DNA of 64,000 bases. Source: Sphingomonas arvum (GTDB taxonomy: Bacteria > Pseudomonadota > Alphaproteobacteria > Sphingomonadales > Sphingomonadaceae). The stretch is from contig NZ_JAPDOB010000002.1 of the NCBI RefSeq assembly GCF_026013565.1, forward strand, positions 620,001 to 684,000. The letters run 5' to 3'. Positions within the stretch are counted from its first letter, which is position 1. Each line of letters begins with the position of its first letter. The notes below the pieces were generated by a model, which saw only the letters and a list, made by a program, of their open reading frames with translations, made no database searches and had not been told where the DNA came from. Below are positions 1-64,000 of the stretch, piece by piece. A program made the translations under genes and the position numbers.

Positions 1-78
1 CGCCCGCTCGACATCGCCACCAGCAGCGACGAGGGCCTCGCCGCCGTGCAGCAGATGTTGGCGGAGCGCGGAGTCTAG
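1..78 (+). CDS. C-terminal end of an unrecognised protein (partial)
   Basis: The window opens inside a plus-strand reading frame of 25 codons ending in TAG at 76-78. The visible residues (RPLDIATSSDEGLAAVQQML and a short tail) look like the last helix of a soluble protein, but they are too few to name a family. Its stop overlaps the stop region of the convergent oxidoreductase gene by 4 bases. That it is a real gene is inferred from its being open to the window edge and from the tight convergent packing. Confidence 0.4.
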   Translation, partial: RPLDIATSSDEGLAAVQQMLAERGV

Positions 79-1070
79 AGCTCCACCACCAGCTTGCCGA
101 TCACTGCCCGCGCCGCCATCGCGGCGATCGCCTCGCCTGCGCGCTCCAGCGGGTAGGTAGCGCTGACCCGCGGGCTGATCTGCTGCGCGTCCCACAGCTC
201 GAACAGCTCGGCGACGTGGCGCTGGTTGGCCGCCGGATCGCGCATCGCGAACGCGCCCCAGAACACCCCGCACACGTCGCAGCTCTTCAATAGCGTCAGG
301 TTGAGCGGCAGCTTGGGGATGCCCGCCGGGAAGCCGACCACCAGGTAGCGGCCTTCCCACGCGATGCTCCGCAGCGCCGGCTCGGCATAGTCGCCGCCGA
401 CCGGATCGTAGATCACGTCCGCGCCCGCCGGCCCGACCGCACCCTTGAATTGCTCCGCGAGCGCTTTCTGCCCGTTCCGGTCGAACGGTCCGCGCGGATA
501 GACGATCGCCTCGTCCGCGCCGGCCTCCCGCGCCGCCTGCGCCTTGTCCTCGCTCGACACAGCCGCGATCACCCGCGCGCCGCGGGCCTTGCCCAGCTCC
601 ACCGCTGCCAGCCCGACGCCGCCCGCCGCACCCAGCACCAGCAGCGTCTGCCCGGCCTGCAGCCGCCCTCGATCCCACAGCGCGTGGATGCTGGTCGCAT
701 AAGTCAGCAGCAGCGCCGCTCCGTCGGTGAAGCTGCGTCCTTCCGGCAGCCGGAACGCCGAGCGCGCCGGGATCACCATCTCCTCGACCAGCCCGCCATA
801 GCCCGGCACCGCGATCAGCCGGTCACCGGGCGACCAGCCCTCGACGCCTTCACCGACCCCGATCACCTCGCCGGCGATCTCGCCACCGGGCGCGAACGGC
901 CGGGGCGGCTTCAGCTGATACTTGTCCTCGATGATCAGCACGTCGGGATAGTTGATCGCGCTCGCCCGCACCCGCACGTGCAGCTCGCCCTTGCCGGGGG
1001 TGGGGGAGGGGACGTCGGTGATCCGCAGCGTGTCGGGCCCGCCCGGCTCATGGCTCAGCAGCGCCCTCAT
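75..1070 (-). CDS. Zinc-type MDR oxidoreductase, NADPH:quinone reductase-like
   Basis: 331 aa, the usual length for the quinone-oxidoreductase branch of the medium-chain dehydrogenase/reductase family. The N-terminal GroES-like half carries a PGGEIAGEV segment. The nucleotide-binding Rossmann half has LVLGAAGGVGLAAVELGKA, the family's NADPH-binding glycine motif. The structural-zinc cysteines of alcohol dehydrogenases are not evident, as expected for quinone-reductase-like members. The expected activity is NADPH-dependent reduction of quinones or activated double bonds in the cytosol; the substrate cannot be read from sequence. Its ATG overlaps the TGA of the upstream metallo-hydrolase gene (ATGA), so the two are probably cotranscribed with the CoA-transferase genes further upstream. 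Confidence 0.85.
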   Translation of the reverse strand: MRALLSHEPGGPDTLRITDVPSPTPGKGELHVRVRASAINYPDVLIIEDKYQLKPPRPFAPGGEIAGEVIGVGEGVEGWSPGDRLIAVPGYGGLVEEMVIPARSAFRLPEGRSFTDGAALLLTYATSIHALWDRGRLQAGQTLLVLGAAGGVGLAAVELGKARGARVIAAVSSEDKAQAAREAGADEAIVYPRGPFDRNGQKALAEQFKGAVGPAGADVIYDPVGGDYAEPALRSIAWEGRYLVVGFPAGIPKLPLNLTLLKSCDVCGVFWGAFAMRDPAANQRHVAELFELWDAQQISPRVSATYPLERAGEAIAAMAARAVIGKLVVEL

Positions 1071-1978
1071 CGCGCCGCCTCCGGGAAGGCGGGGACTTTG
1101 GCGATATCGGCCGGCTCATGCTGGATCACCACGGTTGCTCCCATCTGCTTGGCCAGCGCCTCGAACTTGTCCATCGATTCCAGCGTCTGCGCCTTGTCGG
1201 TGTTGAACGGCGGCATCCCGCGCTTCGTCCGCGCGGGGGCGCCATGGTACAGGTCGCCGCTCAGCAGCACGTTCCCCGACGCGAGCTTGACCAGCAGTGA
1301 GTGGTGCCCCGGCGTATGCCCCGGCAGGTCGAGCATGACGACGCTTCCGTCGCCGAACACGTCCTTGTTGCCCTGGACGGCTTCAACCTGGCGGCCGCCG
1401 GTCAGCCATGGCTTCAGCGCGGACTGTGACATCTGGAAGAACGGGTCCTTCTTCGGCCCCTTCAGCGCGGCAAGGTCCGCCGCGCCGATCAGCAGCGTCG
1501 CGTCGGGAAACGCGTGCGCCTGGCCGACATGGTCTGCATGGTAATGGCTGATGCCGATCAGCCCGACCTGCTCGGGCCGCACCCCGCCGGCGGCCAGCTG
1601 GTCGACCAGCGAGCGGTCGAGCGTGGCCGTCTGCTGCCCCGGCTCGGTATAGGGATGCCCGACCATTGCGTCGGGAAAGCCGGTATCCCAGATCATCATG
1701 CGGTCGCCGTGCCGGATCAGGTAGCAGCTGTCGGTCAGGTCGTAGGCGCCGGGCGGGTAGACGCCGGCGCCGCTCGCAAAGCTCTTGTCCATGTTCAACA
1801 CGTGGATCTTGCCGCAGTCGAGCCGGCTAAGGCTGACCGGCGCGGCCGCCTTCGTGGCGGCAGGCGCCGCAGCGGCAGGCGCCGCCGCGTTGGCCGCCGC
1901 CTCGTTCGCCGGCGTCGCCGCCTTCTCTCCGCAGCCGGCCAGCGCCAGCACCGCCAGGGGCACAAGGAACGACTTCAT
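1067..1978 (-). CDS. Metallo-beta-lactamase fold lipoprotein hydrolase (AHL-lactonase-like)
   Basis: 303 aa from the ATG at 1978, chosen because a strong AGGAGG stands just upstream and because it yields a lipoprotein signal (MKSFLVPLAVLALAGCG, lipobox LAGC). An Ala-rich linker follows, then an MBL domain with the di-zinc motif SHYHADHVGQAH (HxHxDH) and the later histidine in LPGHTPGHHSLLV. This set resembles N-acyl-homoserine-lactone lactonases of the metallo-beta-lactamase superfamily. The lipobox predicts a membrane-anchored periplasmic location. An N-terminal extension of 83 codons is open upstream but is low-complexity Arg/Gly and rejected. It lies 83 bases after scoB and overlaps the next oxidoreductase gene by 4 bases. 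Lactone quenching is possible but not shown. Confidence 0.85.
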   Translation of the reverse strand: MKSFLVPLAVLALAGCGEKAATPANEAAANAAAPAAAAPAATKAAAPVSLSRLDCGKIHVLNMDKSFASGAGVYPPGAYDLTDSCYLIRHGDRMMIWDTGFPDAMVGHPYTEPGQQTATLDRSLVDQLAAGGVRPEQVGLIGISHYHADHVGQAHAFPDATLLIGAADLAALKGPKKDPFFQMSQSALKPWLTGGRQVEAVQGNKDVFGDGSVVMLDLPGHTPGHHSLLVKLASGNVLLSGDLYHGAPARTKRGMPPFNTDKAQTLESMDKFEALAKQMGATVVIQHEPADIAKVPAFPEAAR

Positions 1979-2061
1979 GGGCGGCACTCCTCCTGTTCGC
2001 TCCCCTGGCGTAGCGGGGCGGCGCGCCGCCGTCATCCGCCGACCGCTTACCAGTACGCGGG

Positions 2062-2718
2062 CTAGCCCTCGTACTTGGCCGTGGTCTTCGCCCGCACCTC
2101 GTCCGCGCTCACGTCCGGCGCGGTTTCCACCAGCTTGAACGCGCTCCCGTGATCCGGCCGTGCAAACACCGCCAGGTCGGTGATGATCATGTCCACGACG
2201 TTCTTGCCCGTCAGCGGCAGCGTGCATTCTGGGATGAACTTGGGGCTGCCGTCTTTGGCGTTATGCTCCATCACCACGATGATCTTCTTGACGCCGGCGA
2301 CCAGGTCCATCGCCCCGCCCATGCCCTTGATCATCTTGCCCGGGATCATCCAGTTGGCGATGTCGCCACCTTCGCTGACCTCCATCGCGCCCAGCACGGT
2401 CAGGTCGATATGCCCGCCCCGGATCATGGCGAAGCTCTGCTCCGACCCGAAGTAGCTCGACGACGGCAGCTGGCTGATGGTCTGCTTGCCGGCGTTGATC
2501 AGGTCCGCGTCGACCTCGTCCTCGTACGGGAAAGGCCCGATGCCCAGCATCCCGTTCTCCGACTGCAGCGTCACCTCCAGCCCCGCCGGAATATGGTTCG
2601 CCACCAGCGTCGGGATGCCGATCCCCAGGTTCACGTAGAATCCGTCGCGCAGCTCCTTCGCCGCCCGCGCCGCCATCTGGTCTCGTGACCAGCCCTTGCT
2701 CAGTGCCTCGGTGCTCAT
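2062..2718 (-). CDS. scoB: 3-oxoacid CoA-transferase subunit B
   Basis: 218 aa, the standard size of the beta subunit of heterodimeric CoA-transferases (SCOT/AtoA family). It contains [15 protein letters not shown] and [18 protein letters not shown]; the Glu in SENG is the family's catalytic residue that forms the glutamyl-CoA thioester. With the A subunit encoded just upstream it would move CoA between succinyl-CoA and a 3-oxoacid such as acetoacetate, in the cytosol. The two subunits are not adjacent: a SnoaL-like gene separates them, with one base between that gene's stop and this start. The exact acyl specificity is inferred only. Confidence 0.92.
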
Positions 2719-2719
2719 C

Positions 2720-3202
2720 TCATTTCCCGGTCATGGAGGATGGAAGCGGCTGCTGCGGCGTTTCCTCTTGCCAGAGGATGGAGGCGACCCGCCACCGGCC
2801 CTCGATCTTCACCAGCTGAAAGCTGTTGATGCCGCGCTCGTGGAAGCTGCCGTTGGCGGTCCGGCCCTCGTAGGCGGACCAGACGGTGGCAAGGCCACCC
2901 CAGACTTCCAGGCGGCGCTTGCCCAGCTCCCGCTCGGTGAAGCCGTCCTTCTCGAGCACCTCCGCATTGCGGCTGATGTAATCTTCCAGCGAGCCGCCGC
3001 GCAGGCCCTTCGGCCCGATCGCCTTGAGGGTAGCGCCCGGCGCGAACATCGCACGCATGCGGTCGAAATCGCGCTTCTGCCCCGCCGGCCCGGAGATCAC
3101 CGCGTAGACGCCGCGGATCAGCTGGTCGATCTCGGCAACGTCGGAGCGCGTCGCGGCTGGTGCTGCGGCCAAGGCTGCCGCGGCGAGCAGGACCGCGCTC
3201 AC
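2720..3202 (-). CDS. SnoaL/NTF2-like small exported protein
   Basis: 160 aa from a GTG start that overlaps the TGA of scoA (GTGA). The first ~18 residues ([20 protein letters not shown]) read as a signal peptide. The remainder has the pattern of a SnoaL/NTF2-fold (DUF4440-like) protein: an early helix, a central FAPGATL strand, and a terminal [18 protein letters not shown] strand pair. Such proteins are often small-molecule binders or orphan enzymes. It sits inside the CoA-transferase operon with overlapping or one-base junctions on both sides, so it is almost certainly cotranslated. No catalytic residue can be assigned. Confidence 0.75.
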
Positions 3203-3909
3203 GCCGCCTCCCGCTGCCGCACCGTCCGGAACTCGATCTTCTTGTCGTACGGCGCACCCAGGATCAGCCGTTTCACATAGATGCTCGGCAGGTGGATGGC
3301 ATCAGGGTCGAGGCTGCCGACCGGCACGATCTCTTCCACCTCGGCCACGCACATCTTGCCGCAGGTCGCCGCCGGTTGGTTGAAGTTGCGCGCCGTCTTG
3401 CGGAACTGGAGGTTGCCCGCCTCGTCCGCGCGCCAGCCCTTGATGATGCTAAGGTCGGCCCGAATCCCGCGCTCAAGGATATATTCCTCGCCGTCGAACT
3501 CCTTGACCTCCTTGCCCTCGGCCACCTTCGTGCCGACGCCGGTCTTGGTGTAGAAGCCCGGGATGCCCGCGCCGCCGGCCCGCATCCGCTCGGCCAGCGT
3601 GCCTTGGGGGCAGAACTCGACCTCCAGTTCGCCGGCCAGATACTGCCGCTCGAACTCCTTGTTCTCGCCGACGTAGCTGCTGATCATCTTGGCCACCTGC
3701 CGCGTGCGCAGCAGCTTGCCGAGGCCTTCGTTGTCGATGCCCGCATTGTTGGACGCGATGGTCAGGCCGGTGACCCCGCTGGCGACGATCGCGTCGATCA
3801 GCCGCTCGGGGATGCCGCACAGGCCGAACCCGCCCGCCGCGACCGTCATGCCGTCGTGGAGCAACCCGTCGAGTGCCGCCGCGGCATCCGCATAGATCTT
3901 CTTGGCCAT
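3199..3909 (-). CDS. scoA: 3-oxoacid CoA-transferase subunit A
   Basis: 236 aa, typical for the alpha subunit of 3-oxoacid CoA-transferase. The N-terminal [20 protein letters not shown] is followed by the family's glycine motif [12 protein letters not shown]. Further on, [20 protein letters not shown] and FYTKTGVGT are characteristic of SCOT A subunits. It is the first gene of the apparent operon scoA, SnoaL-like, scoB, metallo-hydrolase, oxidoreductase. A likely ribosome site (AGGAGGGCAG) lies directly upstream. Role: acetoacetate or related ketoacid activation using succinyl-CoA, assembled with subunit B. Confidence 0.92.
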
Positions 3910-3975
3910 CTGCCCTCCTGTGCGCCAAGCCGGTTAGGCAAAGTTGAACCGACTTTCAACTTCGCTCGCGTGGGG

Positions 3976-4611
3976 TCAGGCGAAGTCGTCCGGCTTCAGC
4001 TCTTCCTGGCCCAGCGCACGAACCACCGCCGGCCGCTCGATGACCCGGCCCACCAGCGACGACCAGCGCGGGTACACGCTCATGTCGAACTTCGCCCGCG
4101 TCGCCCAACGATGAAACACGGCGGCATAGCTGTCGGCGGCGGTGAACCGGTCCGCCACCAGCCAACCCGGCCCGCACAAGTCGTCCAGCTCGTTGAAATG
4201 GCTGGTCAGCGCCGCGCGCCCGCCTTCGACGATGCCGGCGTGGATCGCGTCATCGGGCGACGTGCGGACCGGCCGGAACATCTGCGCAAAGGCCACGTGG
4301 ACCGAGCTTGCGAACCAGCCGAGCAGCTGGTTGCACTGCGCCCGCGCAAAGGCATCGTCGCTCGGCACCGACCCGTCGGCCTCGAAGGTGTCCCCAACGT
4401 AGTTCAGGATGGCGACGTTCTCGGTGATCGTGCCCTCGTCCGTCACCAGCGCCGGCACCCGCGCATGCGGGTTCACGCGCAGGAACTCCTCGCCGTGCTG
4501 CTCGCCCTGGGCAAGGTCGATCCGCTCAGGCCGATAATCCGCCCCGGCTTCTTCCAGCGCGATGTGGCTCACCAGCGAACAGGCGCCGGGCGAGTAATAC
4601 AGGGTAAGCAT
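3976..4611 (-). CDS. Glutathione S-transferase family protein
   Basis: 211 aa from the ATG at 4611, preceded by AAGGAGCG at good spacing; an 18-codon upstream extension lacks a ribosome site. The N-terminal thioredoxin-fold domain starts MLTLYYSPGACSLVSHIALE, with the Ser/Cys pair typical of beta-class bacterial GSTs, and has VPALVTDEGTITENVAIL with the conserved cis-Pro and glutathione-contacting segment. The helical C-terminal domain ends in a short Asp-rich tail. It would conjugate or bind glutathione; the substrate is unknown. Confidence 0.9.
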   Translation of the reverse strand: MLTLYYSPGACSLVSHIALEEAGADYRPERIDLAQGEQHGEEFLRVNPHARVPALVTDEGTITENVAILNYVGDTFEADGSVPSDDAFARAQCNQLLGWFASSVHVAFAQMFRPVRTSPDDAIHAGIVEGGRAALTSHFNELDDLCGPGWLVADRFTAADSYAAVFHRWATRAKFDMSVYPRWSSLVGRVIERPAVVRALGQEELKPDDFA

Positions 4612-4677
4612 GGTGAAAACGCTCCTTTGTTCAAACTCGAAGGAAGCGAACTCACCACGCTCCATTTGGACCCAGTC

Positions 4678-4974
4678 TTACTTGATCCGCGACAGCACGC
4701 CCTGCAGCTGCATGGCGTTGGACATGTCGCCCTCGACCTTGAGCTTGCCGGTCATGAACGCGGTCATGCCGTCCAGCTGGCCGGCGACCATCGACTGCCA
4801 GTCGGCCCAGCTCACCTTGATGGTGGTGTCGGCGGCGTCGTCGTCCTCGGTGACCTGGTTGGCCTGGCCGTCGAGCATGATCGCGCCCTCGTCGCCGAAG
4901 TGCAGCTTGACCTTCTTGCCCGGCAGAACGGCGTTCGATTCCTGCATCTTCTGCACCAGTTCCTGCTTGGTCAT
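4678..4974 (-). CDS. SCP2 sterol-binding domain protein
   Basis: 98 aa from ATG 4974, which has AAGGAG upstream; an in-frame extension to 5037 is unsupported. The protein is a stand-alone SCP2 domain: NAVLPGKKVKLHFGDEGAIML, DTTIKVSWADWQSMVAGQ, then a terminal GMTAFMTGKLKVEGDMSNAM. This fold binds fatty acyl-CoAs or other lipids. It lies 66 bases upstream of the glutathione S-transferase gene on the same strand and may be cotranscribed with it. No catalytic function is implied. Confidence 0.88.
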   Translation of the reverse strand: MTKQELVQKMQESNAVLPGKKVKLHFGDEGAIMLDGQANQVTEDDDAADTTIKVSWADWQSMVAGQLDGMTAFMTGKLKVEGDMSNAMQLQGVLSRIK

Positions 4975-5049
4975 GCGCCTAAACTCCTTGGATTGGGATG
5001 GTGCAGCGGGGGTAGCTTTGCCGCCGCAGGGATACAAGCGGCCGGGTTG

Positions 5050-5664
5050 ATGCGTTACACCCCCGTTATGGCAGCCGTTCCCGACTCCCAGCCCAACGAC
5101 CGCCGCGCCGTCGACAACCGCCGCGGCATCGTCACCCTGATCACCGGCTGGCTAATCCTGGCGATCGCCGCCATGACCTTCATCCTGCCGCTCGGCGACC
5201 CGCGCCACGCCGGCACCATGCTCGGCCTCCTCCTGGTCGCCGCCGGCGGGCTGGAGATCGTGGCGGGCAGCCAGCGCAACGCCGCGCGGTTGCCGTCCAT
5301 GGCGGCCGGCGTGCTGACCGCCGTGGTTGGCGTCCTGTTCCTCACCGGCGAGTGGCGCGGCTACATTCCGGCGGTCAACGTCGTACTCATCTGGCTCGTG
5401 CTGCATAGCATGCTGCTGTTGCTCGCCACGCTGCGCGGCGGCACCTCGTCGGTGCGCAAGTGGACCGGCATCGCCGCCGCCACCGACTTCCTGCTGGGCG
5501 CCCTGCTGCTGATCGGCGTCTCCATCTCCAGCCTGGTCTATAACCTGTTCGGGCCAACCGAATATCTGGTCGCCAGCTTCGCCTGGATCCTGGCCTTGAG
5601 CTTCGTCGCGACCGGGACCATGCTGCTTGAGGTGGCGAACTGCGAGCGGGAAGGGGCCGCCTGA
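5050..5664 (+). CDS. HdeD-like (DUF308) integral membrane protein
   Basis: 204 aa with six hydrophobic segments, for example LITGWLILAIAAMTFILPLG, AGVLTAVVGVLFLTGEW and NVVLIWLVLHSMLLLLATL. The length and the repeated paired helices match the HdeD/DUF308 family, whose E. coli member helps in acid resistance. The start is uncertain: ATG at 5050 gives this length, ATG at 5068 would trim six residues, and neither has a clear ribosome site. It is divergently oriented from the SCP2 gene. Confidence 0.8.
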   Translation: MRYTPVMAAVPDSQPNDRRAVDNRRGIVTLITGWLILAIAAMTFILPLGDPRHAGTMLGLLLVAAGGLEIVAGSQRNAARLPSMAAGVLTAVVGVLFLTGEWRGYIPAVNVVLIWLVLHSMLLLLATLRGGTSSVRKWTGIAAATDFLLGALLLIGVSISSLVYNLFGPTEYLVASFAWILALSFVATGTMLLEVANCEREGAA

Positions 5665-5689
5665 TCGCCGCCTGAGCGGGGAGGGGGCA

Positions 5690-7797
5690 GTGCGGGTCAG
5701 GATCGTTGTTGGCGCCGCGCTGGCGGCGGTGCTGCTCAGCCTCTCTACCAGCAGCTTCAGCTGCGCTGGCGGCGACGACACACCGCTGTTCGACCTGGCC
5801 AAGCGTTACGACATCACCGCCAACAGCGCCTGGCTGAGCCCCGCCAACGACACCCGTGCCAATCTGCTCATGCTGCTCGCCGACGGCGGTGCTGCCACCG
5901 CCCGCCCGCCGCTAGTCGTGCGATCTTTTTCAGCTGGAAGGAGGTACGCGGCCGCGCCGGCGCCGCGCCGGTCACGCCCGACTGGGACCAGCCTGAAGAC
6001 TCGCTCGCCGGCACCCGCTGCCAGACCAACGAAAGCGGCCAGGCGGCGTTCGCCGCCGCGCTCGCCGGCAACCGCCAGCTTGGCCCTGAGGAGCGCGCGG
6101 CCCTGACTGCCGCCCGCGCCGCGCTTCGTCCCGGCTGCACCAGCGACGCCGCCAAGCTGCCCGCGCCGACGCCCACGGTCCGCTCACCCGCCGGTCGGGC
6201 ATTCGCCACCTACCTCGACGGCGCCCACGCCTTCTACGTCGCCGATTACCCGCGGGCGGAGGAGGATTTCGCGCGCCTCGCCACCGCTACCGACCCGTGG
6301 CTGCGCGAAACCGCGCGCTACATGACGGCGCGCACCCGCCTCAACGCCGCCCAGGACGCGCTGTTCGACGAGTACGGCTATATGGTCGAGGCGGACCAGC
6401 GCGACCCGGCCAAGGCCGCCGCCGCCGATGCGTCCCTCCGCTACTATCTCTCCGCCTATCCGAACGGCCGCTACGCCGACTCCGCCCGCGGCCTGCTCCG
6501 CCGCACCGCCTGGTTCGCCGGCAACGATGCCGCGCTCGCCCGCGACTATGCCGCCATGCTCACGAAACCCGCCGAGCCTGTTCGGGTCATCGAGGAACTC
6601 GACACCAAGCTGCTCGACCACGACAAGGGCTACCAAGCCGCAACCGGGCCGCTGCTCCTGGCCGTGGCGGACCTCCAACGCCTGCGCAGCTCCGTCGGGG
6701 AGGAACAGCCTTACCACGGCTCCGGCCTCAGCCGCGCCGAGCTCGAGCGCCAGCGCCCGCAGTTCGCCGGCCGCGACGACCTCTACACTTACCTTCTCGC
6801 CGCCGAAGCCCTGTACAACCGCAGCGCCGCCGCCGACGTGCTGGCCCTCATCCCCGATGCCGTTCACCAGTCGCGCTTCACCACTCTCCAGTTCAGCCGC
6901 CAGGTGCTGCGCGGCCTCGCGCTGGACATGAGCGGCGATCCCAACGCCTACCGGTTCTGGCTCTCCCTGCTGCCCGGCGCCACCGGCCCCAACCAGCGCG
7001 GCGCGGTGGAGCTCGCCATTGCGCAGCACGAGGAGAAACGCGGCAGCCTCGACCGCCTGCTCGCCGACACGAGCCCGGTCCGGACCCCCGCGCTGCGCCG
7101 CATCGCCATCGCCCATCTGGCCGGCCCCGACCTGCTCCGCGCCCGCGCCGCCGCGCCCCGCGCCGCCACTGATGAACGCGAGCTCGCGCTCTACGTCCTG
7201 CTTACCCGCCAGCTCGGCCGCGGCCGCTACGCCGACTTCCTCCGCGACGTTGCGCTGTTGCCGCCCGCACCGCCGCAGCCACACGCCGAGCAGACCTACC
7301 GACTGCCGCCTGACCGGGAGCAGGAGGAACTGGAGGAAGCGGCGGTCACCAGTGGCGACCTCGCCATCTTCCGCACCCCCCGGAAGGAGCCCGGCACCGG
7401 CTGCCCGGACCTCAGGGCCACCGCCACCCGCCTCACCGCCGCGCCCGCGGACCCGCACGCCCGCCTGTGCCTGGCCGAATGGTGGCGCCTGTCCGACCTC
7501 GATTATTTTCCGTTCGACCAGCCACTGGCGGAGACCGGTCTCGGCTCCGGCCCGCCGCGCTGGCCCGGCCAGCCCTACTCGCGCCTCCTCGTCTACCAGT
7601 CGCTCCTGGCCGACGCGCGCCTAACGCCTGAGGACCGCGCCTACACGCTATACCGCGCAGTCTGGTGCTTCGGCCCGAGCGGCATCAACAGCTGCGGCGG
7701 AGACGCGCCCAAAGCCCAGCGCCGCATTTGGTTCACCGAGCTCAAGACCCGCTTCCCCCAGTCCCGCTGGGCCAGGTCGTTGAAATACCATTGGTGA
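5690..7797 (+). pseudogene. Exported helical-repeat protein, interrupted by a -1 frameshift
   Basis: Coding begins with GTG at 5690 (GGGAGG upstream) and an N-terminal signal (VVGAALAAVLLSLSTSSFSC). It continues with FDLAKRYDITANSAWLSPAN in one frame. From about 5900-5930 that frame turns to low-complexity Arg/Ala, while the neighbouring frame takes over with a clean protein (AIFFSWKEVRG, then AFATYLDGAHAFYVADYPRA) to TGA at 7795-7797. The second frame has no start codon before 6322, so the two parts must be one gene missing one base, perhaps near the T5 run at 5926-5930. The ~620-residue second part is mostly helical and TPR-like. The following DUF3142 gene overlaps its stop by 4 bases. The cause is either a recent mutation or a sequence error. 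Confidence 0.65.
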
Positions 7798-8507
7798 CCC
7801 GCCACGCCTGCGCGCTCGCCGCAGCCCTGCTGCTCTCCAGCTGCAACCCGCTCCCGGCGGATACCGTGCGTGCCGAGGATCACGAGGCCTTCTGGCTGTG
7901 GGCTGGCGTCAGGCCGCAGCCCGTGCTTGCCCGCGCCCACACGCTTTACATCCTCGATGGCGAGGTCGCCGGCGAGCCGGGCCGCTATACCGTCCTGCGT
8001 GCCACCATTCCCCGCGTCCGCGGCCCCGAGCTGTGGCTCACCGTCCGCCTCGAGACCCTCGCCTGGCAACCGCAAGTCCGCCCCGCCATCCTCCGGCGCC
8101 TCACGGACTGGCGCGCCGCTGGGGGGCGCGTTGGAGGCGTCCAGCTCGACTTCGATGCCCGCACCCGCCACCTCGGCGACTACGCCGCCTTCCTTCGCAG
8201 CTTCCGCGCGGCCCTCCCGCCCGGCACTAGGCTGTCCGTCACTGGCCTGATGGACTGGAGCGCCCATGGCGATTCGGCGCAGCTTCGCTCCCTTGCCGGC
8301 ATCGTCGATGAGGTCGCGATCCAGACTTATCAGGGCCGCTCCACCATTCCCGGTTACGACCGCTACCTCGCCCGCCTCGGCGGCTTTCCCATTCCGTTCC
8401 GCATCGGCCTGGTCCAGGGCGGTGAGTGGCGGCAACCCGCGGCTCTCGCCCGCAACCCTGCCTATCGCGGCACCGTCGTCTTCCTGCTCAACCCGGAACG
8501 GCGTTAG
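7794..8507 (+). CDS. DUF3142 family lipoprotein
   Basis: 237 aa from GTG 7794, which overlaps the upstream gene's TGA (GTGA). The N-terminus CALAAALLLSSCNPLPA carries a lipobox (LSSC). The body matches what I know of DUF3142: FWLWAGV, HTLYILDGEV, WLTVRLETLAW, VQLDFDARTRHLGDYAAFL, LSVTGLMDWSAHGD and AIQTYQGRSTIPGYDRYL. These read like a TIM-barrel glycosidase-like fold (the QLDFDA Asp and the Q-T-Y-Q strand), but no activity is established. Translational coupling to the preceding exported helical-repeat gene suggests the two envelope proteins work together. Confidence 0.85.
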   Translation: MTRHACALAAALLLSSCNPLPADTVRAEDHEAFWLWAGVRPQPVLARAHTLYILDGEVAGEPGRYTVLRATIPRVRGPELWLTVRLETLAWQPQVRPAILRRLTDWRAAGGRVGGVQLDFDARTRHLGDYAAFLRSFRAALPPGTRLSVTGLMDWSAHGDSAQLRSLAGIVDEVAIQTYQGRSTIPGYDRYLARLGGFPIPFRIGLVQGGEWRQPAALARNPAYRGTVVFLLNPERR

Positions 8508-8658
8508 CCCGCGGCGCAGCGGCTGCTGCGCCCTCGGCTCCACCCTCCGCGTCCGCCTTCTGTGATTTGCGGCCGGGACCAAAGCACACCCAGAGCAGCG
8601 CGAGCCCGAGCAGCACGGCCGGCGCGATCCACAGCAGCAGGGCGATCACATATACCAT
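8488..8658 (-). CDS. Small single-pass membrane protein, unknown function
   Basis: 56 aa from ATG 8658, with AGGGA upstream. One transmembrane helix (VIALLLWIAPAVLLGLALLW) is followed by a short Lys/Ala/Gly-rich tail. It converges with the DUF3142 gene and the two overlap by 20 bases at their 3' ends. No family is recognised. The open frame extends upstream as Arg-rich sequence, which is rejected. Confidence 0.55.
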   Translation of the reverse strand: MVYVIALLLWIAPAVLLGLALLWVCFGPGRKSQKADAEGGAEGAAAAAPRANAVPG

Positions 8659-8794
8659 TGTTCGGTCCCTGTTTTCATCGCTGCGGCAACTATCGAGCGG
8701 CGGCTCAGGAACCCTGTCATGCCGGCCATGTCCCAAGGTGGAACAGCGGCGTGTGCGAACGCCAGCCGGCCATTCCCCTGGGAAACGGACCGCG

Positions 8795-9034
8795 TTAGCC
8801 GTCGCGCGCGCCAGCCAGCAGCTTGCGCGCGATTTCCCGCACCGCGTCGTCGTCGGCCGTTCCGTCCTTCGCCGGATCCCCAAGGTGATCGAGGCTTCGC
8901 TCGATCGTGTCGATCAGCCCCGGTCGCTGTGCTTCCACCGCCTGGACCACATGGAACAGGATATGCTCAACCGCCATCTCGCGCTGCCGGGCCTGAACGG
9001 CGGTCGGTGAAGGGGATTGCTCGACATTGGCCAT
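8795..9034 (-). CDS. Small soluble hypothetical protein
   Basis: 79 aa with ATG at 9034 and AGGGAG upstream. It is predicted to be helical (AVEHILFHVVQAVEAQRPGL, then AVREIARKLLAGA) with an acidic middle. I do not recognise a family. It is transcribed away from the multicopper oxidase, with a 297-base intergenic region between them that holds a perfect 14-base inverted repeat. Confidence 0.55.
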   Translation of the reverse strand: MANVEQSPSPTAVQARQREMAVEHILFHVVQAVEAQRPGLIDTIERSLDHLGDPAKDGTADDDAVREIARKLLAGARDG

Positions 9035-9141
9035 GGTGTTGGCTCCCTAGTTTCGTGCATCGCGAGCGCCCGGCGCGCGCTATGGTTCCGGCTGCAGTAG
9101 TCAGCGCTCGGCGCGTCGCGTTGGCCACCGCGACGCTGATC

Positions 9142-9175
9142 GTCTTGGCCGCGGTTTCGCCACCGCGGCCAAGAC
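9142..9175. repeat. Perfect 14-bp inverted repeat with 6-base loop
   Basis: GTCTTGGCCGCGGT at 9142-9155 is exactly mirrored by ACCGCGGCCAAGAC at 9162-9175 around TTCGCC. There is no following T run on either strand, so it is unlikely to be an intrinsic terminator for either flanking gene. It lies between two divergent genes, about 160 bases before the multicopper oxidase start. It could be an operator dyad or an RNA hairpin. Nothing else is evident in the 9035-9331 intergenic stretch. Confidence 0.6.
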
Positions 9176-9331
9176 CGGCTATTGCCGCAACGAAAGGTCT
9201 AAGCCCCCGTGACGGCTCACGATTCCGTTGAGGGGAGGGGCTGTTCAAGTTACTCTGGTAAACGCCTGATTACCGGAATGAACAAGGCCTCTGAGTCGAC
9301 CTTGAGCGGTCCGGAACGAGGGGAGGCGACC

Positions 9332-11278
9332 ATGCCTGAGCTATTGTCCGGCGACCTGCTCTTCCGCGATCACGCGTTCGAGAGCGACGTGCCGCTGCCG
9401 GACGTGATCGATACTGCATCGCGCCGCACGATCACCCTGGCGGCTCGCCAGTTCGACCAGTTCCTGGGCCTCTATGACCAGTTTGGCAACGCGCTGACCA
9501 CCACCGTGTGGGGCTACAAGGCCGGGCAGCTCGGCGGCTACCCCGGCCCAACGATCGTCGCCTACGAGGACCGGGCGGTGACGATGAACTGGCAGAACAA
9601 GCTGCCCCTCACCGGCCACTTGCTGCCCATCGATACGACCATTCATCTTGCCATGCCGGTGCGGCGCCCGCTCGAGAACGGCTACGTCCCGCTCGTCGCG
9701 CACCTTCACGGCGGCCACAGCTCGGCCGCGGCCGACGGTACCGCGGAGCAATGGTTCACCCAGAACGGCGGCGGCCGCGGGCAGGGACCCCGCGAGACCG
9801 GCCGGACCTTCGCCGGCTCCAGCAGCCGCTACGACAACGACCAGGGCGCCGCGACCCTGTGGTACCACGACCATGCGCTGGGCATGACCCGGCTCAACGT
9901 CTACGCGGGCCTCGCCGGCTTCTACATCCTCCAGGACGACGAACGGCTCGCTCTCGAAGCTCAGCAGATCCTGCCTAGTGGCCGCTACGATCTCGGCCTC
10001 GTGATCCAGGACCGGGCGTTCACCGCGGACGGGCAGCTCTACTTGCCCGCCTTCCGGGACGACCGCCTGCCCGGCACGACCGACACGGTCGGCGACATGG
10101 TGCCGCAAGCCTTCTACGATGCGCACGGTGAGGGCGCGCCCTCCATCCTGCCGGAGTTCTTCGGCGACACCATCCTCGTCAACGGCATGGCATGGCCAAA
10201 TCTGGACGTGGCGGCGGGCGAGTACGAGTTCCGGCTCCTGAACGGCTCGGACTCGCGCTTCTACGTCGTTTCCGTCAGCGATCCGCGGGTCGGGATCACC
10301 CTGGTCGGGACCGACGGCGGCCTGCTTCCGCACGCGCTCACCATTTCCGACGGCGACGGCGTGGCGGAACCGGGCGAGTTCCTGGTCCTGGCCCCTGGCG
10401 ACCGGGTCGAGCTCGTGTTCAACTTCAGCCGGCTCGGCCCCGGCGAGACGGCCACCCTGCTCAATTCCGGCCCGGAATTTGAACCCTTCAAGGGCGTGGA
10501 TCTGAGCGGCGCGCTGCTCGGCGGGGCTGAGGCCGCCGACGCTGGTGATCCTGTCGGCAACATCATGCAGTTCACCGTGACGGCCGCCATTCCTGCGTTC
10601 GACGCGCACCTGTCGGCCGGGCAGGCGCTTGCCGGCGGCTTCGCCGACCTCGCCAGCGACGCGGACGGCAACGGCATCGCGGACGCCGCCACCAACGTGC
10701 GCTTGCTCGGCCTGTTCGAAGGCGCGGACGAATATGGCCGGATCATGCCCATGCTCGGCAAGGCGGAGGCGGGATCGATCATCACCGACATGATGGCGCC
10801 CGGCGACTTCGGCCCGCTGATGTACGATGCGCCGATCACTGAAAATCCGCAGCTCGGCGCCACCGAGCAGTGGGAGTTCCTTAACTTCACGGAAGACGCC
10901 CACCCGGTCCACGTCCACCTCGTCCAATATCAGGTGGTCGAGAAACGCGAGATCTTCTTCGTGGACGAGGATGAGAACGGCTTGCCCGATGACACCACCG
11001 GCGACGGCCTGATCAGCTACGGTCACGGCACCACGCCCGACTACACCAAGGCCGACATCTGGATCGGCGACGTTATTCCGCTGCGCCCGGAGGAGACCGG
11101 CTGGCAGGACACGGTGCCGGTCAATCCCGGAACCATGATGTCTATCGTCGCCCGGTTCGATCGACCGGGCGAGTATGTCTGGCACTGCCACATCCTCTCG
11201 CACGAGGACAACGAGATGATGCGCCCCTTCTACGTCGGCGACTTGCCGGTTGGTCAGGGCATGGATTACTTCACCTGA
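9332..11278 (+). CDS. Multicopper oxidase (CotA / bilirubin-oxidase type)
   Basis: 648 aa from ATG 9332, which has GAGGGGAGG at proper spacing; upstream in-frame ATGs lack this. All four copper motifs are visible: HLHGGH, WYHDHALG, HPVHVHLVQ and the C-terminal HCHILSHEDNEM, which supplies the HCH, the distal His and the Met axial ligand of the type 1 copper. This set and the overall layout match CotA-like three-domain laccases. No Sec or Tat signal is evident at the chosen start, so location is uncertain. Two Asp-rich segments, DADGNGIADAA (about residue 445) and DEDENGLPDDTTGDG (about 545), look like calcium-binding loops. Likely role: oxidation of phenolics or metals with reduction of O2 to water. 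Confidence 0.92.
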   Translation: MPELLSGDLLFRDHAFESDVPLPDVIDTASRRTITLAARQFDQFLGLYDQFGNALTTTVWGYKAGQLGGYPGPTIVAYEDRAVTMNWQNKLPLTGHLLPIDTTIHLAMPVRRPLENGYVPLVAHLHGGHSSAAADGTAEQWFTQNGGGRGQGPRETGRTFAGSSSRYDNDQGAATLWYHDHALGMTRLNVYAGLAGFYILQDDERLALEAQQILPSGRYDLGLVIQDRAFTADGQLYLPAFRDDRLPGTTDTVGDMVPQAFYDAHGEGAPSILPEFFGDTILVNGMAWPNLDVAAGEYEFRLLNGSDSRFYVVSVSDPRVGITLVGTDGGLLPHALTISDGDGVAEPGEFLVLAPGDRVELVFNFSRLGPGETATLLNSGPEFEPFKGVDLSGALLGGAEAADAGDPVGNIMQFTVTAAIPAFDAHLSAGQALAGGFADLASDADGNGIADAATNVRLLGLFEGADEYGRIMPMLGKAEAGSIITDMMAPGDFGPLMYDAPITENPQLGATEQWEFLNFTEDAHPVHVHLVQYQVVEKREIFFVDEDENGLPDDTTGDGLISYGHGTTPDYTKADIWIGDVIPLRPEETGWQDTVPVNPGTMMSIVARFDRPGEYVWHCHILSHEDNEMMRPFYVGDLPVGQGMDYFT

Positions 11279-11313
11279 CACCCGCGCAGGCACTGTGCTG
11301 GTGGCCCAGTCGC

Positions 11314-11335
11314 CGGACCGTAGCCGTGCGGTCCG
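11314..11335. terminator. Weak hairpin after the multicopper oxidase
   Basis: CGGACCG (11314-11320) and CGGTCCG (11329-11335) form a 7-bp stem with an 8-base loop, 35 bases after the multicopper oxidase stop. No T run follows, so at best this is an mRNA 3'-end stabiliser or a factor-dependent stop. Confidence 0.25.
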
Positions 11336-11474
11336 AAGCTGAGTTCAGCGCTGCCCGACGGCCCTGCGGCTCGCCGTCTGGCTGACCCCGGACAGCGAAG
11401 CTCTGACTGCAGTTTCGCGCTTGCCCGCCGTGCTTCCCGGCCCCAAGAATCGGACCGGGTCAGGGGGCAAGCAC

Positions 11475-12263
11475 ATGAAACAACGCGTCGACCTTCTCAC
11501 GATCGTCGGCTGGGGCATGCTGCTCGGGCCGCTGCTCACCATGTGGCATGAACTTGGCGGCCATGCGGCCGCCTGCGCCGCGCAGGGCGGCCAGCTGACG
11601 AGCGTCGGCGCCTACTATGTCGAATGCACCGGCCTTACGGCTCTACCCGACCTAGTGGTGGCGGTCGCCGGGGTGCTGGTGAACGCCCTGCTCGCGCTGG
11701 TCGCCTTCGCGCTCTGGCGGCGCGCCCGTAGCGACCATGCTCGCCTCGCCTGGTGGCTGGTGTGGGTCAGCGAAGCGTTCGTTGCGGCCGGCTACCTCTG
11801 TTTCTCGGGCGCGAGCGGCTTCGGGGATCTCGGCACCGGTCCGGGCGGCAGCTTCGCGAACTTCCCTCACCCGCTCGCCATCCGGGTGGCCGAGCTCGCC
11901 GCGGGCATCGTCCTCTACGTCCTGCTGGTCCGCGCGGGCATCCGCTCACTTAACGAGATGCTCGGCACGGGCCGGTCGACCAGCCCCGCGCGCCGCCGCA
12001 TCGCCCACGGCTACTACGCCACGGTCGGCGCCGCCGCGATCCTGGTCGGCCTGCTCAACCCCGTCGGGCTGGTGATCACGATCATGTCGGCGCTGGCCTC
12101 CTCTTTCGGCGGTCTGGCCGGCTTCATCTCCATCGGCTTCGCCCCCGGCCGCGAGGACGCCCCGCATCCCTTCGTGATCGAACGCAGCTGGCCCGTCTTC
12201 CTCGCCGGTGCCGCCGTCCTCGCCGCCTTCGCGGTGGTCCTCGGCCGCTCGCTTCACTTCTGA
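11475..12263 (+). CDS. Polytopic membrane protein with HELGGH motif
   Basis: 262 aa from ATG 11475 (CAGGGGGCAAG upstream). About six hydrophobic helices are visible. Near residue 24 stands MWHELGGHAA, which resembles the zinc motif of M50 site-2-type membrane proteases but has one extra Gly (HExxxH rather than HExxH). A second metal ligand motif (NxxPG or LDG) is not obvious, although LVGLLNPVGLVITIM occupies a comparable late position. Calling it a protease would be speculative. It follows the multicopper oxidase by 196 bases on the same strand. Confidence 0.65.
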   Translation: MKQRVDLLTIVGWGMLLGPLLTMWHELGGHAAACAAQGGQLTSVGAYYVECTGLTALPDLVVAVAGVLVNALLALVAFALWRRARSDHARLAWWLVWVSEAFVAAGYLCFSGASGFGDLGTGPGGSFANFPHPLAIRVAELAAGIVLYVLLVRAGIRSLNEMLGTGRSTSPARRRIAHGYYATVGAAAILVGLLNPVGLVITIMSALASSFGGLAGFISIGFAPGREDAPHPFVIERSWPVFLAGAAVLAAFAVVLGRSLHF

Positions 12264-12551
12264 GCGGGCGGCACTGCCACCTGGTCCGCGAGCCGCGCTA
12301 GAAAGTTCGCTTGCCCGCCACCAGTCGCCGATCTCGACGATCAGCTCGTCACCCAAGCAAGGCCGCGGGCGAGTCCTGCGCCAGATCGGCCCTTCGTTGA
12401 TTGCCGGTCTCAGTGGCGCCAGCCAGCGCTCCAACGCCGGCCTGAACGCCTCGAACAGCGTTGCAAAGCAGACTTCGAACAGGAAACTCAGCTATTCGCA
12501 GGCAGTGACAGACCGGGGTTAAGTGCCCGTTAGGCCATCGCGCGCCTCGTC

Positions 12552-12926
12552 TCAGTCGACGCCGCGTCGTGCCCGCCACGCCAGCAGCGCCCAGCCGCCG
12601 ATCATCAGCAGCCCGCCCGCCGGCGTTACCGCGCCCAGCCAGCGCGGCGCTCCTAGCGCCATCGCCGCCAGCGTACCCGCGAACACCGCCGACCCGCTCG
12701 CCAGCAACAACCCCGGCGCTCGCCACGCGGGCCGCGCGGCCAGCCCCAACGCCATCACCGCCACTCCGTGGGGCAGCAGATATTGGGCGCCCGTCTGCCA
12801 CCAGCCGAGCGCCTCCGCATCGACCCGGCCCTTCAGCCCATGGCTGCCGAACGCGCCCAGCGCCACCGCCGCCCCGGCCAGCACCGCGCCGAGCGCCACC
12901 AGCCGCGACGACCCGCGCCCGCTCAC
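12552..12926 (-). CDS. DUF423 family small membrane protein
   Basis: 124 aa, GTG start at 12926 overlapping the TGA of the upstream dehydrogenase gene (GTGA). It has four hydrophobic helices with the hallmark ALGAFGSHGLKGRVDAEALG and WQTGAQYLLPHGVAVMALG segments of DUF423 (YgdD-like) proteins. Function in this family is not established. The 288 bases between this stop and the preceding membrane-protein gene contain nothing I can interpret. Confidence 0.85.
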   Translation of the reverse strand: MSGRGSSRLVALGAVLAGAAVALGAFGSHGLKGRVDAEALGWWQTGAQYLLPHGVAVMALGLAARPAWRAPGLLLASGSAVFAGTLAAMALGAPRWLGAVTPAGGLLMIGGWALLAWRARRGVD

Positions 12927-14362
12927 GCCTGGTGGATCGCTTTCACCACTTGGTAGCTCTGCAGACCCTCGGTCCCGCCTTCCGATCCGAAGCCACTTTC
13001 CTTGACGCCCCCGAACGGCGCGTCCGCGACCGAGATGGCGAAGCTGTTGATGCCGACCATGCCGGCCTCGATCGCATCGCCCAGCCGGTTGGCCCGCCGC
13101 CCGTTCTCGGTGAAGGCGAATGCCGCCAGGCCGTAGGGCAGGCGGTTGGCCTGCTCGATCGCCTGGTCCTCGGTTCCGAACGGCGCCATGAGCGCCAGCG
13201 GCCCGAACGGCTCGTTGTTCATCGCCTCGGCCTCCAGCGGCACGTCCGCCAGCACCGTCGGCTGGAAGAAGAAGCCGCCGTCGCCCTTTTCACCGCCGGC
13301 CAGCACCCGCGCGCCCTTGGCCCGCGCGTCCTCGACCAGGCTCGCGATCGCGGGCACCCGCCGCCCGTTCGCCAGCGGCCCCATGCTCGTGCCCTCGGCC
13401 AGGCCGTTGCCGACCTTCAGCGCCTTGGTCCGCTCGGCGAACCCGCGCGCGAACGCGTCGTAGATGCCCTGCTGCACGTAGAAGCGGGTGGGCGCCACGC
13501 ACACCTGACCCGCGTTCCGGAACTTCTGCGGCACCACCATGTCCAGCGTTTTGTCGAGGGCGCAATCGTCGAACACCAGCACCGGCGCGTGCCCGCCCAG
13601 CTCCATGGTCACCCGCTTCAGCCCGTCAGCGCATAGCTTCATCAGGTGCTTGCCGACCGGAATGGAACCGGTGAAGCTCACCTTGCGGATCACCGGTGAA
13701 CCGATCAGGTGACGGGACACCGTGTCCGGCACGCCGTGGACCAGCTGGAACACGCCGGCCGGAATGCCGGCGTCGCTGAGCGCCCGCGCCATCGCGCCGG
13801 TGCAGCCCGGGGTCTCCTCCGGCGGCTTGCTGATCACCGTGCACCCGGCCGCCAGCGCTGCCGCCACCTTTTTCGCCAGCAGGTAAATCGGGAAGTTCCA
13901 CGGGGTGAACGTCGCGGTCGGGCCGACCGGCTGGGGGATGACGATGCTCCGCTGCCCGGTCGGCCGCACCAGCACCCGGCCGTAGGCGCGCTTGGCCTCT
14001 TCGGCGAAGAAGTCGAACATCTGCGCCGACCCGATCACCTCGCCGATCGCCTCGGGCAGCGGCTTGCCCTGCTCCTGCGTCAGTAGCGCGCCGATGTGCT
14101 GCGCCCGCTCGCGCAGCAGGGCCGCGGCCCCGTGCAGGATGGCGGCGCGCTTTTCCACGTCCATCGCCCGCCATTCCGGCCACGCACGCTCGGCCGCGGC
14201 CAGCGCCTCGTCGAGGTCGCCGGTACTGGCCAGCGGCACTTCGGCGATGGTCTCGCCGGTCGCCGGGTTGATAACGGGAGCGGCGTCATGGCCCTCCCCG
14301 GAGCGCCAGCTGCCATCGATGAACAGCTGGAGCTCGGCGTCATAGGCTGCGGAGTCGGTCAT
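12923..14362 (-). CDS. NAD(P)-dependent succinate-semialdehyde dehydrogenase-like aldehyde dehydrogenase
   Basis: 479 aa from ATG 14362; a GTG six bases earlier is a possible alternative. It is a full-length aldehyde dehydrogenase: TPWNFPIYLLAKKVAAALAA with the cofactor-binding WNFP, the catalytic Glu in MELGGHAPVLVFDD, and the nucleophilic Cys in FRNAGQVCVAPTR. FTGSIPVGKHLM, ENGRRANRLG and KESGFGSEGGTEGLQSYQ fit the succinate-semialdehyde/glutarate-semialdehyde (GabD) branch. The likely reaction is oxidation of succinic semialdehyde to succinate in the cytosol. It starts 30 bases after the terminase large subunit gene and is coupled to the DUF423 gene. Confidence 0.88.
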   Translation of the reverse strand: MTDSAAYDAELQLFIDGSWRSGEGHDAAPVINPATGETIAEVPLASTGDLDEALAAAERAWPEWRAMDVEKRAAILHGAAALLRERAQHIGALLTQEQGKPLPEAIGEVIGSAQMFDFFAEEAKRAYGRVLVRPTGQRSIVIPQPVGPTATFTPWNFPIYLLAKKVAAALAAGCTVISKPPEETPGCTGAMARALSDAGIPAGVFQLVHGVPDTVSRHLIGSPVIRKVSFTGSIPVGKHLMKLCADGLKRVTMELGGHAPVLVFDDCALDKTLDMVVPQKFRNAGQVCVAPTRFYVQQGIYDAFARGFAERTKALKVGNGLAEGTSMGPLANGRRVPAIASLVEDARAKGARVLAGGEKGDGGFFFQPTVLADVPLEAEAMNNEPFGPLALMAPFGTEDQAIEQANRLPYGLAAFAFTENGRRANRLGDAIEAGMVGINSFAISVADAPFGGVKESGFGSEGGTEGLQSYQVVKAIHQA

Positions 14363-14392
14363 GGGCACGGACTTAGGCCCGTGCCCACGCCC

Positions 14393-15718
14393 TCACAAGG
14401 TGCGTAAGGACGGCGCCGCCCGCCGCTCCAGCAGCGCGGTCAGCGCCCAAACCATCGCATCCGCCCGGTCCGGGCTCGGATCGGGCACCTCGCCCGGCAC
14501 CAGCCGCTCCAACTCCGTCTCCAGCTCGGGGAAGCGGCCCGCCAGCCACGCCCGCCCGCTCTCGAACGCCACCGCCACCGGTTCGGCCCGCGCCACCTTG
14601 CCCCGGCTGGCATTGACCAGCGTCAGCGGCAGGGCAGGGGCCGCCTGCTCCAGCACGCTGCGCACCATCGCCCCGCCCATGTTCGACTCCGCCACCACCC
14701 GGTCCGCATCCCACGCCGTCGCCGCGTCGGCCACCGCCCGCGCCCAGCCTTCCGGCGATCGCCCGCTGACACTGCCATCGTGCAGCACGAACAGCTGCCC
14801 GGCCTCGTCGGACGCCGCCACCACGATGCCGCACGTCCCCCCAGCCGACGCGGGTGGGTCCACCCCGACTACCACCCGCGCCGGCGCCCCCGGCCGCTCC
14901 GCCCGCTGCCGCGCCAGCAGCGCGGGCGGGAACAGCGACCCTTCCACCTCCTCCAGCAGCTCGCCGGCCAGCTCCTGCCGCCCCAGCCGGCTGTTCCCGT
15001 ACAATCCCTCCATCGCTGTCACGAACGCCACGGGCAGGTGCGGATTGTCAAAGGTTGAGCCCTTGCTCGTGACGATCCCCGGTTCGGCGAGCACCCGCTT
15101 GAGCAACTGCGATCCGCCGCGCGGAGTCGTCGTGACCAGCACTTGCGGCCGCTCACCCAGGCGCAGCCCCATGGTGAGGTTATCCCACGCTCGCGCTCCG
15201 CCGCCCCCCCATTTGCCGAGTTCATCGCACCAGGCGACATGGTGCTGCGGCCCCCGCAGCGCCTCCGGCGCCGCCGCCGAGTAGACCGTGGCGATCGCCC
15301 CGGACGGCCACTCCAACTCGCCGCGACTATGCAACCATTCGGGCCGCCAGTCCGCGCTCGATGTCGCCAACAGCCCGCTTTCCCCCTCGACCATCACCCG
15401 CACCGCCTCCTCACGGCTGGCCGCGACCAGCGCAACCCTGACGCCCGTTTCCATACGTGCAATCGAATGAACCCATTCGGCACCCGCTCGCGTCTTGCCG
15501 AACCCCCGGCCCGCCTGGATCACCCACAGTCGCCAGTTCCCGTCGGGCGCCAGCTGCGGCGTACGGCCGCGACCGGCGCCCCAATGGCCCTTGAGCGTAT
15601 CGATGATGCTGGGCGGCAACTCGACAATGAAATCAGTCCACGCCGCGGGATCGTCGCGGCACAGGAGAGCGGCCCGGCGGAGCACGCGATTGACCTCACG
15701 CGGCGACATACCGGGCAT
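14393..15718 (-). CDS. Terminase large subunit, gene-transfer-agent type
   Basis: 441 aa from ATG 15718, which overlaps the stop of the small-subunit gene by one base. ATPase part: Walker A VIQAGRGFGKTRAGAEW near residue 70, Walker B VAWCDELGKW, and the coupling motif VTTTPRGG. Nuclease part: VVGVDPPAS, VVAESNMGGAMV and DRADAMVWAL carry the acidic residues of the RNase-H-like headful nuclease, so both centres look intact. The WCDELGKW signature and size match gp2-like packaging proteins of alphaproteobacterial gene transfer agents. No portal, protease, capsid or tail gene follows; the next gene is a metabolic dehydrogenase. Confidence 0.88.
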   Translation of the reverse strand: MPGMSPREVNRVLRRAALLCRDDPAAWTDFIVELPPSIIDTLKGHWGAGRGRTPQLAPDGNWRLWVIQAGRGFGKTRAGAEWVHSIARMETGVRVALVAASREEAVRVMVEGESGLLATSSADWRPEWLHSRGELEWPSGAIATVYSAAAPEALRGPQHHVAWCDELGKWGGGGARAWDNLTMGLRLGERPQVLVTTTPRGGSQLLKRVLAEPGIVTSKGSTFDNPHLPVAFVTAMEGLYGNSRLGRQELAGELLEEVEGSLFPPALLARQRAERPGAPARVVVGVDPPASAGGTCGIVVAASDEAGQLFVLHDGSVSGRSPEGWARAVADAATAWDADRVVAESNMGGAMVRSVLEQAAPALPLTLVNASRGKVARAEPVAVAFESGRAWLAGRFPELETELERLVPGEVPDPSPDRADAMVWALTALLERRAAPSLRTL

Positions 15719-16242
15719 CACGATGGTTGCGGCGGCGGCGTTTCGGCGATGATCTCTGCGCCGAACTTGGCCAGCCGCTCGCTCAGCGCCGCTACGACTT
15801 CTGCGTCGGTGGCCGGAGGGCTCGCGCGCTGCGGCTGCACTTTCCGCCCCGCCTCGCCGTCCTTTGCTGCGGGCGCCACTCGGGTCTTCGTGACCCGGTC
15901 TTGATGGTGCTTGAGCAACTGAAGCGCCCGCGCCGGGTCTTGCACAGGCGGGTCGGGCACGTCCCAATCCCCGGTGAGATCGATCCGCTCCAGCTCCTCC
16001 TCGACATCGTCGAACTGCTGCTGCAGCACCCGCATCTCCAACCGCGCATAACCCTGTTCCAGCGCCCGGTCCCAGGCGCTGGCAAAAGCAGCACTGGTCA
16101 TACGATGACGGTAAACGGTGGAGCAGGTCACGCCCGCTCGACGAGCCGACCACCTGGCGTTGCACGTTGCCGCGAACAATTCCAGAAAGGTTCGCTGCAT
16201 CTTCGCGCTGAACTTCCGCGCATCCTGGTCTGAGGTATTCAT
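15718..16242 (-). CDS. Terminase small subunit-like HTH protein
   Basis: 174 aa from ATG 16242. The N-terminal half has a helix-turn-helix (LFAATCNARWSARRAGVT followed by STVYRHR) and the segment FASAWDRALEQGYARLEM, as in the small proteins that precede the terminase of sphingomonad gene transfer agents. The C-terminal half is a linker (NALRLL-like ALQLLKHHQDR) and a final helix. It would recognise DNA for packaging and recruit the large subunit. A 1-base stop/start overlap couples it to the terminase large subunit. No strong ribosome site is present, and 30 further upstream codons are open. Confidence 0.7.
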   Translation of the reverse strand: MNTSDQDARKFSAKMQRTFLELFAATCNARWSARRAGVTCSTVYRHRMTSAAFASAWDRALEQGYARLEMRVLQQQFDDVEEELERIDLTGDWDVPDPPVQDPARALQLLKHHQDRVTKTRVAPAAKDGEAGRKVQPQRASPPATDAEVVAALSERLAKFGAEIIAETPPPQPS

Positions 16243-16505
16243 CAGCTGCGTCGTGCGACCGCGGCCCGACCGGACGTCAGCCTCAAGCGTTTCGGACCGT
16301 GAATGGGGTTCTGGTTTCCTTGACACCCTCACCGCTAACCAAAAAGGTTCCTACATGTCAAGCTCGGTATGCCAGAGCGGGGTACACGACGCGCCCGCCG
16401 GCTGCCGACCACGCAGCGGTACGGGCAGCCACCCAGGCAGTCAGAAGCCTGTCGACCGACCCCATGGATCCTGTCGGTAGTACAACCCAGTTCGCGCGAG
16501 TGCCT

Positions 16506-18905
16506 CTAGGCCGCCTTGTTGCGCGATGGTGCGGCCACGCGGGCCAGCGGGCGCGGCCGGCCCAGCAGGTGCCCTTGGCCAAGGTCACAACCCAGGCGCC
16601 GCAGGTATTCGCGCTGGTCGTCGGTTTCGATCCCCTCGGCTACGACCTTGCGCCCCAGGTTGTGCGCCAATGATACAATGGCTCGCACGATCATGGTGCT
16701 CTCCACGTCACGCTCCAGGCCGGCAATAAAGGACCGGTCGATCTTGAGTACGTCCGCTGGCAGCTCTCGCAGGTGCACGAGCGAAGCATAGCCAGTGCCG
16801 AAATCGTCCAAAGATACGCCCACGCCTTCCTTGCGCAGCCAGCGAAGGCACTCCACCACTGGCCCGCCCGGCCGCCCCAGAACCACGTTCTCGGTTACTT
16901 CAACCGTCAGCGCCGATGGCGGAAGGCCCCGTGACGCCAGGCGGCCGAGAATGTGGCGGGCCGCTCGCCGCCCCTGCAACTGACAGGCAAGGAAGTTGAC
17001 GCTGATCGCCTTAAGCTCACCGGCCGTACGACCGGTCTGCAGCGCGTCCAGCGCCACCTCCAGCACCCAGTTCTGAATGGCCAAGCTCAGGGCTTGATCG
17101 TCGAAGGCCTGGTTGAATTCGCCCGGTCGGATGAGGCCGCGCTCCGGATGCCGCCAGCGCAGCAGCGCCTCGTGGTAGCTGACCTCTTGCGTGCGCAGGT
17201 CGACGATTGGCTGGTAGTGCAGTTCCAATTCGCCCCGTTCGAGGCCGGTGCGGGCCTGCGTGATCCACCACCGCCGGGCTTCCTGCTCATCGCAGATGGC
17301 GCTCGAATACGCCCGCCAGCAGCCGCGCCCGTCGGCCTTGGCCCGGTAAAGCGCCAGATCGGCTTCTTTGGCCAGCCGGTCCGGGCTGCCGTCGCCCGCG
17401 GTCCAGCTCGACAACCCGCCCGACAAACCGATCGCCAGCAATTGCCCGCCATGGCTCAGCCGCTGACCGCCCGACCGCCCGACCAACTCCAGCACTGGTG
17501 GCAGGCCGCCGCGTTCCTCGTCGACGAGCAGCACGGCGAACTCATCGCCGCCGATTCGCGCCACCAGTCCGCGCCCGCCGGCCGCCTCGGTAAGGCGCCG
17601 ACCCGCCTCGATGATCAGGGCGTCACCCGCATCATGCCCAGCCGAGTCGTTGGCCTCCTTGAGGTCGTCTAGATCCACGATCAGCAGGTCGGCGCCGCTA
17701 TGCTGCCCGAGCGTTGCAATTCGTGCCTGGAATGCGGCGCGGTTGGCCAAGCCCGTCAGCGCGTCCGTGTTCGCCACTCGGCGCAGCGTGTCGCGCTCGG
17801 CATCGGCCGCGTCGCGCTGGCGCAGAAACTCGCGAAAGCGGTCGGCCACGGCAATCGACAGGATCACCGCCTCGAAGGCGATCGCAACGAAGCTGGCCAT
17901 GTCGACCAGGTCCGACTGGCTGAGCAGCCCGAAATTGCGCCCGACGCGAAGCATCAGCACGATCATCGGCGCGGTCCATGCCGCGAGGTAGAACCACACC
18001 GCGCGGCTGCCGCGCCGGATGCCGTGGCAGATCCCCGCTCCGACCAGCCCGATGGAGATCACCAAGAGCACGTTGAGTGCGAGGTCAGCAGGCCGCGCCG
18101 GCAGCAGCCAGTCCAGCGCGGCGAGTGCTCCGGCAAGCGGGATCAATGCGGAACAGACCAGGCCTGCCTTGACCAATCCCTCCGGCATCTTGCCGCGCTC
18201 GACAAAGTCGAAAAAGAAACCGGTCGCCGACCCTACCAGGATGCTGACCAGCACGAAGTCGGCCCGCACCCGCAACGCCCCGTCCAGGCCTGGCGCGAAC
18301 AGGTACACGCCGCCCGTCCAGAACAGGGTGTAGGTCAGCCCGCTAGCCAGCCACACCACGTTCCAGCGCTGGAAGTCGCTGCGCAGCCAGGTCATCAGGA
18401 AGAGGTTGTACGCCAGCGCGCAGAACAAGACGCCGCAGACCGCCGAGACGAGGACCAGCCAGCGGTCCACATGCCGCTCGAACGCCGCCGGCGACAGGGC
18501 CTTGACGCTGCGCATCAGGCTGAGGTCGTCGAGGTCCCGGAAGCCAAGGCAGATGCGGGTCACTGCCGCCGGCGCCACCGGCACTGCAAATACCAGTCGG
18601 TTGCCAAGCGTCGACGCGCCGCTCAGTTCTGCCGTCCGCCCGCCCAGCAGCAGGGGCGGCCCGTTCGTGCGCGCGATCGCAATTCGCAGCGCAGAAAAGC
18701 GGGTATGGTCGATCATCAGTCGCCAGTCGCGCCCGAGCTCCGCGGAACGCGGTGGCTGCACCTGCACGAAAGTCCAGTTGGTTGCGTCCGCCGGGCGGCA
18801 GGCGGCGCTCGGGCCATAGGCCAGCTGTTCGACCTGGCGGGCCGCGGCCGGCGTGCCCCAGCCCGCGGCAATCACCAGGAGAAGCACCAACCAACGCCTG
18901 AACAT
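16506..18905 (-). CDS. Membrane GGDEF-EAL cyclic-di-GMP signalling protein
   Basis: 799 aa from ATG 18905 (GGAGGG upstream). It has a signal peptide (FRRWLVLLLVIAAGWGTPAAA), a periplasmic beta-rich domain to about residue 160, then seven or so membrane helices in the 7TMR-DISM pattern, a short coiled region, GGDEF and EAL. The GGDEF motif is intact (ARIGGDEFAVLL) but no RxxD inhibitory site precedes it. The EAL domain keeps EALLRWRHP, SVNFLACQL, VEVTENV, LDDFGTGYASL, LKIDRSF, VVAEGIET and the QGHLLGRP end, so phosphodiesterase activity is expected. It likely senses an envelope ligand and sets c-di-GMP. A PilZ-domain gene, a possible c-di-GMP effector, is divergently transcribed next to it. 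Confidence 0.92.
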   Translation of the reverse strand: MFRRWLVLLLVIAAGWGTPAAARQVEQLAYGPSAACRPADATNWTFVQVQPPRSAELGRDWRLMIDHTRFSALRIAIARTNGPPLLLGGRTAELSGASTLGNRLVFAVPVAPAAVTRICLGFRDLDDLSLMRSVKALSPAAFERHVDRWLVLVSAVCGVLFCALAYNLFLMTWLRSDFQRWNVVWLASGLTYTLFWTGGVYLFAPGLDGALRVRADFVLVSILVGSATGFFFDFVERGKMPEGLVKAGLVCSALIPLAGALAALDWLLPARPADLALNVLLVISIGLVGAGICHGIRRGSRAVWFYLAAWTAPMIVLMLRVGRNFGLLSQSDLVDMASFVAIAFEAVILSIAVADRFREFLRQRDAADAERDTLRRVANTDALTGLANRAAFQARIATLGQHSGADLLIVDLDDLKEANDSAGHDAGDALIIEAGRRLTEAAGGRGLVARIGGDEFAVLLVDEERGGLPPVLELVGRSGGQRLSHGGQLLAIGLSGGLSSWTAGDGSPDRLAKEADLALYRAKADGRGCWRAYSSAICDEQEARRWWITQARTGLERGELELHYQPIVDLRTQEVSYHEALLRWRHPERGLIRPGEFNQAFDDQALSLAIQNWVLEVALDALQTGRTAGELKAISVNFLACQLQGRRAARHILGRLASRGLPPSALTVEVTENVVLGRPGGPVVECLRWLRKEGVGVSLDDFGTGYASLVHLRELPADVLKIDRSFIAGLERDVESTMIVRAIVSLAHNLGRKVVAEGIETDDQREYLRRLGCDLGQGHLLGRPRPLARVAAPSRNKAA

Positions 18906-19119
18906 TCGCCCTCCGTACCGTACCTGTAGCGGGCGAATAGCTGCCGGAGGTTTAAGAACCGTCGTTAAAACGCGCACTGATGCGGAAATGTCGCTGGCGC
19001 CGGGACCGCCAAGGACAGGGCCGCCGCCCACTCCCGTTAACCACGATTGTTCCAGATAGGTGTGAACCGCTGGTCAACAGCATCGTTCTACCCCTCGCAC
19101 AGCCAAGAGGGCGAGTAGA

Positions 19120-19506
19120 GTGACGGGCAAGTTCGGCAAGCGTATCGACGGTCCTGCGGGGCGCCGCCAGAACCCGCGCGAGGAGCTCGCGCTAGAGGCG
19201 CTGGTGGAAACGGTCGGGGCGCGCCATTCCGCTGCCATGCTCGACCTGTCGCAGACGGGCGCGCGGCTCGGCGGTAACGACCTTCCCGCCGCCGGGGACG
19301 AGATGCTGCTGCGGGTCGCGGGCGCCGCCCTGATGGGCGAGGTGGTCTGGTCCACCGGCGAAGAGTGCGGCGTCCGCTTCGACGAGCCGCCGACGGCGGG
19401 CGAACTCCAGGCACTGCGGCGCGAGGGTGGCGCTGACATCGCCCGCCGCCTCACCCCTGACGAGCGCCGTGCGGCCGAGGATTGGCGGCATGGACTGGCG
19501 CGCTGA
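19120..19506 (+). CDS. PilZ domain protein
   Basis: 128 aa from GTG 19120 (AGAGGGCGAG upstream). It has the PilZ c-di-GMP signature: an Arg-rich start (GRRQNPREEL), then DLSQTGARLGG (D/N-x-S-x-x-G), and the beta-strand EVVWSTGEECGVRFDEP. It would bind c-di-GMP and pass the signal to a partner. It is divergent from the GGDEF-EAL gene, with 214 bases between, and convergent with the DsbA-like gene (28 bases). Confidence 0.88.
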   Translation: MTGKFGKRIDGPAGRRQNPREELALEALVETVGARHSAAMLDLSQTGARLGGNDLPAAGDEMLLRVAGAALMGEVVWSTGEECGVRFDEPPTAGELQALRREGGADIARRLTPDERRAAEDWRHGLAR

Positions 19507-19534
19507 GGGATGGCGGCGTTATGGACCGTCGAAG

Positions 19535-20254
19535 TTAGCTCCGCCGAGCCCGCGCGTCCGCAATCGCCTTCTTGAGCGCGTCATAACCGACTGCACCATT
19601 GAACACCTGGTCGCCTATCACGAACAGCGGCGTGCCGGTGGCGCCTAATTCCTGCGCCAGCTGGTAGTTGCGCTTGAGCTCCGTCTCGATGTCGGGGCTT
19701 TGCGGCACGGCAGCCGGCACGCCGGCCGCCTTGGCGGCGCTGGTCAGGCCCGCCTCGTCCGGGTGGCCAGCTGCGTAGAGCGCGTCGTGGAAGGCGAGGA
19801 ACTTGCCGGCCTTGCTGGCGCCGAGCGCCATGCGGGACGCGGCGACGCTGCCTTCGCCCAGGATCGGGAACTCGCGGTAGACCACCTTCAGCTTCGGGTC
19901 TTCCTTGATCAGCCGGTCGAGCACCGGCAGCGACGCCCGGCAATAGCCGCAGGCATAATCGTAGAACTCGACCAGGGTCACGTCGCCATCGCGCGCGCCT
20001 TCCCACGAGGATGCAAACGGCGTCTCCAGCGCCGCACGGTTGGCGGCGAGGGTCGGAGCGAACTGCTTTTGCTTGAGCGCCTCGGACGCGGCGATCAGGA
20101 TGTCGGGATCGCGCACCATGGTTTCCCGCACGTAGCGGTCCAGCCAGCCAGCTCGCGCAGCCAGCACCAGGAAGATCAAGGTCAGCAGGGTCCCGCCGAG
20201 CGCGCCCATCAGCGCGGCTCCCCACGGCGACCGCCCCCGTGTCGTTTCGCTCAC
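19535..20254 (-). CDS. DsbA-family thiol-disulfide oxidoreductase, membrane-anchored
   Basis: 239 aa. An N-terminal membrane anchor (ALMGALGGTLLTLIFLVLAA) leads to a helical Com1-type segment (DILIAASEALKQKQ). The thioredoxin fold follows, with the redox motif DYACGYCRAS (CGYC) and the cis-proline loop GATGTPLFVIG. It is expected to oxidise or isomerise disulfides in the periplasm. It overlaps the upstream M48 peptidase gene by 4 bases, so the two are cotranslated. Confidence 0.9.
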   Translation of the reverse strand: MSETTRGRSPWGAALMGALGGTLLTLIFLVLAARAGWLDRYVRETMVRDPDILIAASEALKQKQFAPTLAANRAALETPFASSWEGARDGDVTLVEFYDYACGYCRASLPVLDRLIKEDPKLKVVYREFPILGEGSVAASRMALGASKAGKFLAFHDALYAAGHPDEAGLTSAAKAAGVPAAVPQSPDIETELKRNYQLAQELGATGTPLFVIGDQVFNGAVGYDALKKAIADARARRS

Positions 20255-21627
20255 TTGCTTCGCCCGCCCTTCCGGTTCTTCTCCACTTCGGCGCGCGACA
20301 CCATGGCGATGTCCTGCGCGCGAAGATAGTCCGGCGTGCCGGCGGGGATGCCCTTCATCGCCGTCTCGGCGCTGGTCAGGGCCAGCTTGGGGTCGCCTTC
20401 CAAATTCCAGCGCTCGGCTGTCGCCAGCGCGGCTCGGGCGATGTCGCCCTTTCGATCGTAGATGACGCCGAGCTGGTACCAGGCGAACGGGTTGTCGTTG
20501 TCGCGGTTGACCGCCGCCTTCAGTACCCGTTCCGCTTCCGGGTAGTTGCCGCTCTGCTCCGTCGAGATCAGCGCATGGCCGAGCATGGCGGCGATCATCG
20601 GCTTGTCCGGCGCAGCCGCTACCGCCTGCCGCAATGGCGCGATCGCTTCCTGCGGCCGACCGGACTCGAGCAGCACCTGGCCCTTCAGCTCGAGGAAATA
20701 AGGGTCCCCGGGCCGCATCTGCAGCAGCGCGTCACTTTCCGTCAGCGCACGGTCGCGATATGCCTGGCGATGATAGGCGTAGGCACGGGCATAACGTGCG
20801 GGGATGGACGTATCGCTCGCCGGATAGCGCTGCAGCACCTGCTCCGGGTCTGAGATGTAGCCGACCAGTTTGGCCCGCACCCGCTGAAACCGTTCCTCGA
20901 TCTTCGGATCGACGGCACGACCCCAGGCCGGGTCCTTCTGGTAGATGGTCTTCAGCGTCTGGATGCGCTCGGACGATAGCGGATGGGTGCGATCGTAGCT
21001 GTCCGTAGCATAGACCGCGAGCCGATACTCCTGGTTCTGCAACTTCTTGAAGAACTCAAGGCTGCCGCGGCCGCTCACGCCAGCCTTGGCGAGGTAGGAC
21101 GCGCCAGCCAGGTCCGCGCTGGTCTCCTGCGCCCGGGTGAAGGACAGGAAGCTGCCCTGCGCCACCTGCTGCCCCAGCGCCACAGCACCAAGCGCCGCCT
21201 CGCCGGCCCCCGCGGCGGCGGCGAGGCCGCCCAGCACCAAACTCAGGATCTGGATCACACCCGCCTTGTGCGCGCCCTCGTATATGCGGATCGAGTGGCC
21301 GCCGGCGACGTGGCCCAGTTCGTGGGCGATCACGCCCTGCAACTGGTTGGCATTGTCCGCCGCCATCAGCAGGCCTGAATGGATGTAAACCACCTGGCCG
21401 GTCGCGACAAAGGCATTGATCTCCGGATCGTTGATCATCACGACTTTGACCGACCTGGGGTCGAGGCCGGCCGCCTGGATCAACGGCTTGGAGATGTCGT
21501 CGAACAGCTGCTCGGTTTCGCTGTCGCGAAGGATCGACTGGGCGGCCGCCGGCTGAGCGGCGGCGAACACCAGCGTCAGCACCAGCATCAGCCGGCGGAT
21601 CAGCAACGACGTGAAGGCGCGTCCCAT
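20251..21627 (-). CDS. M48 family periplasmic metallopeptidase with TPR tail (BepA-like)
   Basis: 458 aa from ATG 21627; an open extension to 21684 is not supported. A signal peptide (LMLVLTLVFAAAQPAAAQS) precedes the M48 domain, which has the zinc motif IAHELGHVAGGH and the downstream Glu region QETSADLAGASYL. After about residue 270 comes a tetratricopeptide region (ALTESDALLQMRPGDPYFLE and following). This is the architecture of BepA/YfgC, the outer-membrane-protein quality-control protease. Coupling with a DsbA-like oxidoreductase fits a role in folding disulfide-bonded envelope proteins such as LptD; that link is inferred. Confidence 0.9.
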   Translation of the reverse strand: MGRAFTSLLIRRLMLVLTLVFAAAQPAAAQSILRDSETEQLFDDISKPLIQAAGLDPRSVKVVMINDPEINAFVATGQVVYIHSGLLMAADNANQLQGVIAHELGHVAGGHSIRIYEGAHKAGVIQILSLVLGGLAAAAGAGEAALGAVALGQQVAQGSFLSFTRAQETSADLAGASYLAKAGVSGRGSLEFFKKLQNQEYRLAVYATDSYDRTHPLSSERIQTLKTIYQKDPAWGRAVDPKIEERFQRVRAKLVGYISDPEQVLQRYPASDTSIPARYARAYAYHRQAYRDRALTESDALLQMRPGDPYFLELKGQVLLESGRPQEAIAPLRQAVAAAPDKPMIAAMLGHALISTEQSGNYPEAERVLKAAVNRDNDNPFAWYQLGVIYDRKGDIARAALATAERWNLEGDPKLALTSAETAMKGIPAGTPDYLRAQDIAMVSRAEVEKNRKGGRSK

Positions 21628-21705
21628 CGACCTGCCCTTTGCGGTTCGGGGCTGAATGAGGGGTGAAAGGCTCCCCGCGGCCACTCGCCGGGGGAGCCCA
21701 TCAAG

Positions 21706-24366
21706 TCAGCCGAACGTCCGCTGCCACCAACCCTGGCGGCGCGGCGCCTGCGGCTCCTCGCTCACCGGTTCCGCGGCTGGGGCGGCCTCGGGCGCGGTAT
21801 CGTTGCTGGCCTCGGGCGCGACCTCCGGAGCAGGCTCCGCAACCGGCTCCAAGGCGAGTTCCGGAGCCGTGTCACCCGCCTGCTCGGGAGCAGGCTCCGC
21901 TACGAGCGCCGGCGCTTCGGCAACCTGCTCGGCCGCCACCGGCTCCGCCTTCTTGCGGCTGCGGCGCTTCGGCTTCTCCGGCGCTGCCGCGGCCTCCTGG
22001 GCAGCGACGTCGGCCGGCGCTTCCGGAGCCACCTCCGCCAGCGGCGCTGCCGCGTCGGCCTTGCGCGCCCGCGGCCGGCGGCGAGCCTTGGGCTTCTCGT
22101 CACCGACGGGCGCGGGTTCGGCGGGAGCTTCGACGGTGTCCGGGGAAGGGTCCTCCGACGGCACCGGCTCCTTCATCGGTGCTTCGTCCGGGGCCGGCAG
22201 ATCGACCGGGGTCTCCGGCGCCTGCTGCTCGTCGGCAGTAAGGACTTCGTCACCCTCCCGGCGGCGGCGTCCATTGCGGCGGCGGCGACCACGGCGGGAC
22301 TGTTCCTCCTCACCGGCGTCACCCGCTTCGGCCTCGGCGGCTTCCGCTTCGACCAACTCGTCCGAGCCCTCGGCCGCAGCCTCCTCGCCGGCGTCGGCAC
22401 CTTCAACTGCGTCGCCCTCGCGCCGGCGATTGCGGCCACCGCGCCGGCGGCGCCTGCGGCGGCGCTTGCCACCCTCGCCATGGTCGCCCTCGCCACGGTC
22501 CTCGCTCTCGGCCGAGGCGTCCGCCTCGTCCTCGAAATCTTCGCCGTCTTCCTCCTCGACATCGTCGAACTCGGCGTCGTCAACATCGTCCATGATCGGA
22601 GCGGGCAGGGGCTGCGGCCGCGGCGGCGCGATCGGCCGCGGGCCAGAGCTTTCCACCATCATCCGCGCACCCTCGAAGCTCGGATCGACCAGCACCTCGA
22701 CCGACACGCCGTAACGCGCCTCGATGTCGGCCAGCTCGGTCCGCTTCTTGTTCAGCACGTAGATGGCAGCCTCGGCGCCGGCCCGCAGGCAGACCTTCTC
22801 GCCCCGGCCCCGGGCTGCTTCCTCCTCAAGCAGGCGCAGCGCCTGCAGGCCGGCAGACGACGCGGTGCGCATCAGCCCGGTGCCCTCGCAATGCGGGCAC
22901 GCCTTGGTGGACGCTTCCAGCACGCCGGTGCGCAACCGCTGGCGGCTCATTTCCATCAGCCCGAAGCTCGAGATCCGGCCGACCTGGATGCGCGCCCGAT
23001 CGTTCTTGAGCGCCTCCTTCATCGCCTTTTCGACCTTCCGGACATGGCTGTTCTGCTCCATGTCGATGAAGTCGATGACAACGAGGCCGGCCATGTCCCG
23101 CAGGCGCAGCTGGCGCGCGATCTCGTTGGCGGCCTCCAGGTTGGTCTGAAAGGCGGTCTGCTCGATGTTGTGTTCGCGCGTCGACCGGCCCGAGTTGATG
23201 TCGATGGAGACCAGCGCCTCGGTGGGGTTGATCACCAAGTAGCCGCCGCTCTTCAGCTGGACGATCGGCTGGTACATGGCGCCCAACTGGTCCTCGACGC
23301 CGTAGCGCTGGAACAGGGAGGTCGCCTCCGTATGGGCGGTCACCCGCCGCACATGGCTCGGCATCAACAGCTTCATGTAGCCGCGGGCCGCGCGGAAGCC
23401 GTCCTCGCCCTCGACGATCACTTCCTCGATCTCGCGGTGGTAGAGGTCGCGGATGGCGCGCTTCACCAGGTCGCTGTCGCGGTAGATCAGCGCGGGCGCG
23501 CTGGACTTGAGCGTGTTCTCCCGCACCTCGTCCCACAGACGGGCGAGGTAGTCGAAGTCGCGCTTGATCTCGGTCTTGGTGCGCTGGAGCCCGGCGGTGC
23601 GGACAATCAGCCCCATGGTCGACGGCAGCTTCAGCTCGGCCATGATCGACTTCAAACGCTTGCGGTCGGCACCGTTGCTGATCTTCCGACTGATGCCGCC
23701 GCCGTGGGACGTGTTGGGCATCAGCACGCAATAACGACCCGCGAGGCTGAGATAGGTGGTCAGCGCCGCACCCTTGTTGCCGCGCTCTTCCTTGACGACC
23801 TGAACCAGCAGCACCTGGCGCCGATGGATGACGTCCTGAATCTTGTAACGACGGCGCAGGTTCTGGCGCTTGCGGCGCAGTTCGTCCGCCTCGTCGACTA
23901 CGCTTCGGCGACCATTGCCGCCGGTTTCTTCGGACTGGACCGGCTCGTCGCTGTCATCCCCGTTCTCGTCCTCATCGTCGTAATCGTCGGGACGGTCGTC
24001 GGTGCCGTCGTCTTCGTGGTGGCTGTCGATCGGCTCCAGGTCGTCCGCCTGATTGCGCAGGCGCTCTTCCTCGGCCGCATGCTCGGCTTCCTCGCGCAGC
24101 AGCGCTTCGCGATCCTCGCGTGGGATCTGATAATAATCCGGGTGGATTTCGCTGAAGGCGAGGAACCCGTGGCGGTTTCCGCCATAGTCGACGAACGCGG
24201 CCTGGAGCGAGGGCTCCACCCGGGTCACCTTGGCAAGGTAGATGTTGCCCTTGAGTTGCTTGTGCTCGGCGGATTCGAAGTCGAATTCTTCGATCCGGTT
24301 ACCCTTGACGACCGCGACCCGGGTCTCCTCGGGGTGGCGCGCGTCGATCAGCATGCGCATGGTCAT
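21706..24366 (-). CDS. rne: Ribonuclease E
   Basis: 886 aa from ATG 24366 (CGGAGA upstream). The S1 domain begins near residue 38 (GNIYLAKVTRVEPSLQAAFV) and is split by an acidic, Arg-rich insertion typical of alphaproteobacterial RNase E. Catalytic acidic residues stand in VSIDINSG and LVVIDFIDME, and the zinc-link cysteines in ACPHCEGTG. After about residue 560 the protein is a disordered acidic/basic scaffold rich in Arg, Pro, Ala and Glu, ending in the tryptophan tag RRQGWWQRTFG. Role: endonucleolytic mRNA turnover and rRNA processing at the membrane, scaffold of the degradosome. It follows the M48 gene's divergent-side region by 78 bases and has a long structured upstream leader. Confidence 0.95.
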   Translation of the reverse strand: MTMRMLIDARHPEETRVAVVKGNRIEEFDFESAEHKQLKGNIYLAKVTRVEPSLQAAFVDYGGNRHGFLAFSEIHPDYYQIPREDREALLREEAEHAAEEERLRNQADDLEPIDSHHEDDGTDDRPDDYDDEDENGDDSDEPVQSEETGGNGRRSVVDEADELRRKRQNLRRRYKIQDVIHRRQVLLVQVVKEERGNKGAALTTYLSLAGRYCVLMPNTSHGGGISRKISNGADRKRLKSIMAELKLPSTMGLIVRTAGLQRTKTEIKRDFDYLARLWDEVRENTLKSSAPALIYRDSDLVKRAIRDLYHREIEEVIVEGEDGFRAARGYMKLLMPSHVRRVTAHTEATSLFQRYGVEDQLGAMYQPIVQLKSGGYLVINPTEALVSIDINSGRSTREHNIEQTAFQTNLEAANEIARQLRLRDMAGLVVIDFIDMEQNSHVRKVEKAMKEALKNDRARIQVGRISSFGLMEMSRQRLRTGVLEASTKACPHCEGTGLMRTASSAGLQALRLLEEEAARGRGEKVCLRAGAEAAIYVLNKKRTELADIEARYGVSVEVLVDPSFEGARMMVESSGPRPIAPPRPQPLPAPIMDDVDDAEFDDVEEEDGEDFEDEADASAESEDRGEGDHGEGGKRRRRRRRRGGRNRRREGDAVEGADAGEEAAAEGSDELVEAEAAEAEAGDAGEEEQSRRGRRRRNGRRRREGDEVLTADEQQAPETPVDLPAPDEAPMKEPVPSEDPSPDTVEAPAEPAPVGDEKPKARRRPRARKADAAAPLAEVAPEAPADVAAQEAAAAPEKPKRRSRKKAEPVAAEQVAEAPALVAEPAPEQAGDTAPELALEPVAEPAPEVAPEASNDTAPEAAPAAEPVSEEPQAPRRQGWWQRTFG

Positions 24367-24740
24367 GAAATAGTCTCCGCTCGCGCGCCACGACCTTCCG
24401 AGGGCGGCGCGCGCGTGATGAATCCAGCGTTGGCGCGGCAGGGCCGCGGGCGCTGGGGATGATGATGAAATTTGCTGCTGCTGCCTCGATCACCCTGGAA
24501 GGCGCACCGTCCGGCTCATCGCGGAGCTCGGGTCGGGCAACGGGTGACGTCATTCAGCTTCAACCTGTTCGAAGCCGCGGTGCCCAGTGACGGTGCCGCG
24601 GCGCCGGTCCGCTCGCTTGCATTGGGACGCAAGCGGGACCGGCGGTGGACCTAGCATCCCCTCAGCCCTGCCGCAATGGCGCCCACCGTGGCTTTTCTGC
24701 CGCTTGGTAGGTCCATGGTGCCGCGCTAGTCTGGCCCGGC
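24367..24740. other. 374-base divergent region between rne and the amidase gene, with a strong imperfect hairpin
   Basis: No gene is supported here. On the rne side it would form a long 5' leader, as found for RNase E genes that autoregulate by cleaving their own leader. A strong hairpin lies at 24603-24643: GCCGGTCC/GGACCGGC closes an 8-bp stem, a 3-base bulge follows, then CGCTTGC/GCAAGCG makes 7 bp around an 8-base loop. It has no T run. I could not pick a confident -35/-10 pair for either gene. The regulatory role is inferred from position only. Confidence 0.4.
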
Positions 24741-25595
24741 ATGAGCTTGCCCGTCCGAACCCTGGTCGCCTGCGCGGCGGCGCTGACCGCCGCGGCCTGT
24801 TCGCGCGACTCCTCGGACCACGGCGGCGCCATTCCTGGCGCGGCGCAGCGCGGAGGGCTGACTGTCGGCCTGCCCGATCCCTTAACGGATGTGGCGGTGA
24901 CCGAGGCCCGGGTGCCCGGCCGTCCGCTGGTGGTGATCGACCCGGGCCATGGCGGCCGTGATCCGGGCGCGCCGGGCGCCGCCAGCGGCGTGCGCGAGAA
25001 ACAGCTGACGCTGCAGGTCGCCCGCGAGCTGCGGGCGCGACTGGCCCGCGACGGGCGAGTGCGCGTCGCGCTTACCCGGGACGCCGACCGAAGCCTGGAA
25101 CTCGATCAGCGTTCCGACATCGCCCGGCGGCTCGGCGCGGACCTGTTCGTCTCGCTTCATGCGGACAGCTCCACGGACACCGATGCGCGTGGCGCGAGCG
25201 TCTATTCCCTGTCGGAGGTGGCGTCCGACGTCGACGCCGCGCGCATGGCGGCCGGGCAGGGCACGGGCGCTGGCCGCAGTGCGCCGGCCGGCAGCGTTCC
25301 AGCGCTACTTGCCGACCTCGCGACGCGTGACTCCATGAACGCGTCGGCCGACTTCGCGCTTCGGCTGGTTGGAACGGCCGGCCGGCAAGTCGCGCTGCGC
25401 CCCGAACCTCATCGCTTTGCCGCATTCCGGGTGCTGCGCCGGGCCGAAGCACCGGCCGTGCTGGTCGAGATGGGCTATCTGTCGAATGCCCAGGACGAGG
25501 CCATGCTGCTTGATGACCGCCAGCGATCGCGCATTGTAACTGCTCTGGCCCAGGCGATCGAGACGGAGCTGGCGATCAAGGCGGCAAACCGCTGA
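24741..25595 (+). CDS. N-acetylmuramoyl-L-alanine amidase, lipoprotein-type
   Basis: 284 aa, ATG 24741, lacking a clear ribosome site. The N-terminus LVACAAALTAAACSRD has a lipobox (TAAAC). The Amidase_3 domain starts VVIDPGHGGRDPGAPG with the first zinc His and continues through EKQLTLQVARELRARL, DLFVSLHADSSTD (second zinc His) and the catalytic Glu in VLVEMGYLSNAQDE. It cleaves the amide bond between MurNAc and the stem peptide in the periplasm. It is followed 46 bases later by the PBP1A gene, pairing a septum-splitting enzyme with a synthase. Confidence 0.93.
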   Translation: MSLPVRTLVACAAALTAAACSRDSSDHGGAIPGAAQRGGLTVGLPDPLTDVAVTEARVPGRPLVVIDPGHGGRDPGAPGAASGVREKQLTLQVARELRARLARDGRVRVALTRDADRSLELDQRSDIARRLGADLFVSLHADSSTDTDARGASVYSLSEVASDVDAARMAAGQGTGAGRSAPAGSVPALLADLATRDSMNASADFALRLVGTAGRQVALRPEPHRFAAFRVLRRAEAPAVLVEMGYLSNAQDEAMLLDDRQRSRIVTALAQAIETELAIKAANR

Positions 25596-25641
25596 CGCAG
25601 ACGCTTTCCCCCGCAAACCCAAGCGGCTAGAGCGAGGCGCA

Positions 25642-28212
25642 ATGGACGCCGTCGCGACTCCTCCGTCTTCGCCGTGGCTCGCACGCCACCACCGGGTGGC
25701 TGACGCCTTTCACCGATGGTGGGGCCGGCGCTGGGTTCGCTGGCTCGGCTGGCTCGTCGCGCTCGGCTATGCCGCCTTCCTGATCGGCTGGCTGGTGTTC
25801 GCCGCCGGGCTGCCAAGCTCGGAAAAGCTTCTGGCCTACCAGCCGCCGCTCCCGACCAATATCCGCGGTTACGACGGACAGCCGGTGCAGACCTTCGCCC
25901 GCGAACGGCGGGTGGAGCTCAATTACGACGAATATCCCAGGATGGTCGTCCAGGCCTTTGTCTCGGCCGAAGACAAGACTTTCTTCACCCATGGCGGGAT
26001 CGACTACCCCGGCCTGGTCGGCGCGGTGTTCGACTATGGCACCAAGAAGGTGACGGGTGGCGGTCGCGCCCGCGGCGGTTCGACCATTACCCAGCAGGTC
26101 GCCAAGGGCCTGCTGCAGGACAGCAGCTACAACGTGTCGCGCAAGGCGCGCGAAGCGATTCTGGCCTTCCGGCTGGAATCAACGCTGAGCAAGCAGCAGA
26201 TCCTAGAACTCTACCTCAACCAGATCTTCTTGGGCCGGAACGCCTATGGCGTGCAGGCGGCCGCGCGGGCCTATTTCGACAAGGACGTCGGCGACCTGAC
26301 CCTGCCGGAAGCCGCCTACCTTGCCGTGTTGCCCAAAGCGCCCAGCAACTACGATCCCGTCCGCGCAACGCAAAAGGCCCTCGACCGCCGCAATTACGTG
26401 CTGCGGGAGATGTTCAACAACGGCTACATCGGCGAGACTCAGTGGCGCGAAGCCGCGGCGACGCCGCTCGGCACGATCCCGTACGGTTCCAACCTGAAAT
26501 TTCGCGACCAGGGTGGCTATTTCATGGAGGAAGTCCGCCGCGACCTGATCAAGCGGTACGGTGAGACGGCCGATAAGGGGCCGAACAGCCTGTACGCCGG
26601 CGGCCTGTGGGTCCGCGCATCGATGGACCCGAAACTGCAGGACGCCGCCGCCGCCGCGCTCCGTGAAGGCTTGGCCAGGTTCGATGGCGGTCGGGGCTGG
26701 CGGGACCTCGGCAAATCGGTGGACGTCAGTGGCGACTGGAAGGGCGAACTCGATCGCACCCCTGTGCCCACCGGCTTCCCCGATTGGCGTAAAGCGGTAG
26801 TGTTGAGCAAGTCGGGCGGGAGCGCCCAGCTTGGCTTCGAGGACGGCAGCACCGGAACGATCAACAGCGGCAATGCGCAGCAGCCCAAGAAGGGCGTCGG
26901 CGGCAGCGCGTTCAGCTACTTCCGACCGGGCATGGTGATCGTGGTGAAGCGGATCACGGGCGACGATTATGCGCTGCGCTCCATCCCTGAGATCGGCGGC
27001 GGGTTCGTGTCCGAAGAGGTGCGCACCGGCCGGGTGCTCGCCATGCAAGGCGGGTTCGACGCGACCGGCTCGTCCTACAACCGCGCCACTCAGGCGCTGC
27101 GCCAGCCGGGCTCCACCTTCAAGCCGATCGTCTACTACACCGCGCTCGCGAACGGCATGACCCCGGCGTCCATCATTCCGGACTCGCCGTTTTGCGTCTG
27201 GCAGGGCGCTGGGCTGGGCAACAAGTGCTTCCGCAACTTCGACGGCCGCTACTACGGTCCCAAGACCATGCGCTGGGGCGTGGAACAGTCGCGCAACCTG
27301 ATGACCGTGCGCACCGCCAGCCAGACCGGGATGGCCAAGATCACGGACACCGCCCGCAAACTCGGCGTTGGCGACTATCCCAACTACCTGTCGATTGCCT
27401 TGGGCGCGGGCGACACCACCGTGCTGAAGCTGACCAATGCCTACGCGATCCTGGCCAACCATGGTCGGTCCGTCACTCCGACGCTGATCGACTATGTCCA
27501 GGACCGTAACGGCAAGGTCATCTACCGCACGGACAACCGCTGCCAGGTGATGGGCAACTGCGACAGCTACAACGGCGGCTTCATGCCGCGCCCGCCGAGC
27601 CGCTCGAAGCAGATCCTGGATCCGCAGGCGGCATTCCAGATGGTGCACATCATGACTGGCGTGATCGAGCGCGGCACCGCGACCGTGCTGCGCGATCTCG
27701 GCCGGCCCATGTTCGGCAAGACCGGCACCACCTCGGGCCCGACCAACGTCTGGTTCGTCGGCGGCACGCCGGACGTGATTGGCGGCGTCTACCTCGGCTA
27801 CGACCAGCCACGCTCCTTGGGCGGCGCGGCGCAAGGTGGCCGCGTCGCGGCGCCTATCTTTAAGCAGTTCGCGCAGGTCGCCTACAAGGATGTGCCGCCC
27901 GTGCCATTCGTCGCGCCGGCCGGCATCCGCATGGTCCGCATCGATCGCAACAGCGGCCGGCGCGTGTTCGGCACCTTCCCGACCCAGGAAGATCCCAAGT
28001 CGGCGGTGATCTGGGAAGCGTTCAAGCCGGAAACGGAGCCGCGTCGCTCGGTCCGCCGCTACGAGACCGGTAGCGCCGTTCAGGCCCTCCGTCCGGCCAC
28101 GCCTGCTCGTCGGCCAGCCGGGCGGGCCAGTCCGCCCGTACGCCGGCCGACCGCCCCGGCCCAGGCCCGTCCGGCGGACGACTTCTTGCAGAGGCAAGGC
28201 GGCATCTACTAG
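25642..28212 (+). CDS. mrcA: Penicillin-binding protein 1A (bifunctional transglycosylase/transpeptidase)
   Basis: 856 aa. A cytoplasmic tail and one membrane helix (WLVALGYAAFLIGWLVFAAG) precede the GT51 glycosyltransferase domain, with the catalytic Glu in FVSAEDKTFFTHGGID and GGSTITQQVAKGLL. An OB-like insert follows. The transpeptidase domain carries QPGSTFKPIVYY (SxxK), EQSRNLM (SxN) and MFGKTGTTSGP (KTG), so both active sites look intact. A Pro/Arg-rich tail ends the protein. It polymerises and crosslinks peptidoglycan. Just downstream lies a pair of inverted hairpin repeats that may end the transcript. Confidence 0.95.
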   Translation: MDAVATPPSSPWLARHHRVADAFHRWWGRRWVRWLGWLVALGYAAFLIGWLVFAAGLPSSEKLLAYQPPLPTNIRGYDGQPVQTFARERRVELNYDEYPRMVVQAFVSAEDKTFFTHGGIDYPGLVGAVFDYGTKKVTGGGRARGGSTITQQVAKGLLQDSSYNVSRKAREAILAFRLESTLSKQQILELYLNQIFLGRNAYGVQAAARAYFDKDVGDLTLPEAAYLAVLPKAPSNYDPVRATQKALDRRNYVLREMFNNGYIGETQWREAAATPLGTIPYGSNLKFRDQGGYFMEEVRRDLIKRYGETADKGPNSLYAGGLWVRASMDPKLQDAAAAALREGLARFDGGRGWRDLGKSVDVSGDWKGELDRTPVPTGFPDWRKAVVLSKSGGSAQLGFEDGSTGTINSGNAQQPKKGVGGSAFSYFRPGMVIVVKRITGDDYALRSIPEIGGGFVSEEVRTGRVLAMQGGFDATGSSYNRATQALRQPGSTFKPIVYYTALANGMTPASIIPDSPFCVWQGAGLGNKCFRNFDGRYYGPKTMRWGVEQSRNLMTVRTASQTGMAKITDTARKLGVGDYPNYLSIALGAGDTTVLKLTNAYAILANHGRSVTPTLIDYVQDRNGKVIYRTDNRCQVMGNCDSYNGGFMPRPPSRSKQILDPQAAFQMVHIMTGVIERGTATVLRDLGRPMFGKTGTTSGPTNVWFVGGTPDVIGGVYLGYDQPRSLGGAAQGGRVAAPIFKQFAQVAYKDVPPVPFVAPAGIRMVRIDRNSGRRVFGTFPTQEDPKSAVIWEAFKPETEPRRSVRRYETGSAVQALRPATPARRPAGRASPPVRRPTAPAQARPADDFLQRQGGIY

Positions 28213-28234
28213 AGGTGCAGGCCCGACCAATCGG

Positions 28235-28313
28235 GTCATGCTGAACTTGTTTCAGCATCCATGCCGCCGCCGCGAAGGGGTGAAAATGGACTCTGAAACA
28301 AGTTCAGGGTGAC
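28235..28313. repeat. Pair of inverted 27-nt hairpin repeats (dispersed sphingomonad-type element)
   Basis: Two 27-base units, 28235-28261 and 28287-28313, face each other and match at most positions when one is reversed. Each contains its own stem: TGCTGAA/TTCAGCA around CTTGT (28239-28257), and CTCTGAA/TTCAGGG around ACAAG (28291-28309). The core CTGAACTTGTTTCAG is one I recall as a common dispersed intergenic repeat in sphingomonad genomes; that is recollection, not a search. Position between PBP1A and prfB suggests it also works as a bidirectional RNA hairpin or terminator. Confidence 0.75.
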
Positions 28314-28339
28314 GCGCACACGAACCTGAGGACTGTTTC

Positions 28340-29467
28340 ATGCGCGCCGAAGCGCAGGCTCATATCGACCAGATCAATGCGGCTACCCAGCTGCTCCGCC
28401 GCTTTCTCGACTGGGACCGCGCGCTGCGCCGGCTCGAGGAGCTCAACGCCAAGGTCGAGGACAGCAGCTTGTGGGACGATCCCAAGGCCGCGCAGGAGGT
28501 CATGCGTGAACGCCGCCGGCTGGAGGAAGCGATCGGGGCCACCCGCAAGCTTGAGACCGAGCTGACCGACACGGTCGAGCTGATCGAAATGGCCGAGGCC
28601 GAGGGCGACAGCAGCCTCGTCGACGACGGGGTGAACAGCCTGGCGGACCTCGCCGAACGCGCCGAACGCGACAAGGTGGCGGCGCTGCTGGCGGGCGAGG
28701 CTGATGCCAACAACAGCTATGTCGAAGTCAATTCAGGGGCAGGCGGCACCGAAAGCCAGGATTGGGCCGGCATGCTTCAGCGGATGTACTCGCGCTGGGC
28801 CGAGCGGCACGGGATGAAGGTCGAGCTGGTCGACTTTCATGCTGGCGAGCAGGCCGGCATCAAGTCGGCGACCCTGCTGATCAAAGGCGAGAACGCCTAT
28901 GGCAACCTCAAGGTGGAAAGCGGCGTCCATCGGTTGGTCCGGATCAGTCCGTACGACAGCTCGGCTCGCCGGCACACCAGCTTCGCCAGCGTGTGGGTCT
29001 ATCCCGAGGTCGACGACGACATCGACATCGAGATCAACGAAAGCGAACTCAGGATCGACACCTACCGTGCGTCCGGCGCGGGCGGGCAGCACGTCAACAC
29101 CACCGACAGCGCGGTGCGCATTACCCACCTGCCGACCAACATCGTGGTGCAATGTCAAAACCAGCGCAGCCAGCACAAGAACCGGGCCGAAGCCTTCAAG
29201 CAGCTCAAGGCCCGGTTGTACGAGCTGGAACTGCAGAAGCGCGAAGCAGAGGCGAACGCCAGCGCCGCCTCCAAGACCGACATTGGCTGGGGCCACCAGA
29301 TCCGTTCCTACGTGCTTCAGCCGTATCAGCTCGTGAAGGACCTGCGGACCGGTGTCACGTCCACAGCACCCGGCGACGTGCTCGACGGCGATCTCGATCG
29401 TTTCATGGCTGCAGCGCTGTCGCAACGAGTCACGGGCGAGAAGGTCGACGTGGAGGACGTGGATTGA
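28340..29467 (+). CDS. prfB: Peptide chain release factor 2
   Basis: 375 aa, full length. The N-terminal helical domain is followed by the peptidyl-hydrolysis motif SGAGGQHVN (GGQ) and the stop-recognition segment [17 protein letters not shown]. The tripeptide reads SPY rather than the SPF of E. coli, a substitution I associate with alphaproteobacterial RF2. Release occurs at UAA and UGA. The frame is continuous from ATG 28340; the in-frame UGA and slippery site that many bacteria use to autoregulate prfB are absent. Its TGA overlaps the start of a methyltransferase gene. Confidence 0.96.
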
Positions 29468-30153
29468 GGCGCCTCGTCCCGTTGCTTCTGTTGCTGTCCG
29501 CCTGCCGTGCCGAAGCGGGGGCGGAGCGAAGCTTTCCGGCGGCCGGACGGGACGTGGCGCCGATCGTGTCCGATGCCTTCTCGACCGAAGATGCCCGGGA
29601 CAGGATTGGCGAGTTCGAGCAGGTGATGGCGTTGGCCGATGTGCGCTCCGGCATGTGGGTAGCGGACGTCGGCGCGGGCGAAGGTTATTATACCACTCGG
29701 TTGTCGCCCCTAGTGGGCCAGAAAGGTCGGGTCCTGGCGCAGGACATCATGCCGGCCACACGTGACGCGCTGGTCCAACGGGTCCAGCGCGAGCGGCTCG
29801 ACAATGTCGCGGTGCGGCTCGGGACTCCGGACGATCCCATGCTACCGGCATCCAGCTTCGACCGCATCTTCCTGGTGCACATGTACCATGAGGTGACGGA
29901 GCCCTATGCCTTCCTGTGGCACCTCGCCGGCGGGCTGAAGCCGGGCGGCGAGGTGGTCGTGGTGGACGCCAGTCGCCCGGTAAAACGGCACGGCATGCCG
30001 CCGGCCGAGCTGCGCTGCGAATTCGCGGCGCTCGGCCTCACCCCCGTTCGGTTCGAGCGGCTGCGCGGCAGCGACAGCTACCTGATGAGCTTCCGGCAGA
30101 CCGCACCGCGGCCGTCGCCCGCCGCCATCCGCCCGTGCCGCGCCACACGCTGA
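29464..30153 (+). CDS. Class I SAM methyltransferase-like protein with lipoprotein signal
   Basis: 229 aa from TTG 29464, overlapping the prfB stop (TTGA), with GTGGAGG suitably placed. This start gives a lipoprotein signal [14 protein letters not shown] (lipobox LSAC). The rest is a Rossmann methyltransferase: motif [17 protein letters not shown], motif II-like [10 protein letters not shown], and [16 protein letters not shown]. An exported SAM enzyme is puzzling because SAM is cytosolic; either the protein works before export, or binds something else, or an internal start is used. The substrate is unknown. Confidence 0.8.
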
Positions 30154-30163
30154 CGGTGGTCCG

Positions 30164-30613
30164 GTGAACCTGGCGCCGCTGGTCCCAACAATGCTGGTGC
30201 TGCTGGCCGGCGGCATGATCGCACTGCAGGCGCCGACCAATGCCATGCTGGGCAAGGCTGGCGGTTCCCCGGTCCTTGCAGCGCTCATCTCCTTCGCGGT
30301 GGGCACGGCCAGCCTGCTCGGCGTGTGGCTCGCCACGGGTCAGCGACCGGCCGCTGGCGCCTTTGCCGGCCTGCCCTGGTATGCTTGGCTTGGCGGCGCT
30401 TACGGCGCCCTCTACGTCGGCGTCGCCGCCTTTGCCGCACCCCGGATCGGCCTGGCTTCATTGATCACGATCGGGATCGCCGGGCAGATCGCCACCGCGC
30501 TGCTGCTCGATCACCTTGGCGCGTTCGGCCTGCCGCGCGAGCCGATCAGCCTCGCGCGCATTGCCGGCGCCGTGCTGGTGGCGGCCGGGGTCCTCTTGGT
30601 CCGTCGCAGCTGA
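30164..30613 (+). CDS. DMT-type small membrane protein (DUF606/YdcZ family)
   Basis: 149 aa from GTG 30164, 10 bases after the methyltransferase stop. Five hydrophobic stretches are visible: APLVPTMLVLLAGGMIALQA, SFAVGTASLLGVWLA, YAWLGGAYGALYVGVAAFAA, ASLITIGIAGQIATALLLD and AGAVLVAAGVLLV. The pattern, with QAPTNAMLGK after the first helix, matches the DUF606 branch of the drug/metabolite transporter superfamily. The transported compound is unknown. Confidence 0.85.
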   Translation: MNLAPLVPTMLVLLAGGMIALQAPTNAMLGKAGGSPVLAALISFAVGTASLLGVWLATGQRPAAGAFAGLPWYAWLGGAYGALYVGVAAFAAPRIGLASLITIGIAGQIATALLLDHLGAFGLPREPISLARIAGAVLVAAGVLLVRRS

Positions 30614-30794
30614 CCCTACCCGAACGCGGTTCAGCGCTTCGCTACGCGGACGATCTTGCCATATGCGGGGTTGCGGCGCGCGGTCGTAGCTCGCCGCCCG
30701 TGGGCTCCGCCTAGCAGCATCGGGCTGGGCAGGGTTACCGGGCAAACCGTTCGGCCGCGTCGGCGGTCGTGGCGGAGGCAATCGCTGCAGGGCG

Positions 30795-31190
30795 CTACAG
30801 CAGCCCCGCACGGCGCAGGCTGGTGCACTCGCCGCCGGTGAAGATCAGGTGGTCAAGCACAGCCACGTCCATCGCCTCCGCTGCGAGCGACAGCTGTCGC
30901 AGCCCTGCGCGGGCCGCCGGCACGTCGGGCGCGTCACCCGTGCGGTGCTCGGCTACGACCATTCCCACGCTGCTCAGCTGAGCCGCCTGCTCGATGATCT
31001 TTTGAACTGGCAAGTCGCCATCCACGGCTCCGGCTGGATAGGCCGCGAGTTGAATGCAGCGGGCCTGTCCATCTACGTGGGCCACCCACAATCCGTTCAC
31101 GCCAGCCGAGCCGGCCATGCAGTCCGCAAAGAAGTCGCGGCAGGCTTCGACCCCGGTGAGTCTTGCAGGTGTTTCGGACCGCAGGAACAT
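30795..31190 (-). CDS. RadC-like JAB domain protein with degenerate JAMM motif
   Basis: 131 aa. The second half aligns by eye with the RadC/UPF0758 JAB domain: LWVAHVDGQARCI, GMVVAEHRTGDAP, and the terminal DVAVLDHLIFTGGECTSLRRAGLL. In RadC proteins the metal site reads HNHPSGDPTPSxxD. Here it reads AEHRTGDAPDVPAARAG, so the first His and the distal Asp are gone. Catalytic metalloprotease activity is therefore unlikely. The start is weak (no clear ribosome site). It is convergent with the DMT gene (181 bases with no visible feature) and divergent from thyA. Confidence 0.7.
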   Translation of the reverse strand: MFLRSETPARLTGVEACRDFFADCMAGSAGVNGLWVAHVDGQARCIQLAAYPAGAVDGDLPVQKIIEQAAQLSSVGMVVAEHRTGDAPDVPAARAGLRQLSLAAEAMDVAVLDHLIFTGGECTSLRRAGLL

Positions 31191-31317
31191 AGGGTCATTC
31201 TAGTGCTCCCCGCCGCCGCGCGAAGCGGAACCAGGTCCGGAATGCGGCCAGTCCGATCCATTCCGGACCGACTGGAAATGCTCGCCAGCGTCTTCGCCGG
31301 CGGCTAGCAAGAGCGTC

Positions 31318-32112
31318 ATGCAAAGCTATCACGACCTCATGCAACGCGTGCTCGACGAGGGCGTGCGGCAGGATGACCGGACCGGCGTTGGCACCGTTTC
31401 GCTGTTCGGCGCGCAGCTGCGGTTCGACCTTGGCAACGGTTTCCCGCTGGTGACCACCAAAAAGCTCCACTTGCGCTCCATCATCGTTGAACTGCTGTGG
31501 TTCCTGCGCGGCGACACCAACGTGCGTTGGCTGCAGGACCGAAAGGTGAGCATTTGGGACGAATGGGCCGACGAGGCCGGTGACCTCGGGCCCGTATACG
31601 GCAAGCAATGGCGCGACTGGGAAACGGCGGACGGCCGCCATATCGATCAGATCCGCGAACTACTGGACTTGCTTCGCCGTGATCCCGCCAGCCGGCGGCA
31701 GATCGTCACCGCGTGGAACCCGGGTGAGCTCAGCCGGATGGCGCTGGCCCCGTGCCATTGCCTGTTCCAGACGCAGGTTGCGGCAGGTCGTCTCAACCTG
31801 CAGCTGTACCAGCGCAGCGCCGACCTGTTCTTGGGTGTTCCGTTCAACATCGCCTCCTACGCCCTGCTCACCCACATGCTGGCGCGCGCATGCGGGCTGG
31901 AACCTGGCGTGTTCGTGTGGACCGGCGGCGACGTGCACCTCTACTCGAACCATCTTGACCAGGCTCGGCTGCAGCTGACGCGCACGCCGCGCGCCCTTCC
32001 GCGGCTCCGGATCAAGGACCGCGGGCAAGACCTGTTCGGCTACGAGCTCGAGGATTTCGAAGTGGTCGGCTACGACCCGCATCCGCATATCGCGGCCCCA
32101 GTTGCGGTTTGA
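31318..32112 (+). CDS. thyA: Thymidylate synthase
   Basis: 264 aa, exactly the length of E. coli ThyA. Folate and dUMP site residues are present: [12 protein letters not shown] with the phosphate-binding Arg, [15 protein letters not shown], the nucleophilic Cys in [28 protein letters not shown], and the His/Tyr pair in GDVHLYSNH. It methylates dUMP to dTMP with 5,10-methylenetetrahydrofolate in the cytosol. Two entericidin-like lipoprotein genes follow on the same strand. Confidence 0.97.
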
Positions 32113-32166
32113 CGAAACTAACCAGCACCGAAACGGTTATTCAGCCGTCAGACAGGAGAGAAAGCC

Positions 32167-32292
32167 ATGCTTCGCAAGGTAATGACCCTGGCCCTGATCG
32201 GCAGCTCGCTGGCGATTGCGGCTTGTAATACGGTTCGTGGCGCAGCCGCGGACGTGAATTCGGCGGCGAACACGGTCGACAACGCGACCTGA
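32167..32292 (+). CDS. Entericidin-like small lipoprotein, copy 1
   Basis: 41 aa, ATG 32167 with AGGAG upstream; too short for routine gene calls. MLRKVMTLALIGSSLAIAAC is a lipoprotein signal (lipobox IAAC), and the mature part NTVRGAAADVNSAANTV matches the entericidin A/B family. Entericidins are tiny envelope lipoproteins; in E. coli EcnA and EcnB act as an antidote/toxin pair in stationary phase. It is followed 43 bases later by a paralogue. Confidence 0.85.
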   Translation: MLRKVMTLALIGSSLAIAACNTVRGAAADVNSAANTVDNAT

Positions 32293-32335
32293 TCCGGGCC
32301 ATGGTCGTTCCGCGTTCGTAAGTAGAGGGATGACC

Positions 32336-32479
32336 ATGGTAAAGAACGTTGTGACCCTTGGCCTGATCGTGGGTTCGCTGGCGCTGGCCGCCTGCAACAC
32401 CGTTCGCGGAGCCGCGGCCGACATGAACTCGGCCGCCAACTGCACGGAAAACACGATCAACGGTCAGCGCTGCCGGTAA
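32336..32479 (+). CDS. Entericidin-like small lipoprotein, copy 2, with Cys-containing tail
   Basis: 47 aa from ATG 32336, chosen over ATG 32330 because AGAGGG then sits at correct spacing. Signal MVKNVVTLGLIVGSLALAAC (lipobox LAAC) and mature NTVRGAAADMNSAAN are close to copy 1. The C-terminal CTENTINGQRCR adds two cysteines that copy 1 lacks and could form a small disulfide loop. An intrinsic terminator follows 22 bases after its stop, so the pair probably forms a short transcript. Confidence 0.85.
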   Translation: MVKNVVTLGLIVGSLALAACNTVRGAAADMNSAANCTENTINGQRCR

Positions 32480-32501
32480 GCGCTGGGTTCGCAAGAAAGG
32501 A

Positions 32502-32530
32502 CCCCGTCGGAGCGATCCGGCGGGGTTTTT
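32502..32530 (+). terminator. Intrinsic terminator after the entericidin pair
   Basis: CCCCGTCGG (32502-32510) pairs with CCGGCGGGG (32517-32525) over nine positions with one G-T wobble, loop AGCGAT, followed directly by TTTTT at 32526-32530. It ends transcripts of the lipoprotein pair and lies just before the end of the convergent lipoprotein gene. Confidence 0.85.
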
Positions 32531-32531
32531 C

Positions 32532-33206
32532 TTATCCGCTCCACAGTAATGACAGGGCAATGGAGCCGAGCAGCACGGCTTCGCGATCCGGCCCGGCCGT
32601 CGGTGCGAAGATCACCCGCGGCGAGGCATTCACGTCCACGGCGCCCACGGTCCCGAAGCGATAGCCGAGGGGATCACCGCTCGGAACGGCAAGAGCGGGA
32701 GAACGGTGGATGGGCTCTATGCGGATCACCCGTCCGTTTGCTCTTATCTCCCCTGCGCGGGTCTCCCCGGTCAGTAAGCCAATCCGCAGGGGAGCTGCAG
32801 CAAGCAGCAATTCCGCATCCATCGGCTTACCGTCCCGAGTGAAGCGGCATCGGTAGCGGAACGGCACATCCGTCACCCGAAGACTGCCCCCGACCTCGCC
32901 CTCCACGTGCCGACAATCGGCACTGGTTGGCGCGCCAAAGTCTGGTCCTGTTACGGCAAAGGCCACGTGGCCGAAGGAGCGGGTTAGCCGAGGGGTCGAG
33001 AAGGGCTCGACCTGCCGCATCCTTGCATAGCTGCGGGTGAAGGAGCCGCTCGACGCCCCCAGCCGGAAGTGACCGGTCTCGCCGAACCCTATGCCGGTCA
33101 GTTCGATTTGCTGCGTGTGCGCAACAAGGTCCGGCGCCACGGCGATCGGTGCTGCCGCACAACCTGCCAACCACGCGCTGCCAAGCGCAAGAACCATCAT
33201 CCGCAT
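32532..33206 (-). CDS. Predicted lipoprotein, unknown function
   Basis: 224 aa, ATG 33206 with GAGGGGGG upstream. MRMMVLALGSAWLAGCAAAP is a lipoprotein signal (lipobox LAGC). The mature protein is beta-rich, with single Cys residues in SADCRHVEG and FRYRCRFTRDG that could form a disulfide. It ends in a hydrophobic stretch (EAVLLGSIALSLLW). I do not recognise a family. Confidence 0.7.
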   Translation of the reverse strand: MRMMVLALGSAWLAGCAAAPIAVAPDLVAHTQQIELTGIGFGETGHFRLGASSGSFTRSYARMRQVEPFSTPRLTRSFGHVAFAVTGPDFGAPTSADCRHVEGEVGGSLRVTDVPFRYRCRFTRDGKPMDAELLLAAAPLRIGLLTGETRAGEIRANGRVIRIEPIHRSPALAVPSGDPLGYRFGTVGAVDVNASPRVIFAPTAGPDREAVLLGSIALSLLWSG

Positions 33207-33267
33207 GTGCTGCCCCCCTCGTTCGAGTGACGAAGGTGAAGCGTCGGGCCTGTCGCCGTTCTGAACG

Positions 33268-33302
33268 AAAAAAAGAGCCCCGCCGGCGGACCGGCGAGGC
33301 TC
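33268..33302 (-). terminator. Intrinsic terminator of the rpoBC transcript
   Basis: Read on the minus strand, GAGCCTCGCCGG pairs with CCGGCGGGGCTC over 12 positions with one wobble, tetraloop TCCG, followed by TTTTTTT (plus-strand A run 33268-33274). It starts 28 bases after the rpoC stop. Confidence 0.92.
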
Positions 33303-33329
33303 CCTTTCAGTTAGCTCATGCCTGAGGCG

Positions 33330-37604
<4,275 letters not shown>

Positions 37605-37681
37605 CTGTTACTCCTGAGCCCCATGGAGAGGCCTCGAGTGCAAAACTTGTCGGGTCGGTGAGGTGAGGGCGCCCTGCGCCC

Positions 37682-41851
<4,170 letters not shown>

Positions 41852-42175
41852 GGTGTTTCCCGCGTTGGCGAAGCACGGCTTCCCGCGCTCCGCTGGCCCC
41901 CTGCCGTCAGGCATGGGTCAGTTCCGCCCCGAAGGGCCCAGTGATGGAGCGCTGGCTCCTGCGTCTCCTCCCCATGCGTTGAGCCCGTGCGCCGTTCGGA
42001 CCCTGTCCCGGGGAGGGCAGGAAAGGCCCCAGGCGCACGAGAGCGTGCGGCGGAGCCGTTATGTTTGTTGGATGTGCCTCAGATACGCTTCGGCGAGCGG
42101 ATTGCAAGAGGCAAAAGCAACCAAATCCCCGTCCGGCCATTGGCGGTCCGACAGTTGACGGAAGGACCCACCCGA
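41852..42175. promoter_or_regulatory. 324-base divergent promoter region for rpoB and a lipoprotein gene
   Basis: Because rplJL is detached, rpoBC must have its own promoter here. The best minus-strand candidate I see is TTGCAA (42102-42107) and TATCTG (42080-42085) with a 16-base spacer; this is weak and leaves a leader of about 220 bases. The region also holds short G+C-rich dyads around 41960-42040. No gene is supported: the frames that run through here from both sides are Arg/Gly-rich extensions. Confidence 0.35.
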
Positions 42176-42556
42176 ATGCGCCTCATCCCCATCGTTCCGG
42201 TTGCCCTGATGCTGGCCGCCTGTGGCTCCAGCGAGAACCCGGCCGGCAAGGACCTGTCGGATGCTGCCAACCAGTCGGATCCCGCGGCCGCGGCGGTGAT
42301 CAACCAGGCCGAGCAGGCGGGCATGAACGAGCAGCAGGCGCTCCAGGCTGCCAGCAACGCCGCCGCCGCCAACGACCAGGCCGCGGCCGCTCGGGCTGCC
42401 CGCGGTCCGGTGCAGGCCGTGCCCAACACGGTGCAGACGCCCAACCGTCCCGACGGCACCCGGCCGCCGGCCAAGGGCACCGGTTCGACCAGCATCCCCG
42501 GCATGCAGATGGGTGGGGAGCAGAAGCAGCCTCAGCCGAGCGGAGGGCAGCGCTAA
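42176..42556 (+). CDS. Predicted lipoprotein, Ala/Gln-rich
   Basis: 126 aa, ATG 42176 with GGAAGG upstream. MRLIPIVPVALMLAACGSSE is a clear lipoprotein signal (lipobox LAAC). The mature part is an Ala/Gln-rich helix (AVINQAEQAGMNEQQALQAA) and a Pro/Gly/Thr-rich disordered tail ending in GGQR. Such a form suits a periplasmic tether or low-complexity envelope protein; no function is known. Confidence 0.75.
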   Translation: MRLIPIVPVALMLAACGSSENPAGKDLSDAANQSDPAAAAVINQAEQAGMNEQQALQAASNAAAANDQAAAARAARGPVQAVPNTVQTPNRPDGTRPPAKGTGSTSIPGMQMGGEQKQPQPSGGQR

Positions 42557-42611
42557 CGCAGGCGCTCGCGCCTTGGTGTTGTCTTAACGCGCGGATGCTA
42601 CAAGGCCGTCC

Positions 42612-44030
42612 ATGGCGACGGCGGCAGCGAGCATCGATCAGTCCGGAAGCAGGGAAGGAAGCTGGTGGCGGGGCCCGGCCGCCGTGTGGGCCGTGGCCTT
42701 GCTGGGCGCCCTTATCCTGCTGATCCACCCGCGTCGCCTGTTTGGCGACGGCGACACTGGTTGGCACCTCGGCGCGGGCAACTGGATCCTGCGGACGGGC
42801 ACCATACCGCACGTCGATCCCTTCTCTTTTACCTTTCGAGGCGCGCCCTGGACCGCGCACGAGTGGCTGGCCGAGATATTGATGAGCGGCGCCTTCCGGC
42901 TTGCGGGCTGGAACGGTCTAACGGTTCTCTTCACGCTAGTCGCAACCTGCACCCTGCTGCTGGTCGGGTGCGAGCTGCTCCGCTGGCTCCCGCCGCGGTG
43001 GGCCGGCGCCGGGCTGTTCGCCGCCGCCTGCACGGCTGTGCCGATGGTCCACGCGCGACCACACATGCTCGGCTGGCTGCTGTTCGCAGGCTGGCTGATC
43101 CTTCTGCTGCACGCCCGCGAGCGGCGGGGTTTGCCGCCTTGGTGGGCACCGTTGCTCATGGCGATCTGGGCCAACCTCCACGCCAGCTATATCCTTGGGC
43201 TGGGCATCGCCGGCCTGTTCACCCTGGAAGCGCTGATCGACCATCGCCGCGAGCCCGCCACAGCGCTGCGCTGGGCGGCCTGGGGCTTGCTCGCGCTCGC
43301 CGCCACGACGCTTACCCCATTGGGGCTGCAGGGCTTTCTTTATCCCTTCCAAGTCAAGGACATGAAGGTCCTAGCAATCATCACCGAATGGCGCCCGACC
43401 CGACTGCCCGACGATGCGCCGTTCCTCTTTTATGCGGCGCTGTTCTGGGCCTTCGTGGCGACCCGCTGGCGCCGTTTCCCGCCGCTCCGCCTGCTGCTGC
43501 TGGCCGGCCTGTTCGGCCTGGCGCTGCTGCACGTCCGGCACCAGCCGTTGTTCGGGCTCACGGCGGCGCTGGTGGCCGCGCCCTTGTTCGGGCAGCCGCA
43601 AGCTAAGCCGCACATGCGCTGGGGCTGGGTAGTGGGCGTGCTGGCGGTGCTCGCGGGCGCCCGATTGCTGGTGCCGTGGCAGATGCCGGACACCGCAGAA
43701 TATCCGCTCACTCTCATCAACCGCCTGCCGCCCGACCTGCGGTCCCGGCCTGTGCTCAACGACTACAGCATGGGTGGTCCACTGATCATGAGCGGGATCG
43801 CGCCAGCGATCGATGGTCGAGCCGACATGTACGGCGACGATTTCAGCTTTGCCCACCTGGCCATGCAGAACGGCGGCATGCCTAAGTTCCGTGCCTTCGT
43901 CCGCCGCTGGGACGTCAGGTGGACCATCCTGACCCGCGACTCGCCACTGGCGGCGAAGCTCAATCGGGAACCCGGCTGGCGCCGTTATGCGGCAACGCGC
44001 GATGCCGTCGTGCACGTGCGCACGCGCTAG
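42612..44030 (+). CDS. Polytopic membrane protein, GT-C glycosyltransferase-like
   Basis: 472 aa with about ten hydrophobic helices. After the first helix come GDGDTGWHLGAGNWILRTG and DPFSFTFRGAPWTAHEWLAE. An acidic D-x-D-type motif in the first outer loop followed by a W-x-x-HEWL turn recalls GT-C fold glycosyltransferases that use polyprenyl-linked sugars. The C-terminal soluble part (RPVLNDYSMGGPLIMSGIAP, DGRADMYGDDF) is as seen in such proteins. The substrate is not known. It sits alone on the plus strand between rpoB and rplL. Confidence 0.75.
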   Translation: MATAAASIDQSGSREGSWWRGPAAVWAVALLGALILLIHPRRLFGDGDTGWHLGAGNWILRTGTIPHVDPFSFTFRGAPWTAHEWLAEILMSGAFRLAGWNGLTVLFTLVATCTLLLVGCELLRWLPPRWAGAGLFAAACTAVPMVHARPHMLGWLLFAGWLILLLHARERRGLPPWWAPLLMAIWANLHASYILGLGIAGLFTLEALIDHRREPATALRWAAWGLLALAATTLTPLGLQGFLYPFQVKDMKVLAIITEWRPTRLPDDAPFLFYAALFWAFVATRWRRFPPLRLLLLAGLFGLALLHVRHQPLFGLTAALVAAPLFGQPQAKPHMRWGWVVGVLAVLAGARLLVPWQMPDTAEYPLTLINRLPPDLRSRPVLNDYSMGGPLIMSGIAPAIDGRADMYGDDFSFAHLAMQNGGMPKFRAFVRRWDVRWTILTRDSPLAAKLNREPGWRRYAATRDAVVHVRTR

Positions 44031-44033
44031 GCA

Positions 44034-44067
44034 AACAAAAAGGGCGGCCCCGGTAGGAGCCGCCCTT
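44034..44067 (-). terminator. Intrinsic terminator of rplJL (hairpin may act both ways)
   Basis: AGGGCGGC (44041-44048) pairs with GCCGCCCT (44059-44066). On the minus strand the hairpin is followed by TTTTTGTTT, a good terminator for rplL, 31 bases past its stop. On the plus strand the T-poor TTCCTTG makes a weaker stop for the membrane-protein gene. It means rpoBC is not simply read through from rplJL. Confidence 0.85.
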
Positions 44068-44097
44068 CCTTGTTCGTCGACTAAGAGTCGAAGAAGC

Positions 44098-44472
44098 TTA
44101 CTTGAGGTCGACGGTGCCGCCGGCATCCTCGATCTGCTTCTTGATCTTCTCGGCCTCGTCCTTGTTGACGCCTTCCTTGATCGGCTTCGGCGCACCCTCG
44201 ACGAGGGCCTTCGCCTCACCCAGGCCCAGGCCGGTGATCGCGCGGACTTCCTTGATGACGTTGATCTTCTTGCCACCGTCGCCGGTGAGGATCACGTCAA
44301 ACTCGGTCTTCTCTTCGGCGGCCGGGGCAGCGGCGCCGGCAGCGGCCGGAGCGGCGGCGACGGCAGCGGCGGCCGAAACGCCCCACTTCTCTTCCAGTGC
44401 CTTGGCGAGGTCAGCGGCCTCGAGGACGGTGAGCGCCGACAGCTGGTCGACGATGTTCTGAATGTCAGCCAT
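44098..44472 (-). CDS. rplL: 50S ribosomal protein L7/L12
   Basis: 124 aa. The N-terminal dimerisation domain ([20 protein letters not shown]), Ala/Pro-rich hinge, and C-terminal factor-binding domain ([35 protein letters not shown]) are all typical. It forms the ribosomal stalk and recruits translation GTPases. It lies 60 bases downstream of rplJ and ends at its own terminator rather than running into rpoB. Confidence 0.98.
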
Positions 44473-44532
44473 TTGTTACTCCTGTGCGGGCCAGTCGGCC
44501 CGGCTTGATCGTGCGTTGAGGGTAGTGAGTGC

Positions 44533-45054
44533 TTAAGCCGCTTCGGCGGTGTCCGCCGCGTAAGCGCCGAAGACCCGGGCCAGCATCGCGCCCGGCTCGT
44601 TGATGGTGCGGGCGATCTTGCTCGCGGGTGCCTGAATCAGGCCCACGAGGGTCGCACGCAGCTCGTCGAGCGAGGGGAGCGCCGCAAGCGCCTGGATCCC
44701 ATTCACGTCGAGGACGGTATCGCCCATCGCCCCGCCCAGAACCTCGAACTTGTCGGTGGTCTTGGCGAAATCCACGGCGACCTTGGCGGCCGCAACTGGA
44801 TCAAGCGAGGTGGCGATTGCAGTGGGGCCCTTCAGCAAGTCGCCGATGGGCTGGTACTGCGTTCCGTCCAGCGCGATGAGAGCCAGCCGGTTCTTCGCAA
44901 CCTTGAACTGCGCTCCGGCGTCGCGCATCCGCAGGCGCAGATCGGTGGACTGCGCCACCGACAGGCCGAGATTGCGGGTGATCACCACCACGCTGGTCTC
45001 GGCGAAGACCTGCTTCAGCTCGGCAACCAGATCCGCCTTTTCATTGCGATCCAT
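44533..45054 (-). CDS. rplJ: 50S ribosomal protein L10
   Basis: 173 aa from ATG 45054 ([17 protein letters not shown]), preceded by TTTGGAGTTGGC. Core segments [20 protein letters not shown] and [13 protein letters not shown] bind 23S rRNA, and the C-terminal helix carries the L12 dimers. L10 (with L12) usually represses its own operon by binding the leader mRNA; the leader here is about 240 bases. Confidence 0.97.
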
Positions 45055-45409
45055 GCCAACTCCAAACGTTTCGCCCGAAGACAAGCCTTCGAGCGAGGTT
45101 CAACCAACTCCGAAGGGGCAAGCCGCTCCGAAGCACTTCAGTCCGTGGGGTTGGGAGGTGTGCGTCTCAACTCAACGCACGACAGGTCCGCGCAAGCGGC
45201 CCTGAAGAAACTCTCTTCCCCGTCTAGGCTGCGGATTAAGGGGCGAGCCCCGGCAGCTGTCTCGGACGGCGTTCCGGCAAGCCGGGACGTGGGCGGGCCT
45301 ATAGCGAAGTTCGTGCGACAATCAACCTCTTGCCCGCGCCGGTCCGCGCAGCGCTCGCTTGGGCTCGTGCGTTTGGGATGGCGGATCAACGCTTTGAGAG
45401 GAGGAGCAG
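45055..45409. promoter_or_regulatory. 355-base divergent region: rplJ leader and promoter
   Basis: No gene is supported. On the minus strand TTGATT (45320-45325) and TATAGG (45298-45303) with a 16-base spacer make the best promoter candidate for rplJL, leaving a leader of about 240 bases. That leader contains several G+C-rich dyads and is the expected place for L10-L12 autoregulation, but I cannot trace the known L10-leader fold by eye. The plus-strand gene at 45410 is served by AGGAGGAGCAG just before its ATG. Confidence 0.45.
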
Positions 45410-46117
45410 ATGGCGGGGTATCGCGGTGATGGATACGGCGTCTACGGCGACCACGGGGACGACGATTTCAGGTTCGGCGACGATCGCGGCCGCGATCGGG
45501 ATATCCGCGGCGAGCGCGACCGGGGACGTCCCGAGGAGCGCGGCTTCTTCGAGCGCGATCGTGATGATGACGGACCTCGGCAGGGTGCGACGCACGGCAA
45601 CGTGATGGGCCGGGCGGAGCAAGCCGTGCGCAGCTATGTCGAGGGCGGCGATCATGGCAGCGGGCGTGGCCACCAGTTGTCGGACGACCCCCGGGCGGTT
45701 CGGGCCGCGGGCGACTGGAACCGGCAGCATGGCCGCGAAGGATATGAGGGCAGCTATGCCCAGCACCCGGACCCGTACCAGAGCTACCGCGAGCGCCACC
45801 TGGCCGAGATGGACCGCGACTATGACGACTGGTGCCGCCAGCGTGAGCAGCAGTTCCACAGTGAGTTCAAAGACTGGCGCTCGCGGCGGCAGATGTCGTC
45901 GGGCCAGGTCGGCCAGGTCCAGTCGCAGATGTCGAGCCAGCAGGGCGACATGCCGGCGCTTGAGCTGAGCGACGCCGCCCACGCCACGGCGCCGGACGTC
46001 CCGGTTACGGCCGAGCAGCCATCGCGAGCAGGTTCCGGAGCATCGCGTCGCCGTGGGTCGTCAGGATCGACTCCGGATGAAACTGCAGGCCAGACTGGCG
46101 GGCAACAGGATCGCTGA
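45410..46117 (+). CDS. SWFGD-like hydrophilic small protein with altered C-terminus
   Basis: 235 aa, ATG 45410 with GAGGAGGAG upstream. The N-terminal part is extremely rich in Asp, Arg and Gly. A more conserved block, DPYQSYRERHLAEMDRDYDD and QQFHSEFKDWRSRR, resembles what I recall of sphingomonad SWFGD-domain proteins. The last ~38 residues (from about 46005) are encoded on the antisense strand of trpG and are Ser/Gly/Arg-rich, unlike the rest. The original end may therefore have been lost when the trp genes came to lie here. Function unknown. Confidence 0.7.
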   Translation: MAGYRGDGYGVYGDHGDDDFRFGDDRGRDRDIRGERDRGRPEERGFFERDRDDDGPRQGATHGNVMGRAEQAVRSYVEGGDHGSGRGHQLSDDPRAVRAAGDWNRQHGREGYEGSYAQHPDPYQSYRERHLAEMDRDYDDWCRQREQQFHSEFKDWRSRRQMSSGQVGQVQSQMSSQQGDMPALELSDAAHATAPDVPVTAEQPSRAGSGASRRRGSSGSTPDETAGQTGGQQDR

Positions 46118-46583
46118 AGGCCATCACCATGCCATCGGCCTCCCCGTGCACGGTGAAGCGCCCGGGGAGGTCACGGGTGCACAGCGAATGGTAGCGGGCG
46201 ATCCGCAGCGGACTTGGGAGGCCGACGAAGGGACCGGCACTGTCGTGCTCCAGCAGCGTCGCCTTGCCGTGCACCGGGTCGGGTGAGCGGGTGACCGTGC
46301 CGCCCGCTTCCTCCACGATCGCCTGGTGACCGAGGCAGATCCCGATTACGGGTACAACTCCTTTGGCCTGGCCAATAAGGTCGAGGCAGCATCCGGCGTC
46401 CTGCGGCGCGCCAGGCCCAGGCGACAGCATGATGGCGGCACCGGTTCGCTCCGCCTCGGCAATGGCCTCCTCGGCTGCAACCGTGTTGCGCAGCACACGT
46501 ACTTTGCTGCCGAGGCGCTGCAGGCTCTCCACCAGGTTGAATGTGAAGCTGTCGAGATTGTCGATCAGCAGGACCGGCGTCAT
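46005..46583 (-). CDS. trpG: Anthranilate synthase component II (glutamine amidotransferase)
   Basis: 192 aa from ATG 46583, overlapping the trpE stop (ATGA). Starts [20 protein letters not shown]. The class I amidotransferase triad is present: Cys in GICLGHQAI, and His/Glu in LQFHPESILT. It supplies ammonia from glutamine to TrpE. It is the last gene of the trpL-aroF-trpE-trpG operon; trpD and trpC do not follow. Its last 113 bases overlap the convergent SWFGD-like gene. It could also serve 4-aminobenzoate synthesis, but the coupling to trpE argues for anthranilate. Confidence 0.93.
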   Translation of the reverse strand: MTPVLLIDNLDSFTFNLVESLQRLGSKVRVLRNTVAAEEAIAEAERTGAAIMLSPGPGAPQDAGCCLDLIGQAKGVVPVIGICLGHQAIVEEAGGTVTRSPDPVHGKATLLEHDSAGPFVGLPSPLRIARYHSLCTRDLPGRFTVHGEADGMVMAFSDPVARQSGLQFHPESILTTHGDAMLRNLLAMAARP

Positions 46584-48088
46584 GCCGCCACCCGCGTGTC
46601 GGCCGGCGCGGCGAGCACGCCAAGCAGCGCGGAGGCCTTGGCCCGGGTCTCGGCCGCTTCGGCCAGGGGATCGCTGTCGTGGACCACGCCTGCGCCTGCC
46701 CGGACGAAGGCCGTCCCGTCGATCACCAGCGCCGAGCGGATCACCACCGCCGTGTCCATCAGCCCGGCGCCGTTCACCCATCCGACCGCACCGCCGTAAG
46801 GGCCGCGGCGGGTGCCCTCCAGCTCTCGCAGCAGCTGCATGGCGCGGATCTTGGGCGCCCCGGTCAGGGTGCCGACGTTAAGGCAGGCAGCGAGCGCGTC
46901 GAAGGCGTCGAGCCCGATACGCAGCTTGCCCGTCACCGACGAGACCAGGTGCATAACCCGCGAGAAACGTTCCACCGTGAGCAGCTTCGCCACCCGCCGC
47001 GTGCCTGGCAGCGACACGCGCGCAACATCGTTTCGGGCAAGGTCGACCAGCATCATGTGCTCGGCCAGCTCCTTGCCGTCGAGCCGCATCTCGGCCTCCA
47101 GCCGGTCGTCCTCGTCGGGAGTGGCGCCGCGTGGTCGAGTGCCGGCGATCGGCTTCACCTCGACCGTCAGTCCACCTTCCGGACCGCGGAACAGCCGGAC
47201 CGAGGTCTCTGGGCTGGCACCGAGCAGCGTAAAGCCGACGCCCGCCAGGTAGAAGCGGTAGCTCGAAGGCTCGATGGTGCGGAGACTGCGGTAGGCGCGC
47301 AAAGGGCTGGGGCAGGGTGCGGAGAAGGTTCGGGACGGCACGATCTGGTAAACCTGGCCCGCAGCGATCGCTTCCTTGGCCCGGCGAACCACCGCGGCAA
47401 AGGCCTGATCGTCCAGGTCGGCCGTGGGAGCCGAAGACGATCCTGCTCTTCCGTCTGCAGACGGCTGGCGATCAAGCGCGGCAGCGGCGCCCAACAGCTG
47501 CTCGAGGCGTCGCGCGGCGTCATTGAGCTGGCGCTCATCATGGCCGAAGGCGGGACAGAGGAGCCGGGCGCCGCCACTCGGTTCGACGACCGCGAGGCTC
47601 TCCGGTACCCAGAACAGATAGTCGGGAAAGTCGAGCGGGTCGCTGTGCGGCGGCGGTAGGTCCTCACTAAAGCCGGCCTGGTCGAAGCTGCTGACACCCA
47701 GGAGCAGGGCGCCGAAGGGATCAGCCTGCGCGCCGGCCGCTGCGAGCAGGTTGCGGAGGGCATGCAGCGGGGCTGGTGCGACCAGCCGCTCTTCCGCGTC
47801 GGCACTCTCCGATGGGATGTAGTCCAGCACCAGCGTATGGCTGACCGCCATCCCGGCCCGCCGCGCCACGTCGGCCAGCAGCGCGGCGCCGTTCGCGGTC
47901 AGCGCTTCCAGCGTCACCCGGCCAGCCCGCGCGCTGGCGCGCACGGCGGCGGCGGCCATCACCAGCGTCCGACCGTCGTTCGCCTCGAACAGGCCAGTGT
48001 CCGGGCGAGCCCCGCCGTCGCTCACCACCTCGTAGAAGGCGAGCGGATCGAGCGGTGTGTCCAGCCGGCGCTGAACCAGCCGGGTCAC
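46580..48088 (-). CDS. trpE: Anthranilate synthase component I
   Basis: 502 aa from GTG 48088, which overlaps the aroF stop (GTGA). The chorismate-binding domain is complete: FQIVPSR-type [54 protein letters not shown] and [20 protein letters not shown]. By eye the whole length, including the feedback-binding N-terminal half ([20 protein letters not shown]), follows the enterobacterial TrpE rather than the form I expect in alphaproteobacteria. It converts chorismate and ammonia to anthranilate. Overlaps on both sides show strict translational coupling. Confidence 0.92.
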
Positions 48089-49098
48089 AGGCTGCGTCCG
48101 ACCGCCGCCGCCAGCGGCTCCAGCCGCCGCATGAGGTCGGCGAACTGGTCGGGGTAAAGCGACTGAGCGCCGTCGGACAGCGCCTTGGCCGGGTCGCGGT
48201 GCACCTCGATCATCAGCCCGTCGGCACCCGCGGCGACGCCGGCCAGCGCCATGGCCGGAACCAGCTCCCGCAGGCCGGTGCCGTGGCTCGGATCGACGAT
48301 GATCGGCAGGTGGGTGCGCCCTTTCACATAAGGCACGGCGTTGAGGTCGAGCGTATTGCGGGTGGCGGTCTCGAACGTGCGGATGCCGCGTTCGCACAGG
48401 ACCACCTGGTCGTTGCCAGCGCTTAGGAGATATTCCGCGGCCAGCAGCCATTCCTGGATCGTTGCGCTCAGCCCGCGCTTCAGCACCACCGGGCGTCGGG
48501 TCTGGCCGACGGCGCGTAGAAGGGCGAAATTCTGCATGTTGCGGGCGCCGATCTGCAGTGCGTCGGCCTGCTCGGCCACGACGGAGAGGTCGGCGGTGTC
48601 CATCACCTCCGTGACCACCGGCATGCCAAGCTCGTCCGCCACCTCGCGCAGGATAGACAGTCCGGCCGGCCCGTGTCCGGAGAAGCCATAGGGGCTGGTC
48701 CGCGGCTTGTAGGCGCCGGCGCGAAGCAGGGTCGCGCCGGCCTGCTTGGCCGCCAGCGCGCTGTCGTACAGCTGGTCGCGGTCCTCGACTGCACACGGGC
48801 CGGCAATCACCGCCAGTCGTTCGCCGCCGACCGGCACGCCGCCGATGTCGACCACCGTGTCGTGGGGGTGAAGCTCGCGGCTGACCAGCTTGTAGGGTGC
48901 TAGAATGGGCTTGACGCTCTCCACTGCCGGGTCGCCGTCAAGGGCGAGCTCGGCCAGTACCCGTTCGTCGCCGAGCGCGCCTAGCACCACCCGCTCGCTG
49001 CCCGGCATGTGCAACGGCTTGAGGCCGGCGGACGAGATGCGTTCGAGCAGCCGGTCGGCGCTGTCTGCGGGAGCGTCGGGCTTCAGTACAATGATCAT
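48085..49098 (-). CDS. aroF: 3-deoxy-7-phosphoheptulonate (DAHP) synthase, type I-beta
   Basis: 337 aa from ATG 49098. An N-terminal ferredoxin-like regulatory domain ([20 protein letters not shown] to about residue 75) precedes the barrel, as in the Thermotoga-type enzyme. Catalytic and metal residues: [58 protein letters not shown] and IEVHRDP. It condenses PEP and erythrose-4-phosphate, the first step of the shikimate pathway. Its place ahead of trpE, behind a Trp-codon leader, suggests a tryptophan-controlled isozyme. Confidence 0.93.
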
Positions 49099-49139
49099 GG
49101 GAGAATGGTCCTGCGGTCGGGAGAGGGGAGCGGCAGGCC

Positions 49140-49165
49140 AAAAAAAACCCGCCAGAGCGGCGGGT
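49140..49165 (-). terminator. trp attenuator terminator hairpin
   Basis: On the minus strand CCCGCC and GGCGGG pair around GCTCT (plus-strand 49148-49164; A-T extension at the base), followed by eight T residues (plus A run 49140-49147). It stands 29 bases after the trpL stop and 41 bases before the aroF ATG, so it can only serve as a conditional terminator of the operon leader. Confidence 0.88.
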
Positions 49166-49193
49166 CGGATGCGAACTCGTGAAGGAAACGAGT

Positions 49194-49262
49194 CTAGGCC
49201 GGCACGCCGCAATCGGAATGCCAGCGCCACCAACGGGCGATCAGAGTCGGCTGGTGAGTCAT
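49194..49262 (-). CDS. trpL: trp operon leader peptide
   Basis: 22 codons from ATG 49262 to TAG 49194-49196. The peptide starts [17 protein letters not shown] and ends CGVPA; codons 11, 12 and 14 are Trp. A ribosome stalling at these codons would cover the first pairing segment of the leader and favour antitermination. The candidate -10 box ends only 7 bases before the ATG, so the transcript probably begins at or next to the A of ATG and is translated without a leader. That is how trpL is described in Sinorhizobium meliloti. The three genes it would control make anthranilate. Confidence 0.85.
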
Positions 49263-49269
49263 CTCCGCC

Positions 49270-49297
49270 AGCTTAGGCGTGCCCGTCGGCGCGTCAA
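49270..49297 (-). promoter_or_regulatory. Promoter of the trpL-aroF-trpE-trpG operon
   Basis: Read on the minus strand: CTTGACG gives a -35 box TTGACG (49292-49297), 16 bases, then TAAGCT (49270-49275) as -10. A start 7 bases on falls at the trpL ATG (49262). The -35 is near consensus, the -10 is weaker. Confidence 0.6.
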
Positions 49298-49341
49298 GCG
49301 GGCCGTTGCAACACTGCGCGCTCGAAAGCGTTGTCGGACAA

Positions 49342-49521
49342 ATGGATTTAGCAGCAAAGTATCGGGCCGAGCGCCATCGGCGCGCGGCGGAGGACAGTCT
49401 CAAGCTCGCGATGCGGGCCAGCGGCGAGGGCTCGCTGGCCTTGCTCATCGACACGGCAATCGAAAGCCGGCGGCAGGCAAGGGAAAGCGAGCGTGAAGGC
49501 TCGAACTTGACGCAGCAATGA
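49342..49521 (+). CDS. Small helical protein, unknown function
   Basis: 59 aa from ATG 49342. A single charged helical protein (MDLAAKYRAERHRRAAEDSL, LALLIDTAIESRRQARESER) with no membrane segment. A similar-sized protein is encoded at 58423. It is divergent from the trp operon promoter, 79 bases from trpL. The ribosome site is weak. I do not recognise a family. Confidence 0.5.
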   Translation: MDLAAKYRAERHRRAAEDSLKLAMRASGEGSLALLIDTAIESRRQARESEREGSNLTQQ

Positions 49522-49563
49522 TCGTCAGGGACGGCCGGGCAGGACGGCCGCCCGCGGCGATGC

Positions 49564-49965
49564 TCATTGCGCGGAGCCGGCGCTGACGCTGATCGCGGCC
49601 ACCGCCAAGTTCGCTGTACCTGCCTGAGCATAACGCTCAGCGGTGGCGATCGCCCGCGCCATTTGCGGCCGCGCGCCATCCCAGGCGGTCTCAACGCAGC
49701 GCGTGTAGCTGCGCGACAGTGCGCCTTCACGATGCGGGTAGCACACCTTCGCCACGGCGAAATTGACCCGCCGGTTCAGCGACTTCTTGCCCTGCGCTGA
49801 GGCGAGCTGAAGATCGCCAATGTAGACGGCAGCGCGCGGCACATCGTCCGACACGGCCGCCCGGACCGTCACGTCTCGTGCCTGTGCAGGGCCCGCCGCG
49901 GCCATCACCGCGACACTTGATACGCAAAGCGCGGCTGCGCCCATCAGCAACTTGGTAGCATTCAT
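49564..49965 (-). CDS. UrcA family exported protein
   Basis: 133 aa from ATG 49965 (AAAGGGAGTG upstream). Signal peptide MNATKLLMGAAALCVSSVAV ending near AGPAQA. The mature part has YIGDLQLASAQGKKSLNRRV and two Cys in AKVCYPHREGALSRSYTRCV, which fits the UrcA family of small periplasmic proteins common in sphingomonads and caulobacters. Function unknown; the two cysteines probably form a disulfide. Confidence 0.82.
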   Translation of the reverse strand: MNATKLLMGAAALCVSSVAVMAAAGPAQARDVTVRAAVSDDVPRAAVYIGDLQLASAQGKKSLNRRVNFAVAKVCYPHREGALSRSYTRCVETAWDGARPQMARAIATAERYAQAGTANLAVAAISVSAGSAQ

Positions 49966-50249
49966 GGTAACACTCCCTTTCACGTCCCCCGACAGGAGTG
50001 GGGTGGGCAAGGAATGCACCGGTGACGGCCGGTGGGCACGTCAAGTTCGCCGGACCCGTGGCCGGTGCTCGGCTGAGCGACGAACGGGCATGTCGGCCAT
50101 AACGAAGGTGCGCTTGGCTTCGACCGGCGGCGGCGGGGCTGCTGATGGGCGGTGATGAGTCGACGAACGGCGGCGACGGCGGACCAACGCACAAACGAAC
50201 TCCCCCGCGACCAGGTCGCGGGGGAGCAGGTTGATCAGGCGATGGCGAA

Positions 50250-50786
50250 TCAGAAGCTGGAGGTGCCGCCCCCGCCGGTGCTCATCTCGTTGTGGCGCTG
50301 GCCGCCGCCCATCGGGCTCTGGCCGAACTGCCCCATAGACGGGTCGTTGCCCTGCGCCCCGACCGACTCGCCGGACGTATAGGCGCTGCCGCCTTCGCGA
50401 TCGTTCTGGCTGCCCATCCGCTGCATGCTGTCGTCGTTCATCGAGGACTGGCTGCCGCTCATGGACGAACCGCCGCTGCCGCCCATTGCACTGCCGCCGC
50501 TCGAGCCGAACTGGCTGAAGGCACTGCCGCCGCTTGAGCTCGACGTGCCGCCCTGACCACCCTTCATCAGCTGATCGTGGAGCAGCATCTTCGCTTGGTC
50601 GGCCAACTGCCGCTGCATCTGCATCGCCTGCTCGAAGAACTGGCGGAGCTGCTGCTCGGTGTTCGCATCGCTCAGATAGGTCTGGCAGGTGTCGGCGCCT
50701 TTCAGCGCATGGTAGAGCACGGATACGACGTCATACGTGCTGTCGCGGGTGCCGGTGCTGCTGCTGCTGCTCGAGTTCTGGTCCAT
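50250..50786 (-). CDS. Ser/Gly-rich protein with ferritin-like helical N-terminus
   Basis: 178 aa from ATG 50786 (GAAGGAGGAG upstream). After MDQNSSSSSS, residues ~15-75 form two amphipathic helices (TYDVVSVLYHALKGADTCQT, RQFFEQAMQMQRQLADQAKM) like half of a ferritin-like bundle. The remaining ~100 residues are a low-complexity Ser/Gly/Met/Gln tail. I know of similar sphingomonad proteins without assigned function. No metal-ligand set can be made out. Confidence 0.65.
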   Translation of the reverse strand: MDQNSSSSSSTGTRDSTYDVVSVLYHALKGADTCQTYLSDANTEQQLRQFFEQAMQMQRQLADQAKMLLHDQLMKGGQGGTSSSSGGSAFSQFGSSGGSAMGGSGGSSMSGSQSSMNDDSMQRMGSQNDREGGSAYTSGESVGAQGNDPSMGQFGQSPMGGGQRHNEMSTGGGGTSSF

Positions 50787-50901
50787 GAAAAACTCCTCCT
50801 TCGGATGCCCGCGCCTTGGGGAAGGCCCGGTCGGAAGGTTAACGCGCCAGGGGAAGCGAAGGTGCTCGCCCTGGCGCTGATTTTCACGGTCTGACCGGCA
50901 C

Positions 50902-51300
50902 TTACTGGCCGGTGAGCGGCAGGCTGTCGGTGCGGCCCGAATCGCCGCCGCCAAGTTCGCCTTCGGGCTCTGGAGCGCCGCTGCCGATGTCCATGCCCGC
51001 CCCCGCGCCGATCGCGTCGCCGATGGTGTTGTCCGGGTCGTCGCCGGTGCCTACGCCAGCCGCGTCAGCCAGGCTGCCGTCGGCCGGCCCGAGCGCCGCC
51101 ATCTCCCGGGCGATCGCCGCATCGGCGGTCCCGGCCAGCTCGCCAGGACTGGCAAGCGGATGCTCGTTGCTGAACTGGACGTCGTCCTTGCCGGACGGGT
51201 CGCCCGAGCCGGCGAACGCGTCCTCATTCTCCGCTGCAGCGCCTTGAAGCTGGCGCTCGCCCAAGCCTCCGCCGTGATTGTCGATGTTGCGCTGGTCCAT
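50902..51300 (-). CDS. Acidic disordered protein, unknown function
   Basis: 132 aa from ATG 51300 (AAAGGAGAG upstream). It is rich in Asp, Gly, Ala and Glu with hardly any basic residues after position 20, and few hydrophobics, so it is likely disordered. It begins MDQRNIDNHGGGLGERQLQG. It lies 101 bases upstream of the Ser/Gly-rich gene on the same strand; both start MDQ and may belong to a common stress regulon, which is inference. Confidence 0.6.
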   Translation of the reverse strand: MDQRNIDNHGGGLGERQLQGAAAENEDAFAGSGDPSGKDDVQFSNEHPLASPGELAGTADAAIAREMAALGPADGSLADAAGVGTGDDPDNTIGDAIGAGAGMDIGSGAPEPEGELGGGDSGRTDSLPLTGQ

Positions 51301-51353
51301 GCTGCTCTCCTTTGGGGCCTCAACGCACGAGCGGGCGGCTTGTGGCGTTCCGG

Positions 51354-52544
51354 TTAGATCGCTTGCGCGGCGGCCCAGCCGCTGGCCCATGCCCACTGGA
51401 AGTTGTAGCCGCCGAGCCAGCCGGTGACGTCCACCGCCTCGCCCACGGCGAACAGGCCCGGAACCTTGCGCGCCGCCATGGTCCGGGAGGACAGGCCATC
51501 CGTGGCGATCCCGCCGGCGGTGACCTCGGCTTTGGCGTAGCCTTCGCTGCCACTAGGGTTGAAGCGCCAGTCGGCCAGGCGGCGTTCAGCGTCGGACAGG
51601 ATGCGGTCTGGCGTATTGGCCAGCTCGGCCGTGAGCCCAATACGCTCGGTTAGGGTCTCGGCAAGGCGCCCGGGTAGTCGGCGGTCGAGTAAGCTGGCGA
51701 GGCGCGCACGCGGCTGCTCGCGCTTGGCGGCGAGCAGCCAGCCAGGTGCCTCCTGCGGCAGGAAGTCGACGGCGACCTCGCGCCCGCGCCGCCAGTAGCT
51801 CGACACCTGCAGGATCGCTGGGCCGCTCATCCCGCGGTGGGTAAACAGGGCGGCTTCGCGGAAGCCGGCACCAGCGCAGCGCGCCTCGACCGGAGCGGCG
51901 ACCCCCGACAGGCTGCGGAACAGCGCTTCGTCTCCGCCGAGGGTCAGCGGCACAAGGGCGGGACGGGGTTCGACCACCTTGAGCCCAAACTGGCGGGCGA
52001 TGTCGTACGCGAAGCCCGTGGCGCCTAGCTTGGGAATGGAGGGGCCGCCCGTGGCGATGACCAGGGCCGGCGCCTCGGCCACGATCTCGCCGGCGGCGAC
52101 CCGGAAGCGGCCGTCGGCATGGTCCACTGAACTGACGGGCGCGCCGAAGCGGAAGCTCACGTCGCCCTTGGCACATTCGGCCATTAGCATGGCGACGATC
52201 TGCCGCGCGGATCCGTCGCAGAACAGCTGGCCGAGCGTCTTCTCGTGCCAGGCGATGCCGTGCGCCTCGACCAGCGCAAGGAAGTCGTGCGCGGTGTAGC
52301 GCTTGAGCGCTGACACGGCGAAGTGCGGGTTGGCCGACAGGTAGCGATCGGGCGCGGTGCCGAGGTTGGTGAAGTTGCAGCGCCCGCCGCCGGAAATCAG
52401 GATCTTGCGGCCTGGCTCGTCATTGTGGTCGATCACCAGCACACGCCGGCCACGCTGTCCCGCGACACCGGCGCACATCAGGCCGGCGCCGCCGGCGCCG
52501 AGCACGATCGCGTCGAAAAAGGAGGGACTGTCCACTTTGTCCAC
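51354..52544 (-). CDS. HI0933-family flavoprotein (YhiN-like oxidoreductase)
   Basis: 396 aa. FAD-binding dinucleotide fold [20 protein letters not shown] and the family-specific [10 protein letters not shown], then [14 protein letters not shown]. The C-terminal [20 protein letters not shown], with the second FAD contact, is the hallmark of HI0933/BaiN-like proteins. The reaction is not established for most members. The start is GTG at 52544 or 52535; the rplA terminator stands just upstream, so it needs its own promoter or read-through. Confidence 0.88.
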
Positions 52545-52550
52545 TTCAAC

Positions 52551-52579
52551 AAAAAGGCCGGGGCGTCGCCGCCCCGGCC
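52551..52579 (-). terminator. Intrinsic terminator of rplKA
   Basis: On the minus strand GGCCGGGGCG pairs perfectly with CGCCCCGGCC around GCGA and is followed by TTTTT (plus A run 52551-52555). It lies 28 bases after the rplA stop, showing that the L11-L1 pair is a separate transcription unit here. Confidence 0.93.
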
Positions 52580-52606
52580 CTCATGCGGCCAGTGCCGGAA
52601 GGCGGC

Positions 52607-53305
52607 TTACGCCCCAGCAACTTCCTCCAGCGCGACCTTTACGCCCGGGCCCATGCTCGAGCTGACGGCGGCCTTCTTGAGATACTTGCCCTTGGCGCCC
52701 GCGGGCTTGGCGCGGACGATGGCGTCGACAAACGCATCGAAGTTCGCGCGCAGGTCGGCGGCGTCGAAGCTGGCCTTGCCGATGCCGGCGTGGATGATGC
52801 CCGCCTTCTCGACGCGGAACTCGATCTGGCCGGCCTTGGCGTCCGTCACCGCCTTGGTGACGTCCATGGTGACGGTGCCAAGCTTCGGGTTCGGCATCAG
52901 GCCCTTGGGGCCAAGCACCTTACCGAGGCGACCGACGACGCCCATCATGTCGGGGGTGGCGATTACGCGATCGAAGTCGATCTGGCCGCCCTGGATGGTC
53001 TCCATTAGGTCCTCGGCCCCGACCACGTCCGCACCGGCGGCAGTGGCTTCGTCGGCCTTCGCGCCTTTGGCGAACACCGCCACGCGGACGGTCTTGCCAG
53101 TGCCCTTGGGCAGGTTGACGACGCCACGGACCATCTGGTCGGCGTGACGGGGGTCGACGCCCAGGTTCAGCGCGATTTCGACCGTCTCGTCGAACTTGGA
53201 GGTGGCGAGGGTCTTCACCAGGCCCAGCGCCTCGTCGACGCCGTACAGCTTCTCACGGTCGACCGAACCGGCCTGGGACTTCTGCTTCTTGGTCAGCTTG
53301 GCCAT
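52607..53305 (-). CDS. rplA: 50S ribosomal protein L1
   Basis: 232 aa. Typical L1 segments: [63 protein letters not shown]-type loop, and [19 protein letters not shown]. It binds the 23S L1 stalk and in most bacteria represses its own operon. Two bases separate it from rplK. It is followed by a terminator instead of rplJ. Confidence 0.98.
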
Positions 53306-53307
53306 GT

Positions 53308-53739
53308 TCAGCCCTCCACAACCTGAAGGCCCATGGCGCGCGCCGAGCCTTCGATGATCTTGGTCGCGGCCTCGACGTCGTTCGCGTTGAGGTCCTTCAT
53401 CTTGGTTTCCGCGATCTCGGCAAGCTGCGAGCGCTTGATGGTGCCCGCGCTGACCTTGCCCGGCTCCTTCGAGCCCGACTTGAGGCCCGCGGCCTTCTTG
53501 ATCAGGAAGCTCGCCGGCGGCGTCTTGGTCGCGAAGGAGAAGGAGCGGTCCGCATAGACGGTGATCACCGTCGGGATCGGCATGCCCTTTTCCATCTCCT
53601 GCGTGGACGCGTTGAACGCCTTGCAGAATTCCATGATGTTGACGCCGCGCTGACCCAGGGCTGGACCGATCGGCGGGGAGGGGTTGGCGGCGCCGGCCGG
53701 CACCTGCAGCTTGATATAGCCGGTAATCTTCTTGGCCAT
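53308..53739 (-). CDS. rplK: 50S ribosomal protein L11
   Basis: 143 aa from ATG 53739 ([20 protein letters not shown]), preceded by a GAGAGTG site. [20 protein letters not shown] is the thiostrepton/GTPase-centre region. The C-terminal rRNA-binding domain ends [14 protein letters not shown]. Normally nusG and secE precede rplK; here a sulfotransferase gene does, 152 bases away. Confidence 0.98.
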
Positions 53740-53891
53740 GTCACTCTCGTTTTTGTGGCACCTGGGCTGCAACAGCAGCCAGGCGCGCGCAGTTTAGCGG
53801 TTCAGACGAGCACCGAGGCACTCTCCCGCAGGCTTTTCCAGTGCTGTCTGGAAGGGCGCGCCCTTAGCGGACGAGCACGCCGGGCGCAAGC
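53740..53891 (-). promoter_or_regulatory. rplK leader with stacked dyads
   Basis: Three dyads lie in 152 bases. A 9-bp stem with one bulge, CCTGGGCTGC/GCAGCCAGG around AACA (53761-53783), ends 21 bases before the rplK ATG. TTCCAG/CTGGAA around TGCTGT is at 53836-53853. A perfect 14-base palindrome AAGGGCGCGCCCTT is at 53852-53865. They may include an L1-type leader site, or the 3' end of the sulfotransferase transcript. No T run follows any of them, and I see no convincing promoter boxes. Confidence 0.35.
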
Positions 53892-54878
53892 TCAGGCGGG
53901 GTCGACGGCGAGCCAGTGCGACAGGTCGCGCCCCAGCAGGCCGCCGAGCTTCGCCACGTCCGCGGCGAAGGCGTCGTGCAGTTCCTGCCGCAACGGACGG
54001 CTGACCCGGATCTCGGGCGAAGGCGTGCGGTTCCACTTCAGCAGGCGCTTGCGCACCCGCATCAGCGCGCGGACGGGCGGCGGTGCCGGCTTTTTCGGCT
54101 TGGCCGCGACGCGAGTGCGGAATTTCTCGCCAGCCAGAACGGAGGTGGCCACTGGCGGGCGCTTGAGCAGGCGCTGCAGCCACGGCCAGCGGGTACCGGC
54201 CGCCTCCCGCTTGGGCTTGAAGTCGGTCCGGCCGTCGTGCGGCAGGCCGAGAAAGGCGAGCAGGTCGGCGTAGACCTGCGGCGGGTCGCGGACGAGGTCG
54301 TCGTGCACCACAACGTGGCAGCGCGCGCGTCCAACGGCGGCGAAGAACGCCTCCACCGCATCGCCCAGCCGCCCGGCCATGTCGTAGCGGAGCAGGCGCG
54401 GGTCGAGGCAGCTGCGCGGGATATGCCGCCCGGCCGCTCGCTCCGGCACCAGGCGCCAGGCTTCGGCGAAATCGGCCACGTCCTCGTCGCCGGTCACCAG
54501 GTAGCGCTGGTGCAGCGAGGGGATCAGCTTCAGCGGATCACGCACGCCGATGATGAACCGCGCGTCCGGCCACAGCCGCAGGATCGCCGCCATCTTCTCC
54601 GGCCCATACAGGTAGGAGACGGATCCCTCGGCCAGCCACTCAGCCGAGCGCCAGTGGTCCGGAAAGTAGCGGCCGAGATAGCCGCCCTCGACTGTCGCGC
54701 GGAGCTGTTCGTCATCAAGGCCGTCTAGGTCGTGGATGGCGAAATAATGCGGCTCCTTCGGCCGGGAGAAGGTCACGGCCGGATGGCGCGCCAGATAGTC
54801 GGCCAGGCTGGTGGTGCCGCAGCGCGGCGCCCCAACGATCACCGCCAGGCGCGGCCAGTCGGTCGGCGGCACGCTCAT
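53892..54878 (-). CDS. Sulfotransferase domain protein
   Basis: 328 aa. The PAPS 5'-phosphosulfate loop is GAPRCGTTSLADYLARHP near residue 16 and the 3'-phosphate site is FIIGVRDPLKLIPSLHQRY near residue 110. VVVHDDLVRDPPQVYADLLA and FLGLP fit the Sulfotransfer_1/3 family. A basic C-terminal region follows. It would transfer sulfate from PAPS to an unknown acceptor, perhaps a cell-surface sugar or lipid. It starts 4 bases after the bamB stop on the same strand and may be cotranscribed with it. Confidence 0.88.
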   Translation of the reverse strand: MSVPPTDWPRLAVIVGAPRCGTTSLADYLARHPAVTFSRPKEPHYFAIHDLDGLDDEQLRATVEGGYLGRYFPDHWRSAEWLAEGSVSYLYGPEKMAAILRLWPDARFIIGVRDPLKLIPSLHQRYLVTGDEDVADFAEAWRLVPERAAGRHIPRSCLDPRLLRYDMAGRLGDAVEAFFAAVGRARCHVVVHDDLVRDPPQVYADLLAFLGLPHDGRTDFKPKREAAGTRWPWLQRLLKRPPVATSVLAGEKFRTRVAAKPKKPAPPPVRALMRVRKRLLKWNRTPSPEIRVSRPLRQELHDAFAADVAKLGGLLGRDLSHWLAVDPA

Positions 54879-54882
54879 GCGC

Positions 54883-56202
54883 CTAGCGGAAGGCGTGCAG
54901 GCGCGCGTTGTCGTCCAGGATGTACAGCGTGCTGTTGGCTACCACTGGTGAGAGGTGGACGCCGGCGCCGACATTGGTCTGGCTCTGGAAAGCGCCGGTG
55001 GCCGGGTCGACGTTGATCAGCGCACCATTGGAGCCCGCGACGATCAGCCGCTCGCCGGCCAGAATCGGGCCGACATAGGTGATCGCGCCCTTGCGCGACT
55101 TGGCGTTACGCCAGGCCGGCAGCTGGTTGATCCAGCGGATCTTGCCCGTGTTGCGGGCGATCGCGACCAGCTTGGCGTCGTCCGTGGTGACAAATACCCA
55201 GTCGCCCGCGACCCACGGAGTCGAGATGCCGGCAAGGTTCAGTTCCCAGATGCGCTGACCGGAGAGCAGGTCGATCGCAACCATGCGGCCGCCCTGGCCA
55301 ACCGCGAACACCTGGCCGTTGTCGATCACCGGTGAGGCGTCGATGTCCGACAGGGTGGCGACAGAGGTCGAAATGGAGGTGCGGGCCAGCGCGTCCTGCC
55401 ACACGGTGCGGCCATTCTCAGCGCGGTAGGCGTTGAGCTCGCCCGAGCTGAAGCCAGCGACGACCGTTGACTGGGCGATGGCCGGGGCACCGGTGCCGAA
55501 CACGCCGGCGATCTCCAGCGCGGCCGGGTTGGACCAGTTGGTCGCCCCGTCCGCTGCCTTGAGCGAGAATATCTGGTTGTCCTGGCTCATCACGTAGACC
55601 GTGGTGCCATCCACGGACGGAGCGCCGCGCAGCGGGCCGCCGAGGCGGACCTGCCAGCCGATGCCGCCGTTGCCGGTGTCCAGCGCGGCGACGAAGCCGA
55701 GCCCGTTGGTGGCGAACACGCGGCCATTGGCCACAGCCACGCCGCCGCCAAACAGCGATGCGCCGTTGCCCTTTTCGGTGCCGAATTGGGTCGCCCACAG
55801 CTGGCGACCGCTGGCCGCCTCGAACGCACGCACGGTCGAGGTCGTATCGATGGTGAAGACCTTGCCGTCCGCCACCACTGGAGCCGAGGCGAGCCGCGCC
55901 TGAGGCCGGTCACCGGCGCCAATGCTTGCGGTCCAAGCGTTGCCGAGGGTGGCGCCGAGCGCCAAGTGTCCGAGCGACTTGGCGGGGTTGCCGCCTGGTT
56001 GGGCCCAGTCCGGATTTGCAGCGACGGCCGGAAGCGAAAAGGGCAGGGCGGCGGTCTCGGGGTCAACCGCGATGTCGAGGTCCTGCGTCAGAACCGACAC
56101 CCGATTGCCGACCACGGGCGTCTTGGGCCGCGAGCGGTTGAAGGGGTTGCAGGCGCTCAGCAGCGCGGCTGCGATCATCACCCCGGCGATTCGCTTGTTC
56201 AT
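54883..56202 (-). CDS. bamB: Outer membrane assembly lipoprotein BamB (PQQ-like beta-propeller)
   Basis: 439 aa from ATG 56202 with AGGACAT upstream. Lipoprotein signal GVMIAAALLSACNPF (lipobox LSAC). The rest is an eight-bladed PQQ-type propeller with repeated A-x-D-x-x-x-G-x-x-x-W blades, for example FEAASGRQLWATQFG, LDTGNGGIGWQVRLG and IDLLSGQRIWELNLAG. It is a subunit of the BAM complex on the periplasmic face of the outer membrane. It is preceded by a YfgM-like gene (28 bases), the same neighbour it has in gammaproteobacteria. Confidence 0.92.
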   Translation of the reverse strand: MNKRIAGVMIAAALLSACNPFNRSRPKTPVVGNRVSVLTQDLDIAVDPETAALPFSLPAVAANPDWAQPGGNPAKSLGHLALGATLGNAWTASIGAGDRPQARLASAPVVADGKVFTIDTTSTVRAFEAASGRQLWATQFGTEKGNGASLFGGGVAVANGRVFATNGLGFVAALDTGNGGIGWQVRLGGPLRGAPSVDGTTVYVMSQDNQIFSLKAADGATNWSNPAALEIAGVFGTGAPAIAQSTVVAGFSSGELNAYRAENGRTVWQDALARTSISTSVATLSDIDASPVIDNGQVFAVGQGGRMVAIDLLSGQRIWELNLAGISTPWVAGDWVFVTTDDAKLVAIARNTGKIRWINQLPAWRNAKSRKGAITYVGPILAGERLIVAGSNGALINVDPATGAFQSQTNVGAGVHLSPVVANSTLYILDDNARLHAFR

Positions 56203-56230
56203 TGCTTCGATGTCCTCGAGAAACCTGGCG

Positions 56231-56941
56231 TTACTGGCCTGCCGGCAGGCCGGCCGTCGCATCCACCCCCAGCGAGCCCGCGATCTGCAGCGCTCGCGCC
56301 CGGATCGATCCGGGTACATCCTTGGCGTCGGCGATTCGCCCGAACAGCTGGCCCGCCTGCGCCTTCCGCCCGGCCTTGAGCATGGCCATGGCGGTCAATT
56401 CCCCCGCCGTACCGAACCACGGGCTGTCCGGCGTGGCATAGGGCTGCAGCCGGGCAATGACCTGATCGGGGCCGAGTTGGTCGAACTCCAGCGCGGTCTG
56501 CCGCATCAGCGCCGCGGTCCGCACGGATTGCGGCTGGTCGTCGTCGTTTGCGACTGCCTGGAAGCTCGTCACCGCCTTGGACCGGTCACCGTTCTGCAAG
56601 GCCAGCGCGCCGACGGTGAGCCGGGCGAGGCCGGCCATCTCACCACTCGACTCGGCGGCGATCGCCTGGAGCTTCTGCTCGACGGGCTTGCCGGTGCGGC
56701 CGGTCGAGATGTCATTGAGCACCGCCGCGAACTGCTCGCCCTGCGCGGCCGCCCGTGCCCGCTGCCGCTCCTGCCAGTAAAGGTACGCCGCGGTGGCGAC
56801 CAGAAACAGGACCAGCGCGGCGATCAGCCACTTGCCGAAGCGCTTGAAGAAGTTCTCGGCCTGGCTGCGGCGGAGGTTCTCGTCGACCTCACGAATGAAG
56901 GTCTCGTGCGTTTCACCGGGAGCCAAAGCCAAGGAGTACAA
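56231..56941 (-). CDS. Membrane-anchored tetratricopeptide protein (YfgM-like)
   Basis: 236 aa from TTG 56941; TTG 56932 (LALAPGETH) fits the AGAGG spacing as well and gives 233 aa. A cytosolic segment (ETFIREVDENLRRSQAENFF) leads to one membrane helix (WLIALVLF-type GKWLIAALVLFLVATAAYLYW). Periplasmic TPR-like helices follow (LARLTVGALALQNGDRSKAV). This matches the YfgM/UPF0070 family that accompanies BamB and links the Sec translocon to periplasmic chaperones. Confidence 0.85.
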   Translation of the reverse strand: MYSLALAPGETHETFIREVDENLRRSQAENFFKRFGKWLIAALVLFLVATAAYLYWQERQRARAAAQGEQFAAVLNDISTGRTGKPVEQKLQAIAAESSGEMAGLARLTVGALALQNGDRSKAVTSFQAVANDDDQPQSVRTAALMRQTALEFDQLGPDQVIARLQPYATPDSPWFGTAGELTAMAMLKAGRKAQAGQLFGRIADAKDVPGSIRARALQIAGSLGVDATAGLPAGQ

Positions 56942-57046
56942 CCTCTAGTAAGATCGAGCCACAAGCGGCACCCAGCCCTGGTCCATACGGGATGAACGGG
57001 AGCTTGGCGCGGTGCGTCTAATGCCTTTTGCCGGCCGCGCAAAGCC

Positions 57047-57916
57047 TCACGCTTTGGGGCGGTAGGTCTGGTCGGGGGTTGGAAAGCTGCGGTTGCGGAC
57101 TTCGCCGGCATAGGTCTCGACGGCGCTGCCGATGCGGGTGGCGAGGTCGTCGTAGCGCTTCACGAAGCGCGGCGTGCGCTCGAACAGGCCCAACATGTCC
57201 TCCGTGACCAGCACCTGGCCATCGCATTCGGCCGAGGCGCCGATGCCGATCACCGGCGGTTCGACCGCGCCCGCGATCCCGGTTGCGACGTCTTCCAGCA
57301 CCCCTTCGACCACGATGCAGAAGGCGCCCGCCTGGGCAACCGCGCTGGCGTCCGACTTGATCTTCGCTGCCTCCGCCTGGTTGCGGCCGCGCGCGCCATA
57401 GCCGCCCAGCGCGTTGACCGCCTGGGGAGTGAGGCCGACGTGGCCGATCACCGGAATCCCGCGCTCAGACAGGAAGCGGACGGTCGGCGCCATCGCCTCG
57501 CCGCCCTCCAGCTTCACCGCCGCACAACCGGTCTCCTTCATGACGCGCGAGGCGCTGGCGAAGGCCTGCTCGGGCGAGCCTTCGTAGCTGCCGAACGGCA
57601 TGTCCACGGCGACCAGCGCGTGCCAGCTGCCGCGAACCACGGCCGCGCCATGCGCGCACATCATGTCCAGCGTTACCGGCACGGTTGAGGGCAAGCCGTA
57701 GATCACCTGCCCCAGGCTGTCGCCGACGAGGAGCAGGTCGCAATGCGGATCCAGCAGCTGGGCCATCCGCATGGTGTAGGCGGTCAGCATGACGATCGGC
57801 TGCTCGGTCCGGCCATCGACCTTGCGGCCCTTGAGCCCGGGAACGGTCATGCGCTTGCCCGGCACCGGGGAGGGCGTCGCCCGGCTGGTCGCAGTATCGA
57901 GGGTGAAGGTGCTCAC
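57047..57916 (-). CDS. panB: 3-methyl-2-oxobutanoate hydroxymethyltransferase
   Basis: 289 aa. PanB barrel signature: [40 protein letters not shown] with the metal-binding Asp, [11 protein letters not shown]-type [28 protein letters not shown] and [18 protein letters not shown]. It makes ketopantoate from ketoisovalerate and methylenetetrahydrofolate, the first committed step to pantothenate. panC is not next to it. It is divergent from usg. Confidence 0.96.
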
Positions 57917-58031
57917 GGGCCGGGCGTCCTTGCTGTGGAAGGCGCGGCTATATCGCGGGCAGGCACGGGTGGGAACGGGATCGCAACCATTGGCGTATTA
58001 TCAGGAGCAAGCAGACGAGTCGGAGAGGAGA

Positions 58032-58313
58032 ATGCGCAAGGGTCTGGTTACTCCGGAACTGCAGCTCCAGCTGGAAGGCTATGGGCTGAGCCTGGTCGAA
58101 GTGCACTACTACATGCCCGACCATCCCAGCCTGCTGCAGCTATTTTCGTTCCAGCAGTATGATGTTGCCCCCAGATACCCGGCCCTGCAGCACTTCCTGG
58201 ATCATTGGCGGCGCGAGATCGAGGCCACCATCCACTCCATCCGGATGAACCATCAGGCGCTGATCGGCGCGGGCGAATGGCGGCCGGTGGATACGGAGTG
58301 GCTGATTAACTGA
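58032..58313 (+). CDS. usg: Usg family protein
   Basis: 93 aa from ATG 58032 (GAGAGGAG upstream). It carries the whole Usg pattern: LQLEGYGLSLVEVHYYMPDH, PSLLQLFSFQQYDVAPRYP, LDHWRREIEATIHSIR and EWRPVDTEW. Usg is an alphaproteobacterial protein named from its place at the head of the Caulobacter trpFBA operon; its biochemical role is unknown to me. Here it stands alone, about 9 kb from the anthranilate synthase operon. Confidence 0.9.
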   Translation: MRKGLVTPELQLQLEGYGLSLVEVHYYMPDHPSLLQLFSFQQYDVAPRYPALQHFLDHWRREIEATIHSIRMNHQALIGAGEWRPVDTEWLIN

Positions 58314-58422
58314 GCGGATGATTAGCCGCCCTGTTGCAATAGCTTAACCCAGGTGAGCGCGCGTCTTCGACTTGTCATGGAATGTGCCGACAGTCGAAAC
58401 AAGGAGGCGCTACCGGGGCACT

Positions 58423-58599
58423 ATGACGGACGACATTGCCTACCATCGCAATCGGGCTTCCCGTGAACTGAACCTCGGCCTGGCCTGCGGGTCGCTGGCC
58501 GCCGCGCGAGCGCACCTGCGGCTCAGTTCCCTGCACTTCCAGAAAGCGCGCGACCTGGAGAGCCCGCGGCAAGCCGAACGGCCGCCGTTCGTCCTCTAG
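58423..58599 (+). CDS. Small helical protein, unknown function
   Basis: 58 aa from ATG 58423. It starts MTDDIAYHRNRASRELNLGL and has a second helix AAARAHLRLSSLHFQKARDL. The size and the Y-x-x-RA-x-REL pattern recall the small protein at 49342. AAGGAGG lies 17 bases before the start, farther than ideal. It is convergent with the L,D-transpeptidase gene, 7 bases apart. Confidence 0.55.
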   Translation: MTDDIAYHRNRASRELNLGLACGSLAAARAHLRLSSLHFQKARDLESPRQAERPPFVL

Positions 58600-58606
58600 T
58601 CGGCGG

Positions 58607-59179
58607 TCAGCCCTCGATCACGACCTTGGTGCCAATCTTGGTCAGGCCGTAGAGCTTCTGCGCGAACTTGAGCGGCAAGCGCACGCAGCCGTGGCTCGCC
58701 GGAAAGCCGGGCAGGGCGCCGGCGTGAAACGCGATGCCCTTTTCATCATACATCTGCATGTAGGGCATCGGCGCATTGTCGTAGCGGCGGGAGAAGCCCT
58801 TCACCTGCTTGCGGAAGACGGTCCAGAAGCCCAGCGGCGTCTCGCGGCCCTTTTTGCCGCTGGAGATGGTCGACACGCCGACCAGTTGCTCACCACGATA
58901 GACGTAGAAGGCCTGGGTGAGAAGGTCGATGACCACCTTGGCGTCACCCTCCGGGATGGCCGGGGTCCAACGGAAGTCGCCCGGTCGCAAGGCAAGCGGA
59001 CCGAAGGCGGCCAGTGCATCCTTGTGCGCCTGCGCGGCGAAGCCGTTGGTCCACTTGTACGGCAGCTCGGCGGCTTTGGGCGGTGGCGGCGGCGGCGCGA
59101 GCGGCTGCCGCGGGGCGGTGGAGCAGCTGGCGAGGAGGAACCCGGCGGCGAGCAGGCCGGACCTGAGGATCGTGCGCAT
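58607..59179 (-). CDS. L,D-transpeptidase (YkuD) lipoprotein
   Basis: 190 aa. Lipoprotein signal LLAAGFLLASCST (lipobox LASC) then a Pro-rich linker (PLAPPPPPPK). The YkuD catalytic domain has VVIDLLTQAFYVYRGEQLVG, TPLGFWTVFRKQ, and the active site GIAFHAGALPGFPASHGCVR (HxG then SHGCVR with the nucleophilic Cys). It forms 3-3 peptidoglycan crosslinks or attaches proteins to the wall in the periplasm. Confidence 0.93.
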   Translation of the reverse strand: MRTILRSGLLAAGFLLASCSTAPRQPLAPPPPPPKAAELPYKWTNGFAAQAHKDALAAFGPLALRPGDFRWTPAIPEGDAKVVIDLLTQAFYVYRGEQLVGVSTISSGKKGRETPLGFWTVFRKQVKGFSRRYDNAPMPYMQMYDEKGIAFHAGALPGFPASHGCVRLPLKFAQKLYGLTKIGTKVVIEG

Positions 59180-59253
59180 GGCCGCCGGATGCAGCCGACC
59201 CGCAGGCGTTCGTCAATCCCTTGGTTAACAGCAGGTTAGCGTTAAACCGCGGA

Positions 59254-59823
59254 CTAATGAAGCATATGGAAGTTGCGGAAGATGAGGATGCCGAGATCGG
59301 CCAGGAAGGCGAGCACGACGAAGCCGTGGAAGCGGGCGCTCCGGCTCTGCATGGCGACGATCATCAGGACCGAGCGGACCAGCACGGAGACGAAGTACAG
59401 CCAGCCGAGCCCGACCAGATGGCTCCAGCCCTTGAACGCGCTGTCGAGCAGGTCGAACAGGCTGAAGGCGAGCAGCAGGCCGAACAGCCAGCGTCGGCGG
59501 GAGAAATAATAAGCGCGGTAATCCGCATAGTTGCGCAGCGTGGACGGCACCAGCACGGCGCAGATTAGGTAGAGCAGCACCGCGAAGCTGATCACGAAAA
59601 GGTAGAACTCGAACGTCCAGCCGGGCCGCCGCGACAGACTGAACTGCCACCACCACCAGAACAGGGCATTCAGGAACATCAGCCCGATCCAGGTGCAATG
59701 CACCCAGTAGAGCCGCGGCCGGTCGGGATCCTGGATCAGCTTGGCGACGCCCTGCAGCAGGTGAGTCACCGCCAACCCGATGATCACCGAGGCGAGCACC
59801 ATCACATAGTTGAAGAAGTCCAT
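59254..59823 (-). CDS. Five-helix membrane protein, unknown function
   Basis: 189 aa. Hydrophobic helices include YVMVLASVIIGLAVTHLLQG, WIGLMFLNALFWWWWQF, FYLFVISFAVLLYLICAVLV, WLFGLLLAFSLFDLLDSAF and YFVSVLVRSVLMIVAM. A run of four Trp is distinctive. I recall similar sphingomonad membrane proteins but no function. It lies between the L,D-transpeptidase and an outer-membrane-type gene, same strand. Confidence 0.7.
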   Translation of the reverse strand: MDFFNYVMVLASVIIGLAVTHLLQGVAKLIQDPDRPRLYWVHCTWIGLMFLNALFWWWWQFSLSRRPGWTFEFYLFVISFAVLLYLICAVLVPSTLRNYADYRAYYFSRRRWLFGLLLAFSLFDLLDSAFKGWSHLVGLGWLYFVSVLVRSVLMIVAMQSRSARFHGFVVLAFLADLGILIFRNFHMLH

Positions 59824-59883
59824 GCCCCGCCCCCCGCCCGCAGCTTGGGGCAGGGTGCGGCCGAGTTCAACCGATCGGAAGCG

Positions 59884-60702
59884 TCAGAACCGGTAGGCGA
59901 CGCCGACCGCGGCCTCGACGTCGGGAGTGTCGCGGGTGAGGCCAAGGTCGACCTCGGCGTCGAACTGGAGGTTGTCGGTGGACGGCGGTGCCCAGGCGAG
60001 GGACAGGTCGGCGCTGGCCTCACTGCGGTGCCCGGCCGGGTCGCGGTCGAGGCTGGCCCAGAGCTCGGCCGAACCTTCAACTCCGCCGCCCAGGTCATGG
60101 CTGAGGCTGGCAACGCCGATCCACGCGAGGTGGTGCCCGCGGCCGTCCTCGTCGCCGCGCCAGTCCACTTCCGGGTCGACGGTCATGCTGAGCGCGGCCG
60201 GCAGCTCGAAGGAAACCGGAACGATCAGCCCGCCTTCCCACGCACCGCTGCCGATCCCGTCCTTGCCGAGCGGAGCGCTGACGAACAGCTGGGCCGCCAC
60301 GGAGGTGCCGTCGCCGGCGGGATTGAGGAAATTGTACTTGTAGGCGGCGGTAAGGTCGCCTGCGCCGCGCACCGTGCCCCGCTCGCCGGTGGTCCCGTCA
60401 CGGTCGTGCAGGATGGTGTAGGGCGCGAAGCCCAGTTGCACTTCGCTCCGATCGGTCACCCCCACTCGCACCAGGGTGTCGGCGATGCTGTAGCTGATCG
60501 TCCGGTCCGCGCCGTCCTTGTCCCGGCTGTACGCCACCGCGCCAACTTCGACCACCGCGTGGCCGACATCGGCGATGCACGGCGGCGTATCCTTGCCGGG
60601 CCGGTCGACGCACAATTCGCGCAGTTCCTCGGCGGAAGCCGGCGCGGCGCACAGCAGCGACGCAGTCGCCAGGGACAGGACGCCCCAGCGGAGCAGGATC
60701 AT
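59884..60702 (-). CDS. Outer-membrane beta-barrel-like protein (phenol MetA-pathway transporter family)
   Basis: 272 aa from ATG 60702, which overlaps the guaA stop (ATGA); a GTG two codons earlier is possible. Signal peptide [20 protein letters not shown]. The mature part alternates as a beta barrel and ends VGVAYRF with the terminal Phe of outer membrane proteins. Segments such as [16 protein letters not shown] and [14 protein letters not shown] match the Phenol_MetA_deg transporter-like family. The substrate is unknown. The operon with guaA is unexpected. Confidence 0.78.
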
Positions 60703-62258
60703 TCCCACTCGATCGTCCCCGGCGGCTTGCTGGTATAATCATAGACCACGCGATTGATGCCGGCGACCTCGTTCACAATGCGAGTGGCCACCCGGCTGAG
60801 GAATTCGGCAGAGAAGGGGTAGACGTCCGCGGTCATGCCATCGACGCTGGTGACCGCGCGCAGCGCGCAGACGCTGTCGTAGGTCCGGGCGTCGCCCATG
60901 ACGCCGACGGTGCGCACCGGCAGGAGAACGGCAAACGCTTGCCAGATCGCGTCGTACAGACCGGCGTTGCGGATCTCCTCCAGGTAGATCGCGTCTGCTT
61001 TGCGCAGGATGTCGCAGCGTTCCTTGGTGATTTCGCCCGGAATGCGGATGGCGAGGCCAGGGCCCGGGAAGGGGTGGCGGCCGACGAACGCCTCCGGAAG
61101 GCCGAGCTCGCGGCCGAGTTCGCGCACCTCATCCTTGAACAGCTCGCGCAAAGGTTCGACCAACGCCATGTTCATGCGCTCGGGCAGGCCGCCGACATTA
61201 TGGTGGCTCTTGATGGTCACGGACGGGCCGCCGACGAACGACACGCTTTCGATCACATCGGGGTAGAGCGTGCCCTGCGCCAGGAAGGCGGCGCCGCCGA
61301 TCTTGTTCGCCTCGGCCTCGAACACGTCGATGAACGTCTTGCCGATGAATTTACGCTTCGCCTCGGGGTCGGAGACGCCGGCCAGGCCGCCGAGGAACAG
61401 CTCTTCCGCTTCAACATGGATCAGCGGGATGTTGTAGCTGTTCCGGAACAGCGACACGACCTGCTCCGCCTCGGCCGAGCGCATCAGGCCATGGTCGACG
61501 AACACGCAGGTCAGCTGCTCGCCAATTGCCTCGTGAATCAGCACGGCCGCGACCGCCGAGTCGACGCCACCCGACAGGCCGCAGATCACCTTGCCAGAGC
61601 CGACCTGAGCGCGGATGTCGGCGATCTTGGCGTGGCGGTAGGCCTCCATGCTCCACTCGCCCGAACAGCCGCAGATGTGGCGGGCGAAGTTGGCGAGCAG
61701 CTTGCCGCCGTCGGGCGTGTGCACCACCTCCGGGTGGAACATCAGGCTGTAGCGCTTAAGCGTTTCGTTGGTGGCGATGGCGAACGGCGCGCCCTCGGAC
61801 GCCGCGACGACCGAAAAGCCCTCGGCCAGGCTCTCCACCCGGTCGCCGTGGCTCATCCACACCTGGTGGCGCTCGCCGACCTGCCACAGCCCGTCGAACA
61901 GGGCGGAGGGCGCGACCACTTCGATGAATGCGCGCCCGAATTCCTTGCTGTCGTGGGTCACGACCTTGCCGCCCAGCTGCTGGTGCAGCGTCTGCTGCCC
62001 GTAGCAGATACCGAGCAGGGGCAGCCCGCTGTCGAACAGCACCTGCGGCGCGCGCGGGCTGTTCTCCCAGGTGACCGAGGAGGGGCCGCCGGAAAAGATG
62101 ATGCCCTTGGGCGCCAGCCGCTCGAACGCTTCCTCGGCGGCGTTGAAGGGGGCGATCTCGCAGTAGACGCCGGCCTCGCGCACCCGGCGGGCGATCAGCT
62201 GCGTGACCTGACTCCCGAAGTCGACGATCAGGATGGTTTCGGCCGGCTGCACGGTCAC
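60699..62258 (-). CDS. guaA: GMP synthase (glutamine-hydrolysing)
   Basis: 519 aa. Amidotransferase domain: [20 protein letters not shown], nucleophile in [10 protein letters not shown], and [15 protein letters not shown] pyrophosphatase domain: [21 protein letters not shown]-loop-like motif. Dimerisation domain: [18 protein letters not shown] and the end [14 protein letters not shown]. It aminates XMP to GMP in the cytosol. Its stop overlaps the next gene's ATG. Confidence 0.98.
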
Positions 62259-62278
62259 GTTGGCCCTCTCGCGCGCAA

Positions 62279-62313
62279 AGAAAAAGTGCGCGGACCCCTA
62301 CGGCCCGCGCACT
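62279..62313 (-). terminator. Intrinsic terminator after the Gly/Tyr-rich gene
   Basis: On the minus strand AGTGCGCGG pairs with CCGCGCACT around an 11-base loop, followed by TTTTCTTTG. It lies 26 bases past the Gly/Tyr-rich gene stop and separates it from guaA. Confidence 0.85.
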
Positions 62314-62338
62314 CCCTTTGTCTACGTGTCAGGACCGC

Positions 62339-62896
62339 TTAGTAGCGGCGGTAACCGTAGTTGCCGTTGATCCGGTCCAGATCGATGTCCGTGATCCGGC
62401 CGCTCGACCGGCTCACCTTGCAGCTGAACCGGTAGGCCGGGACGCCCTGCTGGTTATACCCATAGCCGCCGTAAGGGGCATTGTAGCCGCCGTAGCCACC
62501 ATAGTTGCCGCGGTAGTAGGCGCTGGTGACCAGGCCGTAGACGCGGAAGTTCAGGTTGCGGGTCCGCTCCACCCGGTCGATCTGGGCGACGCGCAGGCCG
62601 GCGTTGTTATAACCGTAACCGCCATAGCCTCCGTCGTAGTAGCCGCCATTCACGCGCTGCTCGGTAGCACGGGCGCACTGGTCGACTGCCCAGCGCTCGT
62701 TGGCGTAATCATACCCGCCATTGTAGCCACCGTAGCCGCCGTTGTAGCCGCCACGCAGGATGTTGTTGAGGATGGCGCCGACGAGAACGTCGCCGCCGCC
62801 ACCGGGGTAATATTGCGCAGCGGCGGGAGCCGCGATCGCCACGCTCGCCGCAGCCGCAGCCGCGCCGCCGAGGAGGAACTTGTGAACAGCCTTCAT
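62339..62896 (-). CDS. Exported Gly/Tyr-rich protein
   Basis: 185 aa from ATG 62896 (AAGGAGAG at good spacing; the GTG two codons earlier is too close). Signal peptide FLLGGAAAAAASVAIAAPAA. The mature protein has three patches of GGYNGGYGGY-like tandem Gly-Tyr repeats. Between them is a more ordered region, RVAQIDRVERTRNLNFRVYG and FSCKVSRSSGRITDIDLDRI, with a few Cys. Sphingomonads commonly encode such proteins; their function is unknown. It is probably envelope-associated. Confidence 0.75.
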   Translation of the reverse strand: MKAVHKFLLGGAAAAAASVAIAAPAAAQYYPGGGGDVLVGAILNNILRGGYNGGYGGYNGGYDYANERWAVDQCARATEQRVNGGYYDGGYGGYGYNNAGLRVAQIDRVERTRNLNFRVYGLVTSAYYRGNYGGYGGYNAPYGGYGYNQQGVPAYRFSCKVSRSSGRITDIDLDRINGNYGYRRY

Positions 62897-63095
62897 GGCC
62901 ACTCTCCTTCTAAGTTCTGGCGGGCTCTCCCGCCGACGATGGCCTGTTTGCCCGATTCGGGCTGCACCTGGACTGAAGGCTCTGTTGCCTTTCGTTCAGC
63001 CCGTGCAACGACATGCCGACTGCTGCTAAAGTCCGTTCGAACCCGTTTCGGTTCCGACCGTTGTGGGGGTGGAACGGAACTCCGGGGAGCTGCCG

Positions 63096-64000
63096 ATGCG
63101 AGCGTCCTTGCTGTTGAGCGGACTTGCGATCGTCTGGAGCGGGCCGGCGCTGGCCCAGGCCGGCCGGCTGGTCGCCGCCGACCCGGTGGCGAACACGCCC
63201 GCCGGCACCCAGGCGTGGAAGGTGCGCTATCTCACCACCGACGATCGCGGCCACCAGCGCGAGGTCAGCGGCATGGTGGTCGCCCCGCGCGAGGCGGTGC
63301 CGGCCCGGCCGCGACCGGTGATCGCCTGGGCACACGGGACCTGGGGCACGGCGACGAGCTGCGCGCCCTCGCTGAGCCCGCGCTTCTTTGAGCTGACGCC
63401 GGCAATTGCGGCGGTGCAGCAAGGCTATGTGGTGGTAGCGCCGGACTATCCGGGGCTCGGCAGTGCCGGGCCGCATCCCTATCTGGTCGGCACGGCAACC
63501 GGTCGCTCGGTGCTGGATGCGGTGAGGGCCGCGCGGAATATCCCTGGCGCGGCGGCAGGCAAGCGCTTCGCCGTGTGGGGCGAAAGCCAGGGCGGTCATG
63601 CGGCGCTGTGGACCGGCCAGTTGGCGGGGGTCGATGGAGCGGGTCTGCAACTCGTCGGGGTCGCGGCGGGAGCGCCGCCGACCAACCTCGCCGCCAATTT
63701 CCGCCAGGCGAGCGACGCCAATGCCCGCGCCTTCCTCACCGCGCTCGCGACCGACAGCTGGTCGCGATACTATGGCGTGCCGTTGCGCATCGGGGCGCGG
63801 CGCACGCCATGGATCATCCAGCGAATGGCGCGCAATTGCGTGACGGTCGACTCGACGCCCAGACTCGGCACGTTGCTCGGCATTCTGGCGCTGCGGCAGG
63901 ACCTGCGGCGGGTGGACCTGGCCACCACGCCGCCCTGGGCCAGTTACGTCCGCGCCAACAGCCTCACGCCCCTGCAGCGCGCGCCCGTGCTGATCGCTCA
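63096..64000 (+). CDS. Secreted alpha/beta hydrolase, secretory-lipase-like (partial)
   Basis: The first 301 codons of a gene that runs off the window; ATG 63096 with GGGGAG upstream. Signal peptide LLLSGLAIVWSGPALAQ. The alpha/beta hydrolase core shows the oxyanion strand VIAWAHGTWGTATSCAPSLS, VVVAPDYPGLGSAGPHPYLV, and the nucleophile elbow WGESQGGHAALW (GESQG). This resembles the LIP secretory lipase family. The catalytic Asp and His would lie mostly beyond the window. The 199 bases before it (62897-63095) hold no visible gene. Confidence 0.87.
   Translation, partial: MRASLLLSGLAIVWSGPALAQAGRLVAADPVANTPAGTQAWKVRYLTTDDRGHQREVSGMVVAPREAVPARPRPVIAWAHGTWGTATSCAPSLSPRFFELTPAIAAVQQGYVVVAPDYPGLGSAGPHPYLVGTATGRSVLDAVRAARNIPGAAAGKRFAVWGESQGGHAALWTGQLAGVDGAGLQLVGVAAGAPPTNLAANFRQASDANARAFLTALATDSWSRYYGVPLRIGARRTPWIIQRMARNCVTVDSTPRLGTLLGILALRQDLRRVDLATTPPWASYVRANSLTPLQRAPVLIA

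Follow-up and report, generated by a model that had tools for sequence, protein, structure and literature searches.

In the trp attenuator of Escherichia coli, a protector, an antiterminator and a terminator follow one another in this order, the leader holds tandem Trp codons and trpL has a 5' UTR. This system is outlined in the excerpts of PMC7298713, which together with those of PMC10117765 also describe the leaderless trpL of Sinorhizobium meliloti, the attenuation of its trpE(G) and the leader products rnTrpL and peTrpL; according to the same excerpts, only trpE(G) of the three Sinorhizobium trp operons is attenuated (PMC7298713). For DAHP synthase genes, the excerpted text of PMC1173090 lists predicted attenuators before DAHP synthase-tyrA operons of Vibrio and Thermus (its Table 7) and states that the I-beta subclass is not usual in Gram-negative bacteria. 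No Trp attenuator before aroF-trpEG in Alphaproteobacteria was found in a limited search of the open-licence literature, part of it in excerpt, and the excerpts of PMC1262725 and PMC2965389 contain nothing relevant. Thus, the mechanism considered here is already known; its pairing with aroF, and a split pathway attenuated twice, are undescribed in the limited literature searched.

Here we describe the leader of the aroF-trpE-trpG genes in a stretch of 64,000 nucleotides from Sphingomonas arvum (the window). When compared with plasmid records, the L1 protein has its nearest match in Sinorhizobium (73%), which fits an alphaproteobacterial host. The first-pass annotation had proposed a trpL with Trp at codons 11, 12 and 14, followed by a G+C hairpin and eight Ts, and all of these elements are present on the minus strand (Table 1). 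The terminator was also recovered by an independent terminator search, and 41 nt separate the end of its T run (49140) from the aroF ATG (49098). As in E. coli, protector, antiterminator and terminator are arranged in this order and the Trp codons include a tandem pair; unlike in E. coli, where a 5' UTR is found and transcription is also repressed under high Trp, trpL is apparently leaderless, an extra hairpin separates its stop codon from the terminator, and the first gene encodes a DAHP synthase. Hairpins resembling this extra one were also seen by eye in a few relatives. With S. meliloti trpLE(G), as presented in the excerpts, the locus shares a Trp-rich leader that begins at the first base of the transcript (here predicted), an intrinsic terminator and the control of trpE (PMC7298713; PMC10117765), but it differs in having aroF before trpE-trpG and a second attenuator on the trpD operon. 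In the Vibrio and Thermus cases, too, a predicted attenuator precedes a DAHP synthase gene, but they are listed with tyrA, and neither a Trp leader nor trpEG is named in the excerpted text (PMC1173090).

Table 1. Positions of the leader elements and genes of the aroF-trpE-trpG locus in the window.
Feature	Position	Strand	Basis and remarks
-35 box TTGACG	49292..49297	-	Sequence; 35 nt 5' of trpL ATG
-10 box TAAGCT (weak, probable)	49270..49275	-	Picked by eye
trpL ORF, 22 codons, Trp at 11, 12 and 14	49194..49262	-	Sequence; stop codon 49196-49194
Protector segment 1, GCTGGCAT, overlapping last Trp codon	49218..49225	-	MFE fold
Segment 2, antiterminator 5' arm GCGGCG	49205..49210	-	Best 2:3 stem
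Protector 3' arm, GTGCCGGC	49198..49205	-	MFE fold
Extra hairpin GACTCGT/ACGAGTT, trpL stop to terminator	49174..49194	-	MFE fold
Segment 3, antiterminator 3' arm CGCCGC, inside terminator 5' arm and loop	49157..49162	-	Best 2:3 duplex
Intrinsic terminator with eight Ts	49140..49166	-	Sequence, fold and separate terminator search; stem-loop 49166-49146, T run 49147-49140
aroF, type I-beta DAHP synthase (Bacillus type)	48085..49098	-	NCBIfam PRK08673 and DAHP_synth_Bsub above cut-off
trpE, anthranilate synthase component I	46580..48088	-	470 bits versus equivalog cut-off of 471
trpG, anthranilate synthase component II	46005..46583	-	TIGR00566 above cut-off

We are highly confident that transcription at this locus is attenuated by a ribosome-mediated mechanism of the E. 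coli type and that trpL is leaderless; the start site, ribosome stalling, Trp response and co-transcription are predicted from sequence. Transcription would begin at the trpL ATG or within about one base of it. When Trp-tRNA is scarce, the ribosome would stall at Trp codons 11-12 and cover segment 1, so that GCGGCG could pair with CGCCGC in the terminator 5' arm and RNA polymerase would proceed into aroF-trpE-trpG. When Trp is ample, the ribosome at the stop codon would cover segment 2, and the terminator would end transcription. Since trpD-trpCF-trpB-trpA has a Trp attenuator of its own, both halves of the pathway should respond together. Rfam includes a Trp leader family, and no match to it was found at E<=1 in a scan of 40000-56000, a result that speaks to that model and not to the mechanism; the same scan gave two weak matches, both below the gathering score and neither a Trp leader. 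At 44037-44070, where a CsrC match below threshold was obtained, a strong hairpin with a T run follows rplL and is probably an ordinary terminator.

The proposal that this attenuator controls aroF-trpE-trpG gains support from gene order, as the three genes are adjacent in all 17 long loci of relatives, and from four-base overlaps in the window, where the trpE GTG overlaps the aroF stop codon (GTGA) and the trpG ATG overlaps the trpE stop codon (ATGA). Residues 1-334 of AroF match PDB 1rzm/3pg9, which we take to be the DAHPS of T. maritima with its N-terminal regulatory domain. The other chorismate-binding gene of the genus, which sits in a shared neighborhood, is presumably pabB, and the trpE described here would then probably have no second copy. 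In 22 of 71 genus genomes, several of them 98-100% complete, PF00425 (chorismate-binding) has no match; either a loss of tryptophan synthesis or divergent copies that were missed are possible explanations. The genes rplK-rplA and rplJ-rplL usually form a tight cluster. In the window, the operon and several other genes (44098-53739) lie between rplK-rplA and rplJ-rplL, and the same placement is found in four of the 17 long loci of relatives; in a fifth, rplK-rplA only is within reach, and in the other 12 none of rplK, rplA, rplJ and rplL was found.

This aroF is found in 35 of 71 genus genomes. Among the sampled genomes of the family it occurs in 12 of 397 and is confined to three genera, and among those of the order in 15 of 196 at a looser cut-off, seven of these being from other families with 49-55% identity. 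Conservation was assessed in 42 aroF genomes, consisting of 35 of the genus and seven of two other genera, the window included; one locus (L108) offers only 113 nt of upstream sequence and stands outside the remaining 41. A Trp-rich leader ORF, a terminator-like stem and a T run are present at all 41 evaluable loci, the window included, which bears out the attenuator proposed in the first-pass annotation, and no loss of the Trp codons or the hairpin was seen among these aroF-keeping relatives. The leader peptides differ in length and N-terminus. In the clade of the window, the segment-2 core GGCG[T/C]GCC is kept in 12 of 12 genomes and is read in another frame in three of them, which argues for selection on the RNA more than on the end of the peptide. 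The elements, their conservation, spacing and gene order are direct observations. The loci form a large natural series in which Trp attenuators, apparently leaderless, precede aroF (41 cases) or trpD (27 cases) and in which the peptide diverges and the RNA switch stays. A genus-wide pattern (TTGA-spacer-ATG-spacer-TGGTGG) was tried as a regulon marker and rejected as too loose, for it matches all 71 genomes; in the genome of the window it has 11 matches, two of which are the trp leaders, and the backwards pattern has two.

The leader RNA of the window folds more stably than all of 200 dinucleotide shuffles (z -3.40). Both pairings drawn by hand in the first-pass annotation exist, as the protector belongs to the MFE structure and GCGGCG/CGCCGC is the best 2:3 duplex, although the latter is equalled by 35 of 200 shuffles and lacks significance when the window is taken by itself. 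Both of the mutually exclusive structures, protector (1:2) and antiterminator (2:3), are therefore present. Across the leaders, the antiterminator is centered on GGCG and its partner is the CCCGCC arm of the terminator together with the loop. Compared with shuffles, the 2:3 pairing has a mean z of -1.23 in the 41 leaders, being below -1 in 19 and below -2 in 11. When the arms were re-paired among the 41 leaders, the observed 2:3 score was reached in two of 300 permutations. With representatives, which lessen relatedness and still leave some of it in the permutations, it was reached in 50 of 5000 (29 representatives), 71 of 5000 (22), 368 of 5000 (12) and 330 of 5000 (10). Stems changed jointly on both sides include GCGGCG/CGCCGC, GATGGCG/CGCCATC, GGAGGCG/CGCCTCC, TGCGGCG/CGCCGCA and GGATGGCG/CGCTATCC. 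The compensatory changes anticipated from comparative folding are thus apparent with 41, 29 and 22 leaders but weak with 12 or 10, and the antiterminator covariation, although present, is modest.

The trpD-trpCF-trpB-trpA genes of the window's genome are on another contig (L164), where they occupy 2797-9319 together with their leader and a class II DAHP synthase gene behind them. The leader MVRTGHLLPTNGAWRWWRPMTSAARWRWR and a terminator precede trpD, and TTGACA lies 36 nt before the leader ATG, so this cluster appears to carry its own, leaderless-looking Trp attenuator. All 42 aroF genomes have trpD. By coordinates, with five aligned as a check, aroF and trpD are clustered on the same strand in 13 of them; the other 29 are called split, among them two with trpD ~5 kb off on the opposite strand (G250 and G200) and one with a divergent neighbor (G135). 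A Trp leader with a terminator precedes trpD in 27 of the 29 split genomes, six of these leaders beginning at GTG, and none was found before trpD in G212 and G140; a search allowing ATG starts only gave 24 of 29. In the three whole operons inspected, the stretch from trpG to trpD showed no leader. In the AroF tree, which has a midpoint root, all 13 whole-operon genomes fall into one 15-member group with two split genomes, and the other split genomes branch outside this group. The trpD leaders showed no covariation, with 293 of 300 permutations reaching the observed value for the 16 of 29 loci that entered, a narrow terminator expression having excluded the other 13. The fold of the window genome's own trpD leader equaled its shuffles (z 0.01) for a stretch that was one base late and without most of the T run. 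Two halves of a pathway, each switched by the same amino acid, offer a test case for what happens to regulation when operons split or fuse.

Of the alternative explanations, the most probable one adds a function to the attenuator: the terminated leader RNA or its peptide may also act in trans, by analogy with rnTrpL and peTrpL of Sinorhizobium. The anatomy is the same, that of a small leaderless mRNA with a terminator at its end, and rnTrpL acts on trpDC in Sinorhizobium, as the excerpts report (PMC7298713). However, Sinorhizobium attenuates only trpE(G), and here trpD is attenuated as well, which weakens the parallel and leaves the trpD operon in no need of trans control by the leader RNA; the frame change that keeps the RNA core and not the peptide's end, and the variation of the leader peptides, also speak against action in trans. 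We consider a trans role unlikely.

A start of transcription at the trpL ATG, as the first-pass annotation had placed it, is backed by promoter spacing. At 38 of 41 aroF loci, an in-frame ATG or GTG follows a TTGA[C/T] box at a distance of 35-37 nt, and when the upstream stretch was shuffled (200 shuffles), such a spacing was obtained at a mean of 0.18 loci and a maximum of two. The exceptions are G140 (41 nt) and G212 and G421, which have no such box. Among the trpD leaders, a TTGA box is found 34-38 nt before the start codon in 27 of 27, a count for which the box nearest to 36 was chosen where there were several; the shuffle baseline is that of the aroF loci. The 35-37 nt of the aroF loci is the distance required for a sigma-70-like promoter to initiate right on the start codon, and neither it nor the 34-38 nt of the trpD leaders can accommodate a 5' UTR. 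In the window, a 16-nt spacer separates the -35 and -10 boxes, and seven bases separate TAAGCT from the ATG (49262). A simple sigma-70 consensus scan of 49090-49700 found no promoter, probably because of the poor -10 box; with a weak -10 and an empty scan, the promoter claim rests on the conserved spacing, which makes a leaderless trpL well supported and provides strong, if indirect, support for a transcript that would begin at the trpL start codon. A real attenuator whose start lies upstream, with trpL translated from a normal 5' UTR, could draw on the same weak -10 box and empty scan and on Ferrimonas, in which TTGACA is, by eye, well 5' of the leader ATG, so that leadered versions may exist. 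Against it stand the conserved spacing at both sets of loci, far above the aroF shuffles, and the leaderless trpL of Sinorhizobium; an upstream start is therefore very improbable. A constitutive terminator beside a chance Trp-rich ORF is hardly credible, as both features persist at all 41 evaluable loci although the peptide diverges, even if the 2:3 pairing lacks significance in the window's own leader.

It had also been proposed that one attenuator gates both the entry to the shikimate pathway and the branch to anthranilate. This has to be revised, because the genome holds a second DAHP synthase gene, of class II, in the trpD cluster with its own Trp attenuator, 3' of trpA on the same strand with one frame between. 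That protein is short and scores 350 versus an NCBIfam cut-off of 615. In a search whose first-look filter may miss divergent copies, class II DAHP synthase was found in 37 of 71 genus genomes and in 26 of the 35 that carry aroF, the genome of the window included. The only other type I match in the latter is a 275-aa frame, which, judged by length, is taken for KDO8P synthase. Nine aroF genomes are without class II, among them G203, which is 100% complete on one contig and in which aroF is accompanied only by a 305-aa frame, likewise taken for KDO8P synthase; no class II gene was found in the stretches around trpA of G203 and G245. G203 thus apparently has no DAHP synthase besides AroF. Where a species depends on a single DAHP synthase under the control of a Trp attenuator, tryptophan supplementation would be expected to restrict the supply of Phe and Tyr unless basal read-through is high.

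AroF was also searched against a named collection, in which the genome of the window and its near kin are possibly absent, and the best 80 of 592 confirmed matches were considered. Among these 80, no title names Alphaproteobacteria, and the matches from outside the group are led by a Deltaproteobacteria MAG (66%), Lentisphaerae (63%), a Methylomirabilota MAG (62%) and Ferrimonas (60%); the first of these appears as Myxococcota in the AroF tree. In this tree of 55 rows (42 alphaproteobacterial and 13 of the 80, with a midpoint root and distant members of the order left out), the alphaproteobacterial rows stand together (100/97) beside a group holding gammaproteobacteria (96/90). Ferrimonas balearica (L020) and a Kangiellaceae MAG (L027) share the gene order of the window and have a Trp leader with a terminator before aroF; their AroF is 57-60% identical, and their genes form one unsplit operon, aroF-trpE-trpG-trpD-trpCF-trpB-trpA. 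In the Kangiellaceae leader, a count by eye places TTGACA 36 nt 5' of the ATG; the F. balearica leader, unlike the window's, is not obviously leaderless. The non-alphaproteobacterial best matches, together with the operon and leader of Ferrimonas and Kangiellaceae, make a lateral transfer of the whole aroF-trp unit likely. A wider account would have the Trp-attenuated aroF-trp unit originate outside the class, both split halves attenuated through leaderless leaders, both recognized DAHP synthase genes of the window's genome in Trp-attenuated clusters, and Trp gating all aromatic amino acids, Phe and Tyr included, in G203; we advance it tentatively, judging it slightly less probable than the reverse. 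The same genes are found in a gammaproteobacterial MAG (L022), where a terminator precedes aroF by 70-odd nt and the end of the contig truncates the leader region. In a Desulfobacterales genome (L092:7581-8001), a leader with WCWWW and then two terminator-like hairpins precede aroF, and no relative of the window's trp genes was found in its 16 kb, so that this may be a Trp attenuator on a stand-alone DAHP synthase. In the Kangiellaceae MAG (L027:7581-8001), the Trp leader and its terminator are followed by a second short stretch with another terminator.
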